Source of the DNA: Woeseia sp.
GTDB lineage: Bacteria; Pseudomonadota; Gammaproteobacteria; Steroidobacterales; Woeseiaceae
Reading direction: 5' to 3'
Assembly (NCBI GenBank): GCA_021773015.1
Contig: JAJFKW010000002.1
Span: forward strand, 124,001 to 188,000
DNA: 64,000 bases
The notes below the pieces were generated by a model that was not told where the DNA came from, searched no databases, and worked only from the letters and a program-made list of their open reading frames with translations. The translations under genes were made by a program, and so were the position numbers. Of the stretch, positions 1 to 64,000 are shown piece after piece. The first letter of the stretch is position 1, and every line of letters begins with the position of its first letter.

Positions 1-2
1 TT

Positions 3-1967
3 TTGTTTGCACAGATTCAGCCGCAGACCTCGTTTGCACAGCGTGCACTGGATGACCCATGGGAGATAGTACAAGAAAGTCCTATAGGTCCCAACGCCGC
101 TGAGGATTTTGGGTCACACCTGCATCTGACAGATCGCGCCAACGTTCCAGGATGGCCGCTCGTTCGCATTATTGACGAAAACATCGAAATGCCCTTGGAT
201 TTGATGGTGCGTCAGTTATCGCCCAGGCAAGAAGGCGCGCCGAGACTGTATGCACTGGTGTCATTCAGTGAAGACAAACCACAGGTTAGATTCTACATTC
301 CAAAATCGCAGCGCGAGAACATCGAGCACTGCAAATTCAACGACGACGGAAAATTGGATGGGCTGCCTGGCGCCGCTGCGATGTTTGACAAAGATGGTCC
401 GCTTTGCAAAGTTCACGTGTATTCCAAAACTGAAAGGATATCGCTGTCCGAGCCGTATTTGAATCGCGGCTACGGAATTCCGATGATGCTCGACGAATTA
501 GGCGATTCGGACGACTTTATTCAACGTATCGTAGTCGATCTTTCATCTGGCGAGTCATTTACCTATGAATCATTTGGACGGCGACCGGATCGTTTGCCTG
601 CTTTCGAATCGGCGTGGCAGCACGTTAATTTTAGCTACAACAATTCAATCAGATACAGTCGGCTGTTGCATTGGGGACGGCTAGTACCAGCACCGAAAAA
701 ATGGGCCACTGCCAATGCAATGGCGGCATCGGAAACCCTTGCTGTGGCATTTGCGGAAGTCGTTTCAACGAAGCAGGCATTCGACGGCCTAAAGAAAGCG
801 GCGCTTACCTATTATCGATTTGCGAATCACGAGGTCTCCGGACACGCCGCAGAATTGGTTGCAAAAATCCTGGCTGCATCGCGTGAGGAGCCGGAGATAA
901 TTGTGTTTTGGTTGCAACGTGCGCTGGATGCGGGCAACAGCCGGTTTGCCGACTTGGAAAATTACAATCACTACGCGCATATCCACGAGAACAGAGATTT
1001 CGTCAGCCTTGTGGAGCGTGCGCGACAGGACACGAATGGGCCTAACGCTATTTGCGACCTGTCGGTCGCTCAGGACCGCGCGCTGGAGGAGTTTGTGGCA
1101 AAGTGCTCGCGTGCATTATCCGGAAAGAAGCCAGGTCACAGCAGCCCGAATCGCCTGCGGCAATCCTGGAGCCAGGCGTATTTGCAGCGCGGTATGGCGC
1201 TGGCGCAGTTGGGAAAGGATACGGAAGCGCTGCAAGATTTTCTCGAAGCAAAACGCCTCGAGTCAGATTTGCCAGGGCGCCCTGTGCCACAGCATATTCG
1301 CCTAGAGATTGCGAAGGTCAACTTTCGACAGGGCGATGTAGACGCTTCATTGGCAGCGCTTAATGACGCAATATCTCATTCGGCTAATCCAGTCGCGCTC
1401 AATATGCGAGCGGAAGTTTTCCAACGTCAGGGAAACTACGCCGGTGCGCATGATGACCTGGGTACAGTGCTATCTCTGCAACCAGAGATGCAACCAGCGC
1501 AACGTGCGATGCTCCACGGTCGACGAGCGGAAGCGGCGGCTAAACTTGGCAATTTACAAATCGGAATAGCTGATGTGACGGCGGCAATCGACCTCGCTCC
1601 CTCTGCGGCATTCTATTTTGCCCGCGCTCGTTTGTATGAGGCAAACGGAGATTTCGAGAGCGCTCTTGCAGACTGCCAAGCGGTTCTCGATGACAATAGC
1701 GCATCGCCTGACATCGAATTCGGCGCGAACTTTCGGCAAGCTATCATTTATCATCGTACCGGCGACGCCGAGAACGCGGTCGCAAGTTTCGACCGACTAT
1801 TCGCGAACTCGGAAAGGGGTGGCGAAAGTGCACGACAAGTGTTGAAGCTAGTAAGAACATCGTTGGCGAAACAGGAGTACTACAAGAGCGATAGTTTAGA
1901 TTACAATGCGGAGCTGCGCGCCGCGATTGAACGCTGCACCATCGATGCCGTTTGCTCACTACAGTAA
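3..1967 (+). CDS. TPR repeat protein, 5' end cut by window
   Basis: The frame is open from the first bases of the window. The TTG at position 3 has no visible ribosome site, so the true start is probably upstream and this is a partial gene. The first ~350 residues match no family I recognise. From about residue 390 to 620 there are roughly six tetratricopeptide-like helical pairs, for example around 'GMALAQLGKDTEALQDF', 'RAEVFQRQGNYAGAHDDL' and 'RARLYEANGDFESALADC'. TPR arrays bind other proteins or peptides; the partner cannot be told from sequence. The protein ends in a short Cys-containing tail (CTIDAVCSLQ). The next gene (yhcB) begins 230 bases downstream and is probably transcribed separately. 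Confidence 0.85.
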   Translation: MFAQIQPQTSFAQRALDDPWEIVQESPIGPNAAEDFGSHLHLTDRANVPGWPLVRIIDENIEMPLDLMVRQLSPRQEGAPRLYALVSFSEDKPQVRFYIPKSQRENIEHCKFNDDGKLDGLPGAAAMFDKDGPLCKVHVYSKTERISLSEPYLNRGYGIPMMLDELGDSDDFIQRIVVDLSSGESFTYESFGRRPDRLPAFESAWQHVNFSYNNSIRYSRLLHWGRLVPAPKKWATANAMAASETLAVAFAEVVSTKQAFDGLKKAALTYYRFANHEVSGHAAELVAKILAASREEPEIIVFWLQRALDAGNSRFADLENYNHYAHIHENRDFVSLVERARQDTNGPNAICDLSVAQDRALEEFVAKCSRALSGKKPGHSSPNRLRQSWSQAYLQRGMALAQLGKDTEALQDFLEAKRLESDLPGRPVPQHIRLEIAKVNFRQGDVDASLAALNDAISHSANPVALNMRAEVFQRQGNYAGAHDDLGTVLSLQPEMQPAQRAMLHGRRAEAAAKLGNLQIGIADVTAAIDLAPSAAFYFARARLYEANGDFESALADCQAVLDDNSASPDIEFGANFRQAIIYHRTGDAENAVASFDRLFANSERGGESARQVLKLVRTSLAKQEYYKSDSLDYNAELRAAIERCTIDAVCSLQ

Positions 1968-2197
1968 CTTAGAAGTACATTTCAGAAGATGTCGCTCCGG
2001 CGCTCAAAGTGGCTATTGCTCTGTCAACGTGAACAAGCCGTCAATAAGAACCCCTAAGTTCGGCGAATGACCTGTCGGTTATCCGTTAGAAGTAGGAATC
2101 TCGCCGTAACGCTGAAGAGTGTGAATCAAATGGTGAAAATCGCGTACCATTAGCAGTGCCCCCGCTTGGGCATTTTTCAAAACATGGGAGTACATCA

Positions 2198-2740
2198 ATG
2201 AGTCCGATAATAATCGTCGGTATCGGCATATTGCTATTTGGCCTTGGCCTCGGCGCGGGTTACTGGCTTGCATTCGGTCAACGCAAGCGCGATTCGGCTA
2301 AAGCAAACAATATACAAATTGAGCTGGATGACTATCGACGGCAAGTCGCCGAACATTTCGGCGAGACGGCGCAACAATTCCAGGCGCTCGGGCAACAGTA
2401 CCAGTCGCTGTACAAACATATGGCGCAAGGCGCCGATACTTTGTGTGATCCCGCTCAATCTGAGGCGTTGCTCGGCTTTTCCGCTGGCAATGCTGCCGCG
2501 ATTACAACCAACCCGGCCGGCGATCTAGAGGTGCCGCCGGACGTGATTAGAGACTACGCCGCTGCCGAGGAAAACGAGCCACCAATAGTGGATCCAGAAA
2601 TCGAGGTACCGCAGACGGCAGAGTTGCTAGCGGACTCTCCGGTGCCCGACGGCATAACGGCGGAACCGCCCGCGGAAGAAGTGACTGTGGAAAAAGTCGA
2701 CGCACCGGCTGCCGTCGAAACAGAGCGCAGAGTACATTGA
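2198..2740 (+). CDS. yhcB: YhcB/DUF1043 family inner-membrane protein
   Basis: A 180-residue protein with one N-terminal membrane segment (residues 2-22, IIIVGIGILLFGLGLGAGYW), a charged coiled-coil-like stretch (QIELDDYRRQVAEHFGETAQ and the following AQQFQALGQQYQSLYKHMAQGA) and an acidic, proline-rich tail. This layout is diagnostic of DUF1043/YhcB, an inner-membrane protein linked to cell division and envelope growth in enterobacteria and largely confined to gammaproteobacteria, so it is also a taxonomic clue. I chose ATG 2198 because GGGAG lies seven bases upstream; an in-frame GTG at 2156 would put 14 non-family residues in front of the membrane segment. The acidic tail (residues ~110-180) looks disordered. 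Confidence 0.85.
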   Translation: MSPIIIVGIGILLFGLGLGAGYWLAFGQRKRDSAKANNIQIELDDYRRQVAEHFGETAQQFQALGQQYQSLYKHMAQGADTLCDPAQSEALLGFSAGNAAAITTNPAGDLEVPPDVIRDYAAAEENEPPIVDPEIEVPQTAELLADSPVPDGITAEPPAEEVTVEKVDAPAAVETERRVH

Positions 2741-2876
2741 GTGTTCTGTATGAGAAATTGGAGTCAGACTGCACTTAATCGGCTAAACGTGGCAGTTGTT
2801 CGACTCCGGAATTCCGATTGATATTTACTGCTTCCTTTATTCGGGTCGAACCACAATTTGTTGGACGCTAATATTT

Positions 2877-2893
2877 CGGTCCGACCCTTTTTT
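2877..2893 (+). repeat. dispersed GGTCCGACCC-T-tract motif, copy 1
   Basis: CGGTCCGACCCTTTTTT lies between the end of yhcB and the end of the PD40 lipoprotein gene. Near-identical short copies recur in other intergenic gaps of this window. Confidence 0.6.
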
Positions 2894-2928
2894 CGTACGT
2901 TCAATTTCGTTCTTGTAGCTTCAGTGCA

Positions 2929-4833
2929 CTACTGCGACCACAGGAATATGTTGTTAACATCCCCGCCGGCAGTCAACGGGCCCGAGATATTGATGTTGCT
3001 CAGGCCATCCGCTGAGGCCATATAGAGCTCGGAGACGCCGACGGTATCCTGTCGTGACACGTAGATGACGGCAGAACTATCCGCCGACCACTGAGAAAAC
3101 GTATTCAGTCCTCCACCGGCGACGGCAGTACGGTTTACCTGGACACTGCTGCTGCCATCGGCCTGCGCAACAAACACCTCTATAACATCGTCTGTGAACT
3201 GATCGGCTGGGTAGGCGAATCGAGAACTGTCCGGTGACCACATATTGAATGGCAGGAAGCTGGAAAAGAACGCGGCGCCACCAGTGATCAACGGCCCGTT
3301 AACTTTCACGTTACCTGTGCCATCTGCCGCCGACACGAAGATCTCGGAAATTCCGGCAGTTTCCTGAATAGCGGAATAGGCGATCTGTGTGCTATCTGGA
3401 GACCACAAGAAAGATCCGGCGCTGCCGCCGGTGACCAGCGGGCCGTTTATTTTGGTGTTGTTGCCGCCATCGCCGTCGGACGCATATACCTCTGTAAAGA
3501 AATCGGTGTCCTGATCGGCTACATAAGCAATTCGTGAGGAATCCGGTGACCATGTAAAACTGAATACATTGCCGTCCGTGACCAGCGGTCCGTTAATCCT
3601 TGAGTTGTCGCTACCGTCCGGTAACACGGAATAAAGCTCAAAAATGCCGTCAAGGTCCTGATCCGCGCGATACGCCAGTCGTGAACCATCCGGTGCCCAG
3701 CTCATTTCCATCACACTGCCGTTATCAACCAGCGGACCACTGATTTTATTGTTGCCGCTACCGTCTGGCATCCCTACGTAAACTTCTCGTATGCCGGCAG
3801 TGTCCTGATCGGCGAGGTAGGCAATGAGCGAGGAGTCCGGAGACCAGATGTAGTCGTTTATCGAGCCCGGAGACGGTACCCGCGTTACGCTGACGCTGTT
3901 GGCGCTGCCGGTCGTTGTGTCATGTGTGTTGATACCGACTGCGCGGCCCGACGCCGAATCGATTACCCGTTGCGCTATGTAGCGGCCATCCGGCGACCAT
4001 TCGATCAGATCCAGACGTACGCTGCCGTTCGCCGTGTTGCCGTTGATCTTGCGGTGATTAGTGCCGTCACGATCGGCCAGATATACCTCCGTTACCCCGT
4101 CTATGTCGGCATCGGCCAAATAAACGATTGCCGAGCTGTCGGGCGACCAGCGAAACGTGAACACATCGCCTGTTATATTCGCCATAGCAGCGTTAATTTT
4201 AGATATGCCGCTGCCATCGATCGCGGCAACATAGAGCTCCCGGTTGATAACGTTGTCCGCATTCGCTCGGTACACAACGTAATTCCCATCCGGAGAAATT
4301 GCGAAATCGCCGGTCACGTCAGCCCCACTGGGTAACGCCCCGGAAAGTTTTGTGACCGTAGTGGACTGCGTGTCGTATTTGTAGAGTTCTTGTACGTTGT
4401 CGGTGTCCTTGTCCGCCAAGAATAATACGTAGTCAGCGGACGCCACGGTAACTGTGATGTCATCCGACGCGCTCCCACCCTGCCCATCACTGACGGTCAG
4501 CCGTAACACGGCGTCTTCTTCCATACCGACTGGAACTAGCGGCGCCGTGACGGTCGCATTCGGGTCGGTTGGCGAACTGAAGCTGACAGTTGGTCCGCTG
4601 ACCTGCGACCAGACATAGGTGAGCGTACCGCCGTCCGAATCGGAACCTTGTCCCGCCAGTTGCACGTCGATGTTTTCGTTAACGGACTGATCGGTGCCGG
4701 CATCCGCGGTCGGCGGGTTGTTGGCCGGTGCGGCGGGTCCGCCGCCGCCGCCGCCACAGGCTGTGAGCAGTCCAAATAGCAATAGGGCGGTGTAGAGTTT
4801 GTTGGGTAGTAGTCGCGAAATTCGCATGGGCAT
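2929..4833 (-). CDS. lipoprotein with Ig-like/PKD domain and PD40 (TolB-like) beta-propeller
   Basis: A 634-residue exported lipoprotein. The signal peptide ends in the lipobox LLTAC followed by a Gly run, so the mature protein should be lipid-anchored. Residues ~40-130 form a PKD/cadherin-like Ig module ('PTADAGTDQSVNENIDVQLA', 'VTAPLVPVGMEEDAVLRLTV'). The rest is about ten repeated units carrying the PD40 signature 'WSPDSS.IAY.AD.D', which builds a TolB-like propeller. The wording 'DQDTDGVTEVYVA..DGSG..KINGPLV' is repeated closely, showing internal duplication. ATG 4833 has GGAG nine bases upstream and starts directly at a good signal peptide; a start at 4911 would bury it. Such propellers bind proteins or glycans; no catalytic motif is visible. 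Confidence 0.88.
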   Translation of the reverse strand: MPMRISRLLPNKLYTALLLFGLLTACGGGGGGPAAPANNPPTADAGTDQSVNENIDVQLAGQGSDSDGGTLTYVWSQVSGPTVSFSSPTDPNATVTAPLVPVGMEEDAVLRLTVSDGQGGSASDDITVTVASADYVLFLADKDTDNVQELYKYDTQSTTVTKLSGALPSGADVTGDFAISPDGNYVVYRANADNVINRELYVAAIDGSGISKINAAMANITGDVFTFRWSPDSSAIVYLADADIDGVTEVYLADRDGTNHRKINGNTANGSVRLDLIEWSPDGRYIAQRVIDSASGRAVGINTHDTTTGSANSVSVTRVPSPGSINDYIWSPDSSLIAYLADQDTAGIREVYVGMPDGSGNNKISGPLVDNGSVMEMSWAPDGSRLAYRADQDLDGIFELYSVLPDGSDNSRINGPLVTDGNVFSFTWSPDSSRIAYVADQDTDFFTEVYASDGDGGNNTKINGPLVTGGSAGSFLWSPDSTQIAYSAIQETAGISEIFVSAADGTGNVKVNGPLITGGAAFFSSFLPFNMWSPDSSRFAYPADQFTDDVIEVFVAQADGSSSVQVNRTAVAGGGLNTFSQWSADSSAVIYVSRQDTVGVSELYMASADGLSNINISGPLTAGGDVNNIFLWSQ

Positions 4834-5173
4834 GATGGTTACTCCGTGAATTATCCGCTTGTCTATAGGGTTAAGCGGAGAAGCCGCGGAGATTTGCCCA
4901 CGCGAGGCCATTATTCGCGATGTTGCAAGAAATTAGGCGTAGGTCTGCCAATTTTGGATGGCCAAACAGCCCATTCCAATATGCCGTGACCTAAATTGGC
5001 AGTGATCCCTTATCGCCTTTTTGCGCTCGAAAAGCGCTGATGTGCTGGGATCCTCAGATAACTTGCGGCCGGCTGCAACTACAGACAGAAGCCGATGTTC
5101 GAACGAGGTCCGTTACGTCGCTACCGCTAGGCACCATAAATGGCGCAAGAAACCGCGGCAGATAATGTCACAG
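4834..5173. other. 340-bp gap without a supported gene
   Basis: Lies between the promoter side of the PD40 lipoprotein gene (its GGAG ribosome site is at the left edge) and the end of the DUF3592 gene. I see no tRNA, clear terminator or conserved reading frame. Confidence 0.5.
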
Positions 5174-5680
5174 TCAGGCAGTCTGTGATTGGTCGCGGGA
5201 ATTAACGCCTTCAGGGTCATCGTCCACTTCATCATCATCTGGCGACGCCCAACCGGCTATGAATAGAGCGAACAACCCTAATATGAGCGCAGCGATGAGG
5301 ATGCCCTTGACCATTCTACCCAGACTCGATTGACGCTTGAGCACATGCAGTACGCCTACCATTGCAGGGTCAGCGTTTGAGTACGCGATAGAAATAAGCG
5401 GCGAGACCAGAAATCGCTCACCTTTCTCGTTAACAGCAGAGTACTTCGACACGTAATCTCTATCATCGACGGTATACGTATAACTGAAATTGTATGTTGT
5501 CGATGTGTGACCCCGTTTAGTGCGGGATGTGGTGTTAACGAGTTTGATCGGAGCTTCAACGACCGTGTGGTCTTTAAGAATCGAGGACGCGTTGAGAAAC
5601 GAATTGATGCCCGCATACGACAAGAAAGCAACGCCAGCGAGATATGCAGGCCAGACAAGTTTGGAGATAAGCGTCTTCAT
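5174..5680 (-). CDS. DUF3592-type membrane protein
   Basis: A 168-residue protein with an N-terminal membrane segment (residues ~8-25), an extracytoplasmic domain rich in beta strands, and a second membrane segment near residues 125-145 (GILIAALILGLFALFIAGW). Between them are the features of DUF3592: 'TTYNFSYTYTVDDRDY', then a bulky region ending 'ISIAYSNADPAMVGVL', where the 'Y.p.dP' element is typical. It ends in an acidic tail (DDDEVDDDPEG). I chose ATG 5680, which opens on the membrane segment; a longer form from 5716 adds 12 uninformative residues. Function is unknown. Confidence 0.8.
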   Translation of the reverse strand: MKTLISKLVWPAYLAGVAFLSYAGINSFLNASSILKDHTVVEAPIKLVNTTSRTKRGHTSTTYNFSYTYTVDDRDYVSKYSAVNEKGERFLVSPLISIAYSNADPAMVGVLHVLKRQSSLGRMVKGILIAALILGLFALFIAGWASPDDDEVDDDPEGVNSRDQSQTA

Positions 5681-6036
5681 GTTTGAGGTGCCTCGTCTAT
5701 CAACTCGATCGTCCAAGTCCTATTGGGACTGACGGTACGATAATTGGGCTAAGCGCCCAGGGATCTTCCGCTATGTGTGCATCAGATTATGGCAGTACGC
5801 GGCAAAATTCCGTGATGTAGTCTAAATATGTTCGGCATAAAGACAATGTTTCGGTTGAATTCGCAGCCGTTAGCCGACTGCCAATTTCATTGCTTTCCCG
5901 AATATCGGACGATCGCTTTCGACAAGAAAAAAGATGTTGAATCAGGTTTTGTACGATACGGGTATTTCAGTCCGACCCCTTTTTATTTTTTCAAGGTGTT
6001 AACTTACTTCTTTCAGATGTTGGCAAGGCTTATCGA
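5681..6036. other. 356-bp gap with one motif copy
   Basis: An open frame of about 70 codons (5828-6040) shows no family features and is interrupted in meaning by the dispersed GGTCCGACCC motif at 5968. I do not call it a gene. Confidence 0.45.
5968..5984 (+). repeat. dispersed GGTCCGACCC-T-tract motif, copy 2
   Basis: CAGTCCGACCCCTTTTT followed by more T-rich DNA. It matches copy 1 at 2877 except for one base at its 5' end and one extra C. Confidence 0.6.
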
Positions 6037-6423
6037 ATGATTCGCGCGCAGTACTACTTTAGACAATCCGCTCAGGGCTTATCGGCATGGGATGTTCGCC
6101 GGCTTGTCCGGTTGAGCCGCGACCTTCCAGTTGAGCAGGTTCAGCTTACCGATATTGCCGAGTTAGATGAGACACACTGGTACAAGCACGAGGGTGATTC
6201 ACCGACCTGCCGCTCATTGCTGCAACACATGCAGATGATTGACGAGGTTGATCTAGACTATCCGATCATACTTGACGAAAATGGGCGGGTAATGGACGGT
6301 ATGCACCGTGTGTGCCGTGCGCTTCGGGAAGATATTGACAGAATACCGGCAGTACGATTTACCGTGACTCCCGAACCCGACTTTGTAGACTGTAACCCCA
6401 GTGACCTGCCATACGACGATTAA
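6037..6423 (+). CDS. small soluble protein with ParB-like motif
   Basis: 128 residues, no signal peptide or membrane segment. The central block 'YPIILDENGRVMDGMHRVCR' resembles the ParB/Srx-fold signature in which an invariant Asp-Gly-x-His-Arg loop follows a strand; stand-alone proteins of this kind are usually annotated only as hypothetical or ParB-like. The ATG has AAGG nine bases upstream. No parA-like partner is nearby, so a partitioning role is not supported. It stands alone between a DUF3592 gene on the other strand and a secreted orphan. Confidence 0.72.
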   Translation: MIRAQYYFRQSAQGLSAWDVRRLVRLSRDLPVEQVQLTDIAELDETHWYKHEGDSPTCRSLLQHMQMIDEVDLDYPIILDENGRVMDGMHRVCRALREDIDRIPAVRFTVTPEPDFVDCNPSDLPYDD

Positions 6424-6560
6424 TCGTATGTCTTTCGAATTGGGGGCTTGATCCTTGTTCACCTTTCTTTCTAAGTTTCGAAAAACGGGATGTGTGTCCA
6501 GCATTCCAGATGTCTTACACACTACAGTACGGCTATCGTATTCTCTGATAGAGAATTGCA

Positions 6561-7565
6561 ATGAAAATTCTAGCGCTTCCAATTTTGTTGCTCTTGCCGG
6601 GCCTTGCCATGTCCGACCCGGCTTCCTGCCGAATGCTGGAGATAGTCAAAGATAACCCCCACGTCGCACAGTCGTCGAAAGAAGCGTTCGCCAAAGACTG
6701 CAATTCAGTACCACAGACGATTACAGTGCAGCAAACTCGAACCGCGCCGCGGCAATTCAAAGCGCCGCCCTGTGAGCGGAACCCGAACATTCCTGATCCA
6801 GCGAACGATAGTTACCTAATCCATTGCAAAGAACAACAAAGACTAAAGCATTGGAGAAAACGAATTTCTGACGAGCGGCATTCACTGGTTGGAATACCGA
6901 CACATACGATTACACATGTTAGAAATTGGTTACGCAGTTGCCAAAAATTTCGCGTCAATGTTCAGGCCTCAGAAGATAAAGGCATACTCTGGGCAAGCAG
7001 TCATGATCTCGAAAAGGGTCGAGTTGGTGTCAGGAGGGCGTACGCAGAGCACGAGCCGTTAAAAAACCTTTACAGCGAAGAGACAAACGCCTGTGCTGCA
7101 AGTGAAGAATATAGAGCGACCGCCGAATACTTAGCGCATAAGCAAGAAAAATTGGTAGCCGACGCCAAGCTGAGGCGGGACGAGCAATCAAAGATTCGTA
7201 GCGGCGTTGAGTCACGTGCAATCTCGGATGGCTATGAAGGCGTTTATTGGAAAGGACTCTCAGATTACCTGTCTGCGGTCCGTTCCGGATCAGCGACCTT
7301 GGATGGTGCAGGCGACCTAGTCTTTCCGTTGAAAGGGTCGGACAGGGAATACGTAATTAGCCAGATCTTGCCGGATGTCGTCGTTTACAGCGCCCCATCA
7401 GCACCGACTCTGTTTTTGCCAAGATCGGAAGGAAAAAGTTACCTTGAGGGAAACGCAATTACGAATCATTCATCGCGCGCGTATTTTGCGTTTCGCGGTA
7501 CGACTAGCTACACGACCGTATTGGGGGCGACTGCCCAAGCGTTAGTGCTTGAGCCGGTATTTTAG
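6561..7565 (+). CDS. exported protein of unknown function
   Basis: 334 residues beginning with a clear Sec signal peptide (MKILALPILLLLPGLAMS, likely cut before DPASC). The mature protein has a Cys-containing, basic N-terminal half ('CERNPNIPDPANDSYLIHCK') and a helical, charged middle ('EEYRATAEYLAHKQEKLVAD'). Its C-terminal part, of mixed strands, ends near 'AYFAFRGTTSYTTVLGA'. I recognise no family or catalytic motif. The signal peptide, consistent codon use and length make it a real gene. An inverted copy of the dispersed motif core (AAAGGGTCGGAC, near 7334) falls inside the coding region. Confidence 0.7.
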   Translation: MKILALPILLLLPGLAMSDPASCRMLEIVKDNPHVAQSSKEAFAKDCNSVPQTITVQQTRTAPRQFKAPPCERNPNIPDPANDSYLIHCKEQQRLKHWRKRISDERHSLVGIPTHTITHVRNWLRSCQKFRVNVQASEDKGILWASSHDLEKGRVGVRRAYAEHEPLKNLYSEETNACAASEEYRATAEYLAHKQEKLVADAKLRRDEQSKIRSGVESRAISDGYEGVYWKGLSDYLSAVRSGSATLDGAGDLVFPLKGSDREYVISQILPDVVVYSAPSAPTLFLPRSEGKSYLEGNAITNHSSRAYFAFRGTTSYTTVLGATAQALVLEPVF

Positions 7566-7624
7566 AATTGCAGTGATGAATCTGCGTGAGAATCAGCCGT
7601 CAGACTGGAGTTTTCAGGAAAGCG

Positions 7625-7636
7625 CGGTCCGACCCC
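7625..7636 (+). repeat. dispersed GGTCCGACCC motif, copy 3
   Basis: CGGTCCGACCCC followed by AATTATG, in the short gap after the exported orphan gene. It shares the 11-base core with copies 1 and 4 but lacks the T tract. Confidence 0.55.
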
Positions 7637-7659
7637 AATTATGCCGGTCGTTTTCATTG

Positions 7660-8052
7660 CTATGCCGCCTTATTGGGTAATAGAAAGTGTGTACGTGCGA
7701 AATCCGATTGCAACTGGTCACTGGAATACCACTTACTTAACGCGCTCTTCGACAGTAGGTCTTCGTTCTGCTCTAAGAACTCTTCAAAGCTGGACCAACT
7801 TGCTGTCACGTGTATTCGTTCGGCAATCAGGCTTAGAAATGCGAACGTGATCGTGACATTGAATTTCTCAGGCGCGCCCGCGTGGGTTGCAATTGTGTTA
7901 ATCGCATTCGCGTACTTGGCACTGGCTTCCAGATATCCGTATTTGTGAAGCATTTCGTAGGCCACTTGAACGTGTTGTCGGTGTCCGAATTTGGAGGGAT
8001 CAACCTCGAAAGCCTCGAATTGTGTGAGGAGTTCTGAATATTCTTCTGTCAC
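7660..8052 (-). CDS. uncharacterised small protein, coupled to an RHH protein
   Basis: 130 residues, soluble, helical. Recurrent features are 'FGHRQHVQVAYEMLHKYG' near residues 22-39 and 'FNVTITFAFLSLIAERI' near 64-80, with conserved-looking His pairs that could bind a metal. I know of similar orphan proteins but no function. It starts with GTG at 8052, preceded by AAGGAG eight bases upstream, and overlaps the stop of the ribbon-helix-helix gene by four bases (GTGA), so the two are translationally coupled. The arrangement recalls a toxin-antitoxin pair, yet the protein matches no toxin fold I can name. Confidence 0.75.
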   Translation of the reverse strand: MTEEYSELLTQFEAFEVDPSKFGHRQHVQVAYEMLHKYGYLEASAKYANAINTIATHAGAPEKFNVTITFAFLSLIAERIHVTASWSSFEEFLEQNEDLLSKSALSKWYSSDQLQSDFARTHFLLPNKAA

Positions 8053-8309
8053 AATTTATCTCCTTGCTCGTTAAGTTTGTGGCTGTCGGCAGCGCTAAGA
8101 TCCAAGTCATACACTTGTTTGAGCTGTCCGATTTTCCTTAGTGTGTCTGCAGAAAACGGCGGCAGCTTGCCTTCAAAGCAATGGAGTGCCATGCCTTCCA
8201 GCAGGTCACCCAGTGACATGTCCAGTTGCTCAGCCAATCCTTTTAGAACTTTGAGAATCCGTTTTTCTATACGGACACCTGTCTGTACGCGTTCGATTGT
8301 TTTTGTCAT
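8049..8309 (-). CDS. ribbon-helix-helix-like small DNA-binding protein
   Basis: 86 residues. The segment 'QTGVRIEKRILKVLKGLAEQ' and the following 'LDMSLGDLLEGMALHCFEGK' fits a strand-helix-helix (RHH) fold: a short basic strand, a helix with KxLK, a turn at DMS and a second helix. Such proteins usually bind inverted repeats as dimers and often control their own operon. An 18-bp inverted repeat (8311-8328) begins two bases upstream of the ATG, which fits autoregulation. The first gene of a two-gene unit, it overlaps its partner by four bases. No clear Shine-Dalgarno precedes the ATG, so translation may start on a very short leader. Confidence 0.72.
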   Translation of the reverse strand: MTKTIERVQTGVRIEKRILKVLKGLAEQLDMSLGDLLEGMALHCFEGKLPPFSADTLRKIGQLKQVYDLDLSAADSHKLNEQGDKL

Positions 8310-8310
8310 C

Positions 8311-8328
8311 GTGGTACTATGGTACCAC
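8311..8328. promoter_or_regulatory. inverted repeat touching the RHH gene start (candidate operator)
   Basis: GTGGTACTATGGTACCAC has perfect 7-bp arms (GTGGTAC/GTACCAC) around TATG. A further GGTACC follows two bases later (8330-8335), giving GGTACC-AC-GGTACC. Its position against the RHH start codon suggests an autoregulatory operator. Confidence 0.55.
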
Positions 8329-8457
8329 GGTACCTAGATGTCAAGATCTTGTGTTCAAAATTGCGCAAGGGGTGGCTAGTGGCCGTGAGTGGACGCGGGC
8401 TTTTCTGAATTCGGCAAAACTGGGCGTTGAACCGCACTTTGGAGAAAACTAAATAAT

Positions 8458-8474
8458 CGGTCCGACCCTTCTTC
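8458..8474 (+). repeat. dispersed GGTCCGACCC motif, copy 4
   Basis: CGGTCCGACCCTTCTTC, identical to copy 1 over the first 13 bases. A variant, GGATCCGATCCCATATTTT, follows at 8518-8536. Confidence 0.6.
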
Positions 8475-8742
8475 ACCGCGACCCAATTCGTCCTATTTTT
8501 TGATTTTGGCTACCATTGGATCCGATCCCATATTTTCACTTAGGCTCCGAAGGTCGATGCCAGATCGGCCATGAAACCCAATGCTGCCGATAGTGGCACA
8601 GAGCCCACCCGGCGAAATCACCGCTTTCGCATGAGTACCGATTGCGCCAGGCATGATAGATTTCGAATCTGCTGTATTGTCTGCCACATCTCAATCAGTG
8701 CGCGATTCGCAGGCCAGAAAAAAAATATCAAGGAGCATAGTT

Positions 8743-9114
8743 ATGCAATTGGGGAATTTTTCTCTAAGTCTTAACGTCAAAGATCTGCAAGAATCAAAAA
8801 AATTCTACGGAGCACTCGGTTTCGTGCCGTTTCACGGCGATGAGGAGCACGGGTTCGTCATATTGAAAAATGGCGACTGCGTCCTTGGACTCTTTCAGGG
8901 TATGTTCGAGAAAAATATTCTCACGTTTAATCCGGGCTGGAATGCTAATGCTGAACAGCTCGAAACCTTCACCGATGTTCGCGACATACAGCGACAACTC
9001 AAGGGTCAGGGAGTTTCACTTGTCAGTGAGGCGGACGAGAGCACTAGTGGGCCGGCAAGCATCACAATGGTCGACCCGGACGGCAATCCAGTCTTGATAG
9101 ATCAACATGTTTGA
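8743..9114 (+). CDS. VOC-family (glyoxalase/bleomycin-resistance fold) protein
   Basis: 123 residues with the paired beta-alpha-beta-beta-beta modules of the vicinal oxygen chelate superfamily. The opening is 'FSLSLNVKDLQESKKFYGAL', with the 'GF.PF.GD' strand following, and the closing motif is 'MVDPDGNPVLIDQH', where DPDGN is typical. The superfamily covers lyases, dioxygenases and drug-binding proteins; the substrate cannot be read here. I chose ATG 8743 because AAGGAG lies seven bases upstream; 30 extra residues from an upstream frame extension carry no family features. It stands alone. Confidence 0.85.
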   Translation: MQLGNFSLSLNVKDLQESKKFYGALGFVPFHGDEEHGFVILKNGDCVLGLFQGMFEKNILTFNPGWNANAEQLETFTDVRDIQRQLKGQGVSLVSEADESTSGPASITMVDPDGNPVLIDQHV

Positions 9115-9581
9115 ATGAAGTATCAAACAGGCTATCAGATCGCATTGTTAGAGCACCCAAGGTACACAGAAAAGGGCTGGAACCGCAGCAAAATAGCGGT
9201 CGACCCTAGTTTCTTAGAATACTCCGCTCCATTAAGTTACGCACGGCACTACTCCAGGATGAAGTGGCAATAGACGAGCTCCTTTGAGCGGTCCAATCGC
9301 CATTTTCCGTAGTACCTGTTTTGCTCTCTCTCTACGTACGGCGAGTTCGCCGACACATCAGAACTTGAACAACAAAAGCGGCTTGTACTAACACCGATAA
9401 CCCATTCAATCCGCCGATGATGCTCAGTGAGATTTGACATAACAGACACACGATCTCGGCCGCCTTTGCCCGCGCGGATCGTCATCAAGTAATCATAAGA
9501 TTCTCATCAGGCAGGGTGGGGCTGGTCAAGCTAAGTTGCACTCTCGGATTAACATTTCGCCACCGAGACGAGGAATTTATT
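9115..9581. other. 467-bp gap with no supported gene
   Basis: Contains a degenerate motif copy (GCGGTCGACCCTAG near 9196) and a 79-codon open frame on the minus strand (9249-9488) without start signal or family features. The right edge carries AGGA before the PEP-CTERM gene. Confidence 0.45.
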
Positions 9582-10820
9582 TTGAGATTAGCCTACAACC
9601 GAAAAACCATCACTACTACGGTGCTTGCCGTCCTAGCATTTAGTAGCGCACTTGCCGATCCTATAGACCTCAACGGTACAGCGGCCATCGTGGATATTAC
9701 GACGGAGGACACTTATGGCCTGCGAAATGGCGCATCGATCACAGTAACGGATGGTGCCGATATCGATCAGGGTGTGCAGCCTCCGGTTTCGCTATCTAGC
9801 GGTATCTCCGCGTCCAATTCAAACGTTGTTATTACGGGCGGATCTGTGACGGGTGGCAGTAATCCGTTCTTTGTCGGCGCGCACGGTATCGTGGTCGCCG
9901 ATGGATCGACCGGGCGTGTTTCGGGTGGCCACGTAGAAGGCGGCTTAGGCAATGCGGCAGGCGGCGACGGCGTACGCGTCAATCCCGGCGGGCAATTGGA
10001 GGTAACAGGCGGCGAAATTCAAGGCGGAACTGCCAACGTGCAGTCATTCAATGGCGGAAACGGTGTCCGCGTAATTTCGGGAGGGTTTGCTACGCTAACC
10101 GGTGGCGAGATCATCGGTGGCCAGACAAATAGTAGCGGCCCGGGAGGGGCGGCAGTCCTGGTCGAATCGTCTGGTCATGTTGTTATCGACGGTGCAAATC
10201 TTACAGGCGGTAGCGCACGCAGGGGCGGTGATGCGCTGCGCGTCATCGTCGGTGGATCGGCGACGATTCGTAGCGGCGAGTTTTCGTCTGGCGATTTCGT
10301 CCCCAGCCCATTTACAGGGCCAGGTCGATCAATAAGCGCTTCGCAGGCATCGATTGATATCTTTGGCGGATCGTTTTTTGCCGATATTACTGCTAGCAAT
10401 GAGTCGGAAATCAATATTTTCGGCGGAGACTTTCTAGGCAGGGTAATTGGTCTGGGGTCGAGTCCACTTAATGACGGGAGCATTTTTAATATTCGTGGCG
10501 GAAATTTTTTCGATGCCATTGGCGGAACCACCGACACAATTATCAACATCTTCGGCTCGGGATTAGCATTTGATGGCTCTAGATTTACCGGTTTCCTGGA
10601 GGATGGCGCGCTTTTTGATGTTGCCTTTCAGCCAGTTGGAATTGATGCGATGCCCACTTTTAATTTCTTTAACATGAGCGAACCGGGCCCGACAGACCCA
10701 CCTATTTCGGTTGCCGAGCCGCCGTCGTTTTGGTTGCTTTTGCCGGCGCTCCTGCTTGTCGCGGCAGCGCGCAAGCGAAATTACCGGCCGTTGGCCAGCC
10801 GGCACCTTGTGAATGCGTAG
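9582..10820 (+). CDS. PEP-CTERM-type exported beta-helix-like protein
   Basis: 412 residues. The signal peptide (KTITTTVLAVLAFSSALA) is followed by a Gly/Asn/Val-rich body of short repeats such as 'GG.V.GG', 'VRVISGGFATLTGGEI' and 'INIFGGDFLG', typical of a right-handed parallel beta-helix. The C-terminus carries a sorting tripartite signal: Pro-rich 'SVAEPPS', a hydrophobic helix (FWLLLPALLLVAAA) and basic 'RKRNYR'. This matches PEP-CTERM proteins, which are processed by exosortase and tied to extracellular polysaccharide. I prefer TTG 9582, with AGGA nine bases upstream, because it begins at the signal peptide; a frame extension to 9516 would add 22 residues. No exosortase gene is in the window. 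Confidence 0.8.
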   Translation: MRLAYNRKTITTTVLAVLAFSSALADPIDLNGTAAIVDITTEDTYGLRNGASITVTDGADIDQGVQPPVSLSSGISASNSNVVITGGSVTGGSNPFFVGAHGIVVADGSTGRVSGGHVEGGLGNAAGGDGVRVNPGGQLEVTGGEIQGGTANVQSFNGGNGVRVISGGFATLTGGEIIGGQTNSSGPGGAAVLVESSGHVVIDGANLTGGSARRGGDALRVIVGGSATIRSGEFSSGDFVPSPFTGPGRSISASQASIDIFGGSFFADITASNESEINIFGGDFLGRVIGLGSSPLNDGSIFNIRGGNFFDAIGGTTDTIINIFGSGLAFDGSRFTGFLEDGALFDVAFQPVGIDAMPTFNFFNMSEPGPTDPPISVAEPPSFWLLLPALLLVAAARKRNYRPLASRHLVNA

Positions 10821-11364
10821 CAATAATTAGACGTTGAACCACTTTGCGGCGGGATAGGGCGTGAGACACACCTTGATCCGGCGGTGCCGTGCTAATCCCG
10901 GCGTATTTCGGGCACACGGACGCTGCACGTTCATCGTTCTATCAGTTATACAGTAAACCAATAGCATGCTTCCAATATCGTCAGTTCAATCAATATTTAC
11001 GCAATGATGTTTGGCGTCTCTATAGATGTTAGATGTCGGTGTGAAGTTATCGGGCACGTCAAGACTGCCGATTGGGATGTCGACAATATCTCGCTAGTGG
11101 GAGCTTACGTAGGTCAAGGACGATCCACATTCGCCGCAAAAATTACGGTGCGCGTGCGCTGAACAAGCCAGTCGTTTTGATTGGCTTTTTGAATACCTAA
11201 AACGGTCCAAAGGGACGATAAGCCAAGTAACGAATGGTGCGGTGCGACCGCGGCGACACATCGTGCAATGCCAATTCGCAACTTTGTACTCGCCATCATC
11301 GATTGTGTCTCAGACGTTTGCGCAAAAGCATTCGCCATCAATCATTATGATGTCCAGACTTGAC
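10821..11364. other. 544-bp gap between convergent genes
   Basis: Between the ends of the PEP-CTERM and flavoprotein genes. Short open frames (for example 11114-11341 minus) have no supporting signal. I see no tRNA, repeat or terminator on the PEP-CTERM side. Confidence 0.45.
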
Positions 11365-12552
11365 TCAGATATGAAAAAACCCCCAGTCGGGGTCCAGTCC
11401 CAGTCTAATTTGGCCAACTGCTTCGAGACGGCTTTCGCAGACGAACGCATGCTGTGTGATAACGTGGATGTCGCGAAAGTGTCGTTGAAATGATTGGTCA
11501 TTGCGAATAGCAGAAGCACCTGCAATGGAGTGGATCAAATCAACGGCTTCGGCAGAGGCCATAACAACATTGCTAGCGGCCTGTTGACAATCTGCTTTCT
11601 GTTGCATGCTCAGGAAACTCCCTCCGACTGCAATTTGCCAGACGGTATTGAATGTCTTATGCAGAAATGCTCTCGCGGCGCCAAGTTTTGCTTCGGCATG
11701 GGCGACCCGCAACTGAACCACCGACCGGTCTCGTAATGTTTTTGCTGTGTAGGCAGGCGTCTTAACGTTCGCGAGATCGATGTACGCGTCGATAGCGGCT
11801 TGTGCAATTCCGAGCGCTGAAACTGCATTGACAGCGACCGGCGGCCAAACGGTCAATCTGTGAAGTGGTCCGCTGTAAGCCGAACTTGGCGTTTCCATCG
11901 GTATGAACGGTACCGCGCGATTTTCGGGTACAAAGAGTTTTTCGACTTTGACATCGTGGCTACCTGTGCCTCGCATACCCAAAGTGTCCCAATTGTCGAT
12001 AATTTCCGCTTCATTAATCGGGAAAAGTGTTATCAAAGTTTCTGGAATTCCGCCCTCACCAAGTCGCAACTCGTCGCCATCGCAAATGTTCGCGAGTCCC
12101 AGCACCCAATTCGCGGCATGGCAGTTGCTGTTGAACGTTGTCTGACCAGTCAAATGATAGCCGCCATCTACCGGCAGCGCTTTCCTCGGTGGGTTAAATG
12201 CACCGGACATCGTTGTTTCCGCGGAGCCGAATACCTCGGCAGTTGCGTCGTCGGAAAACCATGCGCCAAACGGTTCACTTGCGTTGGCGATGGCCACGTT
12301 CCAGCCGGCGGCGCTGTCGATTCTCGCGAGTTCCTCAATGACACGAAATGCCGAGACAGGGTCAAAATCCAGCCCGCCGCGTTCTCGTGGCCGGAGCATA
12401 CGATAACAGCCGAGTCCGCGTAACGTGTCCGCCACCGGTTTCGATAGTCGTCGTTCTTTTTCGGTTGTGGGTGACTCTGATCTAATGGTCGGCTCAATCT
12501 CCCGAATCTGAGCGATCAGGTCATCTGCGGTAGTAACGGTCTGAGTATCCAT
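11365..12552 (-). CDS. acyl-CoA dehydrogenase-fold flavoprotein (possible flavin monooxygenase)
   Basis: 395 residues with the three-part acyl-CoA dehydrogenase layout: a helical N-terminal domain (residues ~10-110), a beta domain containing 'YHLTGQTTFNSNCHAANWVL', 'DTLGMRGTGSHDVKVEKLFV' (~170-230), and a C-terminal helical bundle. The 'LGMRGTGSHD' strand and the ending 'LDPDWGFFHI' suit the subgroup that includes DszC/HpaH-type two-component monooxygenases as well as dehydrogenases. No catalytic Glu of classical dehydrogenases is evident to me. ATG 12552 has AGGAC upstream. It is divergent from a GlxA-type regulator (12704), its probable controller. A terminator-like hairpin overlaps the last codons. 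Confidence 0.85.
   Translation of the reverse strand: MDTQTVTTADDLIAQIREIEPTIRSESPTTEKERRLSKPVADTLRGLGCYRMLRPRERGGLDFDPVSAFRVIEELARIDSAAGWNVAIANASEPFGAWFSDDATAEVFGSAETTMSGAFNPPRKALPVDGGYHLTGQTTFNSNCHAANWVLGLANICDGDELRLGEGGIPETLITLFPINEAEIIDNWDTLGMRGTGSHDVKVEKLFVPENRAVPFIPMETPSSAYSGPLHRLTVWPPVAVNAVSALGIAQAAIDAYIDLANVKTPAYTAKTLRDRSVVQLRVAHAEAKLGAARAFLHKTFNTVWQIAVGGSFLSMQQKADCQQAASNVVMASAEAVDLIHSIAGASAIRNDQSFQRHFRDIHVITQHAFVCESRLEAVGQIRLGLDPDWGFFHI
11374..11393 (-). terminator. terminator-like hairpin inside the 3' end of the flavoprotein gene
   Basis: Read on the minus strand, ACCCC-GACTG-GGGGT is followed directly by a run of T. It encodes the residues Asp-Pro-Asp-Trp-Gly-Phe-Phe just before the stop, so the RNA hairpin would lie within the coding region. 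Confidence 0.45.
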
Positions 12553-12703
12553 GCTAAGCGTCCTTTCTGTCGCGCGCGTTGTTTCTCCGCAGGCGTCTTT
12601 TGTGTTTGTCGCATTGTCGTGCGCGAGTCGGTTTGGCACAATGACAATATTCCGAATTATCCTGCCAACGTGGGTAAATTTCAGCGACTGATAGGAGGAG
12701 ACA

Positions 12704-13750
12704 ATGCTTGAATTCTCGTTTCCGAAGATTGGGATGCTCTCATCGATCCCGAAATCGAGAGATCGGCGGCGAGTAGTATTTGTGACCATGCCAGATGGCG
12801 ATCCGTTCGATCTTATCGGGCCGATGACCGTGCTACATGACGCGAACTGGCAACTCGAAAACTCGGGAAGGCCGGATCTCGGCTATGACTTGGAGGTCGT
12901 TACGAATAAACCCGGTACCGTTTATCAAGTTAACGGATTTCGTATGATCGTTGACAAGCCGTGCTACGACGTTCGAGGTGAGATCGATACGATTGTTTTT
13001 CAGGCGGTTGACTACGATGAAAAATATCTGAAGGATCGCCGCTTTATCGAGTGGGTAAAGGGCATTGCGCCTGGAACCCGTCGACTCGTCACTGCATGTG
13101 TTGGCACCTATGTGCTGGCCGAAGCAGGTTTGCTGGACGGTCGCCGCGCAACCACACACTGGTCGGCATGCGATAATTTTCAGCGTCGCTACCCGGATGT
13201 CCAGCTTGATGCCAATCCGATCTTCGTCAAAGACGGCAAATTCTATTCATCCGCGGGTGTTACTGCGATTCTCGATTTGATGCTCTCCCTTGTCGAGGAG
13301 GACTACGGTTCGGAACTCGCGTTGCGTGTTGCACAAAGCATGGTGATGTTCCTGCGTCGGCCGGCGAATCAAGCACAGTTCAGCACACAGCTAAATGGCA
13401 GCATATCGGACAACCAGAAAATTCGTACTGTAATGACCTACGTGGCGGAACATCCAGACCACGATCTGAGCATTGATGTTCTCGCAGCGATGGCAAAGAT
13501 GAGCCCACGAAACTTCACTCGCGTATTTGCACAGGAAGTTGGCTTGACGCCGGGCAAGTTTGTCGAGCAGTCTCGACTTGAGTCCGCGCGAGGTCGGCTA
13601 GAGCAATCGAAATTGCCGATCAATCAAGTAGCCAGTGAGTGCGGTTACGGGACGGCGGACGGCATGCGCGTCGCATTCGATCGCAATCTCGGTGTTGCGC
13701 CGAGCGAGTACCGGCGGCGCTTTACTACTTCGCAGACTGTGCAACGTTGA
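12704..13750 (+). CDS. GlxA-type AraC-family transcriptional regulator
   Basis: 348 residues. Residues ~22-190 form a DJ-1/PfpI-like (class I amidotransferase fold) domain, with the nucleophile-elbow region 'RRLVTACVGTYVLAEAGLLD' and 'GRRATTHWSACDNFQRRYPD'. Residues ~245-340 hold two AraC helix-turn-helix units ('LSIDVLAAMAKMSPRNFTRV', 'LPINQVASECGYGTADGMRV'). This fusion is typical of GlxA-like regulators of amine and small-molecule catabolism. AGGAGG lies five bases before the ATG. It is divergent from the flavoprotein gene across a ~150-bp gap, so that gene is the likely target. The effector cannot be told from sequence. Confidence 0.9.
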   Translation: MLEFSFPKIGMLSSIPKSRDRRRVVFVTMPDGDPFDLIGPMTVLHDANWQLENSGRPDLGYDLEVVTNKPGTVYQVNGFRMIVDKPCYDVRGEIDTIVFQAVDYDEKYLKDRRFIEWVKGIAPGTRRLVTACVGTYVLAEAGLLDGRRATTHWSACDNFQRRYPDVQLDANPIFVKDGKFYSSAGVTAILDLMLSLVEEDYGSELALRVAQSMVMFLRRPANQAQFSTQLNGSISDNQKIRTVMTYVAEHPDHDLSIDVLAAMAKMSPRNFTRVFAQEVGLTPGKFVEQSRLESARGRLEQSKLPINQVASECGYGTADGMRVAFDRNLGVAPSEYRRRFTTSQTVQR

Positions 13751-13949
13751 TGAATTAACCAACAAGTGCTTGAGCGTTGAGAAAAACCAAAACAAAGTTC
13801 GACAGTCGTTAGGTTTTTCAAAGAATAATTGATCGGACCCGGGTTGGCCGGAATTCGATTAGGTACCATCACGTTGTTAGATCTCTATCCCAGTAGTAGA
13901 AGTTTTGAAATGGGCGCGTGGTAGGTTGAACAAACTATGAGGGATGTGA

Positions 13950-14360
13950 ATGTCATTAACAGGCGAGTGTTTTTGTGGTGCGATCAAGTATGAGATAGAA
14001 GGCAATCTCATCGATCCGATGTCGTGCCATTGTTCTCGATGTCGAAAGGCATTCAGTTCACAGTCTTCAAACTACGCGCGAGTTCAACCGGGTGACTTTC
14101 GGTGGTTAGCTGGTGAAGATCTACTAACTTCGTACGTTGGAAAACACGGGTTTGGGCTGCTTTTCTGTGGAACCTGTGGCTCGACGCTTTGCGGCACCTT
14201 TGATGATACGGTTCATGGAGTTTCACTGGGTTGCTTGAACGAGAAACCGGAGCTGGATGATATCCACCACATCTTCGTCGACTCCAAAGCATCGTGGGAA
14301 GTCATGCCAACAGGGGTCACTGCGTTTTCCGAGGGTCGGCGTGACGACGATCGAAGATGA
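13950..14360 (+). CDS. GFA-family zinc-binding protein
   Basis: 136 residues with the full cysteine pattern of the Gfa-like fold: C7 and C9 ('GECFCGAIKYE'), C26, C28 and C31 ('SCHCSRCRK'), C73 and C76 ('FCGTCGS'). These bind two zinc ions in the family named after glutathione-dependent formaldehyde-activating enzyme; most members have unknown substrates. GAGGG lies six bases before the ATG. Degenerate dispersed motifs sit on either side (GATCGGACCC at 13831, GATCTGACCC at 14438). It stands alone. Confidence 0.88.
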   Translation: MSLTGECFCGAIKYEIEGNLIDPMSCHCSRCRKAFSSQSSNYARVQPGDFRWLAGEDLLTSYVGKHGFGLLFCGTCGSTLCGTFDDTVHGVSLGCLNEKPELDDIHHIFVDSKASWEVMPTGVTAFSEGRRDDDRR

Positions 14361-14437
14361 CGTTTTCCGACGCTTTCCAGCATGTATCGCTGCATCATTG
14401 ACCGCCCGTGGGTAGATCGAACCTGTGGGCAATCAGC

Positions 14438-14453
14438 GATCTGACCCGAGTTT
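14438..14453 (+). repeat. dispersed motif, degenerate copy
   Basis: GATCTGACCCGAGTTT in the gap after the GFA gene. A still weaker copy, GAGTCTGGCCCTTGATTT, follows near 14546. Confidence 0.4.
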
Positions 14454-14645
14454 ATAGCGACATCTATTCGTTGCCCACCTTTCCCTCGATAGCGGTCTTT
14501 CCGTCAATATTTTCAGAGCGGGCCGTTATGCAAATAGGTAATTAGGAGTCTGGCCCTTGATTTCAAGGGGTGCTTCGTTGCTACACAACTTGAACTTTTC
14601 CGTCATTTCACCGCACTAACTTTTGTAGCTGAGCACTGGCGAGGA

Positions 14646-15446
14646 ATGAACGAAGTGCGGTACGCAGCAATGAACCACCGTTACTTGGGACCGCTATTGG
14701 GCCTCATGCTTCTGTATCAACCATATCGTGCGGAAGCCTGTAGTTGTGCGCCATATTCGGACGACATAGACACTGCCGTGGCGACGGCCTTTGTACAGGC
14801 GGATGTCATCTTTCTAGGTAAGACCACTGAGCTTCGCAGCGACCCACTTCACGCTCCGGCACAGCGTGTGGTTGTATTTTCAGTAAGTGATCACTGGAAG
14901 GGCGTCACCTCTGACACAGTGCAGGTGCGAACCAATGCCGGCGAGATTGCGTGTGGTTATGACTTCAAGATACGAAAAAACTATTTAGTCTTCGCCCATT
15001 GGGACCAAAAGCATCAACACCTAACGACGACTTATTGCGACCTCACGCGTACCGAATCCAAAGCGAAGGGCGCGATGACTGCGCTAGATCGATTAAGGAA
15101 GCAAGGCAGCATTAAGTCGTGGCATGAGCTTAGCGAATCCGCATTGGTCAGCCGCGAGTTCGCACTGTTTAACGATTTCTGGGCGATCGATATACCTGGC
15201 GGCAAGTCAATACGATTCAATGAGAATGGAACTGTCGATTTTCCCCAAAACCCACAATTTCACGGTACGACATGGACCTTACAGGAGAAAATTCTAAGGA
15301 TTGCGGGCTACCGATTTACCTACGACGGGACACGCGACTGCTGGTTCTTGCCAGCCAGCGACGATTTTCCCGATATGGGGGCTTGCATCGTGCCAAGAGG
15401 TAAGGAGCCGAAACCTCGTTTTCCTAATAAGATGGATGACAACTAG
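14646..15446 (+). CDS. exported TIMP/netrin-like (CSC motif) protein
   Basis: 266 residues. A signal peptide (YLGPLLGLMLLYQPYRAEA) is followed by the mature start 'CSCAPYS', and 'FVQADVIFLGKTTEL', 'VSDHWKGV', 'VRTNAGEIACGYDFKIRKNY' and 'TTTYCDLTR' follow. An N-terminal Cys-x-Cys with this strand order is the netrin-like/TIMP N-domain pattern found in many exported bacterial proteins; the eukaryotic members inhibit metalloproteases, but bacterial roles are unknown. The C-terminal third ('TTWTLQEKILRIAGYRFTYD') is a separate strand-rich domain. The start is uncertain: GAGGA abuts ATG 14646 but is well placed for GTG 14655, and ATG 14670 begins nearest the signal peptide. The next gene starts immediately after the stop. 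Confidence 0.78.
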   Translation: MNEVRYAAMNHRYLGPLLGLMLLYQPYRAEACSCAPYSDDIDTAVATAFVQADVIFLGKTTELRSDPLHAPAQRVVVFSVSDHWKGVTSDTVQVRTNAGEIACGYDFKIRKNYLVFAHWDQKHQHLTTTYCDLTRTESKAKGAMTALDRLRKQGSIKSWHELSESALVSREFALFNDFWAIDIPGGKSIRFNENGTVDFPQNPQFHGTTWTLQEKILRIAGYRFTYDGTRDCWFLPASDDFPDMGACIVPRGKEPKPRFPNKMDDN

Positions 15447-15920
15447 ATGTACCGCACAGGACGTAGCGTCATACCATTTCCACAACTTGCAGTTTCGTTG
15501 TTGTTGGCGTTAGTTGCCGCGGCCTGCGGACCGTCAGACCATTTTCGATCTATGGATGCGAATAATGACCGATCAGTTGATCTGCAGGAATGGATGGCTT
15601 ACTACGGTCCGCACGAACATTCCTGGGACCGGTGTTCCGGCAGAGATTTCGAACCTGCCGATTGTGACGGTGACCGGGCACTGAGTTGGCCGGAGTATCA
15701 TGCCGCTCGATTCAAATCCGATTATTGCGGTGACACTCTGTGGTATCTGATGCGTTACCAGAAACCCAAGCGCGATGCCAACAACGGGCGATACGCGATT
15801 TTGCCTTCCTGCAAATTGTCGCTGCCAATAATCGCTAATTTGCCCGCACAGGCACTCGCGACTGCAGGGGGAGGACTCCCGGCCTGCGAGCCGTCCGGCG
15901 ATCCGAGCGCGGATCCGTAG
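15447..15920 (+). CDS. EF-hand-like lipoprotein
   Basis: 157 residues. The signal peptide ends in the lipobox VAAAC (cut before CGPSD). Two calcium-loop-like segments follow: 'MDANNDRSVDLQEWMAYY' and 'CDGDRALSWPEYHAARF', both with the D-x-[DN]-x-[DS]-x acidic spacing of EF-hands, and several Cys residues (CSGRDFEPADC, YCGD, PSC, PAC) that may form disulfides outside the cytoplasm. The ATG is the codon right after the upstream gene's stop, so the two are likely co-transcribed. Function unknown; calcium binding is inference from loop spacing. Confidence 0.75.
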   Translation: MYRTGRSVIPFPQLAVSLLLALVAAACGPSDHFRSMDANNDRSVDLQEWMAYYGPHEHSWDRCSGRDFEPADCDGDRALSWPEYHAARFKSDYCGDTLWYLMRYQKPKRDANNGRYAILPSCKLSLPIIANLPAQALATAGGGLPACEPSGDPSADP

Positions 15921-15960
15921 TTTGTTGCTCTTTTTCACCGTGATCGGCGAAGGTTCCTAT

Positions 15961-16410
15961 ATGCCGTCCATTAGCAAGGAAATCCTGGTATTGGAAGGCC
16001 TGATACTGTTCCTCCCTACTTATGCTGCCGTAGCGTCGTTTGTTGTTTATCCCTGGTGGGAATTTCTCGTTGGGAACGATGGATTTCAGGCTAGTTTGAT
16101 CGCGGTGCTCGTCATCGGTTTGTCGTTGCTCTCCGCCTGGCGGGTCTTCGCATGGGTAGTGACGGACGGGCCGCGCAAAGGCAAGTCGATTAGCGTCGTA
16201 TGGTGGGGACTTGCATGGAGTGCATTTGCACTAACAGCTTATTCCCTTTTGATCGAAGTGATTGATATGTTCTGGGTCCGATGTTGGCGAATGCCCGCCC
16301 ACGAGTTATGGTTGCTGGGTGGTTTTTATGTCCCACCCTTCATGCAAGCGTTGTATGAAATTCGTCGGCAGCGCAAACTTACTCTACGCCATAAACATAC
16401 CGAGCTTTGA
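15961..16410 (+). CDS. small four-helix membrane protein
   Basis: 149 residues with about four hydrophobic segments (ILVLEGLILFLPTYAAVASF, ASLIAVLVIGLSLLSAWRVF, VVWWGLAWSAFALTAYSLLI and ELWLLGGFYVPPFMQALYEI). I recognise no family. ATG 15961 has GAAGG seven bases upstream and follows the EF-hand lipoprotein by 40 bases, so it is probably the third gene of a TIMP-like/EF-hand/membrane group. Confidence 0.65.
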   Translation: MPSISKEILVLEGLILFLPTYAAVASFVVYPWWEFLVGNDGFQASLIAVLVIGLSLLSAWRVFAWVVTDGPRKGKSISVVWWGLAWSAFALTAYSLLIEVIDMFWVRCWRMPAHELWLLGGFYVPPFMQALYEIRRQRKLTLRHKHTEL

Positions 16411-16534
16411 TACAACCAACCAGCTTTTTTCTCCGCAAAATCACGAACCCGACTCTTACAACCGGCCAACAATGTCGAGAGGGTTTCGGAAAAGATGTCA
16501 CGCATCTTCTTAATGAATCACTATTGGCTTACTC

Positions 16535-17264
16535 TCAGCGTGGCGGCAGCCTTGCCGCGATTATCGTGCTGACGAGTTTGTTGTAGGTACTGGTTCCAAT
16601 CCTCGGTCCGCCGCGTTGATTGGTGTTCATGAGATGCACAATGATCGTATCAATACTCGGTATTACGGTGAGCCTCTGACCGCCTGAACCGCTGGCCGTA
16701 TAACTTCCGACCGGTAGACCGTGGTCGCCTTCTGCAGTGACCCACCACATGAGCCCATAGCCACTTTTTGTTCCGGACTGACTTGCGAGCGAGTGTACGC
16801 TGGTGCTCGTAGTCACCCAACCTGGCGGTAATATTCGCTCGTCTCCCCACATTCCGTCGTGCAAAAATAATAGTCCGAATCGCGCGAGGTCGCGTGCTGA
16901 GATTCGGAATTTGTAAGCTGGGTGCCGCGAAACGGACTCTTCGTATTGGTATCTCATATCTTGTGCGGGGTCGAAGTCCACCATGCCAATAGGTCTGGCT
17001 ATTTGACTGTGAAACGCATCGCCGATCTTTTTTCCCGTTTGAGTTGTGTAAATTGTGCCGAGCGCATTGAAATCCCAGTTGTTGTAATACCAGAACGTGC
17101 CCGGTGCGTGGCTTCCACGGCTGGGCCGGGCGGATTTCATTGAATGCAGCTGGTTCTGCGTTTATGAATGGTTGTGGCACTTCCTTCGAATTAGTCAGAT
17201 ATTCGGCATAGCTGTCGATCAACGCTACGGTGTCTGCCAGCTCGCCGTCAATGGGCAGTTGGCG
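16535..17264 (-). pseudogene. decayed serine hydrolase (class C beta-lactamase-like) remnant
   Basis: Two minus-strand frames together spell the C-terminal part of a beta-lactamase-fold serine hydrolase. The upstream part (17264 to about 17135) reads 'LPIDGELADTVALIDSYAEY' and 'PQPFINAEPAAFNE'. The downstream part in another frame reads 'RPSRGSHAPGTFWYYNNWDF', 'RISARDLARFGLLFLHDGMW', 'SGYGLMWWV' and 'GSGGQRLTVIPSID'. The frame changes near 17130-17140, and an in-frame stop (17265-17267) precedes the first part. The N-terminal half with the SxxK nucleophile is not recognisable upstream. I therefore read this as a pseudogene, though a sequencing indel could explain the frame change alone. Confidence 0.7.
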
Positions 17265-17446
17265 TCAGTCCGCGAGAGTCGCCTGACGATGCTCTGTGTG
17301 TTCTTTTTCAGTAACGGTCGAATTACGGTACCGGGCAATAGGGTCTCGATAAAAAAGTTCTCTCCAGAACGAGTTTGTCCTCCTCCGATGAGCGTAGCGT
17401 AGCAATCGGCCATTAGCAGAGACATGTAGCTGATCGTCCAGTCTTT

Positions 17447-17890
17447 CTAATCTCCCATGTGGATTTTTACATCACCTGGATAAGGCCGCCCCTTTCCGTT
17501 TTCGATCAGATCGCGAAGGCTTAGCAGGTAACAGGTCCATTTTGTGCTGAAGTACAAGAAATCATCATCCGATGCGGCATCATTTTCGTGAATTAGACCC
17601 ACCCAGACCTGATCAGCATCCTGTTTGAGGGAGAAAGTTAACTGGCAATCCTGCCACGGACCGGGTCCGCAAATGCAATTCAGGCGAACGAGTGAATTCT
17701 CTTCCAACGCGGCCACTCTGAACGACAGGGTCGCGAGATCCAAAAAGTGCAGATCGAGCACTTGCCCAATCTCGGCACTTCCGTGCGTTTTTGTAGGCCA
17801 CCATCCATCGAGCCCCTCAGGTTCATGCATGGCACGATATATTTCGCTGATGTCGCCGACAACACCAACTTGATGTTTGACTACTGCCAT
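17447..17890 (-). CDS. SRPBCC/AHSA1-like protein
   Basis: 147 residues, soluble. It shows the START/Bet v 1-like pattern of AHSA1-type proteins: an opening strand 'VVKHQVGVVGDISEIYRAMH' followed by 'GLDGWWPTKTHG', which is the usual 'l..WW....' element, and a closing 'FSTKWTCYLLSLRDLIENGK' amphipathic helix. Proteins of this fold bind hydrophobic ligands in a cavity; many are unassigned. GGGAG lies upstream of ATG 17890. It stands alone next to the serine hydrolase remnant. Confidence 0.85.
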   Translation of the reverse strand: MAVVKHQVGVVGDISEIYRAMHEPEGLDGWWPTKTHGSAEIGQVLDLHFLDLATLSFRVAALEENSLVRLNCICGPGPWQDCQLTFSLKQDADQVWVGLIHENDAASDDDFLYFSTKWTCYLLSLRDLIENGKGRPYPGDVKIHMGD

Positions 17891-18130
17891 ACGACGTTTC
17901 TCCCTTGTCAATCGTTGAACGGAAAGGAGTCGGATCGACTATCCCGAAACCTTAACTGAGCGGAATGGGTGTAGGGTTTGTATTCTACGGAGAGGATAAA
18001 TAGAGCGGATACATTTTCCAAACATTAATACACCTGTATTGCGTACATGGCTAGTTGCTGGTGGTTCATTCGTCCATATCCGTATTACATCACTATCCGC
18101 TGCGGCGCAGCCGCTGGCTGAATACATGCA

Positions 18131-18604
18131 CTATCGCTTCAGTGCGTTAGCACGTCCCAGATCCTCTGCTGCGCCAGTTGTATCGCCAGACATCATCCTC
18201 AACACGCTGCGGTTGGCGAATGCTCTAGACTTGTACCGGCTTTTGGCGCGAAACGATATGTACCTCTTGAACCAATCGCCGTAGTTTCTCGATAGCGCCG
18301 CTTCATAAACGGCGTTATCGCATGCAGCGCGGGCAGAACTCAGTTGCCCGATCAAGGTGTACGCGACGCACAAATTGTTGGAGCGCAATATCTTGGTTTC
18401 TCCACCACCGCGGGAGTGCAACATTGTGTCGATAGCTTTGGCGTATTCTCGGGAAAGTATCTCGCTTGCCCCGGCGACACTCGCGTAGATTGTCATCGAG
18501 CCGGTTTCAGCTACCTCGCTTGCGGACAGCGGGGCGCAAAACGCTAGACCTACAAATAGGCTGGCAATGTTGTGCCGCGAAAATCGCTTTGTCGCTGTAC
18601 TCAT
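18131..18604 (-). CDS. exported TPR-like small protein
   Basis: 157 residues with a Sec signal peptide (NIASLFVGLAFCAPLSA, cut before SEVAE). The mature part is helical; 'DTMLHSRGGGETKILRSNNL' and 'CVAYTLIGQLSSARAACDNA' look like one TPR-type pair, and 'FANRSVLRMMSGDTTGAAED' like a second. Two Cys residues in the first pair could form a disulfide. GGAG lies seven bases before the ATG. It is divergent from the LysR regulator across a 108-bp AT-rich gap and may be its target. Function unknown. Confidence 0.75.
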   Translation of the reverse strand: MSTATKRFSRHNIASLFVGLAFCAPLSASEVAETGSMTIYASVAGASEILSREYAKAIDTMLHSRGGGETKILRSNNLCVAYTLIGQLSSARAACDNAVYEAALSRNYGDWFKRYISFRAKSRYKSRAFANRSVLRMMSGDTTGAAEDLGRANALKR

Positions 18605-18651
18605 GATTCTTCTCCATAAAGATTTCCTTAACTTAGGAGATGATAGTTCTA

Positions 18652-18657
18652 TATAAT
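18652..18657 (+). promoter_or_regulatory. possible -10 box in the divergent LysR intergenic region
   Basis: TATAAT occurs in the AT-rich gap between the exported TPR-like gene and the LysR gene. I see no convincing -35 element at the usual distance, so this is only suggestive. Confidence 0.3.
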
Positions 18658-18712
18658 AGTGGGCTACAAACTACTAATTCTTAACAAACAGTATAGTTTT
18701 TCTTAGGTATAT

Positions 18713-19651
18713 ATGACGCGACGACTACCAGCGCTCAATAGTCTTCGGGCCTTTGAAGCGGCAGGCAGATGCCTGAGCTTCACCAAGGCTGCGGTAGAAC
18801 TTAGCGTCACACCCGCTGCGGTGAGCCAGCAAATCAAGCAGCTGGAGGATTACTTCGGAGTGGCCCTCTTTCAGCGTATTTCGCGAGGCCTACTCTTAAC
18901 CGACGCAGGCCAACGACTACTGCCAGGCATTGGCGACGGGCTCGACAGGTTATCGGACGCGGTAAGAAGTACGCACCTGCTTAGTGAAGCCAATATTTTG
19001 ACGGTCAGTGTTTCGCCGTCGTTTGGTTCGAAGTGGCTGGTGCCGCGTCTTGAAACTTTCCGTCAAGCGCACCCGAAATTCGACGTACGGATTGATGCAA
19101 CAGATAGACTGGTCGACTTTGAACGCGAAAATGTTGACGTTGCAATTCGCTATGGGTCCGGAGTGTATCCCGGCCTCTGCGCCGAAGCGCTACTCTCCAA
19201 TTACTTGTTCCCTGTCTGTAGTCCGGAATTGATCAGTGGGCCGCATGCTATACGTACGCCGCAGGATCTTCAGCACCACACATTATTGCACTTAGAATGG
19301 AAATCGTTGAGTGAAACCGCACCGGTATGGGACAACTGGCTTCGGGCGGCAGGTGTCTCCGGCATCTCGGCCGAGCGAGGCCCGCGATTCACGACCGAAA
19401 CAATGGGCGTTCAAGCGGCAATAGAAGGGCAGGGAGTATTACTCGCCTCAACGGCAGTCGTCTCCAATGACCTTGCCAGGGGAAATCTTGTTCGACCTTT
19501 TGGCTCCATGCAAGAGGCCGTTAATTTCACATACTTTTTGGTTTACTCTCCGGAGCGAATAGATGATCCACGCGTTCTGGCATTTCGTACATGGATTAAA
19601 CATGAATCTCGCATTGTGGTTGATGAACTTGCGACTACGTCTGTCACCTAA
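18713..19651 (+). CDS. GcvA-like LysR-family transcriptional regulator
   Basis: 312 residues. The N-terminal winged helix-turn-helix (residues ~6-65) reads 'LPALNSLRAFEAAGRCLSFT', 'AAVELSVTPAAVSQQIKQLE', 'LFQRISRGLLLTDAG', which is the GcvA/AmpR subgroup opening. Residues ~92-300 form the periplasmic-binding-protein-like effector domain ('TVSVSPSFGSKWLVPRLETF', 'DVAIRYGSG'). LysR proteins commonly control a divergent gene; here that is the exported TPR-like gene at 18131-18604. The effector is not predictable. Confidence 0.92.
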   Translation: MTRRLPALNSLRAFEAAGRCLSFTKAAVELSVTPAAVSQQIKQLEDYFGVALFQRISRGLLLTDAGQRLLPGIGDGLDRLSDAVRSTHLLSEANILTVSVSPSFGSKWLVPRLETFRQAHPKFDVRIDATDRLVDFERENVDVAIRYGSGVYPGLCAEALLSNYLFPVCSPELISGPHAIRTPQDLQHHTLLHLEWKSLSETAPVWDNWLRAAGVSGISAERGPRFTTETMGVQAAIEGQGVLLASTAVVSNDLARGNLVRPFGSMQEAVNFTYFLVYSPERIDDPRVLAFRTWIKHESRIVVDELATTSVT

Positions 19652-19676
19652 CAAACGTGGCCGCTACACTATGGCA

Positions 19677-19697
19677 GGGTCAGTCAGACCTTTTTTT
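19677..19697 (+). repeat. dispersed motif, degenerate copy with T tract
   Basis: GGGTCAGTCAGACC followed by seven T, in the gap after the LysR gene. It fits the T-tract end of the family but has an inserted base triplet in the core. It could also serve as a weak terminator. Confidence 0.4.
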
Positions 19698-19752
19698 CAC
19701 TCGAATTTATCCGCTAGTATCGGCCATTAATTCATTCTGAGGTGATCTGTAG

Positions 19753-20238
19753 ATGACGGAAGTAAGATTCACATACAAACCAAGAATCACCGTTTTTCTT
19801 TTTAGTGGCTTGTTTTTTGTTGGTTGCGCGCTTGTTTTGGCGCATATTGCGCGAACCAACGATCGAGGGCTTGTCCTAAATCGAATAATCGAGTTTTCTG
19901 AAGAAGGTGCGAGTATTTTTTACTGGTCCTTGGCTGCCGCATCCGGCGTGTTCGTCGTTCTCGCTACCATGGCGCTATATTCAAGCCTAACATTGAAGAG
20001 AGAAGTTATTCTCACTGAAGATAGAATTACCGCACCCAAGAGCGGCATGAGCAAGAAATTAGTAGCAATTAGGTTTGCTGAAATTACCGATGTGAACATA
20101 CAGTCTGTACAGAGCCAGAAATTTCTAAACATAGTTCATGAAGGCGGTAAGCTGACTATTCCGCAAAGCATGCTACCGAATAAGGAGGTGTTTGAAGAAC
20201 TCACTGGCCTAGTCACTGAAAAAGTTAATGGAGAATGA
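19753..20238 (+). CDS. membrane protein with PH-like C-terminal domain
   Basis: 161 residues. Two membrane segments (about residues 11-30 and 55-77) are followed by a cytoplasmic strand-rich part: 'LKREVILTEDRITAPKSGMS', 'LVAIRFAEITDVNIQSVQSQ', 'FLNIVHEGGKLTIPQSMLPN', then a closing helix. This resembles the bacterial PH-like domains found after membrane hairpins. GAGGTGATC lies five bases before the ATG, an excellent ribosome site. Function unknown. Confidence 0.72.
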   Translation: MTEVRFTYKPRITVFLFSGLFFVGCALVLAHIARTNDRGLVLNRIIEFSEEGASIFYWSLAAASGVFVVLATMALYSSLTLKREVILTEDRITAPKSGMSKKLVAIRFAEITDVNIQSVQSQKFLNIVHEGGKLTIPQSMLPNKEVFEELTGLVTEKVNGE

Positions 20239-20520
20239 GAGTCGCTCCTCGGAGACTATCTCCATACACGCAATGAAAAGTGAACTAACGACTGTTCTCA
20301 GAAAAGCGGGCAGGCTCTTTTTTTCAGAATTCGCATTGAATCCGACGCCTTTAGTTCGTTAGTTTGGAGTCGGCATCCAAAATTTTGATATTGGTTCCAC
20401 TCATTTTCCAAATGCAACAAAATTTTGCCACGCGCGACAATACAATCACCAAAATACTGCGTCGACACGTAGGAAAATGTGTTTGAATTGGCTGCAATGA
20501 ATATTGATCGGAGTTTTCCA

Positions 20521-21471
20521 ATGAAGTCGATTTTGGCTGCGGCAGCAGTTTTTGTAGTGATGACTGGGTTGATGAGCGTTTCCGTTGCGGAAGAGGGTGA
20601 AAGGCAAAAGGCGGTGTTGGTTACCGGGGCCAGCAGTGGTATAGGATTGAAAATTACTGAAGTGCTGGCTGCTAATGGTTTCTATGTTTACGCCGGTGCT
20701 CGCAAGGCGGACGATCTGAAGCGTCTAGACGGGATGGAGAACGTTAGTTCGGTAAGATTGGACGTCACGAAGCAGGACGAGATCGATGCTGCTGTTAAAT
20801 TTGTCGAAGATGCCAATCGCGGCCTGTGGGGTGTAGTGAATAACGCTGGCGTAGCGCTTGTTTCATCGCTGGCAAGTGGTGCCGAAGATGAAATTCAATT
20901 CACGTTCGACGTCAATGTGTTCGGGCCGTTTCGTATCAATCGAGCGTTCCTGCCCATGTTGGAGGCGAGCAGCGGTCGTACGACGACAATCAGTTCAATT
21001 AGCGGCTATATCGCAAGCGATTCGAGCAGCTATAGCATGAGTAAATTTGCGGTAGAGGCTTATACCGATTCGCTGGCAGGCGAGATTGCCGAAACTGGTG
21101 TTCATGTCAGCGCTGTTCAACCGGGCGCCTACAAATCGAAGATTCGCGATGCCGTTCTCGCCCGTGCGATCGAATCGTCAGAAGCCGGCCGTCTTGAAAT
21201 GGATGATGAGACGCGCAAAGGCCTTGAAGAGTTCGCAGCCAGCAATGAGGGCATGAAGGAACCCGACGAGGTTGCAGAAGCGGTGCTTGACTTGCTCACT
21301 TCAGAGACGCCAAAACGCCGTTACATGGTAACGCCGAATGAAGAGCAGGCAGCCGCAACCATCAAAGCGGCAATGAAACGGACGCTAGAACTCAACGAAG
21401 GACAGATCTACAGTTATGACCGTGATGAGTTGGTTGCGATTCTTGACGAGCTGTTGGGGGCTGAGGAATAG
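20521..21471 (+). CDS. short-chain dehydrogenase/reductase with N-terminal signal peptide
   Basis: 316 residues. The SDR core has the cofactor loop 'TGASSGIG', 'NNAGVA', and the catalytic Ser-Tyr-Lys set in 'ISSISGYIASDSSSYSMSKF'. The classical family is cytoplasmic, but here the first 22 residues (MKSILAAAAVFVVMTGLMSVSV) form a hydrophobic signal-like segment ending VAEEGE, implying export or membrane anchoring. ATG 20521 is supported by GGAG eight bases upstream and gives this signal directly. The C-terminal ~60 residues ('PDEVAEAVLDLL', 'RRYMVTPNEEQAAATIKAAM') match SDRs that act on lipid or steroid-like carbonyls, but the substrate is unknown. Confidence 0.88.
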   Translation: MKSILAAAAVFVVMTGLMSVSVAEEGERQKAVLVTGASSGIGLKITEVLAANGFYVYAGARKADDLKRLDGMENVSSVRLDVTKQDEIDAAVKFVEDANRGLWGVVNNAGVALVSSLASGAEDEIQFTFDVNVFGPFRINRAFLPMLEASSGRTTTISSISGYIASDSSSYSMSKFAVEAYTDSLAGEIAETGVHVSAVQPGAYKSKIRDAVLARAIESSEAGRLEMDDETRKGLEEFAASNEGMKEPDEVAEAVLDLLTSETPKRRYMVTPNEEQAAATIKAAMKRTLELNEGQIYSYDRDELVAILDELLGAEE

Positions 21472-21507
21472 AAAAAGAGCCGGAACTAGATTCCTCGGAT
21501 GGAAATT

Positions 21508-21524
21508 GGATCCGATCCCTTTTT
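21508..21524 (+). repeat. dispersed motif, copy with GATCC core
   Basis: GGATCCGATCCCTTTTT in the gap after the SDR gene. It matches the 8518 variant (GGATCCGATCCCATATTTT) over 12 bases. Confidence 0.5.
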
Positions 21525-21576
21525 ACGCGATAACAAACTACGCGGCAATATCATAGGAAATTGATGGAGAGGGAAA

Positions 21577-22215
21577 TTGGCAGATCCTAGAATCACGAGT
21601 TTTGTCGAAGGCGCGCTGACGCAAGGCGCAACGCGCGGCGAGATAGAATCTGCTCTCCAAGCTGCAGGTTGGTCTTCCGAGCAGGTATCCGACGCCCTTT
21701 CGGCCTTTGCCGACATAGAATTCATCGTGCCCGTACCAACTCGCAAGGCGCAATTTTCGGCGCGCGACGCCTTCCTTTATCTTGTCTTATTTAGCATGTT
21801 GTACCTCAGCGCCTTTTATTTAGGCGACTTACTGTTTCAATTTGTAAATCTTGCGTTTCCAGATGAAATTACGGATTCGGACCGGAGAATCGATCGGGAT
21901 ATCCGGTGGGCAACGGCTACGCTGATCGTCGCGTTCCCGGTGTATTTATATGTAAGCAATCGGATATCAAAAGAGCTTAAGACAGATCCCAGCCGCCGTT
22001 ATTCTCCCATTCGAAAGTGGTTAACCTACCTGACCCTTTTTATCGGTGCTTGCGTGATCGTCGGTGATTTTATCTGGCTGCTTAACGATTTGTTATCCGG
22101 CGAAATTACCGTCCGATTTTTTCTTAAGACACTAATCGTTGGAGGTATTGCCGGTTCGGTATTCTGGTTTCATCTGACGTCACTGAAAACAGACGAAGAG
22201 TCGGTTGCCAAATGA
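21577..22215 (+). CDS. DUF5671-like membrane protein
   Basis: 212 residues. A short soluble lead ('LTQGATRGEIESALQAAGWS', 'VSDALSAF') resembles a UBA-like helical hairpin. Four membrane segments follow, around 'FLYLVLFSMLYLSAFYLGDL', 'ATATLIVAFPVYLYVSNRI', 'WLTYLTLFIGACVIVGDFIW' and 'TLIVGGIAGSVFWFHLTSLK'. The arrangement suits DUF5671. It starts with TTG 21577 behind GGAGAGGG. It overlaps the next gene by four bases (ATGA), so the two are co-translated. Confidence 0.75.
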   Translation: MADPRITSFVEGALTQGATRGEIESALQAAGWSSEQVSDALSAFADIEFIVPVPTRKAQFSARDAFLYLVLFSMLYLSAFYLGDLLFQFVNLAFPDEITDSDRRIDRDIRWATATLIVAFPVYLYVSNRISKELKTDPSRRYSPIRKWLTYLTLFIGACVIVGDFIWLLNDLLSGEITVRFFLKTLIVGGIAGSVFWFHLTSLKTDEESVAK

Positions 22216-22628
22216 GTACAGGAAAAGCAGCAGCGATCGCGAGCTCGGTCGTAGTGGTGTTGGCAATCGTCGCCGGACTGACTATATCGGGTTCTCCGTT
22301 CGAGCAAAGGTTGAAGAGACTCGATGATAGCCGAGTGCAGGATCTTCGGAAATTGTCCAGGTCGCTAGTGGAACACTGGAACAATAAGGGTATTTTGCCG
22401 ACGGAGTTAGCACCGTTGCTCGATGGTCGTATTCTGTCTCGAATTCCTGTTGACCCAGAGACAACGTCGCAATACGAATACTTTATAGATGCGCCCAATG
22501 AATATCGGTTGTGCGCTCGGTTCGATCGTCCTTCGCGTCCCAAGGAGAAGAATAGCTTTTGGGAACACGAAGAAGGTCGCAAGTGCTACTCATTTGAGGT
22601 CAATGAACACGAAAATGGCAAACGTTGA
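22212..22628 (+). CDS. single-pass membrane-anchored small protein
   Basis: 138 residues. One N-terminal membrane segment (AAAIASSVVVVLAIVAGLTI) is followed by a soluble domain: 'RLDDSRVQDLRKLSRSLVEH', 'GILPTELAPLLDGRI', 'IPVDPETTSQYEYFID' and 'EYRLCARFDRPSR'. The 'G.LP..L..L......DP.T...Y.Y' pattern recalls the globular part of pseudopilin-like proteins and of small proteins linked to DUF5671 genes. It overlaps the DUF5671-like gene by ATGA, so the pair probably works together. Function unknown. Confidence 0.75.
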   Translation: MSTGKAAAIASSVVVVLAIVAGLTISGSPFEQRLKRLDDSRVQDLRKLSRSLVEHWNNKGILPTELAPLLDGRILSRIPVDPETTSQYEYFIDAPNEYRLCARFDRPSRPKEKNSFWEHEEGRKCYSFEVNEHENGKR

Positions 22629-23325
22629 TTGATAAGACAAGGTGTCCGAGGAATGGGGGATTAGATACCGAATAATTTACGCCACACGTTGGCGTTGGGC
22701 CAGGACTCAAGCCAATAAGGAAGTTCTGCTTTCATTCCACTGCAGTTTCCGCGCATGCCGCCATTCGATTCTGACTAACGAAGTCATTTCCGGCGCGGCT
22801 ATTGCCCGCATATAAATAGTTGAATTCTGCAGCCAACTTCGAGTTTGCGAGACGACGTTCTTCCGTTGTAACTATCAAAAACTGTGTTTTCAAATCAGCA
22901 AATTTGTTTGAGGTAATCGCCGCTACCGCATCCAGCTGAAAGCATCGCCACCGTCCGGTAAAACTCATCTGGCGAATATTTCACATAGTCGTCTGTTGGC
23001 TTTTGACTGTATCGTCGAATTTATTTACGCAATTTTGCATCTTCGCTTGCCACGTTCAGTATGTGCGAGCAAATTCAATCGCTTACAGTATCGGCATGAT
23101 AATTGCAGAAGTATCTTGTTGTGTTTGCAAAACATAAGGGCATGGGGTTGCAAATTGTGAGGGGCTCCGAAACTTTTCGTTGTCAGATTCTTTATATCGG
23201 TGGCAATAGTTGTCGGTTGTGAATATCGGGGATCCGCGTTTGCCTATTAATTTTCCTTTCGGCCGCGAATTCGATTGTCAATGCGGCCAGATTCGTCGTT
23301 CCGACTGACGGTTTTAATAATTCGA
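22629..23325. other. 697-bp gap without a supported gene
   Basis: A 78-codon minus-strand frame (22732-22968) ending 'NRMAACAETAVE' could be the debris of an exported protein gene, but it has no start signal and matches nothing I know. The rest shows no RNA gene, repeat or terminator. The right part should hold the promoter of the LamG protein gene. Confidence 0.45.
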
Positions 23326-26300
23326 ATGACCTACTCACGCATAAACCGGCTTATTCTTGCCGTCGTTTTCCTGGTGGCGTCCACGCCGTCTATCGCCCAA
23401 TCCTCTATCAGCAGTGCGTCCTGGAATTTCGAAGAAGGACTCGGCACGACAATATTGGATCAGTCGGGCAATGGTAACAATGGGCTTTTAAACGGCGGTG
23501 TTACGTGGACCAGCGGAATACAGGGTTTGGCGCTGCAATTTGCAGGCGGCAGCGACCAGGTACTGGTCGCGGATTCGCCGTCGCTGGATGTCGCGAGTGC
23601 AATGAGCATTGCGGTGTGGCTGCGTCCGGACACCCGTACCACCCAGTACGTAATTAAGAAGGCGCGCGCCAATCAGGCGGACGGCTATGAGTTGAGTTTA
23701 TCCAGCAGCGGCGTGTTTTTTGTACGCTTTAATCAGGACTCGTCAAGCAACACTTTTAGACTGAACTCGGTGAGCCGCTACCCGACGGACGGTTCGACCT
23801 GGATGCACGTGGCCGCAATTTTTGATGGTACGCAGATTTTGCTCTACATCAATGGTGTACTGGAAAGTACCTTGCCGGCACAAGGTCTCGCCATCAACAA
23901 CAACGATTTGCCACTTTCTATCGGCTCGCAAGATGACGGTGCCAGACCGTATCAGGGTGCAATGGACGAGCTATCGCTTTTCGATCACGCCATCGATGAG
24001 GCCACGATCCAGATATTGGCATTGATCGCACCACCTACTGATACCGACGGCGACGGTGTTCCTGACGCCAGCGACGCGTTCCCACTTGACCCGACGGAAT
24101 GGCTGGATGCAGACGGTGATGGTATTGGAGACAATGCGGACCTTGACGATGATAATGATGGCATGCCGGACGATTGGGAAATGCAGTTTGGCTTTGACCC
24201 ATTCGACCCATCCGATGCCGCCGAAGACGCCGACGGCGATGGCGTAACCAACCTAGAAGAGTTTCAGATGGGCACACCGCCGTTGCCCGTGGACACCGAC
24301 GGCGATGGTTTTCCCGATGCTATTGACGCTTTTCCACTTGACCCGACGGAATGGCTGGATGCAGACGGTGATGGTATTGGTGACAATTCAGATCTTGACG
24401 ATGATAACGACGGTATGCCGGACGATTGGGAAATGCAGTTTGGTTTTGACCCACTCGACCCGTCCGATGCCGCCGAAGACGCTGATGGTGACGGCGTTAC
24501 CAATCTAGAAGAGTTTCAGATGGGCACTTCGCCGCTGCCGGCGGCGGTGGCCAGCGGAATCTGGGATTTCGAAGAGGGGTTTGGTACAGCGATATTGGAT
24601 CAGTCGGGCAACGGTAACAATGGGATCTTGAGCGGCGGCGTGACCTGGACCGGAGGTATACAAGGGTTGGCGCTGCAATTTTCCGGCGGCAGCGATCGTG
24701 TGCTGGTTGCGGACTCGCCGTCGTTGGATGTCGCCGATGCGATGAGCATTGCAGTATGGCTTCGTCCGGACGTCCGCACCACCCAATACGCGATAAAGAA
24801 GGCCGTCGGTAGCCAGGTGAGTGGCTATGAGGTGAGTTTATCGAGCAGCGGCGTAATTTTTGTTCGCTTCAATCAGGACACGTCGGGCAATGCGTTTAGA
24901 CTGAATTCGGTAAGCCGTTACCCGACAGATGGCACGACCTGGATGCACGTGGCTGCAGTTTTTGATGGTACGCAGATTTCGCTCTATATAAACGGTGTGC
25001 AGGAAAGTACCTTGCCGGCACAAGGTCTCGTAATCAACAACAACGATTTGCCACTCTCCATCGGTGCGCAAGATGATGGTGCCAGACCGTATCAGGGTGC
25101 AATGGACGAGTTGTCGATTTTCGATCACGCCATCGATGAGGCCACGATTCAGATATTGGCATTGATTGCGCCGCCCACCGATACCGACGGCGACGGGGTT
25201 CCTGACGCCAGCGACGCGTTTCCACTCGACCCGACGGAATGGCTGGACGCAGACGGTGATGGAATTGGCGACAATGCCGATCTTGACGATGACAATGACG
25301 GCATGCCAGACGATTGGGAAATACAGTTCGGTTTTAACCCATTCGACCCGTCCGACGCGGCAGAAGATGCCGACGGCGATGGCGTATCCAATGTGGAAGA
25401 GTTTCAGATGGGCACACCGCCGTTGCCCTTGGACACCGACGGCGATGGGTTTCCTGATGCAATTGACGCGTTTCCACTTGACCCGACCGAATGGCTAGAC
25501 GCTGACGCTGACGGTATTGGGAACAATGCCGATCTTGACGATGACAACGACGGTATGCCGGACGCTTGGGAATTGCAGTTTGGCTTTGACCCATTTAATG
25601 CAGCTGACGCAGCGGAAGACGCTGACGGTGATGGATTTACTAATCTGGAAGAATTTCAGATGGGCACACCGCCTTTGCCGGCAGCGGTAGCCAGTGGTCT
25701 GTGGAGCTTCGAAGAAGGCTTTGGTACGGAAGCGTTGGATCAATCGGGCAATGGCAACGATGGGATCTTGAACGGCGGCGTGACCTGGTCCAGTGGGATA
25801 CAGGGTTTGGCGCTACAATTTGCAGGCGGTAGCGATCAGGTGCTGGTCGCGGATTCGCCGTCGTTGGATGTTGCGGATGCAATGAGTATCGCGGTATGGC
25901 TACATCCGAATGTCCGCACCACCCAGTACGTCATAAAGAAAGCGCGTAATAGCCAAGTGAGTGGTTATGAGTTGAGTTTATCGAGTAGCGGGGTAGTTTT
26001 CGTTCGCTTTAACCAGGCCGATTCGGGCAACACATATAGACTGAATTCAGTGAGCAGTTATCCGACCGACAGCGCAACCTGGATGCATGCGGCCGCAGTT
26101 TTTGATGGAACACAGATATTCCTCTACATCAATGGTGTGCTGGAGAGCACGTTGCCGGCGCAAGGCCTCGTAATTAACAACAACGATTTGCCGCTTTCCA
26201 TCGGCGCTCAAGATGATGGTGCCAGGCCGTATCAGGGTGCAATGGATGAGCTGGTGCTATTCGACCACGCCATCGATGCGGCCACGATAGCCAATCTGGT

Positions 26301-27417
26301 GAATATCGAACCGCAAATTCCAGTCGACGGGATTTCGACGTGGAATGCCGAAAACCTACAGCCATTTAGCAGTAGCTCGGGCGTGGGTGAGAAGCCTCAG
26401 AGCAAAGTTTGGAGTCACGATAATCAATGGTGGATGGTGATGCCGGATGACAGCGCGACTTATCTATGGCGCCTTGATAGCGACGTGTGGACGAGAGTTT
26501 TGTTAATTTACGATTTGTCGACCACTTCGCAGTCGGACGTCCTGGTCTCGCCGGCCGATCCGAATGTCGTGCATGTTCTGGTGTTTGATAACGATACCTC
26601 ACAGTTGGTTTCGATGGAGTATATCGCAGGAGCGCCCGGTACTTATCAGCTCTGGAGCGCGCGGCCATTATCGGCCAACGTTGTGCTGCCCGCCGCCGCC
26701 GAAACGGCAACCATTGCAGTCGATTCTGTCGAACGCATGTGGCTCGCTTATGAAAGTAACGGATCGATTGAGGTCAGATATAGTAGTTCGCCATACAGCG
26801 ACTGGACTGCTGCGCCGGTCATTCTCGCCTCAGGCGTTAATAGCGATGATATTGCGGCTGTTACGTCAATTGACAGCGACACTATCGGCGTAATGTGGTC
26901 GAATCAAAATACCGACTTGTTTGGTTTCAGGACACATGTGGCCAGTGATGGTCCGTCAATTTGGTCGATAGACGAAGTGCCTGCCTCACAATCGGCAGCC
27001 CCGGGAATGGCGGACGATCATATTAATATGGTCGTAGCGAGTGATGGAACGTTATACGCGGCGATTAAGACGAGTTTCAACAACAACAATCTCGCCGCTA
27101 TTGCACTATTGGTACGCAGTCCCGCAGGAATTTGGGAAGATTTGCATTTCGTCGACAACATTGGAACACGACCAATCGTCTTACTCAATGAAGTTTCAAA
27201 TGCACTGAGCATTATTTATTCAGATTCTGATTCTGGCACGGTTTTGTATCAGGAGACCGCACTGCCGACGATAAATTTCGCCGGTCGAAATGTTCTTTTT
27301 GCCAGCGGAAACTATTCGAACTTGTCGAGCTTAAAATCCACCTATTCGAATTCGTTGGTCGTACTTGCCAGTGGATCGTCGTCGTCAGTCGCATCAGTTC
27401 GGCTCAGTGACCCCTAG
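23326..27417 (+). CDS. large exported LamG/thrombospondin type 3 repeat protein
   Basis: 1363 residues, secreted (signal RLILAVVFLVASTPSIAQ). Order: LamG/concanavalin-like domain 1 (~25-230), a TSP3 calcium-repeat linker with two 84-residue blocks (~237-405), LamG 2 (~406-615), a second TSP3 linker (~617-785), LamG 3 (~786-995), then a ~365-residue strand-rich C-terminal part resembling a beta-propeller. LamG units share 'LDQSGNGN.G.L.GGVTW' and 'YQGAMDELS.FDHAID'; linkers carry 'DTDGDGVPDASDAFPLDPTE' and 'DDDNDGMPDDWE', whose spaced Asp residues bind Ca2+. Such proteins act in adhesion or glycan binding. The DNA repeats with a 1140-bp period. ATG 23326 begins at the signal peptide; upstream ATG 23281 is an alternative. 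Confidence 0.88.
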   Translation: MTYSRINRLILAVVFLVASTPSIAQSSISSASWNFEEGLGTTILDQSGNGNNGLLNGGVTWTSGIQGLALQFAGGSDQVLVADSPSLDVASAMSIAVWLRPDTRTTQYVIKKARANQADGYELSLSSSGVFFVRFNQDSSSNTFRLNSVSRYPTDGSTWMHVAAIFDGTQILLYINGVLESTLPAQGLAINNNDLPLSIGSQDDGARPYQGAMDELSLFDHAIDEATIQILALIAPPTDTDGDGVPDASDAFPLDPTEWLDADGDGIGDNADLDDDNDGMPDDWEMQFGFDPFDPSDAAEDADGDGVTNLEEFQMGTPPLPVDTDGDGFPDAIDAFPLDPTEWLDADGDGIGDNSDLDDDNDGMPDDWEMQFGFDPLDPSDAAEDADGDGVTNLEEFQMGTSPLPAAVASGIWDFEEGFGTAILDQSGNGNNGILSGGVTWTGGIQGLALQFSGGSDRVLVADSPSLDVADAMSIAVWLRPDVRTTQYAIKKAVGSQVSGYEVSLSSSGVIFVRFNQDTSGNAFRLNSVSRYPTDGTTWMHVAAVFDGTQISLYINGVQESTLPAQGLVINNNDLPLSIGAQDDGARPYQGAMDELSIFDHAIDEATIQILALIAPPTDTDGDGVPDASDAFPLDPTEWLDADGDGIGDNADLDDDNDGMPDDWEIQFGFNPFDPSDAAEDADGDGVSNVEEFQMGTPPLPLDTDGDGFPDAIDAFPLDPTEWLDADADGIGNNADLDDDNDGMPDAWELQFGFDPFNAADAAEDADGDGFTNLEEFQMGTPPLPAAVASGLWSFEEGFGTEALDQSGNGNDGILNGGVTWSSGIQGLALQFAGGSDQVLVADSPSLDVADAMSIAVWLHPNVRTTQYVIKKARNSQVSGYELSLSSSGVVFVRFNQADSGNTYRLNSVSSYPTDSATWMHAAAVFDGTQIFLYINGVLESTLPAQGLVINNNDLPLSIGAQDDGARPYQGAMDELVLFDHAIDAATIANLVNIEPQIPVDGISTWNAENLQPFSSSSGVGEKPQSKVWSHDNQWWMVMPDDSATYLWRLDSDVWTRVLLIYDLSTTSQSDVLVSPADPNVVHVLVFDNDTSQLVSMEYIAGAPGTYQLWSARPLSANVVLPAAAETATIAVDSVERMWLAYESNGSIEVRYSSSPYSDWTAAPVILASGVNSDDIAAVTSIDSDTIGVMWSNQNTDLFGFRTHVASDGPSIWSIDEVPASQSAAPGMADDHINMVVASDGTLYAAIKTSFNNNNLAAIALLVRSPAGIWEDLHFVDNIGTRPIVLLNEVSNALSIIYSDSDSGTVLYQETALPTINFAGRNVLFASGNYSNLSSLKSTYSNSLVVLASGSSSSVASVRLSDP
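23421..26310 (+). repeat. 1140-bp internal tandem repeat in the LamG/TSP3 gene
   Basis: The segment CAGTCGGGCAATGG-like at 23461 recurs at 24601 and 25741, an exact 1140-bp (380-codon) period kept in frame. Two full units (LamG plus linker) and a third LamG are present. The linker itself holds two blocks offset by 252 bp (CCGACGGAATGGCTGGAT at 24091 and 24343). Many differences between units are third-position changes. Confidence 0.85.
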
Positions 27418-27741
27418 AAGATTTTCCAATACGGTGTAAAGCAGCATCCGCGCCAACTAGCGATTTAGAATTGTCGTACGAAGGGCTTTCAGACAATTCT
27501 GATCTATCCCGACAATTGAAACCAGCCTGCAGTGAGCCGTACGCCGAAAATACAGCGGCAAAAAGTAGCCGAGTCTAAATTGCAGAAACTGGTGTCTGAC
27601 CCCAAGATTATTGCGCTGCTACAGATAATCAGATATTCCAATCCCGCTTAGAAGTGGTATCAGCACCGGTAATAAGCTGGCGCTACGGGCGGTCTCACTT
27701 AGGTATGACAGATGTAGCTAATCGCATGGGAATGGCTCGCA
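27418..27741. other. 324-bp gap with one motif copy
   Basis: Holds GGTGTCTGACCCC at 27591-27603, a member of the dispersed motif family. I see no gene, tRNA or clear terminator after the LamG protein gene. Confidence 0.45.
27591..27603 (+). repeat. dispersed motif, TCTGACCCC variant
   Basis: GGTGTCTGACCCC followed by AAGATTATT, between the LamG and DUF547 genes. Confidence 0.45.
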
Positions 27742-28644
27742 ATGAATCGAACGTGTATCAATAAATCGCGAGTTGCCCTATTGATAACAAGTTTGCTACT
27801 CGTATGTAGCGGTTGCACCATCATTACAGGCAAGAACGTCGTCGTGATCGAGGCTGACGAACCCGTGGATTTTCCTGAGACGGGTTTCTCGCATGCTTTA
27901 TTTGAAGATCTGTTGGAGACTTACGTCGATGTCGAGGGCAACGTTTCTTACGACGAATGGCATCAGTCGTCGGATGATATTGCAGCACTCAATTCCTACC
28001 TGGCCGCCGTTAGTCGTTATAGCCCCGATAATGCGCCAGGACGCTTCGAGTCAAGAAACGACGAACTGGCCTACTGGCTTTACAGCTACAACGCCTACGT
28101 CATCAAAAGTATTCTCCATCGGTGGCCGCTCGATAGCGTGAGAGACGTCAAGGCTCCACTGGAAATCGTAAAGGGCTTAGGGTTTTTCTATTCCCAGCGT
28201 TTCATATTTGGTGAACAGACCTACAGTCTCCATAATGTAGAAAACAAAAAAATTCGCGACCAATTTCAGGATGCGCGAATTCACTTCGTCCTCAATTGCG
28301 GTAGCTACAGTTGTCCAGTTCTGCGGCCCGAGCTTCCGACAGGTGCTGCGCTTGACCCGTTTCTCGCATCGGCCGCAGCGGAATTCGTGAGTGATGAGAA
28401 AAATGTTCAAATTAGCCACGAAGACAAGACCGTCACGCTCAACGAGATTTTTGACTGGTTCGAAAAAGACTTTCTTAACGATATGCGCCGGCGCGGTCTT
28501 CCGTCGAGCAATGGCCTAGTAGATTACGTCGCCAGTGTCGCGCCTGCAAAGCTGCGTGCCGAGCTAAGTCGCGCAAGCAATTACGAAGTCGCGTTCGCGG
28601 CGTACGACTGGTCGATCAACGATACACGCGAGCCTCACGAGTAA
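27742..28644 (+). CDS. DUF547 lipoprotein
   Basis: 300 residues. The signal peptide ends in lipobox VCSGC. The mature domain is DUF547: 'DELAYWLYSYNAYVIKSILH', 'RFIFGEQTYSLHNVENKKIR', 'IHFVLNCGSYSCPVLRPELP' and 'LNEIFDWFEKDF'. The paired Cys in 'NCGSYSCP' with the 'H.vE....R' helix is diagnostic; the fold has been compared with cysteine-dependent (transglutaminase/papain-like) enzymes, but no reaction is established. Being lipidated, it should face the periplasm. It stands alone. Confidence 0.9.
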   Translation: MNRTCINKSRVALLITSLLLVCSGCTIITGKNVVVIEADEPVDFPETGFSHALFEDLLETYVDVEGNVSYDEWHQSSDDIAALNSYLAAVSRYSPDNAPGRFESRNDELAYWLYSYNAYVIKSILHRWPLDSVRDVKAPLEIVKGLGFFYSQRFIFGEQTYSLHNVENKKIRDQFQDARIHFVLNCGSYSCPVLRPELPTGAALDPFLASAAAEFVSDEKNVQISHEDKTVTLNEIFDWFEKDFLNDMRRRGLPSSNGLVDYVASVAPAKLRAELSRASNYEVAFAAYDWSINDTREPHE

Positions 28645-28717
28645 CGGGTCGAATCCACGATTTCGTCATCTATGATCCCTTCGCGCGGCAAAATATTGCC
28701 GTAGAGTCTTCGCTCCG

Positions 28718-29218
28718 ATGTGGCGACAACGACATACGCGCTTCGCTTTTAATCCTTTGAAAAAAGGAACGAAGTGGAAAACATTGGATGACGTAGATTT
28801 GGTGGTCGTTGCGGCATTCGACGATCGAAAAAACCCACAGCAGATTCAGGTGTACAAGTTTGACGCAGCGGTCGTTCGAGATCGTTTCAACGCTGCGTAC
28901 GCCGCACGTACTAAGGCAAAACTACTACAGAAGGACAACTGTGGCATGTGGTTAAGCCTGGACACCATTAATCAGCATTCCCCTCGAAGTGTCGGAACCG
29001 GTCTTGCCGACGAATATCCGCCAATTGCGGTCTATTCAATCGACGAATTGATAGCCAAAAATGTTGACGCGCACGGGTTTCATGGAACTAGTGATTATGG
29101 TCGTTATCGAGCGCCATCATCGATCGCAGAGGTTGTGGATCGGGCACGGCAACAAATTTCAGCATTGGCCGGCGTGGATGCGAACGCGGTGAAGCTTGAA
29201 TTGAAAATTGAATATTAA
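28718..29218 (+). CDS. uncharacterised soluble protein
   Basis: 166 residues, no signal peptide or membrane helix. Visible features are 'KWKTLDDVDLVVVAAFDDRK', 'IQVYKFDAAVVRDRFNAAYA', 'MWLSLDTI' and 'GFHGTSDYGRYRAPSSIAEV'. The strand-helix order at the start ('vD.vvvA..dd......qvY.f....v...F...Y.A') looks like a small alpha/beta domain, possibly restriction-endonuclease-like or a polyketide-immunity-like fold, but I cannot name a family. Only a weak ribosome site precedes the ATG. Confidence 0.6.
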   Translation: MWRQRHTRFAFNPLKKGTKWKTLDDVDLVVVAAFDDRKNPQQIQVYKFDAAVVRDRFNAAYAARTKAKLLQKDNCGMWLSLDTINQHSPRSVGTGLADEYPPIAVYSIDELIAKNVDAHGFHGTSDYGRYRAPSSIAEVVDRARQQISALAGVDANAVKLELKIEY

Positions 29219-29390
29219 GTCGTCGACGATCGCTGCATAACAAGTCGTTCGATCAGCATCTAAAATCGGCGCTTGAACTCGAAACTTTACGCACAACGCT
29301 CTCGCCTTGGCGTATCATCATCGAAAGACCGATACTAGCAAACTTGGTATCATATACTAGTACGAACCAAGAGAGCTATCGGGGCGCACT

Positions 29391-30164
29391 ATGAGCCAGA
29401 CCCAGAACCTCCTGCAGTCATTAAAGAAATGTTTGCGCGCGCGCGGATTGACTTATCGCGATGTCGCTGTTGCGCTGGAAATTAGTGAGCCTAGCGTCAA
29501 ACGTATTTTCTCCGAACAAACATTTTCCTTGCAACGGTTGGAGGATGTTTGTCGATTTCTCGACTTAAGTTTTTACGACCTCGCGCGGATGACTCGACAC
29601 GATGGTGAAGAAGAGATTACGCAGCTTACGCTCCAGCAAGAGAGGGGCTTGGCGAACGACCCATTGGTGCTCACCTATTTCTACTTGCTGTTGACTGGTC
29701 GCACTCCCGCGAAAATTTCAAAAGAGTTCGGCCTAGATGCGCAACAACAAACATCAATGTTGGTTCGATTGAGCAAGTTGAAATTGGTGGAATTATTGTC
29801 GAACAACAATGGGCGATTATTAACAGGTCGTCGAATCGACTGGCGGCGTGACGGGCCAATTCGTAAGTTGTATCAACGCCAGGTTCAGAGCGCATTCATG
29901 GAATCGAAATTTGATGGCGGTGATGAAATGTTTCGGTTCGATACCGGTGAATTGTCTGCAGCTTCAGTGAGCGTATTGACAAAGAAGTTCGAAAAATTGT
30001 CGCAGGAGTTTGATGAGTTCGCCGAACTTGATATCAGCACACCTGCGGCCAAGAAAAAGGCCTATGGACTGATGCTGGGTTTTCGACCATGGACATTCTG
30101 GCAGATTCTCGAAAGCACAGCGAACGACATGGGCCTGAATGCTGAACGTAGTCAGGTGTACTAG
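29391..30164 (+). CDS. XRE-family helix-turn-helix regulator
   Basis: 257 residues. Residues ~8-62 are a Cro/C1-type HTH: 'LLQSLKKCLRARGLTYRDVA', 'VALEISEPSVKRIFSEQTFS', 'LQRLEDVCRFLDLSFYDLAR'. The remaining ~190 residues form a helical domain with a second winged-helix-like stretch ('LLTGRTPAKISKEFGLDAQQ') that may sense a signal or dimerise. Its stop codon overlaps the GTG start of the phospholipase-like gene by one base (TAGTG), so the two are co-translated. Autoregulation is plausible but no operator is recognisable. Confidence 0.82.
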   Translation: MSQTQNLLQSLKKCLRARGLTYRDVAVALEISEPSVKRIFSEQTFSLQRLEDVCRFLDLSFYDLARMTRHDGEEEITQLTLQQERGLANDPLVLTYFYLLLTGRTPAKISKEFGLDAQQQTSMLVRLSKLKLVELLSNNNGRLLTGRRIDWRRDGPIRKLYQRQVQSAFMESKFDGGDEMFRFDTGELSAASVSVLTKKFEKLSQEFDEFAELDISTPAAKKKAYGLMLGFRPWTFWQILESTANDMGLNAERSQVY

Positions 30165-30847
30165 TGGTGAAGGCCTTTTTCGTCGCGGCGTTTTTGCTTG
30201 TTTTGGCTGTCGCCTGCACACCGACGCACAATATCAAACCCTTGCCCAACTTCGTCAAGGTCGGACTGGCACCCGGCGACCGGGTAACTATAACGAAGCA
30301 CGACGGCGCGACGTACGAATTTGTCGTTACTGAAGTTCGCGGGGACATATTGATCAGTGGTGATGAAGAGTTTTTATTGCACGATATCGCGGCAATTCAG
30401 AAGCATGCTTGGGAAAGGCCAGAGTCGCCGTGCGGAGGCGAGAAACCACTGGGTTGTTCTGTGCCTATTCTCGTCAGCTTGGCGAGCGATACCCATAGTC
30501 ACTACGGCGACAAATTTTACGAGGCGTGCGCTCAACATGACTACTGCTATCGCCATGGGTTCGCCAGCTACGGGCTGGACAGGAACAGTTGTGATGACGC
30601 GTTCCTGAAAGACATGCAGAATAGTTGCCCGCACAAGGCACGAGGTACGCTTGGCGGTCTTTTCGAGGCTCTCGACAGCTCCATGGAATCACGCCAGAGT
30701 TGCCTCACAGCTGCGAATGATTTTTATGCGGCTGTGCGTCGATACGGCGAGGATAAGTTTGAGACAAACAACAGTACCTACTGTGAATTTGACGGGCCGC
30801 CAGTCCGCGGGGCCAAATCGGCAAACGGGACGTTTAAGATGAATTAG
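30164..30847 (+). CDS. phospholipase A2-like exported lipoprotein
   Basis: 227 residues. The N-terminus (AFLLVLAVACTP) looks like a lipoprotein signal with the anchor Cys at 18. Residues ~35-80 form a small strand-rich module ('GDRVTITKHDGATYEFVVTE'). Then comes the PLA2 core: C122-A-Q-H125-D126-Y-C128 in 'YEACAQHDYCYRHG', the His-Asp pair of prokaryotic secretory phospholipase A2 enzymes, with further Cys ('SCDDAFLKDMQNSC') for disulfides. A calcium-loop-like 'CGGEKPLGCSVP' lies upstream. Phospholipase A2 activity on membrane lipids is therefore likely but unproven. GTG start, one-base overlap with the XRE gene. Confidence 0.82.
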   Translation: MVKAFFVAAFLLVLAVACTPTHNIKPLPNFVKVGLAPGDRVTITKHDGATYEFVVTEVRGDILISGDEEFLLHDIAAIQKHAWERPESPCGGEKPLGCSVPILVSLASDTHSHYGDKFYEACAQHDYCYRHGFASYGLDRNSCDDAFLKDMQNSCPHKARGTLGGLFEALDSSMESRQSCLTAANDFYAAVRRYGEDKFETNNSTYCEFDGPPVRGAKSANGTFKMN

Positions 30848-30959
30848 TCCTAAATAGTGTAATTCACTAGTATCGCATTTCGATACGAATGCTATTGATA
30901 TTGAAAAGTGGAGAAATTGATTTACGCTGTGCTCTGAATCAGTTTTAGGAGCATTGTCC

Positions 30960-31322
30960 ATGAATATTCGAATCCCGTTATTCTTGTTTATTCCAATATT
31001 AGTAATCAGCTGTGCGGCCGCACCATTGCAGGCGACTGGTGCCGGCAACGTTCTAGTCACGCGAAATGCACCAGCGCAAGGGTGTATGTTTGTCGGCGAA
31101 GTGCTCGGCAGTCAGGGGAATTTCTGGACTGCTGAATTTACCAGCGACGAGGATCTGATTCGTGGCGCAAGAAATCGTATGCGCGACAAAGCATTCGATC
31201 TTGGAGCAAATTTCGTACAGATCGAGCTAGAAAATCAAAGTCATAACACAACACATGATTCTTTAGGCGGCGTCTACAGCTCGGTCGTTGTCGGCAATGC
31301 CTACGAATGCCCCGAACTCTAG
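30960..31322 (+). CDS. DUF4156 lipoprotein
   Basis: 120 residues. The signal peptide ends in lipobox LVISC (cut before CAAAP). The mature part matches the DUF4156 pattern: a strand 'GCMFVGEVLGSQGNFW' and 'ARNRMRDKAFDLGANFVQIE', where the 'A.NrlrN.Aa.lGAnfV' helix is characteristic. ATG 30960 has AGGAG eight bases upstream. Such lipoproteins sit in the periplasm or outer membrane; function unknown. Confidence 0.82.
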   Translation: MNIRIPLFLFIPILVISCAAAPLQATGAGNVLVTRNAPAQGCMFVGEVLGSQGNFWTAEFTSDEDLIRGARNRMRDKAFDLGANFVQIELENQSHNTTHDSLGGVYSSVVVGNAYECPEL

Positions 31323-31612
31323 GGACGTGAGGCTCGTTTGCGTTCTTCGCTACTTTCCCTATGCACGCCAACGGAAGAGTGGAAGATGCTCGCAACTAAC
31401 TTTCACAGTTCTCGGCTCAATCTCTATCGAACACGCTGCGTTTTTGATCATGCACTTTGGAAGTGCATTGCGCTAGTCGAATAATGTCGAGGGGCTTCGA
31501 TAGTTGTAATATCGCAAAGGACTGGCGTCATTTTTTCGTTCGGACATCACATGCTTTACCAGGATGTTATTCTTAATCCTCTAAAACTAATAAAAGTCGG
31601 GCTCGCGAGCGT

Positions 31613-31960
31613 ATGAGTGAATTCGTTGAACACCTCAAAGAAATTTTTAGTGGCTTTGGAGACATTCGTTCACGACGAATGTTCGGTGGTTTTGGATTGT
31701 TCCACAATGACTTGATGGTTGGTTTGATTGCCGACGACGTTTTGTATCTGAAGGCCGACGATGTATCAGCCAAATCATTTACCGACAAAGGTCTAACGGC
31801 ATTTGAGTACGTCAAGAACGGAAAACCTATGCGAATGTCATACATCTTGGCGCCCGAGGAAATATTTGACGACCCAGAGGAGGCCGAACGGTGGGTTTCA
31901 CTAGCGTATGAGGCTGCCATTCGTTCCAAGAAGCCAAAACGAACCAAGAAAACAAAATGA
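31613..31960 (+). CDS. TfoX/Sxy N-terminal domain protein
   Basis: 115 residues covering only the TfoX N-terminal domain: 'FVEHLKEIFSGFGDIRSRRM', 'FGGFGLFHNDLMVGLIADDV', 'LYLKADDVSAKSF', 'EYVKNGKPMRMSYILAPEEI'. The C-terminal TfoX domain, present in true competence regulators, is absent, and the tail is basic (KKPKRTKKTK). Stand-alone N-domain proteins are common and mostly uncharacterised. The next gene follows after 33 bases. Confidence 0.88.
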   Translation: MSEFVEHLKEIFSGFGDIRSRRMFGGFGLFHNDLMVGLIADDVLYLKADDVSAKSFTDKGLTAFEYVKNGKPMRMSYILAPEEIFDDPEEAERWVSLAYEAAIRSKKPKRTKKTK

Positions 31961-31993
31961 TGGCTTGGCAAAACTCCGGGTAGCCGTCTAGGT

Positions 31994-32362
31994 ATGGAGA
32001 CTCCACAATTGCATAAATCTGCTAAGCAACCAAACGATCTTGAAGAGTTCTTCGTTGAACGGACCAACGCCGGCGATGTTGACGGGCTCGTTGCGCTTTA
32101 TGAACCGAACGGCATCATAGCCTATGGCGACGGCAAGACTGCGGTCGGTAAAAAGCAAATACGAGAATTTTTCGTCAATTTTCTAGTAGACCGGCCACGA
32201 CTCAACCCGAGCAACCAGGCGGCGCCACTGTGTAGCGGCGATCTCGCGCTTACATCGTCCCGGCTCAGCAATAAAGACATCACCGCAGAAGTCGCGAGAC
32301 GTCAGCCAGACGGTACTTGGTTATGGGTCGTGGATCAGTTTGCACTCGGAAAGTACAAATAG
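31994..32362 (+). CDS. SnoaL/NTF2-like (DUF4440-type) protein
   Basis: 122 residues with the cone-shaped NTF2-like pattern: 'EEFFVERTNAGDVDGLVALY', 'EPNGIIAYGDGKTAVGKKQI', 'LCSGDLALTSSRLS', 'VARRQPDGTWLWVVDQF'. The 'G..W....D.f' ending is standard for DUF4440/SnoaL-like members, which range from isomerases to ligand-binding proteins. No signal peptide. It may share a transcript with the TfoX-like gene 33 bases upstream. Confidence 0.82.
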   Translation: METPQLHKSAKQPNDLEEFFVERTNAGDVDGLVALYEPNGIIAYGDGKTAVGKKQIREFFVNFLVDRPRLNPSNQAAPLCSGDLALTSSRLSNKDITAEVARRQPDGTWLWVVDQFALGKYK

Positions 32363-32437
32363 CGAATAACGGTCAGGTTGGTTTCGACAAATTAATTGAC
32401 TTGAATCTGAAACGCTGCTTGGTCGACCGTTGCAATC

Positions 32438-32959
32438 TTAGAACCCGCTATTGCCCTGCAACCACTCGAGTTCCTCGGTGCTGGAAGTGCGCCCAAGTAT
32501 CGCATTGCGGTGCGGATAGCGGCCAAAGCGGTCTATAATTTCCTTGTGTTTTAGCTCATACGACAAATTCGATGTTCCCTCAAACAAAATAACCGCTTGT
32601 TCGTGGACCTTTGGTGATTCACTGTGCATGTAAGGCATATAGAGAAATCCGCAGCGCGAGTTTTCGATCCTTTTATCGTCGCCAACGCGCACAGCTTCTT
32701 GTGCTAGTGCAAGAGCAAGCGGGTCCGAGGCAAATGCGGCGGGCGTCCCTCGAAACATGTTTCGGCTAAACTGATCCAATACAATTATTTCAGCTAAGCG
32801 ACCGTCCGGTACATCCCGCCAGTTCGCCGTCTCCCCAGCGGTGATCTGACGATGCGTATCTTCGAACTGATCCGTTATTTTGCGGTCAAGTTCATCAGAC
32901 TTACGAAACCAATCTAAAGGATCGAGTTGCTTAAACCAAAAATCGAGAACGTGTTCCAA
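32438..32959 (-). CDS. DUF924 family protein
   Basis: 173 residues, soluble and helical. Diagnostic blocks are 'VLDFWFKQLDPLDWFRKSDE', 'EIIVLDQFSRNMFRGTPAAF', 'FLYMPYMHSESPKVHEQAVI' and 'FGRYPHRNAILGRTSSTEEL'. The family is widespread in proteobacteria and has a TPR-like fold prediction, but no assigned activity. Complete in length for the family. It stands alone on this strand. Confidence 0.9.
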   Translation of the reverse strand: MEHVLDFWFKQLDPLDWFRKSDELDRKITDQFEDTHRQITAGETANWRDVPDGRLAEIIVLDQFSRNMFRGTPAAFASDPLALALAQEAVRVGDDKRIENSRCGFLYMPYMHSESPKVHEQAVILFEGTSNLSYELKHKEIIDRFGRYPHRNAILGRTSSTEELEWLQGNSGF

Positions 32960-33289
32960 AATCTTTTCCCATTCAAATCAGTGCATATCATACGACATTG
33001 GCCTACGTGCTTGATGCCGCGCTGGCCATTTACCGCTCTGTCCGCAGGATTAACCTTGGTCTCAAAAGCGCCATTTCAACTCGTGCTGCCAACACTGGCG
33101 GTACCATACGGTAAACAACAATAATACGGAATGTGGCAACGTCTAAGCTGTTTTCGCGATCGTTTTTGCTGGACAATAGAAATGTCAGAGATGATAGTGC
33201 ACGCATGATGCAATAATTGTGAGGCATCGGTTTGAGATCACGCGTTTCGTCATGCTCGCTGCTGAGATTGATGGATTGAGACCTAGTTA
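32960..33289. other. 330-bp gap without a supported gene
   Basis: Between the DUF924 gene start and a small lipoprotein gene, so it should carry two divergent promoters. Short open frames here show no family features. Confidence 0.45.
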
Positions 33290-33622
33290 ATGAGAAAAAT
33301 ATTAGCGATTGTTGGTGTATTCCTGATTCTCGCAGCCTGCGCAAAGCCATTGCCGGAAGACAAGCTCCGCTATGTTGGCTACTGGGAAAGCAAAGAAATG
33401 GGCCTACTGATCCTGGCCGATGGCTCTGTAGCCTATGAGCGAATCCAAAAAGGTGTATCGACCTCCATTACTGGCCCGCTAAAGGCGTTCGATGGTGACA
33501 ATTTCGTGGTGGGTCTGTTGTTCATGACGACAACGTTTGAAGTATCTTCACCACCTGAAGAAGTTGACGGCGAATGGTATATGACCGTGGACGGCGTGAG
33601 GCTTACCAGAACCAAGGAATAG
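33290..33622 (+). CDS. small lipoprotein of unknown function
   Basis: 110 residues. The signal peptide ends in lipobox LAAC (cut before CAKPL). The mature part is strand-rich ('RYVGYWESKEMGLLILADGS', 'MTTTFEVSSPPEEVDGEWYM') and resembles the lipocalin-like small lipoproteins that begin 'G.W....m.l.i..dG...y'. The family is unassigned. It converges with chrA, 34 bases apart at their ends. Confidence 0.8.
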   Translation: MRKILAIVGVFLILAACAKPLPEDKLRYVGYWESKEMGLLILADGSVAYERIQKGVSTSITGPLKAFDGDNFVVGLLFMTTTFEVSSPPEEVDGEWYMTVDGVRLTRTKE

Positions 33623-33656
33623 GCGATCGGAGCGAATAACCCGAAAGGCCATTGCG

Positions 33657-34958
33657 TTACGGCTGCACAAATGCGAGTGCAACACCGATTGAACCCGTTA
33701 CCGCTAGTGTTGTAAGAACTGAGGAACGTAATCCAAAAATTAGCACCGCAGCGACTGCAGCGATCAGCAATGCTTGAACATTGATCGACATCGCGACCGG
33801 AACTTCAATTGCTGCGCCAGCAAATTCCGCTACGGTAATTTTGGAAAAAAGTGCATGCGTGGAAAACCACGCGGCCAAGCTTGCGATGACGCCGACGACT
33901 GCGGCTGTCACTCCCGAGAGTGCGCCGGCCAAAAGTCGATTACTTCGTAGGCGTTCGACGTACGGTGCACCGACAAAAATCCACAAAAAGCACGGCACAA
34001 ACGTTACCCAAGTTGTTAGCACGGCACCGAGAAGTGCTGCCAAATTTGGTGATAAGATTCCGGGATCCCGATACGCGGCTACGAAACCGACAAACTGCGT
34101 CACCATGATTAGCGGTCCCGGTGTGGTCTCGGCCATCGCCAACCCGTCAATCATTTCGCCCGGGGCGAGCCATGCAAAGGTGCCTACCGCTTCCTGACTT
34201 ACATAGGCCAAAACAGCGTATGCTCCGCCAAACGTAACGACTGCCATCTTGCTGAAGAAGACGCCAATATTCGCAAACACATTGTCCGGTCCGAGAAAAG
34301 CAACCAATAATGTCGTTGGTACCAGCCACAGAACGCCAACAACTACTATGCAGCGTAAAGCGTATGCAACACTGCCACCACTTTCGGTTGCGGCGTTTTC
34401 GGTAACTTGTTCAGTCGACTCCGCGGCCGACAAAAATGAAGCAATAGTGCCGAATAACGCCGCAACCAAGATGACATACGGAAATTGAATGTTCCAAACA
34501 AACATGGCTAGAAATGCCAACACGGCTAACAATAGCGGAATCGCCGAATTTAGCGTTCGCCGACCGATACGGCTTAGCGCCTGAATGACGATCACAATGA
34601 CTGCTGACTTTAATCCTACAAACAGGCCTTGAACAATGACAGTTGAACCAGCGGTTACGTATAGATAGCTTAAGCCGAGAATGACAATGAAGCCCGGTAC
34701 TATGAATAGGATACCCGCCACCAATCCACCTCGAATTCGATGCAGTAACCAGCCAACGTAAGTTGCGAGTTGTTGTGCTTCAGGACCGGGCAGCAACATG
34801 CAAAAATTGAGGGCGTGCAGAAATTGCTTCTCGCTTATCCAGGCTTTTTCGTCTACCAGAATTCGGTGCATCAGTGCGATCTGACCAGCCGGGCCGCCAA
34901 AACTGAGCAGGCCGATTTTTGCCCAAACCCATGCGGCTTCCCGAATAGAAACGTTCAC
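33657..34958 (-). CDS. chrA: chromate transporter ChrA
   Basis: 433 residues, the usual length of the two-domain (long-chain) CHR family. Both halves start with the CHR signature: 'AKIGLLSFGGPAGQIALMHR' near residue 13 and 'FFSKMAVVTFGGAYAVLAYV' near residue 235, and the 'PGPEAQQLATYVGWLL' and 'TTPGPLIMVTQFVGFVAAYR' elements follow. About ten to twelve membrane segments. ChrA exports chromate from the cytoplasm to the periplasm. It starts with GTG and overlaps the chrB stop by four bases (GTGA), so the pair is co-translated. Confidence 0.93.
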   Translation of the reverse strand: MNVSIREAAWVWAKIGLLSFGGPAGQIALMHRILVDEKAWISEKQFLHALNFCMLLPGPEAQQLATYVGWLLHRIRGGLVAGILFIVPGFIVILGLSYLYVTAGSTVIVQGLFVGLKSAVIVIVIQALSRIGRRTLNSAIPLLLAVLAFLAMFVWNIQFPYVILVAALFGTIASFLSAAESTEQVTENAATESGGSVAYALRCIVVVGVLWLVPTTLLVAFLGPDNVFANIGVFFSKMAVVTFGGAYAVLAYVSQEAVGTFAWLAPGEMIDGLAMAETTPGPLIMVTQFVGFVAAYRDPGILSPNLAALLGAVLTTWVTFVPCFLWIFVGAPYVERLRSNRLLAGALSGVTAAVVGVIASLAAWFSTHALFSKITVAEFAGAAIEVPVAMSINVQALLIAAVAAVLIFGLRSSVLTTLAVTGSIGVALAFVQP

Positions 34959-35941
34959 CGCTGAGATATTTCAAAAAACCGGTACAAATTATCGAACAAG
35001 ACGCCGGCGGAATTAATTCGCTCGTTGTCGTCATCGACACTGGCGAATAGTCCGGCAAGCATATTTTCCATGCCTATCGTTTCGGCGCGGTCAAACTTTT
35101 CGTCCTTAAGGTCTATATCGTGAACTATCTCGGCGATGGATTGCAACGCAACATCGTTCTCTCTTGCCAAACGTGCGAGCACCTCGAATGTGCAGCGGTC
35201 ACCCTCGTGAGTGAACTCTGCTTCAAACATGTCGAAACGAATTTCGTCTTTCTCTGGCTCGTATCCCTTTCCTTCGACGAATTTGAATTTCGCGCGTGAA
35301 TCGATCCAGCGGCGTATCAGCCAGGCGCTTGCAACCCGATCGACTTTAACACCGCGTCTGGTAACCCAAGTACATTCGCTGAGATTTTGTAAGGAGCCAT
35401 CGAGTGTGGATTTTTCCGTCCGCTGATCATCACCACCAGCATCCGACAGCCGTTCAATTAGTGTGCGCAATTCATTCTCCGCGGCGTCATGGTTGTCCGC
35501 GCCAAAAAAGTCAATAGACTCGATTTCTGCAATTCTTTTTCTCACACGCTTTACTGCGTTACGCGTTTCGTTATATCTACTGTCGACGCCGTCGTCGGTG
35601 TTCCGGGGTAGAGACTCGATAAGCGCTTTGATGTCATCCCGTACTGCCAGATAGTCGCTTTCGCGCGAGTCGCGAAATAGGTTGCGAAGTTGCTGATCAT
35701 TCATTCCATCGACGACTTGCGACTCAAATATCACACCGTCTGCTCCGCTTCCCTTGAGCTCGGCGAGCAGCCACTCAAAGTCCTCTTGCGACTGGTCATT
35801 TGCCGGTAATACATAAACAGAATTCTTAATCGCGACGGCTCCGATACGCTGCAACCGCCGCCACACTTTGACACGTCGTGAATCGGGTCCCTTCGGAAAC
35901 TGGTAAACCAATACCAGCCAGAATGTTGATGTATCACTCAC
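34955..35941 (-). CDS. chrB: ChrB-type chromate resistance protein
   Basis: 328 residues with the two parts of ChrB. The N-terminal 'FWLVLVYQFPKGPDSRRVKV', 'WRRLQRIGAVAIKNSVYVLP' is a winged-helix-like domain. The C-terminal part has 'CTWVTRRGVKVDRVASAWLI', 'RRWIDSRAKFKFVEGKGYEP' and 'FDMFEAEFTHEGDRCTFEVL'. In Cupriavidus and Ochrobactrum, ChrB is a chromate-responsive regulator of chrA; the W-x-T-R...DR..SAWLI block may bind metal. It is the first gene of the chrBA unit and is divergent from an ornithine-cyclodeaminase-family gene across ~150 bp. Confidence 0.92.
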   Translation of the reverse strand: MSDTSTFWLVLVYQFPKGPDSRRVKVWRRLQRIGAVAIKNSVYVLPANDQSQEDFEWLLAELKGSGADGVIFESQVVDGMNDQQLRNLFRDSRESDYLAVRDDIKALIESLPRNTDDGVDSRYNETRNAVKRVRKRIAEIESIDFFGADNHDAAENELRTLIERLSDAGGDDQRTEKSTLDGSLQNLSECTWVTRRGVKVDRVASAWLIRRWIDSRAKFKFVEGKGYEPEKDEIRFDMFEAEFTHEGDRCTFEVLARLARENDVALQSIAEIVHDIDLKDEKFDRAETIGMENMLAGLFASVDDDNERINSAGVLFDNLYRFFEISQR

Positions 35942-36091
35942 CGCTGCGCGTCCTAGTTGGTTTCGCTGGCTCTAGCATTCGCTTTATTTGCTCTTTGAGG
36001 CAATCGCATATTGAAGTTGTTACAAGCGTATTTTACATGTTACAGTTGTTTCAAATTCAACTCAAGCCACAATTCGGGAGTCGTTGGCGCA

Positions 36092-37087
36092 ATGTCAGCC
36101 ATGAAAACACTTGTTTTAGGAAAGGGCGATATCGAGAAAACGATGCAGCTTTCCGACTATATCGATTCGGTAGAGGACGCATTCTGGCGTTTGGGTGAAG
36201 GTCGTATGACAGTTCCAAACGTCGTGCACATGCCCGCGCCGGATGGTGCATTTCACGTCAAATCTGCCGCGTTCGATGACGACTCTCGTTACGTCGCGGT
36301 TAAGGTAAACGGAAACTTTCCGGGTAATGCCGCGAAGCACGGGCTGCCGACAATACAGGGAGCGATTGTTCTCTGTGACGGTAAAAACGGGGCGCTATTG
36401 GCAGTAATCGATTCTATAGAGGTTACGGCGATGCGGACTGCTGCTGCGTCAGCCGTGGCCGCGAAGTATCTCGCGAGTGGTGACGCCACGGTTGCGACAG
36501 TAATCGGCTGTGGAATTCAAGGGGTTGTTCAGCTGCGCGCGTTAAACGAAGTGCTGCCATTGCAAAGTGTATTTGCAGTTGATGTGGACAAACAACGGCG
36601 CGATCAATTTGTTAGCGCAATGCGTGCAGAACTTGGGCTGGAGGTGAAATTAACGGACAGCATCGCCGATGCGACCCTTTCCAGTCAGATCATCGTTACC
36701 TGCACTTCGTCGCGAGCGCCGTATTTGGGTCCTCAACATGTCAGCGCCGGGACATTTATTGCTGCAGTAGGTGCAGACAACGATGACAAGCAAGAGCTCT
36801 ATCCGGAACTCCTCGCAAAATCGCGTGTGGTCGTCGACTTGCTCGATCAGTGCGCGGAAATTGGCGATCTGCATCACGCGCTGGACGCTGGGTTGATGAA
36901 ACGCTCGGACGTAGTCGCTGAACTTGGCGATATTGTCTGCGGCAAACAGAAACCAGGAATCAATGCCAACGACATAGTTGTCTTCGATTCAACCGGCTCT
37001 GCTATTCAGGACGTTGCTGCGGCAGGAATAATCTATGAGCGAGCCAAAGAAAAAGATATTGGGTTGTCGATGGAGTTTGCACGGTGA
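36092..37087 (+). CDS. ornithine cyclodeaminase/mu-crystallin family protein
   Basis: 331 residues. Features are 'VPNVVHMPAPDGAFHVKSAA', 'YVAVKVNGNFPGNAAKHGLP', 'VIDSIEVTAMRTAAASAVAA', then the NAD(P)-binding Rossmann segment 'ATVATVIGCGIQGVVQLRAL', and 'VDLLDQCAEIGDLHHALDAG'. The family includes ornithine cyclodeaminase, alanine dehydrogenase and ketimine or pyrroline-2-carboxylate reductases; the 'TaMRTAA' and 'GCGiQ' blocks do not tell them apart. GGGAG lies upstream of ATG 36092, and a second ATG follows at 36101. Its TGA overlaps the GTG of the M28 peptidase gene (GTGA), implying co-translation and a joint role in peptide or amino-acid use. Confidence 0.88.
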   Translation: MSAMKTLVLGKGDIEKTMQLSDYIDSVEDAFWRLGEGRMTVPNVVHMPAPDGAFHVKSAAFDDDSRYVAVKVNGNFPGNAAKHGLPTIQGAIVLCDGKNGALLAVIDSIEVTAMRTAAASAVAAKYLASGDATVATVIGCGIQGVVQLRALNEVLPLQSVFAVDVDKQRRDQFVSAMRAELGLEVKLTDSIADATLSSQIIVTCTSSRAPYLGPQHVSAGTFIAAVGADNDDKQELYPELLAKSRVVVDLLDQCAEIGDLHHALDAGLMKRSDVVAELGDIVCGKQKPGINANDIVVFDSTGSAIQDVAAAGIIYERAKEKDIGLSMEFAR

Positions 37088-38781
37088 GCGCTGCAAGAGG
37101 AGGTTGTGTTTCTACCAGAAGCGCGGTTGTAACACTTCTGATGCTATTTTTAGTAGTCAGTTGTGATCAAGCAACGCAATCAAAAAGACTGGATACTACA
37201 TCAGCGTTGAAATCTATTGATCTCATGCGACTACGGTTACACATGCTGACGTTGGCAGCAGACGAAATGGAAGGCCGTGAGGCCGCTACGCCTGGACATC
37301 AACGTGCTGCCGAATACGTAGCAGGCAAATTTGCTGAAATGGGTCTGAAGCCATTGGGCGATCAGGACTCGTATTTTCAGAGTATTGATTTTCTTGAGTC
37401 TCGTATTGACCAAGGCTCTGCCTCGATGGTCCTCCGCGTGGGCGATCAAGAAATTGAGTTTGAGTCAGGCGAAGACTTCGTCCGATCCGGAGGATTTGGA
37501 AATTCTGCGGAGTTGATTACCGCGCCGCTGGTGTTTGCCGGTTTCGGAATAAACGCACCGAATTATGGTCACGATGATTACCTGGATATAGACGTTGCAG
37601 GCAAGATCGTTGTCATTTTCAGCGGTGCGCCGCCCAATTTTTCAGCGAATGAGCGAGCCTATTTCTCTTCAACATCTGGCAAATATGCTCTAGCCACACA
37701 GCACGGCGCGGTCGGTGTCGTGACAATTCGAACCCCAGCCGACCGTAAGCGCTCGCCGTGGCCGCGAATTCAGGCAGCCTCGTTGCGGCCCGCTATGCGT
37801 TGGCTGACTTTTGACGACACGCCGCGCGATGGCTATCCCACATTGATAGGTAACGCGCGGTTGAGCCAGAGCGGCGCAGAAAAGTTAGTCAGTTCTTCGA
37901 ACAAAAATCTCAGCCAACTGATCGAGCGGCATCTAAGCGGTACGACCGGCAGCTTCGAACTTGGTATCTCCGCGACAATTACGCGAAAGTCGATACAACG
38001 ACGAACGTCGTCGCCCAATGTTGTTGCATTATTACCGGGTAGCGATCGAAATATGCGGGATGAATACCTCCTAGTAACATCGCATCTCGATCATCTTGGT
38101 TATCGATTCGTTGATGGCGAAAAAGTCGTCTACAACGGCGCCTACGACAATGCTGCAGGCGTTGCGACAATGTTGGAAATTGCGCTCGCACTGTCGAGCC
38201 ACACGACCAAACCGCGTCGGCCAGTCATATTCGCTGCAGTGACGGGCGAAGAAAAGGGGCTTCGTGGATCCGATTATCTCGCCAACAACCCGCCCGTGCC
38301 TATAGAGAACATAATTGCAAATCTCAATATCGACATGCCGTATCTTGGTTTCCCACTACAGGATGTCGAAGGCTACGGAGTGGAGCATTCTACACTTCGA
38401 GAATTGCTGGCGGATGCCGCATCGAAACTTGCACTTGAGTTGACGCCGGACTCACGCCCTGAGCTAGTTAGACTAATACGTTCCGATCAATTTTCGTTCG
38501 TAAAAAAAGGCGTTCCGGGGTTGAATCTAAAACCCGGCACAAAGACGAACTCTGCCAAATTTGATGGGCCTGCGTTGGTTGACAAATTTCTGAGTAGTCA
38601 CTATCACGAGCCAAGCGACAATGGCACACTTCCATTCAATGAGATGGGGGCGCGACAATTTGCGGAGATTTCCTTGCTGCTCGCGATCCAAATTACTGAA
38701 GACGATGACAGACCACTTTGGTACGAAGGTGACTTTTTTGGCGATCTATTCGCACGTGATAAGGCGAAGGCGAAAAAATAA
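37084..38781 (+). CDS. M28-family zinc peptidase lipoprotein with PA domain
   Basis: 565 residues. The signal peptide ends in lipobox VVSC, so the enzyme should be anchored outside the cytoplasm. A PA (protease-associated) insert lies around residues 140-240 ('APLVFAGFGINAPNYGHDDY'). The M28 metal ligands are visible: 'TSHLDHLG', 'NGAYDNAAGVA', 'TGEEKGLRGSDYL' and 'NLNIDMP', with a late His in 'SSHYHEPSD'. Family members are aminopeptidases that use two zinc ions. GTG start overlapping the upstream gene by four bases. The C-terminus is basic (ARDKAKAKK). Confidence 0.92.
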   Translation: MSAARGGCVSTRSAVVTLLMLFLVVSCDQATQSKRLDTTSALKSIDLMRLRLHMLTLAADEMEGREAATPGHQRAAEYVAGKFAEMGLKPLGDQDSYFQSIDFLESRIDQGSASMVLRVGDQEIEFESGEDFVRSGGFGNSAELITAPLVFAGFGINAPNYGHDDYLDIDVAGKIVVIFSGAPPNFSANERAYFSSTSGKYALATQHGAVGVVTIRTPADRKRSPWPRIQAASLRPAMRWLTFDDTPRDGYPTLIGNARLSQSGAEKLVSSSNKNLSQLIERHLSGTTGSFELGISATITRKSIQRRTSSPNVVALLPGSDRNMRDEYLLVTSHLDHLGYRFVDGEKVVYNGAYDNAAGVATMLEIALALSSHTTKPRRPVIFAAVTGEEKGLRGSDYLANNPPVPIENIIANLNIDMPYLGFPLQDVEGYGVEHSTLRELLADAASKLALELTPDSRPELVRLIRSDQFSFVKKGVPGLNLKPGTKTNSAKFDGPALVDKFLSSHYHEPSDNGTLPFNEMGARQFAEISLLLAIQITEDDDRPLWYEGDFFGDLFARDKAKAKK

Positions 38782-38994
38782 TATGTACAGCCAGAAATAC
38801 AGCAATAAGCTCTGACAGCCCAAAACGTCCAACTTGTGTCTGATAGCGACCGATTATGTATAATAGAAATACCGTACGGTTGCAGTAAGATTATCAACGA
38901 GTTACGTAGAGCGAGAGATATAACCGCGTGTTTTCCACTGCCGTTTTGACCGAGCCACTTGCTGATTCTACAATTGTTGAGGCGAGGCTCTTCA

Positions 38995-39240
38995 ATGCGC
39001 AATAAAAACAAGAAAAATCAGAATGATCCAAAATCAAGCCCAACTCGGCCTGAGATTGCCGTAATTCAGGGTGACGACGATCAAAAGAAGTTTGACGATG
39101 CGTTGTCGAAATGGATCTACGGAAGAGTCACCTACCGTCACCTGTATAATTTGGTGCCTATGCAATCCGTGAGTCTTATTCAGAGCATTGTTGAACGCCT
39201 TACTACCCGGCAATCCCGAAAGAGTCGGCGAGCTGTTTAG
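38995..39240 (+). CDS. small basic protein of unknown function
   Basis: 81 residues, strongly charged, beginning 'MRNKNKKNQNDPKSSPTRPE' and ending with a basic tail (TTRQSRKSRRAV). The middle, 'DDQKKFDDALSKWIYGRVTY', is helical. GAGGCGAGG precedes ATG 38995. No family recognised. It converges with the GAF-like membrane protein gene, 19 bases from its end. Confidence 0.55.
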   Translation: MRNKNKKNQNDPKSSPTRPEIAVIQGDDDQKKFDDALSKWIYGRVTYRHLYNLVPMQSVSLIQSIVERLTTRQSRKSRRAV

Positions 39241-39259
39241 TCACTCGGTGGATCGAATT

Positions 39260-40246
39260 TCAAGAGTTGAAATGCTGGTTCTGATTCAATAATTCAATTC
39301 GCAATAGATGCACGATTGGCATCAACTTCGGTAGCAAGCTCTTCCTAATGAAGTCCTTTGTACGAAAAGCATCTCTCAATGTGCTATCTATATTTAAGAC
39401 ACCAACTATATCCTGGTCCGGATTTTCCATTATCGGGATTGACAAGACCGTCGGATAATTTTTCTTTGCACCAAAAACACCATCCAACTGACTACTACTC
39501 TTGTCCTCAGAATAAGCGGGCTGTTTTTCAGTGAACGCTCGTGAGGCGCCAGCCATTGGGCCGTCTTCGCCGACAACAATATCAAAATCCTCGCGACCAT
39601 CGAGCTTTGTGCCCCAATGGCTTGTTCGCAAAATATTGCTATTATCAAACGGAAGCATGATGTACGCACATATTGTAATGCCATCGGCCTCGGACTTTCC
39701 CAATACCACTTTTGAAATCGACTCGACGGTGTGTAGCAGGAACTCAGTTGAATTTGTTTGCTGTCCTAATACCGATGTACCGCCGTTTCCGGCCACACGT
39801 TTTACGGCGCCAGCCAAAGTTCCATAGATTATAATTTCGTTTTTCTGAACATCCTTCCAAGTGGATTTCTCATACATGTCTTTCGAGTAATCCAAAATGG
39901 CGATAATTACCGAAACAAAAAAGAATAATTTGAATGCATGAACTGCAGCGGCATTGGCCGGACTTGTGGATAGGAAATCCAGGAAGCCCTGTTTTTCAGA
40001 AACTACGTGGGCTATCCAAAAAAATAACAGTAGCACGAGAATGCGAATTACTAGAGCGAGTGCAATTTGCAAAAGCCCTAAATAGGAATACTCGCGCTTT
40101 TTGGAAAAAAAACTCTTCGGGTCGAAATCGTTATCCACTCTCCAAATACTCCTGCCGGTCGCGTTTACAGCGTATGATGTAGAATGTTTGGGGCAAAAAA
40201 AAACAAACACATCGGTAAACAGACATCCGCACCAATGATTCGTCAT
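39260..40246 (-). CDS. membrane protein with GAF-like cytoplasmic domain
   Basis: 328 residues. Two strong membrane segments (about residues 60-80, IALALVIRILVLLLFFWIAH, and 103-120, AFKLFFFVSVIIAILDY) are followed by a ~200-residue soluble part with the GAF pattern: 'LHTVESISKVVLGKSEADGI', 'DFDIVVGEDGPMAGASRAFT' and 'VLSIPIMENPDQDIVGVLNI', where 'sIPI....d...GVLniDS' is the standard GAF closing. No kinase, GGDEF or other output domain follows, so any signal must pass to a partner. The start is uncertain, since the first 40 residues look poorly structured. Confidence 0.7.
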   Translation of the reverse strand: MTNHWCGCLFTDVFVFFCPKHSTSYAVNATGRSIWRVDNDFDPKSFFSKKREYSYLGLLQIALALVIRILVLLLFFWIAHVVSEKQGFLDFLSTSPANAAAVHAFKLFFFVSVIIAILDYSKDMYEKSTWKDVQKNEIIIYGTLAGAVKRVAGNGGTSVLGQQTNSTEFLLHTVESISKVVLGKSEADGITICAYIMLPFDNSNILRTSHWGTKLDGREDFDIVVGEDGPMAGASRAFTEKQPAYSEDKSSSQLDGVFGAKKNYPTVLSIPIMENPDQDIVGVLNIDSTLRDAFRTKDFIRKSLLPKLMPIVHLLRIELLNQNQHFNS

Positions 40247-40770
40247 TGGTCATACCGCGGCCCCATTATTTCGAATAGTTTGCTTTGAAATTAACGTAGA
40301 TTACGTTCCTACGTTTGTCAATACCGATATCGAGTATGCGCTAACCGGTGGGTTGGTATCACTAGGATGGGTGCTGCAGAATGTCACATTGTGGCGAATA
40401 AAATATCTAATCGAATGCCGCTGCTTTGATATTGCGAAAGGGTCGGACGAGCAAGTCTGTTAGATTTATTTGTCAGTCCATGAATAAAACTATTCGATCA
40501 ATTTATATGGATAAGACGATGTTGATGTTGTGCTCAGCGTGACTATAACGATAGATTGGATATGCAGCGTTGCTAGAGTTCGTAGTCGCGCACGGTGTCG
40601 CATCGAAAAATTATGAGCAGCTTTTCGCAGCATGCATAGCGTCAGCCTAGACGCGTATTTCGTATGGAGAAAGAGCTGGGTCTTTTTTCGAAAAAAGTCC
40701 CTGGACACGAATATGAAAACTGAACTTTCAATTGCACCAGGTGCGATCGTATACAAACAAAATTTCGAAA
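40247..40770. other. 524-bp gap with an AT-rich palindrome
   Basis: Holds a perfect 16-bp palindrome, CTTTTTTCGAAAAAAG, at 40682-40697, downstream of the lactate permease gene. It could be a weak terminator for that gene. Otherwise no gene, tRNA or repeat is evident. Confidence 0.45.
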
Positions 40771-42453
40771 TTACAATAATGGATCGCCAACACCGATGAT
40801 GTGTATCGCGATCAGGCCCATTATCCCGACAATGGCCAGATAATAGATTGTTGGCAGGAGCGTGCGTCTGAGCGTTCTGCCCTCCTGTCCCAACAGGCCC
40901 ACAGTTGCCGAGGCTGCAACCACGTTATGAATGGCAATCATGTTGCCAGCGGCCGCGCCTACCGCCTGCAATGCAACAACGAAGGCCATCGAGATGTCCA
41001 AATTCTGAGCAACACCGTACTGAAACTGTACGAACATCAAATTGCTCACTGTATTGCTACCGGCAATAAACGCACCAAGAGCACCGATGGTCGGCGCAAA
41101 CATTGGCCAGATTTGGCCGACGTTGGTCGATACCCACTGCGCCATCACGATCGGCATGCTTGCCAGTTCGGAGCCACTGCCGGAATTGATGTAGATGCGT
41201 ACCATTGGAATAGTAAAGATTAGTACAAAGCCGGCCCCAACCAGCATTCGTGACGATTCACTCAGTGCGCGGGCAAACTTGGCGGCGCGCATCTGGTGTA
41301 GAAAAATCGTAACGACGGATACGACAATAAGAATCGTCGCGGGCAAATAAAGAGGTGTCGTTGCTGCAGAAATTCCAGTGCTGAATATACTCTGCCAATC
41401 TATCCGTACGGATTTCAACCACGTGCCTATTGGCAAATCGGGCAGCCTAGTTAATACGAGTAAGGCAGCTACCAATACATAGGGTAACCATGCACGCGTT
41501 AGTGGCATCGAATTACCACGGTTATCCAATTCAATTTTTAGGTTTCCCGACCAGCTTTTTGGCCAAGCGGACTGCTCGGCAAAATCCCAATGCGTTTTTG
41601 GCTGCAAGAACCCGCGTCGCACCGCGATTGTCACAATGGCCATGCCGATTAGTGCGCCGAAAATCGAAGGGAACTCGGGTCCGAGAAATATACCCGTTAA
41701 ATAATACGGCACCGTGAACGCAACCCCACCAAATAATGCGAATGGCAGGATGGCGAAGCCTTCAGACCAGGATCGATTGCGGCCGAAAAAACGCGTCATC
41801 ATGACAACCATGAACAAAGGCATGATGCTTCCTGCGATGGCGTGCAGCGCAACGACGTTAGCCGTTACGAGTTGCAGGTATTGACCAATCTCGAGGCCGA
41901 CATTAGACATACTTTGCATGACTTCGGGACTGTCGAGGCCACCCCTGACGCCAACGAGAATCGGTGTACCGACGGCGCCGAATGTGACTGGCGTACTCTG
42001 TACCATCATCCCGAGCATGACGGCAGCCAACGCTGGGAATCCCAGCGCAACCAGCAGCGGTGCAACGATGGCGGCCGGAGTCCCAAAGCCTGACGCGCCT
42101 TCGATGAAAGAGCCAAATAACCAGGCGATGATAATGACCTGTACACGCCGGTCGGGGCTGATTTCGGAAAAGCCATGCCGAATTACGGCAAGACCACCCG
42201 AGTATTTGAGCGTATTCAAAAGCAAAATTGCGCCGAAGATGATCATCAGAATATCGAACGTGATGAACAAACCCTGGATGGTTGCCGCCGCCACCGCATT
42301 TCCAGGCATGCCCCAGACAAGTACCGCAATAGTTGCCGTCAATAAGTAGGTGACCGGCATTGCTGTTCGCGCTGCGACGCGAAATCCGACGATCAACACG
42401 CCGGCTACGAGAATCGGGGTAGCAGCAATTGTTGCAAGAAAACCTAAAGGCAT
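40771..42453 (-). CDS. lctP: L-lactate permease family transporter
   Basis: 560 residues with about twelve to fourteen membrane segments. Family blocks include '[20 protein letters not shown]', '[20 protein letters not shown]', '[20 protein letters not shown]' and the closing '[20 protein letters not shown]'. The '[12 protein letters not shown]' motif is diagnostic of LctP/LldP proton-coupled lactate (and glycolate) permeases. Length fits the family. No lactate dehydrogenase gene is adjacent, so the substrate is by family only. Confidence 0.92.
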
Positions 42454-42764
42454 GGCTTACCGGTTCTTTTCGTTTGGCCCTTCATAGCCTATATCCGCGG
42501 AAAAGCCAAGGTGGGGTGAAGATGAGTGCCTAAAAGGGCGGCGATTCGTTATTCCCAAAGATTCTTTGGACATTAATATGGATCCGCTCCGATTTCTGTC
42601 CGCCATCCAAGAAAAATAGTCTCCCTTATTATCATTGCGGATGTTTTGCAGGTTAGTAGTTGCAATTATCACATTCACTAGCAATTTGTCGTACTTCTCG
42701 TCGGATTCGTCTCTGTCACGATTCTTGAAACGAACAGCCTATTAGCCTGGATTTTCGGTTAACA
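42454..42764. other. 311-bp gap without a supported gene
   Basis: Divergent region between lctP and a small membrane protein gene, so it should hold both promoters. A loose GATCC-type string (GGATCCGCTCCGATTTC near 42580) resembles the dispersed motif. Confidence 0.4.
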
Positions 42765-43169
42765 ATGAAACCCCGCATCAAATACATGGGTCTTGCTCTT
42801 TTACTGTCACCACTGGCAGCAACACTGCCTATCTTTGTCTTCGCTATTGCCGAAGCTTTTGTCTTTCCGCAACTCAAATATGGGTTCTATACTTGGCAGT
42901 TTATCGCGTTGGTTGCTACCGCCATTGCGTACACAACTACATTTCTGATTGGATTGCCGATTCATTTGATTTTGTGCCGCATCAACCGAGCCACAGTATC
43001 GAATCACGTGCTTGCTGGTGTCATTATCGCTCTCGTTCCAAGTGGGGCAGTTCTATCAGGTGGCACGATTGGCGACGATGCGATGTACCCTTTGCTATTC
43101 ATTGTATGTTCGGCTGCCGTTTCATGGGTGTTTGGGCTAACTACAGCGACCTTCTATCGGAGAAGCTAG
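42765..43169 (+). CDS. small four-helix membrane protein
   Basis: 134 residues with four hydrophobic segments (YMGLALLLSPLAATLPIFVF; FIALVATAIAYTTTFLIGLP; VLAGVIIALVPSGAVLSGG; LLFIVCSAAVSWVFGLTTAT). No family recognised and only a weak ribosome site. The strong and regular hydrophobic pattern supports a real gene. Function unknown. Confidence 0.6.
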   Translation: MKPRIKYMGLALLLSPLAATLPIFVFAIAEAFVFPQLKYGFYTWQFIALVATAIAYTTTFLIGLPIHLILCRINRATVSNHVLAGVIIALVPSGAVLSGGTIGDDAMYPLLFIVCSAAVSWVFGLTTATFYRRS

Positions 43170-43345
43170 GCGATCGATCCCGTTCCGAGCAGTAAGGCGT
43201 TGTGATCGCGCCGACGGTTTCCGTATTGCAATTTATCAGTGGCCAGACGGCTTAATTCGACTAAATTTGGCGTGTGCACCGTACCGAGTGTTCGCGGTCA
43301 GAGGGGAGCACTTCATGGTAGTTTAGACCACTGCCCCTTTTAAGA

Positions 43346-44029
43346 TCATTGATTGGCAAAACTTCGTTCGTTCGACGTGACGGCCATTTTCTCACGCTCT
43401 TGGTTGTGTAATCGAAGATCCATTATCGTTTTGAGCAATACAAGAATAAGCAGTGCCGGCAGGGGGCTGCCAAGCCGAAGTACGAATACGCCACCCGCAA
43501 TAACTGTGATATGCAATATCAATATCCGTCCGTAAGGCCGAAACATCAATGCAAACAGTCCAATATTCTGGTATTCAGTTTTTTCTATAAAATTGTTGAA
43601 GTATGAATAAGTGTGGCTAAACGCAATTGCCGCAACTCCGATCCAGTACTCGGGTTTCCAAAATGTTTGAATTGATTGGGCAAGGGAGGGTTCGGCGGCG
43701 GAGTCCTGGAAAAAAACTAGAATAACAGCCAAATGACCTAGACAGAAAACGCCATAGTGCACGATGAAAAACGCAATCATGAACAACTTCACAACATTGA
43801 ACGCTGCGGTAAAGTCGTTGGTATCACCCTGAATCGAAATTCCGGTATTTTTCGGGACCGGCGAAATACCAGAAAGGATGTTGCCGACCTCGCTTTTCAT
43901 CATCCGTTTAACATTGATGACCCCAATGACAACGCTCTCGGTCCAGTACAAGGTGATGATATCGCGCACATTCCAATCAAGTTGAACCACTCCAAACAGC
44001 GGTATCAAATTGGCAAGAATTAGTATCAA
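43346..44029 (-). CDS. DUF6498-like membrane protein
   Basis: 227 residues with about five membrane segments. The opening 'NLIPLFGVVQLDWNVRDIIT', 'LYWTESVVIGVINVKRMM' and the later 'FFIVHYGVFCLGHLAVILVF' and 'LFALMFRPYGRILILHITVI' follow the pattern of DUF6498, where 'lyW.E..iig..n..km' and 'ff..HYg.F...H...i' recur. The start looks like TTG 44029, with no strong ribosome site. Function unknown. Confidence 0.75.
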   Translation of the reverse strand: MILILANLIPLFGVVQLDWNVRDIITLYWTESVVIGVINVKRMMKSEVGNILSGISPVPKNTGISIQGDTNDFTAAFNVVKLFMIAFFIVHYGVFCLGHLAVILVFFQDSAAEPSLAQSIQTFWKPEYWIGVAAIAFSHTYSYFNNFIEKTEYQNIGLFALMFRPYGRILILHITVIAGGVFVLRLGSPLPALLILVLLKTIMDLRLHNQEREKMAVTSNERSFANQ

Positions 44030-44412
44030 CGATGATCGCTTGGTATCGATTTTTCGAAATCCTCACTTGACGGTACAACTATGCAGAATGTCCCCAGTAG
44101 CTGCGGAATCGTAACCACAATTGACCATTGGTGCGTGTAGCGACTGCTCATATTTCTGCATCACAAGTAAAAGGGTGGATCCGAGTATTCGTAGTCGGGA
44201 TTTCGCCTGATCTCAAAAATCGCGGTGATCTGCGGACTCGGAGTCACATACAGTACGCTGATCAGTAAACGCCTATCGTAGCGCTAGACTAATAGCGCCC
44301 AACCCATAACTTCTAGTAGGTTCTTGCTACAGGGTAACTACGGCATGAAGTGCAAAGAAATCAACCAAAAATTAGCGGCACTGCCCCTATTTAATCTCGG
44401 CATGACTAGCCA
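44030..44412. other. 383-bp gap without a supported gene
   Basis: Between the DUF6498-like gene start and the end of the FKBP-Sel1 gene. I see no gene, RNA or clear terminator; a CACTGCCCCTATTT string near 44380 is a distant look-alike of the dispersed motif. Confidence 0.4.
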
Positions 44413-45711
44413 TCAGTCGAACTCCCCATTGCACGCATCACGAATAACAATGTCTCGGTTGAAATCGACATTGTCGCTATTCTTCGGGTCGCAATAGAAG
44501 TCGCCACTATTACCGTACGGTCCGTAAGTGCGATCGCCACATCTACCATAGGGTCCCCATCCGCGGCACTGCACTTCCTCGGTACATCCTATTAAGTCGC
44601 AGTCGTCTATTTGGGTATAACATTCCACTATGCGTTTGTTGACTTCCGCATGGCATTGGACGAGTTTCGCCTCCTCGGTATCGTTTGTAGCTTTTTGAGT
44701 CTCACCGCCTGATAACTGGAAGCTCAACCATGTTAGGTCATCTGCATCAAATAGGTAACGTGTCTGCGGCGTGATGGCGGAGTTGATGTTCCACAATGCG
44801 ATGCCGGAAGGTGCAGCACCCCGTTCCGCGGACACATGCGACCATTTGAGCGCTAATGGCACATTGCGAACTGCTGGATCGTCATATCCCATGTATAGGT
44901 GGGCCAAGATCGACTGGGCGTTGGTATCGCCTTGTTGCGCGGCGCGTTCGTACCAACCTATGGCCTTCTTTAAATCTATCGGAAATCCGTGGCCAAATCG
45001 ATAGCCTCTGCCTAGCGTTGATTGCGCGCCGGCGTGCCCATCTTCTGCCCACTGGCGAACGAGACTCCGCCGCAACTCCGATTTCAATGCGTCATTTCCA
45101 AACTCCTTTAACTTGCTCGTCGCATCAACTACAGCGGGCTGTGTTTCCATAGTCCCGTTCGCAACAATTGGGGACTGGCTTGCAAGGTTGCTCCTTTTGA
45201 CTGCCGAAGCTACTGTTTCGAGAGAGATCTCAAACACCAATGTCGATCCGGGTGGAACTTGTTCGCCGGACCCACGCTGTCCAAAGGCTAACTGCGGCGC
45301 CATTGTTAGCTCGCGAATTTCACCAACCTTCATGCCAACGATGCCGTTATCCCAACCAGGTAAGACGTGGCCCGCGCCGAGCGTAAATTCAAATTTCCGT
45401 CCTCGGTCAACAGAACTATCGATTTGGACTCCGCGACTATTTTTTGCGGAACCGTCATGCAGCCAGCCAGTATAGTGCACCGATATTTTGTCACCGACGT
45501 CTGCCACGGCGCCGGTTCCCTTTTGCAGAACGCGCATGGTTAATCCCGGTTCGATCTCGACATCCGTTTCTTCGGCGAGTGCAACAATCGGTATGGCGAG
45601 CGTGTCGCTAATACCGGCGTTAATATCCATCTTTCCTTCAGCGACGTCCTGACTGCAGGCGGCGATAAGCATCAAAAAAACCAGCAATATACCGAGACTA
45701 GTTGCTTTCAT
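44413..45711 (-). CDS. FKBP-type peptidyl-prolyl isomerase fused to Sel1 repeats, lipoprotein
   Basis: 432 residues. Signal peptide with lipobox LIAAC. An FKBP domain spans ~55-165: 'GLTMRVLQKGTGAVADVGDK', 'ISVHYTGWLHDGSAKNSRGV', 'DSSVDRGRKFEFTLGAGHVL', 'PGWDNGIVGMKVGEIRELTM' and 'GERG'-like 'AFGQRGSGEQVPPGSTLVFE', complete with the active-site aromatics. Residues ~220-320 hold two to three Sel1/TPR-like units ('AGAQSTLGRGYRFGHGFPID', 'GWYERAAQQGDTNAQSILAH'). A Cys-rich tail follows ('CYTQIDDCDLIGCTEEVQCR'). The enzyme should catalyse proline isomerisation during folding outside the cytoplasm; Sel1 units suggest protein binding. This combination is unusual. Confidence 0.88.
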   Translation of the reverse strand: MKATSLGILLVFLMLIAACSQDVAEGKMDINAGISDTLAIPIVALAEETDVEIEPGLTMRVLQKGTGAVADVGDKISVHYTGWLHDGSAKNSRGVQIDSSVDRGRKFEFTLGAGHVLPGWDNGIVGMKVGEIRELTMAPQLAFGQRGSGEQVPPGSTLVFEISLETVASAVKRSNLASQSPIVANGTMETQPAVVDATSKLKEFGNDALKSELRRSLVRQWAEDGHAGAQSTLGRGYRFGHGFPIDLKKAIGWYERAAQQGDTNAQSILAHLYMGYDDPAVRNVPLALKWSHVSAERGAAPSGIALWNINSAITPQTRYLFDADDLTWLSFQLSGGETQKATNDTEEAKLVQCHAEVNKRIVECYTQIDDCDLIGCTEEVQCRGWGPYGRCGDRTYGPYGNSGDFYCDPKNSDNVDFNRDIVIRDACNGEFD

Positions 45712-45951
45712 CGTTGTAATACACATTCGTGGATATCAATTTTCTATTTGGCGTGATTGTAGAGACAGTGACCATATCGAATAGATACGCTCGCTGTCCC
45801 GATAAAAAACTGTCGGAATGATTTACAAAACCTGTACAACGCCGGAGTCGTCTCCGGATAAAGCATTGATATAGTTTGCCTTTCAGGATTTGGTACGAAT
45901 ATTGCGTTAGATAAAGGGAGCCTGGATGAAGCTGGGCGAGATGCGGAGAGA

Positions 45952-46725
45952 ATGAAAATGAAGAGTGGAGTCCTTTTTCTGAGTGTATTGGCTTTCGCCG
46001 TGTTCGGAAATATCGAAGCTAGAGCTATGCCGATTGACTTGTCAGACGGGTGGGTCGCGGAAGGCGACGATGGCGTCTGGGTAGTGCAGCCCGGTGACAA
46101 CAGTGTCCTACAGACGGTCAACGGTTTTCCCACAGTGTTTCATAACAACACGAATAGTCAGGGAATGCAGCTTTCGGGAACCATCCAGGTGCAGCCATTC
46201 ACGCTGTTCGATGACGACGACTATATTGGCTTTGTTTTGGGTTACAACGCCGGTGATTTATCTAACCCGAATCCGGACTATCTGGTCATCGATTGGAAGC
46301 AAGGTACTCAGACGTTCGGAAACTGTTCGTCGGATTCCCTGATGGGGCTGTCCGTAACGCGAGTAACCGGCCCGATCAATGATTTTGGCCAAAGCGCGTG
46401 CAGAGACGGTACTGGTGGTGTAACCGAATTGGCTCGCGGCGCTACACTCGGTGCGACCGGATGGGAAGATCTAGTTGTTTACAATTTCGATTTGATTTTT
46501 ACGCCGACCCGTGTGCAAGTGCTTGTCAACGGCATCCTTGAGATCAATCTCTCCGGCTCGTTTTCAGACGGCTCATTTGGGTTCTATAACTCTTCCCAGG
46601 AACAAGTACTTTACGCTGGTATTACGGAAGACATCGCGTCGCCGGTTCCAGATCCTGGCACACTTGCGTTGCTCAGCATCGGCTTGTTCGGTATAGGACT
46701 AACAAGGCGCAGAAGAAAGACTTGA
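45952..46725 (+). CDS. PEP-CTERM exported protein, LamG-like
   Basis: 257 residues. Signal peptide VLFLSVLAFAVFGNIEARA. The body is strand-rich ('GMQLSGTIQVQPFTLFDDDD', 'YIGFVLGYN', 'YLVIDWKQGTQ', 'VNGILEINLSGSFSDGSFGF'), a concanavalin-like jelly roll as in thrombospondin C-terminal-like domains. The sorting signal is textbook: 'VPDPGTLALLSIGLFGIGLT' followed by RRRRK. Exosortase would cut and sort it. GGAG is three bases from ATG 45952 but nine from in-frame ATG 45958, which may be the true start. A strong terminator follows the stop. Confidence 0.88.
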   Translation: MKMKSGVLFLSVLAFAVFGNIEARAMPIDLSDGWVAEGDDGVWVVQPGDNSVLQTVNGFPTVFHNNTNSQGMQLSGTIQVQPFTLFDDDDYIGFVLGYNAGDLSNPNPDYLVIDWKQGTQTFGNCSSDSLMGLSVTRVTGPINDFGQSACRDGTGGVTELARGATLGATGWEDLVVYNFDLIFTPTRVQVLVNGILEINLSGSFSDGSFGFYNSSQEQVLYAGITEDIASPVPDPGTLALLSIGLFGIGLTRRRRKT

Positions 46726-46742
46726 ATTCAATTGGACATTGC

Positions 46743-46772
46743 AAAACCCCGCCGAGTGCGGGGTTTTTTTTT
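46743..46772. terminator. strong intrinsic terminator, probably bidirectional
   Basis: AAAACCCCGC-CGAGT-GCGGGGTTTT gives a 10-bp stem with a 5-base loop and a nine-T run, 17 bases after the PEP-CTERM stop. The A run on the other side lets it also end minus-strand transcripts. Confidence 0.9.
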
Positions 46773-47078
46773 GGATGGATAATCGACGTGGAGATGATTC
46801 CGCGAATACAGGAGAACGACGAATCAAAGAGCAGCTACGTAAGCAGTGTTGGGAGTTTCAAACAAATTGGGCGAGTCAGCTATCGCCGGGATCTGTGAAG
46901 AGCTTACGTAACGCTGAGCAAAGGCTCCTCTTTGGCACGCTGCATTCGTTTGATTCTGGCGCAGGTCCGATTCGCGCTCGATCTAGCGTCAGTCCAACTG
47001 ATCCGGCAAAAGGAATCGATCGCGGAAGCTGGTCCAATTCGTCAAATTAGGACCGGCGACGTATTCTTAGCACGCCAA
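46773..47078. other. gap after the terminator, no supported gene
   Basis: A plus-strand frame of ~90 codons (from ATG 46775 to 47050) is open, but it starts at the edge of the terminator, lacks a ribosome site and has no family features. I do not call it a gene. Confidence 0.4.
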
Positions 47079-47957
47079 CTAACCCCAGAGGTGGCGGTCT
47101 TTTTCAATTACTAGCGATGAACTGCCGACGATGAGCGGGTCTGGACCGTGCACTACGGCGGCGTCTTTGTCGGGATAATCCAAATGCGATAGAAAGTGTT
47201 GCATGCAATTCAAGCGAGCACGCTTTTTGTCGTCGGACTTGATGATAGCCCAAGGTGCATCGGCTGTGTCGGTATAGAAAAACATGGCTTCTTTGGCTTC
47301 GGTATATTCCTGCCACTTGTCCCGCGACTGCTGGTCGATAGGGCTCAATTTCCATTGTTTCAAGGGATCGCCGATTCGCGAATCGAAGCGCCGCATTTGC
47401 TCTTCCTGAGTTACCGAGAACCAGTATTTGAACAAGCGAATTCCCGATCGCACTAACATCCGTTCAAGGTCGGGAACTTGGCGCATAAATTCCAGATACT
47501 CCAGTGAATCGCAAAACCCCATCACTCGTTCGACGCCGGCCCGGTTGTACCAAGATCGATCAAAAAATACCATCTCGCCCTCAGATGGCAAATGTTTGAT
47601 GTACCGTTGAAAGTACCATTGTCCGCGCTCGTGATCGGTTGGCTTTTCTAGTGCAACCGTCCGTGCCGCACGCGGATTCAGATGTTCCATGAATCGTTTG
47701 ATTGTGCCGCCTTTCCCAGCCGCATCTCGCCCCTCGAAAATGACGACAATTCGTTCGCCAGTGAGCTTGACCCAGTTTTGGACCTTGAGTAGCTCGACCT
47801 GCAACTCCTCTTTGTGTTTTTCGTAAGCGCTACCGCGAATCTTATTGCGATACGGATATTTACCCTCACGAAATAAATCGCGAATCTTCTCTGGATTGCT
47901 GCGCATATCGCTGAAATTATGTGCCGTCAGATTCGGCACCGCTTTATCATCGCTCAT
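47079..47957 (-). CDS. ppk2: polyphosphate kinase 2
   Basis: 292 residues, class I PPK2 length. The Walker A motif 'EGRDAAGKGG' follows the 'KLTGERIVVIF' strand, and the Walker B/lid block is 'EMVFFDRSWYNRAGVERVMG'. 'WYFQRYIKHLPSEGE', 'GIRLFKYWFSVTQEEQMRRF' and 'WKLSPIDQQSRDKWQEYTEA' are also family-typical. PPK2 enzymes transfer phosphate between polyphosphate and nucleotides, favouring GDP or ADP phosphorylation. I chose ATG 47957 over an upstream TTG at 47996. It stands alone, but is close to the nucleotide locus starting at 48.5 kb. Confidence 0.95.
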   Translation of the reverse strand: MSDDKAVPNLTAHNFSDMRSNPEKIRDLFREGKYPYRNKIRGSAYEKHKEELQVELLKVQNWVKLTGERIVVIFEGRDAAGKGGTIKRFMEHLNPRAARTVALEKPTDHERGQWYFQRYIKHLPSEGEMVFFDRSWYNRAGVERVMGFCDSLEYLEFMRQVPDLERMLVRSGIRLFKYWFSVTQEEQMRRFDSRIGDPLKQWKLSPIDQQSRDKWQEYTEAKEAMFFYTDTADAPWAIIKSDDKKRARLNCMQHFLSHLDYPDKDAAVVHGPDPLIVGSSSLVIEKDRHLWG

Positions 47958-48572
47958 AGATTCTAGAGGCCTGGGATATTGACGAAACAAGTCCAAATTC
48001 TACGCAAATCGGCGGCGTTGAAAATACGCAAAAGTCCTTATGGCGCTGAACAGGCTGGTTGGATAACGAACGTGTCCCTGCTGTAATTGAATTCTAGAGT
48101 GTCGGTTGATAAAGCATCGGCTCGTATTGTTGCGGCGCGTTGTTGATCGCTCGACGGCAAGCAATCGTCGGATATATCAACGAGTTACTATGTGCATATT
48201 CGAGTCAAAGCGGATAGCTGGGATAACGACGATGCGCCACGAAACCACATACCCGACACCACTGTCCCGCGGAAAGTATCGAATGCTGTTTCGCTTGGTC
48301 GGAATATTTACCCGTATCATGCGGGCGCAGAAATTGACAACCAGCATTCGGTTGCACGAAAGGCCGAATTGTCGGAAATTGCAATGACCACCATCTCTGC
48401 CAGCGGCGGTGGTGATAAGCGATACTTGCGGACGTGCGCGGATACTTTCCAAATTATCATTATTCGCGGGGCTTGACCGGTATTTTCTACACACAATGTT
48501 CCGGCATGACTTCTCAAACTAGATTAAGATTCGAAGAGGTCGCGTACAGGCGACGAAGGGATGTTCGTGAAT
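47958..48572. other. 615-bp gap without a supported gene
   Basis: Divergent region between ppk2 and the AMP nucleosidase gene. Overlapping open frames at 48106-48494 on both strands have no start signals or family features. I found no TTAAACGTTT operator here. Confidence 0.45.
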
Positions 48573-49343
48573 ATGCTCAATAAAGAAGAAATAGTAAGGG
48601 ACTGGCTGCCGCGCTATACGGGCACCGAGCTTTCGGAGTTTGGGCGGTACATATTGTTGACCAACTTTTCCAGCTATATGCAGAAATTTGCGGACCGTTT
48701 CGGTTGTGAGATTCGCGGTGTCGATTTTCCAATGCAAACGGCAACTGCGAACGACATAACGATAATCAATTTCGGCATGGGCAGCCCTCTTGCGGCGACA
48801 GTGATGGACTTGCTTAGTGCAATCGAGCCGAAAGCCGTGCTTTTTCTTGGCAAATGCGGCGGCTTGAAAAAAAGGATTAAGGTTGGCGAGTTCATACTTC
48901 CCATCGCCGCTATTCGAGGAGAAGGAACGAGCGATGACTATTTGCCGAACGAAATACCGGCATTGCCCTCGTTCCGTTTGCAAATGGCGGTATCTCATAG
49001 CATCAAGAAATACGAACAGGACTATTGGACTGGTACGGTATTTACGACCAATCGCCGAGTCTGGGAGCACGATGAAAGCTTCCGGACATATCTTAAAAAG
49101 GCGCGGGCGGCGGCGATAGACATGGAAACAGCGACGTTATTTACCGTCGGCTTTACTAATCGAATACCTCATGGCGCGTTATTGCTGGTTTCGGATCTTC
49201 CGATGGTTCCCGAGGGCATAAAAACGGCGCGTGGCGATCAATCAGTGACAGCGAATTACGCTGGGCTCCATCTAGATATTGGCATAGATGCTATTGCCGA
49301 ACTGGTTGAATCGGGCGAGTCCGTCAAACACCTGCGTTTTTAA
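48573..49343 (+). CDS. amn: AMP nucleosidase, short (Bacteroidota-like) form
   Basis: 256 residues, nucleoside phosphorylase superfamily. The near-complete signature of short AMP nucleosidases is present: 'KEEIVRDWLPRYTGTELSEF', 'ITIINFGMGSPLAATVMDLL', 'AVLFLGKCGGLKKRIKVGEF', 'ILPIAAIRGEGTSDDYLPNE', 'TTNRRVWEHD' and 'AIDMETATLFTVGF'. It lacks the ~200-residue N-terminal regulatory domain of the E. coli enzyme. The reaction is AMP + H2O to adenine + ribose 5-phosphate. Family members start at the residue equal to ATG 48573; GTG 48567 and ATG 48561 are upstream alternatives near GAAGGG. It precedes the nucleoside hydrolase by 91 bases with a regulatory palindrome between. Confidence 0.9.
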   Translation: MLNKEEIVRDWLPRYTGTELSEFGRYILLTNFSSYMQKFADRFGCEIRGVDFPMQTATANDITIINFGMGSPLAATVMDLLSAIEPKAVLFLGKCGGLKKRIKVGEFILPIAAIRGEGTSDDYLPNEIPALPSFRLQMAVSHSIKKYEQDYWTGTVFTTNRRVWEHDESFRTYLKKARAAAIDMETATLFTVGFTNRIPHGALLLVSDLPMVPEGIKTARGDQSVTANYAGLHLDIGIDAIAELVESGESVKHLRF

Positions 49344-49406
49344 GAGCAGCCCCTGCCGCTAGTTCTACTGCATTTTGCGGATCCCGTTTTATTCAAGTAG
49401 ACTGTT

Positions 49407-49423
49407 GATTAAACGTTTCACTT
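49407..49423. promoter_or_regulatory. LacI-type operator A (nucleoside regulon)
   Basis: GATTAAACGTTTCACTT, with core TTAAACGTTT, ends 11 bases before the nucleoside hydrolase ATG. The same 17 bases occur inverted at 52596-52612. Confidence 0.75.
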
Positions 49424-49434
49424 AAAGGCGCAGG

Positions 49435-50451
49435 ATGAAGCAGCTTTCTGTTTTGATTGACACCGATTTCCACCGCTATGCGGACGATCATGAGGCTCTG
49501 AGAATGCTCGCGGTCCTGCAGCACCGCGGGGATCTCGATATCACCGGCGTCACCACGGTCACCGGAAACGCCTGGGCAAGCGTTTGCGCTGAGCATGCTA
49601 GAGCTGCAGTGGTTACTTCTGGTTTGGACAGAGAGATCGTGTTTCAGGGTGCCGGCCAACCCTTATTGCATCGTCAAAACGACTTTGCTCATAGATCGCG
49701 GCTTTATGGTGCGGCATTTGGCGGGGCGTGGGGAAATGCAGAGCTTCTTGAAAGCAGCCCGGTCAGCCAGCCTCAGCCAGTCAATAGTAACGGCGCCCAC
49801 GCGGTGGACCATATCGTTAGGGTTCTTCGCGAAGCCGCTGAGCCACAATCGATACTGGCGATCGGTCCGATGACCAATCTTGCGCTGGCAATTCGGCTTG
49901 CACCGGATATCGTCAAAAATATTGGCCATCTTGTCGCGATGGGTGGCGCCTTTTACGTCAGGGGAAATGTTACGCCGTCGGCCGAGTTCAATTGGTGGTT
50001 TGATCCGGAAGCCGCGGCGATCGTGCTAGAGCAGGACATTGCGATGACAATTGTTCCGCTAGATGCAACAGACACAGTTGTATTGGATTATGAGCGTTTC
50101 GTCAGTTGGCAAAAAAGTTACGCAACACATCCGTTTTTTCAGGAATTTCACCAGCCGAAGTTTTCAAAGCTATTCGATTCAGACAAAGGTTTCTGCCTAC
50201 CCGTGTGGGATGCACTAGCGGCAGCCTGTCTCATTGATGAAAATTTGATTACGAAAAGAGATGAGTTATGGGTGACTGTGGACTGCTCTGAAGGTGCCAG
50301 TTACGGCCGCGTCGTTGCGTACGATGACGCGAATGCGTTTAATCTTGCAACGCCAACGAGACCCAAGGCCAACGTGGTTCTCGAGGCGGATGCTGATCGA
50401 TTCTGGAGTCTTTACGAAACACTGCTGTTTTCCGAAGCGGTGACAGATTGA
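49435..50451 (+). CDS. inosine-uridine-type nucleoside hydrolase
   Basis: 338 residues, cytoplasmic (no signal). The Ca2+-binding N-terminus reads 'VLIDTDFHRYADDHEALRML': D9, D11, D17 and D18 give the longer variant D-T-D-x5-D-D instead of the classical DxDPGxDD. 'ILAIGPMTNLALAIRLAPDI' and 'VAMGGAFYVRGNVTPSAEFN' are strongly typical, and 'LPVWDALAAACLID' supplies the late Asp. The family cleaves ribonucleosides to base plus ribose. AAAGG precedes the ATG by six bases. Operator A lies just upstream. Its TGA overlaps the nupC ATG (TGATG), so the genes are co-translated. Confidence 0.9.
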   Translation: MKQLSVLIDTDFHRYADDHEALRMLAVLQHRGDLDITGVTTVTGNAWASVCAEHARAAVVTSGLDREIVFQGAGQPLLHRQNDFAHRSRLYGAAFGGAWGNAELLESSPVSQPQPVNSNGAHAVDHIVRVLREAAEPQSILAIGPMTNLALAIRLAPDIVKNIGHLVAMGGAFYVRGNVTPSAEFNWWFDPEAAAIVLEQDIAMTIVPLDATDTVVLDYERFVSWQKSYATHPFFQEFHQPKFSKLFDSDKGFCLPVWDALAAACLIDENLITKRDELWVTVDCSEGASYGRVVAYDDANAFNLATPTRPKANVVLEADADRFWSLYETLLFSEAVTD

Positions 50452-51683
50452 TGCATATTGTTCAGGCTTCGCTTGGGCTTTTGGTATTGCTTGGCGTAGC
50501 GACGTTGCTGTCCCGGGATCGAAAACGTATTCCGTGGAAGTACATTGCGATTGCAATCACCGGTCAAGTGATTACAGCAGCGCTTTTTCTGCACGTTCCG
50601 GCGGCTCGGCAAGTTCTTGTCGTCGTAACGTTTCTCGCAAAGGCGCTTGAACGAGCGACACAGCAATCAACGCAGTTCGTTCTCGGCTACGTTGGCAGCG
50701 GACCATTACCATTCGAAGTTATCCCAGGATCATCGACATTTGTTTTCGCGTTCCAGGTACTGCCGGTCATCATGGTGATAGGCGCATTGTCAGCCTTGCT
50801 TTGGCATTGGCGGATATTTGGTCTGGTTGTATCTGTTGGCGCGTGGTTCGCGAAAAAGACGCTGGGTGTCAGCGGGCCTGTAGGTTTTGCTAGTGTTGCA
50901 AACGCATTTCTGGGCATGATCGAGGCGCCGCTGCTTATCAAACCTTATCTGGCGCGTATGGCGCCAAATGATCTGTTCATAGTTATGGCTGTCGGTATGT
51001 CGACGATAGCCGGTGGCACGGCCGTAATTATTAGCGGTATCGTGTCTGAGGATCCGGCGGCATTTGGCAATGTTATTACCGCAACATTAATGAACGTGCC
51101 CGGTGCAATTGCGTTTTCACTCATTCTGTTCCCGCCGCTTGCAAAAACGGGTGACGAGCAAGTTGACGTTAGCTTAACCAGTCCTTATCGAAGTTCAATG
51201 GATGCCTTGGTCACAGGAACCGCCGACGGTGTCAAGATTTTTGTAAACGTCGTATCGCTACTGATTGTTTTTATTGCTTTGGTCGCCTTGATCGACGGAT
51301 TATTGGATATGATCAACGACAACTTATCGCTAGCTACTATTTTTGGATACGTGCTCGCGCCAGTGACCTGGTTGCTGGGCATCGATTCAACGGAAGTTTT
51401 CAAGGCCGCCGAAATACTCGGCACCAAAATCGCGGTGAACGAGCTGGTTGCTTATACATACTTGGCCGAAAGTTACGGAACCCTCACGCCGCACACTCAT
51501 CTAGTCTTAACCTTTGCCTTATGTGGATTCGGTAATTTTGGAAGCCTTGCGATCATGATCGGTGGGGTAAGTGCGATGGCACCCGAGCGTCGGGAAGAGA
51601 TAATAAAGTTTGGACTATGGGCGTTACTCGCCGCTTTTCTGACGAACTGCGCGACTGCAGCAATTGCTTCTGTGGTCTGGTAA
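50451..51683 (+). CDS. nupC: CNT-family nucleoside permease (NupC-like)
   Basis: 410 residues with about eight to ten membrane segments. Family blocks: 'STFVFAFQVLPVIMVIGALS', 'SVANAFLGMIEAPLLIKPYL', 'MSTIAGGTAVIISGIVSEDP' and 'LTFALCGFGNFGSLAIMIGG'. Concentrative nucleoside transporters couple uptake to Na+ or H+. The 'IEAPLLIKPYL' and 'AGG.AVI.SG' loops form the nucleoside site in the family. It overlaps the nucleoside hydrolase gene by one base and is followed 24 bases later by the TrpF-like gene, so these three form one operon. Confidence 0.93.
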   Translation: MHIVQASLGLLVLLGVATLLSRDRKRIPWKYIAIAITGQVITAALFLHVPAARQVLVVVTFLAKALERATQQSTQFVLGYVGSGPLPFEVIPGSSTFVFAFQVLPVIMVIGALSALLWHWRIFGLVVSVGAWFAKKTLGVSGPVGFASVANAFLGMIEAPLLIKPYLARMAPNDLFIVMAVGMSTIAGGTAVIISGIVSEDPAAFGNVITATLMNVPGAIAFSLILFPPLAKTGDEQVDVSLTSPYRSSMDALVTGTADGVKIFVNVVSLLIVFIALVALIDGLLDMINDNLSLATIFGYVLAPVTWLLGIDSTEVFKAAEILGTKIAVNELVAYTYLAESYGTLTPHTHLVLTFALCGFGNFGSLAIMIGGVSAMAPERREEIIKFGLWALLAAFLTNCATAAIASVVW

Positions 51684-51707
51684 CAGAAGTGATGGAACGG
51701 TAAAACA

Positions 51708-52370
51708 GTGGCAGCCAGAAACATTCCAGCGTATATCACTTTTACTGGCGCGGATGACGCGGCCTATTGCAAAGGAATGGCGGAGCTCAGCGCGCGATAT
51801 CCGATCGAATGGGGCATCTTGGTAGATCCCGATAAGAACGGTGTACCGCTCTTTCCGACTGCGCAGCACATCGATCGAATCAGGAAGCTAGGCGTTCGTC
51901 TGTGTGCACATATATGCGGCTCATTGGCTGCAAACATAGCAGGAGGCTGCAAGCCGACTGCCCACCTTGCAGGCTTTTCCCGCATACAGGTTAACCATGG
52001 GCGAGATGGTGCGGACACGGATACGGTTGCTGCGGTTTCTGAATTTGCGAGCACGCACGGCGTTCGTGGAGTTCTGCAATGTAGGGGTCCGAAATTTCCA
52101 GAGAACCAGACGCAAGTCGACTGGTTGTACGACGTGTCATTTGGCGAGGGTGTTCGACCCACGACATTCCCAGCGATCACCACAAGTCACCCATTTTGTG
52201 GAATCTCGGGCGGCATTGGGCCGCAAAATGTGTTGGAGACTCTGGATCAAGTCATTTCCGTCGATCCACAAGGTCTATTCTGGATCGATATGGAATCGGG
52301 CGTTCGCCGTGACGGCGTATTTGATCTAAGTTTGTGTGAAATGGTTTGCACGCAAGTTTACGGACGGTAA
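51708..52370 (+). CDS. TrpF-like (phosphoribosylanthranilate isomerase-like) TIM-barrel protein of unknown activity
   Basis: 220 residues. The C-terminal half matches the phosphate-binding end of TrpF: 'FCGISGGIGPQNVLETLDQV' (cf. 'aGGl.peNv') and 'LFWIDMESGVRRDGVFD' (cf. 'D.sSGvE..G.kD'). The N-terminal strand reads 'AYITFTGADDAAYCKGMAEL', so the usual catalytic Cys of TrpF ('K.CG') is not at its place. A TIM barrel binding a phosphoribosyl-like ligand is therefore likely, but a role in tryptophan synthesis is not. GTG start 51708 with GGAACGG upstream. It is the last gene of the nucleoside hydrolase-nupC operon, so a nucleoside-derived sugar substrate is my inference. Confidence 0.72.
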   Translation: MAARNIPAYITFTGADDAAYCKGMAELSARYPIEWGILVDPDKNGVPLFPTAQHIDRIRKLGVRLCAHICGSLAANIAGGCKPTAHLAGFSRIQVNHGRDGADTDTVAAVSEFASTHGVRGVLQCRGPKFPENQTQVDWLYDVSFGEGVRPTTFPAITTSHPFCGISGGIGPQNVLETLDQVISVDPQGLFWIDMESGVRRDGVFDLSLCEMVCTQVYGR

Positions 52371-52391
52371 CGCGCAATACGACACATCGAC

Positions 52392-52401
52392 TTAAACGTT
52401 T
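52392..52401. promoter_or_regulatory. LacI-type operator B
   Basis: TTAAACGTTT within ACTTAAACGTTTGCGG, 22 bases after the TrpF-like gene's stop and about 240 bases before the TonB receptor gene. With site C it could allow looping. Confidence 0.5.
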
Positions 52402-52595
52402 GCGGCCAAAATCAATCCCACCAGTAGTTCTACTGCCTGAGACTAACAACGACAGCCTCTCCTGCTATCAAATCCAATGTCGATTAACCCATTGTTTGTT
52501 AATAATTTGTTTGAAGGCAATTCTATTTTTTGACGACATTCACGGGAGCACCATACGAATTGCCTTGAGGATCATGATCGGCTATGATAAAAAGG

Positions 52596-52612
52596 AAGTG
52601 AAACGTTTAATC
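52596..52612. promoter_or_regulatory. LacI-type operator C, exact inverse of site A
   Basis: AAGTGAAACGTTTAATC is the exact reverse complement of the 17 bases at 49407-49423. It lies 26 bases before the TonB receptor ATG. Confidence 0.75.
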
Positions 52613-52638
52613 TCTATTTTGGGGGAGATGAGAAAATT

Positions 52639-55026
52639 ATGACACTCCGCACGTGGTCCAAAGCAGTTTTCGTCCTTATTCCTTTTTTGTCGGCAGGTAC
52701 GGTACTGGCACAGGAAGATGAGGAACTTGAAGAAATCGTTGTACTCGGATTAGCCGAGCGGTATGGCAGTGGTCTTAGCCGCGCTGAATTTGTGCTTGGT
52801 CGAGAGGACATAGAACTGCGTCCGGCGGGCGCGGAGATCACGCAGGCGCTTGCGAAAATTCCAGGTGTGCAAGTGTCAACAGGCGATTCGCGAGGCGGTA
52901 GCTTTTCGCTTGAGTTGTATATGCGAGGCTTGAACGATCAGCAAATTGGCCTGTCAGTAGACGGCATTCCGGCAGGTGACGCTCGTTTCAACGGTGGCTC
53001 GCCGCCCAATAGATATGTAGAGACGTCGAACGTTGGCCGCATTGCTGTTTCACAAAGCTCCGGCGAAATCGGGGCGCCATCGCGTTCTGCACTTGGTGGA
53101 TTTATCGATTTTGAAACTCTTGACCCAACGTCAGATTTCGGCGTGGATTTTGGATTTGGCTCAGGCAATTTCGACTATCGTCGGATGTTTCTAAAAGTGA
53201 ATACGGGAGAATTAGCCGATGGGCTGACCAGCTACTGGAGTTTTTCCGATCAATCGAACGATATTTACACTGGGCCAAACAATCGAGACAAGAGTCGCCA
53301 GCATTTCGACGGCAAGATTCTTAAATCATTTGCTTCCGGCTCGGAGTTAGCCTTTCGAGTGAGCTATAACGAACTAGACGACAACGATTTTGGTATCGTT
53401 TCTCTCGGGGACGTCAATAACGACCCTACCAGCGATACCGTGAATGATGTGTTTGCGGGCGATCCTGATGTCGATGCGGGCTTCACCGGTTTTGGTGGTG
53501 CGCTCGGTGGTACGCGAGAAGATGTACTTGTATACCTAAATGTCGATCTCGTTCTCAGCAATTCGGTTAACTTGACAATCAATCCGTACATTCACGATTT
53601 AGAAGGCGAGTCGTTTGCTTACCAAAGCGATTCAACAACGACAGTAACGGGTGACCCCAGAGACCAAAACACTGTCGAAGAGGACTTCGATGCGTCCGGC
53701 GTTCGCGTTGCGGACATGCGCATAACCCCGCGAAATCGCGAACGTAGTGGCGTAACTGCAGAAATTACGTTCGACAATGTGGCCGGATTTAACGACATAC
53801 GCGCCGGACTGTGGGTAGAAAGCGATGACACAAACGAAGACCGTAATTTTTTTCGGGTAAATGACGTGAGAACGGGCATTGAATATGCGCAGAGCGCACT
53901 TGGATACATTGAATACGAGCGCGATCTTACGACGGATACTTTGTACTACTACATCCAGGACAAGATTTCATTGCTTGAAGATCGTCTGGTATTCGATGTT
54001 GGCGCTACTTTCCACGACGTTGAATATCAGTGGACTTCGCCCATTGAATTTTCCGGATCGAACAGATTGAAAGTCGAAACAGATGACCTTGATCTTAAAT
54101 TGGGAGGCGTTTTCAGATTCACAGAGAACTTCGAGTTATTTGCCGGGTATTCGGAAAATTTTGGCGGTATTTTTGAAGATGCGTTTCTAGGTTCCAGTAA
54201 TGCGATCAACACCAATACGCTGTTACCAGAAACCTCCGAGAATCTTGATATCGGTCTGCGCTATGTCGTCGATAACTTCGCTATTTCGGCGCAGTGGTAC
54301 CAAATCGATTTTGAAAACCGTCTGACGACAGCGCCAACGTCATTCGTACCATGCGATCCGGTAACGCCAGCACCCGGTTGTGTAGACGTTGCCGACGTCA
54401 TCAACGGCAATGCATCGACCGAAGTTGTTAACCAAGGTGGGATAGATAGTGAGGGTTTCGAGATTACTGCGTCGGCATTGTTGGGCGACTTCAGTTTGTA
54501 TGCAACGTATGCGAATCAGGAAGCGGAGTTCAAGACGTCTGATCCATCAATTGGCATTTTCACTGAAACGAGTGTTCAGGATATTCCTGACGACAGTTTT
54601 TTTGCTGAAGTCCAATGGTCACCGAACGATAACTTTCGAGCATCGTTAAACGCGAAGTACGTGAGCGATCGGGTAGGCGGTTATCTGTTCGTGCCCGGGT
54701 TTTGTAACCCTTTCTTTTGTTTCGACGAAACAGGTGCTGGTGTTGACGGCGGGGATTTTCTTGGATCGCAGGAAATTGACGGCTACTGGTTGTGGAATCT
54801 TGCCGCCATCTACGACTTACCGGACGTTTCTGGACTGAAGAACGTTCGATTCCAGCTAAATGTCGATAACGTGTTTGATGAGACATTTATTAGCTCCGTA
54901 ACTGGCGCCACTTCGTCTTTGCCAGAGTTTGGTGTCATTGGTGGCTTAACGGCCGAGTCTGCTCTCGATCGTTATTTCATCGGATTTCCAAGAACGGTAA
55001 CAATGAGTGTGAGCGCTTCTTTCTAG
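52639..55026 (+). CDS. TonB-dependent outer-membrane receptor, likely for nucleosides
   Basis: 795 residues. Signal peptide 'VFVLIPFLSAGTVLAQ', then a TonB-box-like 'EEIVVLG' (~31-37), a plug domain (~55-155: 'ITQALAKIPGVQVSTGDSRG', 'MRGLNDQQIGLSVDGIPAGD') and a 22-strand-type barrel ending in Phe. Barrel blocks 'FRFTENFELFAGYSENFGG' and 'LWNLAAIYDL..V...FQLNVDNVFDE' (split) are standard. Receptors of this kind import substrates that do not pass porins. GGGGAG lies upstream, and operators B and C precede the gene. Placement with nucleoside permease and hydrolase genes suggests nucleoside or nucleotide uptake; the ligand is inference. Confidence 0.93.
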   Translation: MTLRTWSKAVFVLIPFLSAGTVLAQEDEELEEIVVLGLAERYGSGLSRAEFVLGREDIELRPAGAEITQALAKIPGVQVSTGDSRGGSFSLELYMRGLNDQQIGLSVDGIPAGDARFNGGSPPNRYVETSNVGRIAVSQSSGEIGAPSRSALGGFIDFETLDPTSDFGVDFGFGSGNFDYRRMFLKVNTGELADGLTSYWSFSDQSNDIYTGPNNRDKSRQHFDGKILKSFASGSELAFRVSYNELDDNDFGIVSLGDVNNDPTSDTVNDVFAGDPDVDAGFTGFGGALGGTREDVLVYLNVDLVLSNSVNLTINPYIHDLEGESFAYQSDSTTTVTGDPRDQNTVEEDFDASGVRVADMRITPRNRERSGVTAEITFDNVAGFNDIRAGLWVESDDTNEDRNFFRVNDVRTGIEYAQSALGYIEYERDLTTDTLYYYIQDKISLLEDRLVFDVGATFHDVEYQWTSPIEFSGSNRLKVETDDLDLKLGGVFRFTENFELFAGYSENFGGIFEDAFLGSSNAINTNTLLPETSENLDIGLRYVVDNFAISAQWYQIDFENRLTTAPTSFVPCDPVTPAPGCVDVADVINGNASTEVVNQGGIDSEGFEITASALLGDFSLYATYANQEAEFKTSDPSIGIFTETSVQDIPDDSFFAEVQWSPNDNFRASLNAKYVSDRVGGYLFVPGFCNPFFCFDETGAGVDGGDFLGSQEIDGYWLWNLAAIYDLPDVSGLKNVRFQLNVDNVFDETFISSVTGATSSLPEFGVIGGLTAESALDRYFIGFPRTVTMSVSASF

Positions 55027-55031
55027 TCGAC

Positions 55032-55070
55032 ACTCGTTCCTTGGGTAATGCGCCAAGGAGCACGACGAGT
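55032..55070. terminator. hairpin between convergent TonB receptor and kinase genes
   Basis: ACTCGT-TCCTTGG, an 8-base loop, then CCAAGGA and, after five bases, ACGAGT: a 7-bp inner and a 6-bp outer stem starting five bases after the receptor's stop. There is no T tract, so it may be a terminator helped by Rho or an RNA-stabilising end. Confidence 0.5.
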
Positions 55071-55090
55071 CCCCGCTGTTTGTTTTCGGA

Positions 55091-55987
55091 TTACCGAATC
55101 GAATCGGTAACGAGTTGCCACTGGGCTCCAATACGCGCGAGTGTGTCCGCCGCGAGCTCGGCGCCGATTTCGGCAGATTCGACAATGCCCTGCCCACCGA
55201 TCAACCCCGAAGCGAGGCCCGCGCGAAAAGAATCTCCACAACCAGTGGGATCAATAATTTCTACCGGTTTTGCTGCGCTTACGGCATGTTCAGCGCCGTT
55301 CGTGTATATACGCGACCCATTTTCGCCCTTCGTGACAATGAGTGCTTCGAGTTTTGTAGCGATAGAGGATGCTGATGCATTCAAGAGTCGCTCGACCATC
55401 GATAATTCAAAGTCGTTGACGATTAGCCAATGCGAAGAGGCTAGAGCAGTGGATAGGTCATTCGCTGTCAATGACGTTAGACACTGTCCAGGGTCAAGCA
55501 TCGTGGGAATTCCGAAGCGTGCGAAATCTGCAACACGACCCATGAATGCATCGCGATCGTCAGGCCCGACAATAGCTAGATCTGCAGATAGGTTATCGTC
55601 TAGACGGATGTCTTTCGAAAAAGACATGGCGCCGGGATACATGGCGAGAACTTGATTTTCGGCAGCGTCCGTTAGAATGTAAACGTGAGCAGTGACGTCA
55701 TTCTCAATTGTCGCGATAAGCGATCTATCAACACCGTTCAAATCCAACCACGCTGCATAAGGCGCGAAGTCGATGCCAACCGCAGCGATCGGCGCAGCGT
55801 GTAAACCGAGTTTTGTAAGGTGAAAGGCCATGTTTGCTGCGCAACCACCGTAAGTGTTATGTCGTGAACGGCAGTGGTAACCGACGCTGATGCTTCGGTC
55901 GTCCGTTCTCATCGTTTCGCGAATGTCATCGTCTACGAAAAGTAGGGTATCGAATGAGATGGAGCCGGATATGAGGATGCTTGCCAT
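55091..55987 (-). CDS. PfkB-family kinase, adenosine-kinase-like
   Basis: 298 residues. PfkB signatures: 'YGGCAANMAFHLTKLGLHAA' (substrate loop, GGCAAN at 47-52) and 'IIDPTGCGDSFRAGL' with the catalytic Asp at 252 in the anion hole GxGD. The overall wording ('GSISFDTLLF', 'VGIDFAPYAAWLDLNGVD', 'YPGAMSFSKDI', 'MLDPGQCL', 'LIVNDFELSMVERLL') matches the proteobacterial group annotated as adenosine kinase better than RbsK. Adenosine + ATP to AMP + ADP would feed the AMP nucleosidase. A ribokinase role after nucleoside hydrolase remains possible. AAGGTC precedes the ATG; operator D is 50 bases upstream, shared with the divergent LacI gene. Confidence 0.88.
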   Translation of the reverse strand: MASILISGSISFDTLLFVDDDIRETMRTDDRSISVGYHCRSRHNTYGGCAANMAFHLTKLGLHAAPIAAVGIDFAPYAAWLDLNGVDRSLIATIENDVTAHVYILTDAAENQVLAMYPGAMSFSKDIRLDDNLSADLAIVGPDDRDAFMGRVADFARFGIPTMLDPGQCLTSLTANDLSTALASSHWLIVNDFELSMVERLLNASASSIATKLEALIVTKGENGSRIYTNGAEHAVSAAKPVEIIDPTGCGDSFRAGLASGLIGGQGIVESAEIGAELAADTLARIGAQWQLVTDSIR

Positions 55988-56034
55988 TACGTGACCTTGA
56001 ATGCGCTGAATATTCGCCGATGGGCATACAACGA

Positions 56035-56050
56035 GTTATACGTTTAATCC
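56035..56050. promoter_or_regulatory. LacI-type operator D, divergent
   Basis: GTTATACGTTTAATCC matches site C (GTGAAACGTTTAATCT-like) at 12 of 16 or more positions, especially ACGTTTAATC. It sits between the kinase and LacI regulator genes, so it can control both. Confidence 0.6.
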
Positions 56051-56143
56051 ACATTGTACCTCGGATATTATCGATAGGAAATTCGTATTCAGCTTAAAAT
56101 TTCAGTAGGGTAGCGGCTTGAATTGTCGTCAGGAAAACAGCAT

Positions 56144-57148
56144 ATGGCTGGGCTGCACCGAAGAAAATCGCGGGTAACGTTGCACGATGTCGCGCACGAT
56201 GCGGGTGTATCGATTGCGACAGTCTCATATGTTCTGAACAAGCGCGGTTCTGTATCTGAGGAGGTCAGAAAAAAGGTTCGGCGCTCCGCGAAAAACTTAG
56301 GCTACCAACAAAATCGTGCCGCACGGGCCATGAAGATGGGTCGATCGAGTATCATTGGTTTGGTCATTCCGAATATCGAAAATCCATTCTTCGCAACACT
56401 GGCGCAGTCGGTCCTTTTGGAAAGCCAACGGCGCAATTACCAGGTCTTTCTCGTCGACACCGAGGGTTCACACGAGAGTGAAGAAAAGGCCATGCAAGGA
56501 TTGGTCGCCCAGGGCGTAGACGGGATAATTGTTTTTCCGATTGACGATAGCGCGCTTAAGTCGGCTAAGAGCGACCAACTGCCGGTGGTGGTTCTGGATC
56601 GCGATACACCGAACCTGGATCTCGTGCAGGCAGAGTATTATGCGGGGGGCCGCAAGCTTGCAGAGCATTTGCAAGCACTCGGGCACAAACGTTTCGGAAT
56701 GTTGGAGGGCCCGCAAGTCGTTACCAGCGCTCGCGATCGTTCGCGAGGTTTTTTGGATGGCCTATCCAAAACATCGAAAATTGTTTGGCAGCAAGAACAC
56801 CCGTTTTCGATGGAGCTTTCGAAATCCGCCGAGGCGCTGCTGAAAAAAAACAACGTGTCGGCCATTTTCTGTGGCAACGATTTAATCGCATTGGCCGCAA
56901 TCGCATACCTAAAGAACAACGACATTCGCGTTCCGCAAGATGTCTCGGTGACCGGGTTCGACGATATTCAGTTTGCAAGAATGATGTCTCCAACACTCAC
57001 GACAGTGCATATGCCGGTGGCTAAGATGGGTGTCGAAGCGGTCAACGTACTCATTCGTCGTCTTGAGGAAACAGAGGCAGAGCGGACCAGAAGCAGAATC
57101 GTTCTAGATGTCGAGTTGATTGTTAGGGAATCGACCGCGCCGATCTAG
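56144..57148 (+). CDS. LacI-family regulator of the nucleoside locus
   Basis: 334 residues. The DNA-binding head, 'RVTLHDVAHDAGVSIATVSY', 'VLNKRGSVSEEVRKKVRRSA', includes the hinge helix 'NRAARAMKM', and 'GLVIPNIENPFFATLAQSVL' opens the sugar-binding-protein-like effector domain ('GVDGIIVFPID', 'GFDDIQFARMMSPTLTTVHM'). ATG 56144 has AGGA nine bases upstream; TTG 56123 is an alternative. Its gene lies at the centre of the operator set with core TTAAACGTTTAA, which fits LacI-type sites with a central CG, so it is the probable repressor. The effector is likely a nucleoside or ribose derivative (inference). Confidence 0.9.
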   Translation: MAGLHRRKSRVTLHDVAHDAGVSIATVSYVLNKRGSVSEEVRKKVRRSAKNLGYQQNRAARAMKMGRSSIIGLVIPNIENPFFATLAQSVLLESQRRNYQVFLVDTEGSHESEEKAMQGLVAQGVDGIIVFPIDDSALKSAKSDQLPVVVLDRDTPNLDLVQAEYYAGGRKLAEHLQALGHKRFGMLEGPQVVTSARDRSRGFLDGLSKTSKIVWQQEHPFSMELSKSAEALLKKNNVSAIFCGNDLIALAAIAYLKNNDIRVPQDVSVTGFDDIQFARMMSPTLTTVHMPVAKMGVEAVNVLIRRLEETEAERTRSRIVLDVELIVRESTAPI

Positions 57149-57191
57149 TGCCCTCCGATACGGTTGCCTCAAGCCGACGTGTCGCGTAAGG

Positions 57192-57203
57192 TTAAACCTT
57201 TAA
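57192..57203. promoter_or_regulatory. degenerate LacI-type operator E
   Basis: TTAAACCTTTAA differs from the regulon core TTAAACGTTTAA at one central base. It lies 13 bases before the phoD-like ATG. Confidence 0.4.
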
Positions 57204-57216
57204 GTTCGAGCAACGA

Positions 57217-58317
57217 ATGTTCAGTCGCAGGCAACTGGTCACCTCTATTCTCGGCACACTCGCTACCCGTACGGTGGCGGCTAGCGTTGATCCGTTCCTG
57301 TCTTCTGCGGGTGACGACATTTTTCGAATCGCATTCGGCTCTTGCGTTAGCCAAAGGCGTTCGCAGCCTGTTTGGGCTTCCATCACCGCGAAAAAGCCGG
57401 ATGTATTTCTGATGATGGGCGACGGCGTTTACCCAGAGCACGAAGGTGAGGATCTGCCGGTGCTCGAGTCGCTTGAAAGAGCTTACAAACACGCGCGTAC
57501 CCGTTCTGAACTTCGGAAATTCCGAGATATCGTCAAGACTATCGCGATTTGGGACGACAACGATTACGGTGGCAGCGATATAGGCGCATCATTCGAGCAC
57601 CGCTGTCGCTCGCGCGAGTTATTTCTGGAGTTTTGGGCAGATCCAAAAGAGGCAAAGATAAGACGCCGGGACAGCGGGATTTACGGTCTGTGGGAGTTTG
57701 GAGAGGCAGGCCGGCGCACCCAGGTGATCGTTCCAGATCTTCGTTTTTGCCGGTCGGAATGGGCACAGACGGAACATAGTGTTCGCGCGGCGCTTGGGGA
57801 CAATGGTTTTGGCCCATACAAACCGACGCTGGATTCCGGTGCGACAATGTTGGGCGATGCTCAGTGGCGCTGGCTAGAGGCGTGTCTCAGACGTCCGGCG
57901 GAACTCCGTGTCTTTCTGTCTTCGATTCAATTCGTGCCTGAAGGTCGCGGATGGGAGTCCTGGTCAAATTTTCCACTTGAAAAACAACGACTCCTAAATT
58001 CACTGCGTGAGTACGATGTAGACGGATTTTTTATTCTCAGTGGTGACACCCACTATGCGGAGATTTCTTTACGGGAGAACAGTGGAGTCGGCTACCCGCT
58101 TTGGGAGGCTACCTCCAGCGGCTTAACGGAGTCTTGGCCAACTCCGGGACCGAATCCAAATCGTGTTGGGGACGCTTACCCTCGTACAAATTTCGGCATG
58201 CTGACCGTCAATTGGCTTAGCGATGAACCAATACTGGTCGCAGAGATATTTGCGGAAGATGGAGCGAGGCTGCGCCAGCAGGCGGTGCTGCTCTCATCCC
58301 TAAGATCGACTAACTAA
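57217..58317 (+). CDS. phoD: PhoD-type alkaline phosphatase/phosphodiesterase
   Basis: 366 residues. A twin-arginine signal is suggested by 'FSRRQLVTSILGTLA'. Metallophosphatase motifs of the PhoD family are visible: 'FGSCVSQRR', 'MMGDGVYPEHE', 'AIWDDNDYGGSD', 'VPDLRFCRSE' and 'ILSGDTHYAEIS'. PhoD enzymes act on phosphodiesters and monoesters outside the cytoplasm with Ca2+ and Fe3+. In this locus it could release nucleosides from extracellular nucleotides before import (inference). It starts 68 bases after the LacI gene, with a degenerate operator before it. Confidence 0.88.
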   Translation: MFSRRQLVTSILGTLATRTVAASVDPFLSSAGDDIFRIAFGSCVSQRRSQPVWASITAKKPDVFLMMGDGVYPEHEGEDLPVLESLERAYKHARTRSELRKFRDIVKTIAIWDDNDYGGSDIGASFEHRCRSRELFLEFWADPKEAKIRRRDSGIYGLWEFGEAGRRTQVIVPDLRFCRSEWAQTEHSVRAALGDNGFGPYKPTLDSGATMLGDAQWRWLEACLRRPAELRVFLSSIQFVPEGRGWESWSNFPLEKQRLLNSLREYDVDGFFILSGDTHYAEISLRENSGVGYPLWEATSSGLTESWPTPGPNPNRVGDAYPRTNFGMLTVNWLSDEPILVAEIFAEDGARLRQQAVLLSSLRSTN

Positions 58318-59331
58318 TTCTTTTTCGATCTGTTCGATATCGGCTATATGAGATGCTGTCGACGCGTCCGGCAAGAATGAACCGGTAAAGGAGTTCTTCG
58401 CTAATACGACAATATCTTTGTCACTTAGGTTTAGCGCGGTGGCAGCGTGTAAATAGTTTTCATTCACATAGCCACCAAAGTATGCCGGGTCGTCCGAATT
58501 CACTGTTGCGACGATTCCTGAATCGAGCATCTTTCGAAGCGGATGATCTCTGAGATCCGAAACGACACCGAGTTGCAAGTTCGAAAGCGGGCAGACGGTC
58601 AGCGGAATTTTCCTTTCGACAATGCGGTTCACCAAGAGACTGTCTTCCATCGCTCGATTGCCATGATCAATTCGATCAACTTTAAGCTGGTCGATCGCCT
58701 GCCAAATGTATTCCGGTGGACCTTCTTCTCCGGCATGGGCGACTGTTTTCAATCCGGCCGCTCTCGCTTGGTCGTATACTTCAACAAAGAGACTCGGCGG
58801 GCAGCCCTGTTCGCTTGAATCTAAACCGACACCGTGGATGTCCTCTAAGAACGGTTCCATAGCGACGAATGTCTGCACAGCGTCGATCGCTGGCAGATGC
58901 CGTAAAAAACATGGAATCAGGTAAACGGACATGCCTTTGTCGTTTGCCGCAGCAATGGCTTTTTTGAAGCCAGAGAATATTGCGCGAAGCGGAATGCCCC
59001 GGCTTGTGTGTGCCTGCGGATCGAAGAACGCCTCAACGTGCCGAACATTATCTTGCAATGCTTTTTGAAAATATGCCGCAGCCAAATCAAAAAAATCTTC
59101 CTCGGTCTGCAGCACATTCATTCCGATGTAGTAAATATCCAAGAATTCTTGAAGATTCGAAAACACGTAGGCCTTCCGAAGTTGCTCCACCGAGTCGTAT
59201 TCAAGCGAAAACTTGTTACGGGTCGCCAGTTCAAATAGCAATTCAGGCTCCAGCGAGCCCTCGAGATGAATATGGAGTTCAGCTTTTGGCAGTTTTTCTA
59301 TCAGCTCTGATGTGGACATTGTTGGCTTCAT
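58300..59331 (-). CDS. adenine deaminase of the adenosine deaminase superfamily
   Basis: 343 residues, cytoplasmic. Zinc and catalytic residues are present: H20 and H22 ('ELHIHLEGS'), H199 and E202 ('VAHAGEEGPPEYIW'), H223 ('RIDHGNRA'), D280-D281 ('TVNSDDPAYFGGY'). The segment 'GVGLDSSEQG' (168-176) replaces the 'GxDLaGdE' of true adenosine deaminases and is the mark of the subgroup shown in Pseudomonas to deaminate adenine to hypoxanthine. That suits a locus with AMP nucleosidase, which makes adenine. A perfect operator palindrome ends nine bases before the ATG. It overlaps the phoD-like gene's 3' end by 18 bases, converging with it. Confidence 0.88.
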   Translation of the reverse strand: MKPTMSTSELIEKLPKAELHIHLEGSLEPELLFELATRNKFSLEYDSVEQLRKAYVFSNLQEFLDIYYIGMNVLQTEEDFFDLAAAYFQKALQDNVRHVEAFFDPQAHTSRGIPLRAIFSGFKKAIAAANDKGMSVYLIPCFLRHLPAIDAVQTFVAMEPFLEDIHGVGLDSSEQGCPPSLFVEVYDQARAAGLKTVAHAGEEGPPEYIWQAIDQLKVDRIDHGNRAMEDSLLVNRIVERKIPLTVCPLSNLQLGVVSDLRDHPLRKMLDSGIVATVNSDDPAYFGGYVNENYLHAATALNLSDKDIVVLAKNSFTGSFLPDASTASHIADIEQIEKELVSRS

Positions 59332-59340
59332 AAGTAGATC

Positions 59341-59352
59341 TTAAACGTTTAA
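59341..59352. promoter_or_regulatory. LacI-type operator F, perfect palindrome
   Basis: TTAAACGTTTAA, a perfect 12-bp palindrome, nine bases upstream of the adenine deaminase ATG. Repressor bound here would cover the start region. Confidence 0.75.
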
Positions 59353-59618
59353 CTACCTTACGAAATAATGCAATTTAGGTCAATTGATTCGGCATAAGAT
59401 TTCGTATTGGGCGGCGCTAATATTGATATCACGTATCAGGGTGACGTGTCAGCGAAAGAAGGCGAAATGAATTATTCACAATGTCAAAACGCAGCATCTC
59501 ATGTCCACGGCTCGTCAATTGCGTTCCCTCGGGAAGTAATTATCTTGGCACAGCCGCAAAGCGACAGGCCTTCGTAATTCAATGTATAGTTCGAAAATCA
59601 TAAAGACTTAGACAGTTA

Positions 59619-60653
59619 ATGAAGCCCACAATCAAAGATGTCGCCAAGCTGGCAGGAGTGTCATTCAAGACCGTTTCCCGGGTCATCAACGACGAAGTCA
59701 CTGTCAAGGAGGCGTCACGCTCAAAAGTCTGGAAGGCGATCAAGCAGCTAAACTACCATCCAAACTTGTCTGCGCGTCATCTACGTGGCGCACCGTCCTC
59801 TATTGCATTCATATACGATAATCCGAACAGCAACTACATCATCGAAATGCAAGAGGGTATTCTCACGCAGTGCCGCGAGAAAGGTTTTGAGCTTGTAATC
59901 CACCCATGTGATTCCAGTTTGCCGACCATTCTTGACGAATTGCTACAGGTTATATTTCGCAGCGGCGTTGGCGGTCTGATATTGACGCCGCCGCTGTCAG
60001 AAATGCCGCATATTATCGCGCGGCTTAACGACGAAGACATCAAACATGTGCGAATCGTTTCGGGTTCTTCGTCACCGGACGATTTATCGTTATGTGTCAA
60101 CATCGATGACCGAGCCGCAGCCTTTCAAATCACCCAGCATTTGATTGACCAGGGACGTCGAACGATCAGTTTTTTTGGCGGAGATCCCGCACACGATTCG
60201 AGCAACAAACGGCTACAAGGATATAAAGAAGCGCTATTGGCTAACGATCTCAAGATTGACGAAGACCTTATTCTTCCCGGTCAATATTCTTTTGATTCAG
60301 GTGCTGAACGGGCTAGCCAGTTAATCAAGCAGGGCAAGTTGCCATCGGCAATCTTCGGTTGTAACGATGAAATAGCTGCCGGCGCAATGTTCTATGCGCA
60401 AAACCATGGAGTTGATGTACCTGTGCAGTTGGCGATTGCGGGATTCGAGGACAATCCATTTTCGCGACACACTTGGCCACGCTTGACGACCAGCAGGCAA
60501 GATAATGATGCGATTGCGCAACGTGCGGCAGAGTTGATGATCGCCGAAATTTGCCCGGGACGTTATGACATCGATACTACCTCGGGGAATGGTTTCGAGC
60601 CACAACTGGTTATTCGCGACTCAACCGCGCGAGGTCAGCCGGCAACAAATTAA
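59619..60653 (+). CDS. LacI-family regulator of GlcNAc use (NagR-like)
   Basis: 344 residues. The HTH head is 'TIKDVAKLAGVSFKTVSRVI', 'NDEVTVKEASRSKVWKAIKQ', with hinge 'NLSARHLRG', followed by an effector domain ('AFIYDNPNSNYIIEMQEGIL', 'FGCNDEIAAGAMFYAQNHGV', 'AGFEDNPFSRHTWPRLTTSR'). It lies directly before nagB-II and nagA, with a distinct 12-bp palindrome between, so it probably represses the nag genes and responds to a GlcNAc or glucosamine phosphate, as LacI-type NagR proteins do. Ribosome site is weak. It is divergent from the adenine deaminase gene. Confidence 0.88.
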   Translation: MKPTIKDVAKLAGVSFKTVSRVINDEVTVKEASRSKVWKAIKQLNYHPNLSARHLRGAPSSIAFIYDNPNSNYIIEMQEGILTQCREKGFELVIHPCDSSLPTILDELLQVIFRSGVGGLILTPPLSEMPHIIARLNDEDIKHVRIVSGSSSPDDLSLCVNIDDRAAAFQITQHLIDQGRRTISFFGGDPAHDSSNKRLQGYKEALLANDLKIDEDLILPGQYSFDSGAERASQLIKQGKLPSAIFGCNDEIAAGAMFYAQNHGVDVPVQLAIAGFEDNPFSRHTWPRLTTSRQDNDAIAQRAAELMIAEICPGRYDIDTTSGNGFEPQLVIRDSTARGQPATN

Positions 60654-60683
60654 TTTGCATAGCTTCAACCTCCGGTTCATAAT

Positions 60684-60695
60684 GACAACGTTGTC
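60684..60695. promoter_or_regulatory. NagR-type operator palindrome
   Basis: GACAACGTTGTC is a perfect 12-bp palindrome within AATGACAACGTTGTCTTT, 16 bases before the nagB-II start. It differs from the nucleoside operator core outside the central ACGT. Confidence 0.75.
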
Positions 60696-60711
60696 TTTAC
60701 TGGAGTAGGTT

Positions 60712-61776
60712 GTGCAGCCTTCCGTCCGTGCCACGATATTTCCTGAAAACTCGCAGCAAACTACGATGTTCGTGGAGGCGCAGCAGTCCGCTGATGTCGT
60801 AAGCCGACAGATCGTGGCTAATCGTGACGATGTGCGTAGTCTCGCGACCAGGCTTATCCAGAACGAGCCGCGCGCCGTAGTTACCTGTGCGAGGGGCAGC
60901 TCTGATCATGCGGCGACGTACTTCAAATACCTTATTGAATCGGAACTTGGCGTACTCACGTCATCTGCGTCTCCGTCGATTCAGTCGGTGTACCGCGTAC
61001 CTCAGCACCTTGCCGGTACGCTGTATGTTGCGATTACGCAATCCGGTTCCAGTCCGGACATCCTAGAGAATACGGAGCGGGCAAAGGCTGCCGGTGCGAC
61101 GGTTTTGGTTATGGTCAACGATGTTCAGTCACCAATCGTTGCGCTGGCAGATTATTTGATTCCTCTGCAAGCAGGTACCGAAAAAAGTGTGGCCGCGACT
61201 AAGTCATTTATTTCAACTATAAGTGCAATGCTGCATATCGTCTCGGAATGGACCGGAAATCCACGCATGAAACACAGTTTGTCCGAATTACCGGAGACAC
61301 TACAGCAAGCATGGAATCTGGACTGGTCTGCGGCACATGCCATGTTTGTTAACGCGACCAATATGTTTGTTGTGGCGCGTGGCATGGGTTTGGGTGTCGC
61401 GCAAGAAGCTGCGCTTAAACTGAAAGAAGTTTGCGGTTTGCATGCCGAAGCATTCAGTAGTGCTGAGATTCGTCACGGCCCAATGGCCTTAGTTCGCGAG
61501 CAATTTCCTGTTCTCGTCTTTGCTCAACAGGATGAAACCCGGGACGGGATTGACGAATTGGTGACGGACCTGCAAAACTTGGGGGCCGATGTATGCGTGG
61601 CCGCAGAGCGACCTGGATCGGCGCTGACGTTGCCGATCGTGCTGGGATCCCATCGTGCGACGCAGCCGTTGCTACAAATCCAATCGTTTTATCGGATGTG
61701 TAATGATCTTGCGCTCATGCGCGGATTCGATCCGGACAGACCGCCGCACCTGAGGAAAGTTACGCAGACGACATGA
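60712..61776 (+). CDS. nagB-II: glucosamine-6-phosphate deaminase, type II (SIS domain)
   Basis: 354 residues, two SIS domains. Sugar-phosphate-binding loops: 'VTCARGSSDHAATYFKYLIE', 'ITQSGSSPDILENT', 'EKSVAATKSFISTIS' and 'EAFSSAEIRHGPMALVREQF'. It lacks the glutaminase domain of GlmS, so it acts as a deaminase (glucosamine 6-phosphate to fructose 6-phosphate + ammonia), the NagB-II type first described in Shewanella. GTG 60712 has GGAG six bases upstream; ATG 60766 would match shorter family members. It overlaps nagA by four bases (ATGA). Confidence 0.9.
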   Translation: MQPSVRATIFPENSQQTTMFVEAQQSADVVSRQIVANRDDVRSLATRLIQNEPRAVVTCARGSSDHAATYFKYLIESELGVLTSSASPSIQSVYRVPQHLAGTLYVAITQSGSSPDILENTERAKAAGATVLVMVNDVQSPIVALADYLIPLQAGTEKSVAATKSFISTISAMLHIVSEWTGNPRMKHSLSELPETLQQAWNLDWSAAHAMFVNATNMFVVARGMGLGVAQEAALKLKEVCGLHAEAFSSAEIRHGPMALVREQFPVLVFAQQDETRDGIDELVTDLQNLGADVCVAAERPGSALTLPIVLGSHRATQPLLQIQSFYRMCNDLALMRGFDPDRPPHLRKVTQTT

Positions 61777-62909
61777 CGCGAACGGTATTTGCAAACGGTC
61801 GCGTATTTACAGGTAGCGAAATACTCGTAAACCATGCCGTCGTTGTAGAAGGACAGGACGTCGTCGACGTCATATCGAAAAGTCAGGCGATAGCGTCCGA
61901 CGATTATGTTGATCTTGGTGGTTTCACCCTTGTCCCTGGCCTAATCGACTTGCAGGTGAACGGGGGTGGTGGCGTTCTTTTCAACGATGAGCCAACCGCT
62001 GCTGCAATAGACAAAATATCGAGTGCCCATCGATCGTTTGGAACAACAGGGCTTCTACCTACGATAATCAGCGACACGCTTGCGACGACGCAAGCGGCCA
62101 TTAACGCGGTGCATGAAGCGATCGTCGAATCGTCATCTGCGGTCCTCGGCATTCATCTCGAAGGCCCGCATCTGAATCCGTTGCGGAAAGGTGTACACAA
62201 TGCAGATTTCTTTAGGTACATGGACGACGCGGCGATGCGCCTTGCGTGCTCGCTTAGTCGTGGCAAAACGCTCCTGACAATTGCGCCCGAGCGCGCTAGT
62301 CCTGAAATAATCAGTCAACTCGTCAACGCCGGCGTCGTTGTTTCTGCAGGTCACTCAGACGCACCATACGATGACGTACGACGTGCACTCGACGCGGGCG
62401 TGACTGGATTTACCCATTTGTTCAATGCGATGAGTCCACTCGGCAGCCGCGAGCCAGGTGTGGTCGGCGCCGCATTGGAAGACAGGCATAGTTGGTGTGG
62501 TGTAATTGCCGATGGTGTGCATGTGCATTGGGCTTCATTACGGGTCGCACTGTCCGCCAAACCGCGCGGCAAGATCTTTCTGGTAACAGATGCCATGCCG
62601 ACGGTGGGAACGAGCGCACAGGAATTCGATTTGTTTGGCCAAAAAATAACGCTCGACGCCAATCGCCTAAGCACAGAAAACGGACAGATCGCTGGGTCGA
62701 ATCTCGACATGATGACCGCAGTTCGAAACGTCATAGATTATCTTGATGTTCCGTGGGATGAAGCAATTCGAATGGCGAGTCAGTACCCGGCCGCTTTTCT
62801 TGGCGTGGAAAACGTCTATGGCAAGATTGCAAAGGGATTTAAAGCGAACATGCTGCTCTTAGATGGAGACTTCAAGGCTGTGAAATCCTGGGTGAATGGC
62901 GAGGAATAG
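61773..62909 (+). CDS. nagA: N-acetylglucosamine-6-phosphate deacetylase
   Basis: 378 residues, amidohydrolase fold. Motifs: 'GLIDLQVNGGGGVLFND', 'GIHLEGPHLNPLRKGVHN' (metal Glu), 'VVSAGHSDAPYDD', 'GFTHLFNAMSPLGSREPGVV', 'VIADGVHVHWASL' and 'FLVTDAMPTVG' with the catalytic Asp. It removes acetate from GlcNAc-6-phosphate, feeding nagB-II. The ATG overlaps the nagB-II stop. No GlcNAc kinase (nagK) lies in the window, so the phosphorylated substrate must come from a kinase or PTS encoded elsewhere. Confidence 0.95.
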   Translation: MTRTVFANGRVFTGSEILVNHAVVVEGQDVVDVISKSQAIASDDYVDLGGFTLVPGLIDLQVNGGGGVLFNDEPTAAAIDKISSAHRSFGTTGLLPTIISDTLATTQAAINAVHEAIVESSSAVLGIHLEGPHLNPLRKGVHNADFFRYMDDAAMRLACSLSRGKTLLTIAPERASPEIISQLVNAGVVVSAGHSDAPYDDVRRALDAGVTGFTHLFNAMSPLGSREPGVVGAALEDRHSWCGVIADGVHVHWASLRVALSAKPRGKIFLVTDAMPTVGTSAQEFDLFGQKITLDANRLSTENGQIAGSNLDMMTAVRNVIDYLDVPWDEAIRMASQYPAAFLGVENVYGKIAKGFKANMLLLDGDFKAVKSWVNGEE

Positions 62910-62946
62910 TTTATCGATGTTGGCGCCATGCCGCTGTACGATCGGT

Positions 62947-64000
62947 CTAATTGCGGCTATACAGCTTATTGGTCGCGAATGCCGCGACGACGAAGACGAA
63001 CAGCAGTGATCCAGCCATAAGATAGCGTCCGAACAATACCGCACCAATACCAAATAATGCTGCGTAAATTCCGGCAGTGGCTGCTAACGTCGCCATTGCG
63101 CCAGAACTGAGGCCAGCCCTACCGGATTTAGTTGTTTCGTCGAACGCATGTAGCGTCTCAGAATTCGCTGGCGGCGTCAGGAGTGTGACCACTATCCAAC
63201 CAATTGTCGTGAACGCGACGGAGAACACCAGTTTTTGCCATCCGGCTAGATACGAAAATACGCCGAATTCGAAATACATACTAATGCCGAACGATAACGC
63301 CATAGCTGAGATTTCGCTCCAGACATTAATTCGGTGCCAAAACCAGCGTAGTAGAAAGAGTAATCCAGTCCCGGCGCCAATACTCATCATTAGGCGAAAG
63401 GCTTGCATGGCACTCTCGAGTTTCAGCGCGAGCAATCCCGCTAGCACCATGAGCAGGACGGTGACCAGGCGGCCGACCAAAACCGTTTGCTTGTCAGTTG
63501 CGTTTGGTGCTGCGAATCGTTTGTAGACGTCGTTAACCAAGTACGACGCACCCCAATTCAGGCTCGTAGAAATCGTGGAGACATATGCTGCTGCGAGTGA
63601 GGCAATTACAATTCCGAGCGCGCCTGAAGGTATGTGAGCGAGCATCGCAGAATAGGCCAAGTCATCGGCAATAATGTTTGCAGGCACGTCTGGTAATGCG
63701 GCTTTGAGGCTAGCGATGTCCGGATAAATGATCAGTGATGCCAGCGCGACGATAATCCAGGGCCACGGTCGAATGGCATAATGGCAAAGATTAAAAAATG
63801 CCGAAGCCGCAACTGAGTGATTTTCGTTTTTCGCCGCAAGCATGCGTTGAGCAATATAACCGCCGCCGCCGGGCTCCGATCCCGGATACCACACGCTCCA
63901 CCACTGCACGAGGAGCGGGATCAACAGCAGCGGCACGTACTGATTGGGGTCGGACATATCCGGAAGAAACGATATTTTTCCCTGCAATAGGGGGTGTGCA
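62947..64000 (-). CDS. Na+/solute symporter (SSS family), N-terminus outside window
   Basis: The frame stays open to the window end; the visible 350 residues are the C-terminal part of an SSS transporter with about nine membrane segments. Family blocks: 'QWWSVWYPGSEPGGGGYIAQ', 'RMLAAKNENHSVAASAFFNL', 'AYVSTISTSLNWGASYLVND' and 'MSIGAGTGLLFLLRWFWHRI'. The first in-frame TTG (63987) is internal because 'GKISFLPDMSDPNQYVPLLL' is preceded by more in-frame residues. It converges with nagA. A sugar or amino-sugar substrate is suggested by the neighbours only. Confidence 0.9.
   Translation of the reverse strand, partial: AHPLLQGKISFLPDMSDPNQYVPLLLIPLLVQWWSVWYPGSEPGGGGYIAQRMLAAKNENHSVAASAFFNLCHYAIRPWPWIIVALASLIIYPDIASLKAALPDVPANIIADDLAYSAMLAHIPSGALGIVIASLAAAYVSTISTSLNWGASYLVNDVYKRFAAPNATDKQTVLVGRLVTVLLMVLAGLLALKLESAMQAFRLMMSIGAGTGLLFLLRWFWHRINVWSEISAMALSFGISMYFEFGVFSYLAGWQKLVFSVAFTTIGWIVVTLLTPPANSETLHAFDETTKSGRAGLSSGAMATLAATAGIYAALFGIGAVLFGRYLMAGSLLFVFVVAAFATNKLYSRN

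Follow-up and report, generated by a model that had tools for sequence, protein, structure and literature searches.

A protein encoded in a nucleoside operon of a Woeseia sp. genome, here named TRPFL, is very probably a genuine and co-regulated part of nucleoside catabolism and not the phosphoribosylanthranilate isomerase (TrpF) that it resembles. With somewhat less assurance, though still on the side of the probable, we regard TRPFL as a member of a TrpF-derived barrel family that has an invariant active site of its own, in which a Cys/His pair on beta-3 takes the place of the beta-1 Cys, and that carries out on a ribosyl compound a reaction performed by no described TrpF, HisA or PriA; phages and plasmids would often carry this family, one branch of which would be a co-regulated purine-nucleoside step in alpha-, beta- and gammaproteobacteria. 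Neither the fold nor the superfamily, that of TrpF, is new, while the family is without a name of its own in four libraries (Pfam, NCBIfam, PHROGs and PADLOC), and a literature search restricted to open-licence papers found no description of it.

The features around TRPFL in the window, by which we mean the whole analysed stretch of 64,000 nucleotides, are collected in Table 1. The earlier note had read nucleoside hydrolase, nupC and TRPFL as one operon, and the spacing agrees with it: the first two genes overlap by 4 bp and TRPFL, whose start codon is GTG, begins 24 bp past the nupC stop, from which co-transcription of the three genes may be inferred. A candidate operator sits between AMP nucleosidase and the hydrolase, and because of this AMP nucleosidase may belong to a separate transcript. 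The PfkB kinase is nearer to 3b1r and 3b1n, which were deposited as 'Ribokinase, putative', and to adenosine kinases than to the listed ribokinases. Upstream of the locus, reading of the translations suggests an FKBP-type isomerase with Sel1-like repeats (44413-45726) and a polyphosphate kinase 2-like protein (47079-47996).

Table 1. Genes and candidate operators of the TRPFL locus, in window positions.
Feature	Position	Strand	Evidence or remark
AMP nucleosidase, upstream	48561..49343	+	NF005500, 410.2 bits (cut-off 264)
LacI-type operator TTAAACGTTTCA	49409..49420		ends 14 bp before the nucleoside hydrolase-nupC-TRPFL operon
Nucleoside hydrolase, first gene of the operon	49435..50451	+	PF01156
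NupC-type nucleoside transporter	50448..51683	+	Pfam (PF01773/PF07670/PF07662)
TRPFL, TrpF-derived (beta-alpha)8 protein, 220 aa	51708..52370	+	Pfam, profile-profile comparison, model, fold search
Operator TGAAACGTTTAA	52599..52610		before the TonB receptor
TonB-dependent outer-membrane receptor	52639..55026	+	
PfkB kinase	55091..55987	-	nearest solved sequences 3b1r/3b1n and adenosine kinases
Operator TTATACGTTTAA	56036..56047		between pfkB and lacI
LacI-family regulator	56123..57148	+	
Operator-like TTAAACCTTTAA	57192..57203		between lacI and phoD
PhoD-like phosphatase	57217..58317	+	Pfam
Adenosine deaminase	58300..59331	-	NF006850, 495.5 bits (cut-off 419)
Operator TTAAACGTTTAA	59341..59352		before adenosine deaminase

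The sites in Table 1 are concentrated at this locus. With at most one mismatch, TTAAACGTTTAA is found at 7 sites in the 4.84-Mb genome assembly (the reversed-pattern control gives 31), 5 of them within this 10-kb stretch and the other two inside ORFs. Judged from its sequence, the locus is a local LacI regulon with candidate operators before its transcription units, and it is such a putative LacI-type operator that ties TRPFL to the locus.

The motifs named in the earlier note are found in the translation of TRPFL, with ITFTG at residues 10-14, SGGIGPQNV at 167-175 and DMESGVRRDG at 194-203. Against PF00697 (PRAI, TrpF) the protein reaches 21.8 bits, a near miss of the cut-off of 22.7, and the match covers residues 158-212 only; the NCBIfam TrpF profile gives 13.6 bits against a cut-off of 181, and the TrpF of the trp operon in the same genome also stays below its NCBIfam cut-off (best score 151.5, cut-off 216), so that these NCBIfam scores decide nothing here. 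The resemblance to TrpF is not a matter of chance, because 82 of 108 family members match PF00697 at E<=0.01 and the Pfam scan of all 108 reported no other family. The best of these matches has an E of 6.5e-8, and some may pass the cut-off; NCBIfam returned TrpF matches only for the 108 members (best E 9.7e-6), and some members may perhaps have been annotated as TrpF. A profile-profile comparison of the TRPFL family with 13 TrpF sequences gives a probability of 97% and an E of 1.1e-10.

An AlphaFold2 model of TRPFL, built from an alignment of 108 sequences, has a mean pLDDT of 93.8 and a pTM of 0.91, and contains eight strands (residues 9-13, 33-39, 64-69, 92-95, 120-125, 138-141, 164-167 and 191-195). 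In a Foldseek search of the PDB the top matches are those of Thermotoga maritima TrpF (1dl3, E 1.2e-5), and in VIA-align 2 the first eight rows are TrpF or TrpF-containing entries, among them T. maritima TrpF 1nsj with Z 18.1 and an rmsd of 2.8 over 187 aligned residues. PdxJ has Z 15.7 in the same ranking, equal to that of the archaeal TrpF 4aaj (15.7) and above two further archaeal TrpF. A viral structure library gave no close match to the model, a result which proves nothing. The TrpF-like TIM barrel of the earlier note is thus borne out by the prediction, in which TRPFL is a (beta-alpha)8 barrel with TrpF as its nearest fold.

The catalytic residues tell a different story from the fold. 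In the profile alignment with 13 TrpF sequences T13 stands at the catalytic Cys, whose absence had been pointed out before, and Thr occupies this position in 36 of the 36 clade fragments covering it (the clade is described below); T11 stands at the beta-1 Lys, N96 at the beta-4 His, and in the window protein L48 stands at the Arg of the SPR motif, the residue by which TrpF contacts the anthranilate carboxylate. What is kept in comparison with TrpF is Q94 on beta-4, the beta-6 Asp (D142), the GG after beta-7 (168-169), which is invariant in 108 sequences and aligned with the AGG of TrpF, where this loop binds phosphate, and D194 on beta-8. Sixteen columns are invariant among the 108 members (G14, E34, L38, H68, C70, R92, Q94, N96, D142, G146, G148, G165, G168, G169, W192 and R200), and the protein has a conserved interior of its own, composed of E34, H68, C70, R92, Q94, N96, Q124, D142, W192, D194, E196 and R200. 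Both C70 and H68 are present in all 36 clade fragments covering these sites and in all 138 of those outside the clade. Compared with TrpF (PF00697; T. maritima 1nsj/1lbm), then, TRPFL shares the barrel, the beta-6 and beta-8 Asp, the beta-7 GG loop and the beta-4 Gln, but on beta-1 both Cys and Lys are replaced by Thr and the beta-4 His by Asn, the beta-8 motif contains Glu and Arg, H68 and C70 on beta-3 and E34 on beta-2 are additional, and the gene lies in a nucleoside context rather than a trp one. Read through the TrpF alignment, TRPFL would have the beta-6 Asp in common with HisA and PriA and a Thr at the position of their catalytic beta-1 Asp; Amadori chemistry on ribosyl amines is conceivable for it.

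The genome has a separate TrpF (L001, 1480-2073), which scores 99.6 bits in PF00697 and lies between genes matching trpB, trpC and trpD. Aligned with six TrpF sequences this protein is diverged, with KICG and SPR kept, the beta-6 LLD stretch gapped or replaced and HGDE lost, and for this reason we speak of it as a TrpF in a trp operon and not as a normal TrpF. In an IQ-TREE analysis of 84 proteins a branch supported at 100/100 separates the TrpF rows from the rest, and in a quick tree of 131 proteins the split between TrpF and the TRPFL family has an SH-aLRT of 100. Clustering with true TrpF, which the earlier note had allowed for, is not seen: TRPFL falls outside the TrpF rows in both trees with full support. 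With its PF00697 score below the cut-off, its catalytic Cys lost, its place outside TrpF in the trees and a TrpF located elsewhere in a trp operon, TRPFL does not look like a working TrpF.

The same trees place the window protein in a clade, which contains 27 proteins in the IQ-TREE analysis (UFBoot 100, SH-aLRT 99) and has a support of 99 in the quick tree. The 37 loci that we assign to the clade consist of these 27 tree rows and ten further loci assigned by closeness (seven near-duplicates and three fragments); nine of the ten cover position 145 and have the F145 of the clade, and L007, which ends earlier, has D40, L48 and H97. That a clade tied to nucleoside genes would exist had been predicted, and it does: a nucleoside or nucleobase gene lies within 6.5 kb in 36 of 37 clade loci and in 0 of 139 other loci of the family, figures to be read with the reservation that the clade loci themselves supplied some of the probes and that related members and loci are not independent trials. 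The genes counted were those of nucleoside hydrolase, nupC, adenosine deaminase, xanthine/uracil permease, PnrA-like binding protein and AMP nucleosidase; when the window's own probes alone were used, no nucleoside hydrolase, nupC or adenosine deaminase was found outside the clade. The association persists although gene order differs widely in the clade, and another genus of the same family has a homologue with 68% identity in the order nucleoside hydrolase-nupC-TRPFL. Random insertion of a phage gene beside nupC was rejected on account of the linkage in 36/37 loci and in that other genus.

The activity most often common to the clade loci is N-ribosyl cleavage, where the hydrolase family changes and TRPFL stays. 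An N-ribosyl hydrolase, whether nucleoside hydrolase, AMP nucleosidase or ADP-ribosylglycohydrolase, was found in 33 of the 37 loci, and in each of the four others the contig leaves under 3.3 kb of flank on one side or both; in 20 loci nucleoside hydrolase is no more than 150 bp from TRPFL. A PfkB kinase, ribokinase-like in L026, is detected by probe in 19/37 loci, a count which, judging from clustering, is probably too low; some of the loci without a match have short flanks. TonB receptors, a phytase-like esterase, xanthine/uracil permease and a PnrA-like ABC system are further partners. Four rhizobial loci (L041, L046, L050 and L051) combine TRPFL and an ABC transporter with an ADP-ribosylglycohydrolase, which replaces nucleoside hydrolase or stands beside it and which may cleave nucleosides, a guess made from its company with the PnrA-like ABC system.

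A single clade locus leans towards tryptophan. L033, a 6.3-kb contig with a LacI gene, is the exception among the 37 loci in having no nucleoside gene, and directly upstream of its clade member lies a gene (1734-3104) for a TrpB-like PLP enzyme, with 29% identity and 728.7 bits in NF009057 (cut-off 366). As regards linkage to trp genes in relatives, the other possibility raised in the earlier note, a BLASTP search of the locus ORFs with the TrpB, TrpF, TrpC and TrpD of the own genome (E<=1e-3) gave this TrpB-like match as its single hit, with no match to TrpC, TrpD or TrpF in the 37 clade loci. It is here that a diverged but working second TrpF, perhaps a backup of the trp-operon copy, has to be weighed. 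The fold, the beta-7 and beta-8 motifs, the divergence of the trp-operon TrpF itself and the neighbour in L033 speak for such a role, but the replaced beta-1 Cys and Lys, the replaced SPR Arg of the window protein, the separation of the clade from TrpF in the trees, 37 loci with one TrpB match and none to TrpC, TrpD or TrpF, and the nucleoside context in 36/37 make it highly improbable.

The regulation found in the window has a counterpart in the clade. In the 14 clade loci with a noted LacI homologue there are 29 sites (central CG, at most 2 mismatches) in 184 kb, and 22 of them are the perfect palindrome TGAAACGTTTCA; the same type of site occurs 5 times in 258 kb of the remaining clade loci and 17 times in 1.50 Mb of the non-clade loci L053-L179. 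It lies 52-53 bp before the TRPFL start in four Caulobacter-type loci, and no site of the central-CG type was found in the LacI-bearing loci L033 and L047. By probe, LacI is found near the clade member in 15/37 loci and GntR in 18/37. These dedicated regulators count against taking TRPFL for a non-catalytic ligand-binding protein, such as a sensor of purine or ribose compounds, and so do the lack of another Pfam domain in the 108 members and the sixteen positions invariant across phage and bacterial members, which are typical of an active site; what would fit a binding protein, a reading that we think improbable, is that the beta-1 Cys and Lys of TrpF have been lost. The TGAAACGTTTCA motif alone does not name the regulator, because the same word also appears, as far as the sources consulted go, in other literature, including that on E. 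coli Cra. According to the main text of PMC4052901, AdeR, HpxR and UriR are local LacI-family regulators of nucleoside regulons, and the present locus is like theirs in having a local LacI regulator over a nucleoside utilisation locus; it differs in that TRPFL is part of the regulon, whereas the terms 'TrpF' and 'nucleoside hydrolase' do not occur in that main text.

Counted by fragments covering each site, several residues set the clade apart. F145 is found in 36/36 clade fragments and in 0/138 others, which have Gly (104), Ser (16), Ala (6), Lys (4), Cys (4), His (3) or Arg (1). Position 48 is Arg in 138/138 non-clade fragments, while in the clade it is Leu in 31, Arg in 4 and Pro in 1. S167 is found in 34 of 36 clade fragments, and H97 in all 36 as well as in 26 non-clade ones. 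Because R48 is mostly lost and F145 runs throughout the clade, the ligand of the clade has probably become a less charged one, which fits nucleosides or free ribose over nucleotides.

Outside the clade the family leads to mobile elements. TRPFL homologues are rare in genomes generally, with hits in 3 of 369 genomes from the class and in 2 of 149 relatives (the own genome counted in each), and they are found in 4 phage records, 14 plasmid records, 88 loci of GTDB genomes (best 80 of 88 used) and 214 loci of IMG/VR (best 80 of 214 used). The 139 non-clade loci comprise 80 from IMG/VR, 3 from phages, 9 from plasmids and 47 from genomes, a mix that mirrors the collections searched and is no measure of the mobile share of the family. 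Some of the genome loci look like prophages (L054/L131, L055/L106 and L074/L169), in view of the identical or near-identical proteins found on IMG/VR contigs. Many of L069-L099 form a Bacteroidota/Bacillota branch, mostly of rumen and gut MAGs, which is mixed with IMG/VR contigs in the tree and is possibly phage-borne. A role as a defence gene was rejected, none of the 108 members matching PADLOC or, for that matter, PHROGs.

The neighbours on phages and plasmids are mixed. We scanned 146 of 283 non-redundant non-clade neighbours, among which the commonest Pfam family is DUF5131 (4), followed with 2 each by DNA cytosine methylase, DUF1643, DUF4326, RNA ligase, cytidylyltransferase-like and radical SAM; there are nucleoside deoxyribosyltransferase-like proteins among the neighbours as well. 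Such a neighbourhood points loosely to nucleic-acid or nucleotide chemistry and fixes no reaction. Non-clade TRPFL is often followed immediately by a gene of an unnamed family of about 235 aa (18 loci, e.g. L065 7644-8351); a reading of this family as ASCH-like found no backing in Pfam, where its representative is without a match. One member on an Azonexus plasmid (L013, 5986-7593) is 535 aa in total and carries a long C-terminal extension without a Pfam match; the idea of a fusion to a nucleoside deoxyribosyltransferase-like domain was withdrawn, the Pfam scan having given no match.

As the best explanation of these results we tentatively favour a TrpF-derived enzyme of purine-nucleoside catabolism which takes a sugar-side step after N-ribosyl cleavage. 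TRPFL would act on the ribosyl product released by the hydrolase, either ribose or the ribose 5-phosphate that arises after PfkB kinase or AMP nucleosidase, and the reaction would be an interconversion of ring-open aldose and ketose, or of sugar ring forms. D142 would have the same task as the TrpF Asp, the opening of the furanose ring, and the base that TrpF supplies from beta-1 would come from C70 together with H68; these two alternate at the end of beta-3 and should point into the barrel. RpiA and RpiB, of which RpiB uses a Cys base, are families different from TRPFL and serve as a working analogy only, for the aldose-ketose isomerisation of a pentose. The clade would have been recruited from a family often carried by phages and plasmids; there the enzyme would probably act on a phosphorylated nucleotide-derived sugar. 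The ligand proposed in the earlier note, a ribosyl or ribose-phosphate compound outside tryptophan synthesis, is supported by the context and the kept beta-7 GG loop, and is not proven. A class I aldolase of the DeoC-like kind was set aside, no Lys being among the invariant columns.

Several observations weigh against a sugar-side step. RpiA is present in the genome (RpiB was searched for there and not found), so that a plain ribose-5-phosphate isomerase would be redundant, and a missing isomerase as the reason for the gene is not supported. In our judgement the interior holds more charged residues than one would expect a simple pentose isomerase to require. In 18/37 loci the probes found no PfkB, and the nearness of the window PfkB to adenosine kinases and 3b1r/3b1n makes a sugar route in this genome less evident. 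L033 has a TrpB-like neighbour and no nucleoside gene, PdxJ equals or exceeds some archaeal TrpF in Z, and the mixed phage neighbours single out no pentose step.

A different reaction, which we consider possible but rather unlikely, would have the N-ribosyl compound itself as its substrate, be it a nucleoside, a nucleotide or a ribosylamine, and would proceed by opening of the ring and Amadori rearrangement or hydrolysis; the substrates might be damaged or ring-opened purine nucleosides which the standard hydrolase cannot cleave, and in phage members the reaction would take place on nucleotides. According to PMC9088769 and PMC7591586, N-ribosyl amines are rearranged by both TrpF and HisA, and the former describes aspartate and cysteine as the acid-base pair of TrpF, D126 as among the key catalytic residues of the T. 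maritima enzyme and ring opening as likely the slowest catalysed chemical step. The ring-opening Asp is retained in TRPFL, the linkage of the clade is to N-glycosidases, R48 is present in 138/138 non-clade fragments, and some non-clade relatives lie beside DNA methylases, nucleoside deoxyribosyltransferase-like proteins and RNA-repair genes; against this, the beta-1 base is gone.

In the customary scheme nucleoside catabolism runs from transport through N-glycosidic cleavage to a kinase, and the extra conserved, co-regulated protein found here suggests a missing step. Phages, prophages and plasmids carry the same fold family with the same interior residues, so that an assignment of the chromosomal enzyme would provide a testable function for an unnamed phage gene. 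The family offers, besides, a natural example of a well-studied barrel in which the catalytic Cys has gone and a rebuilt active site has been kept.
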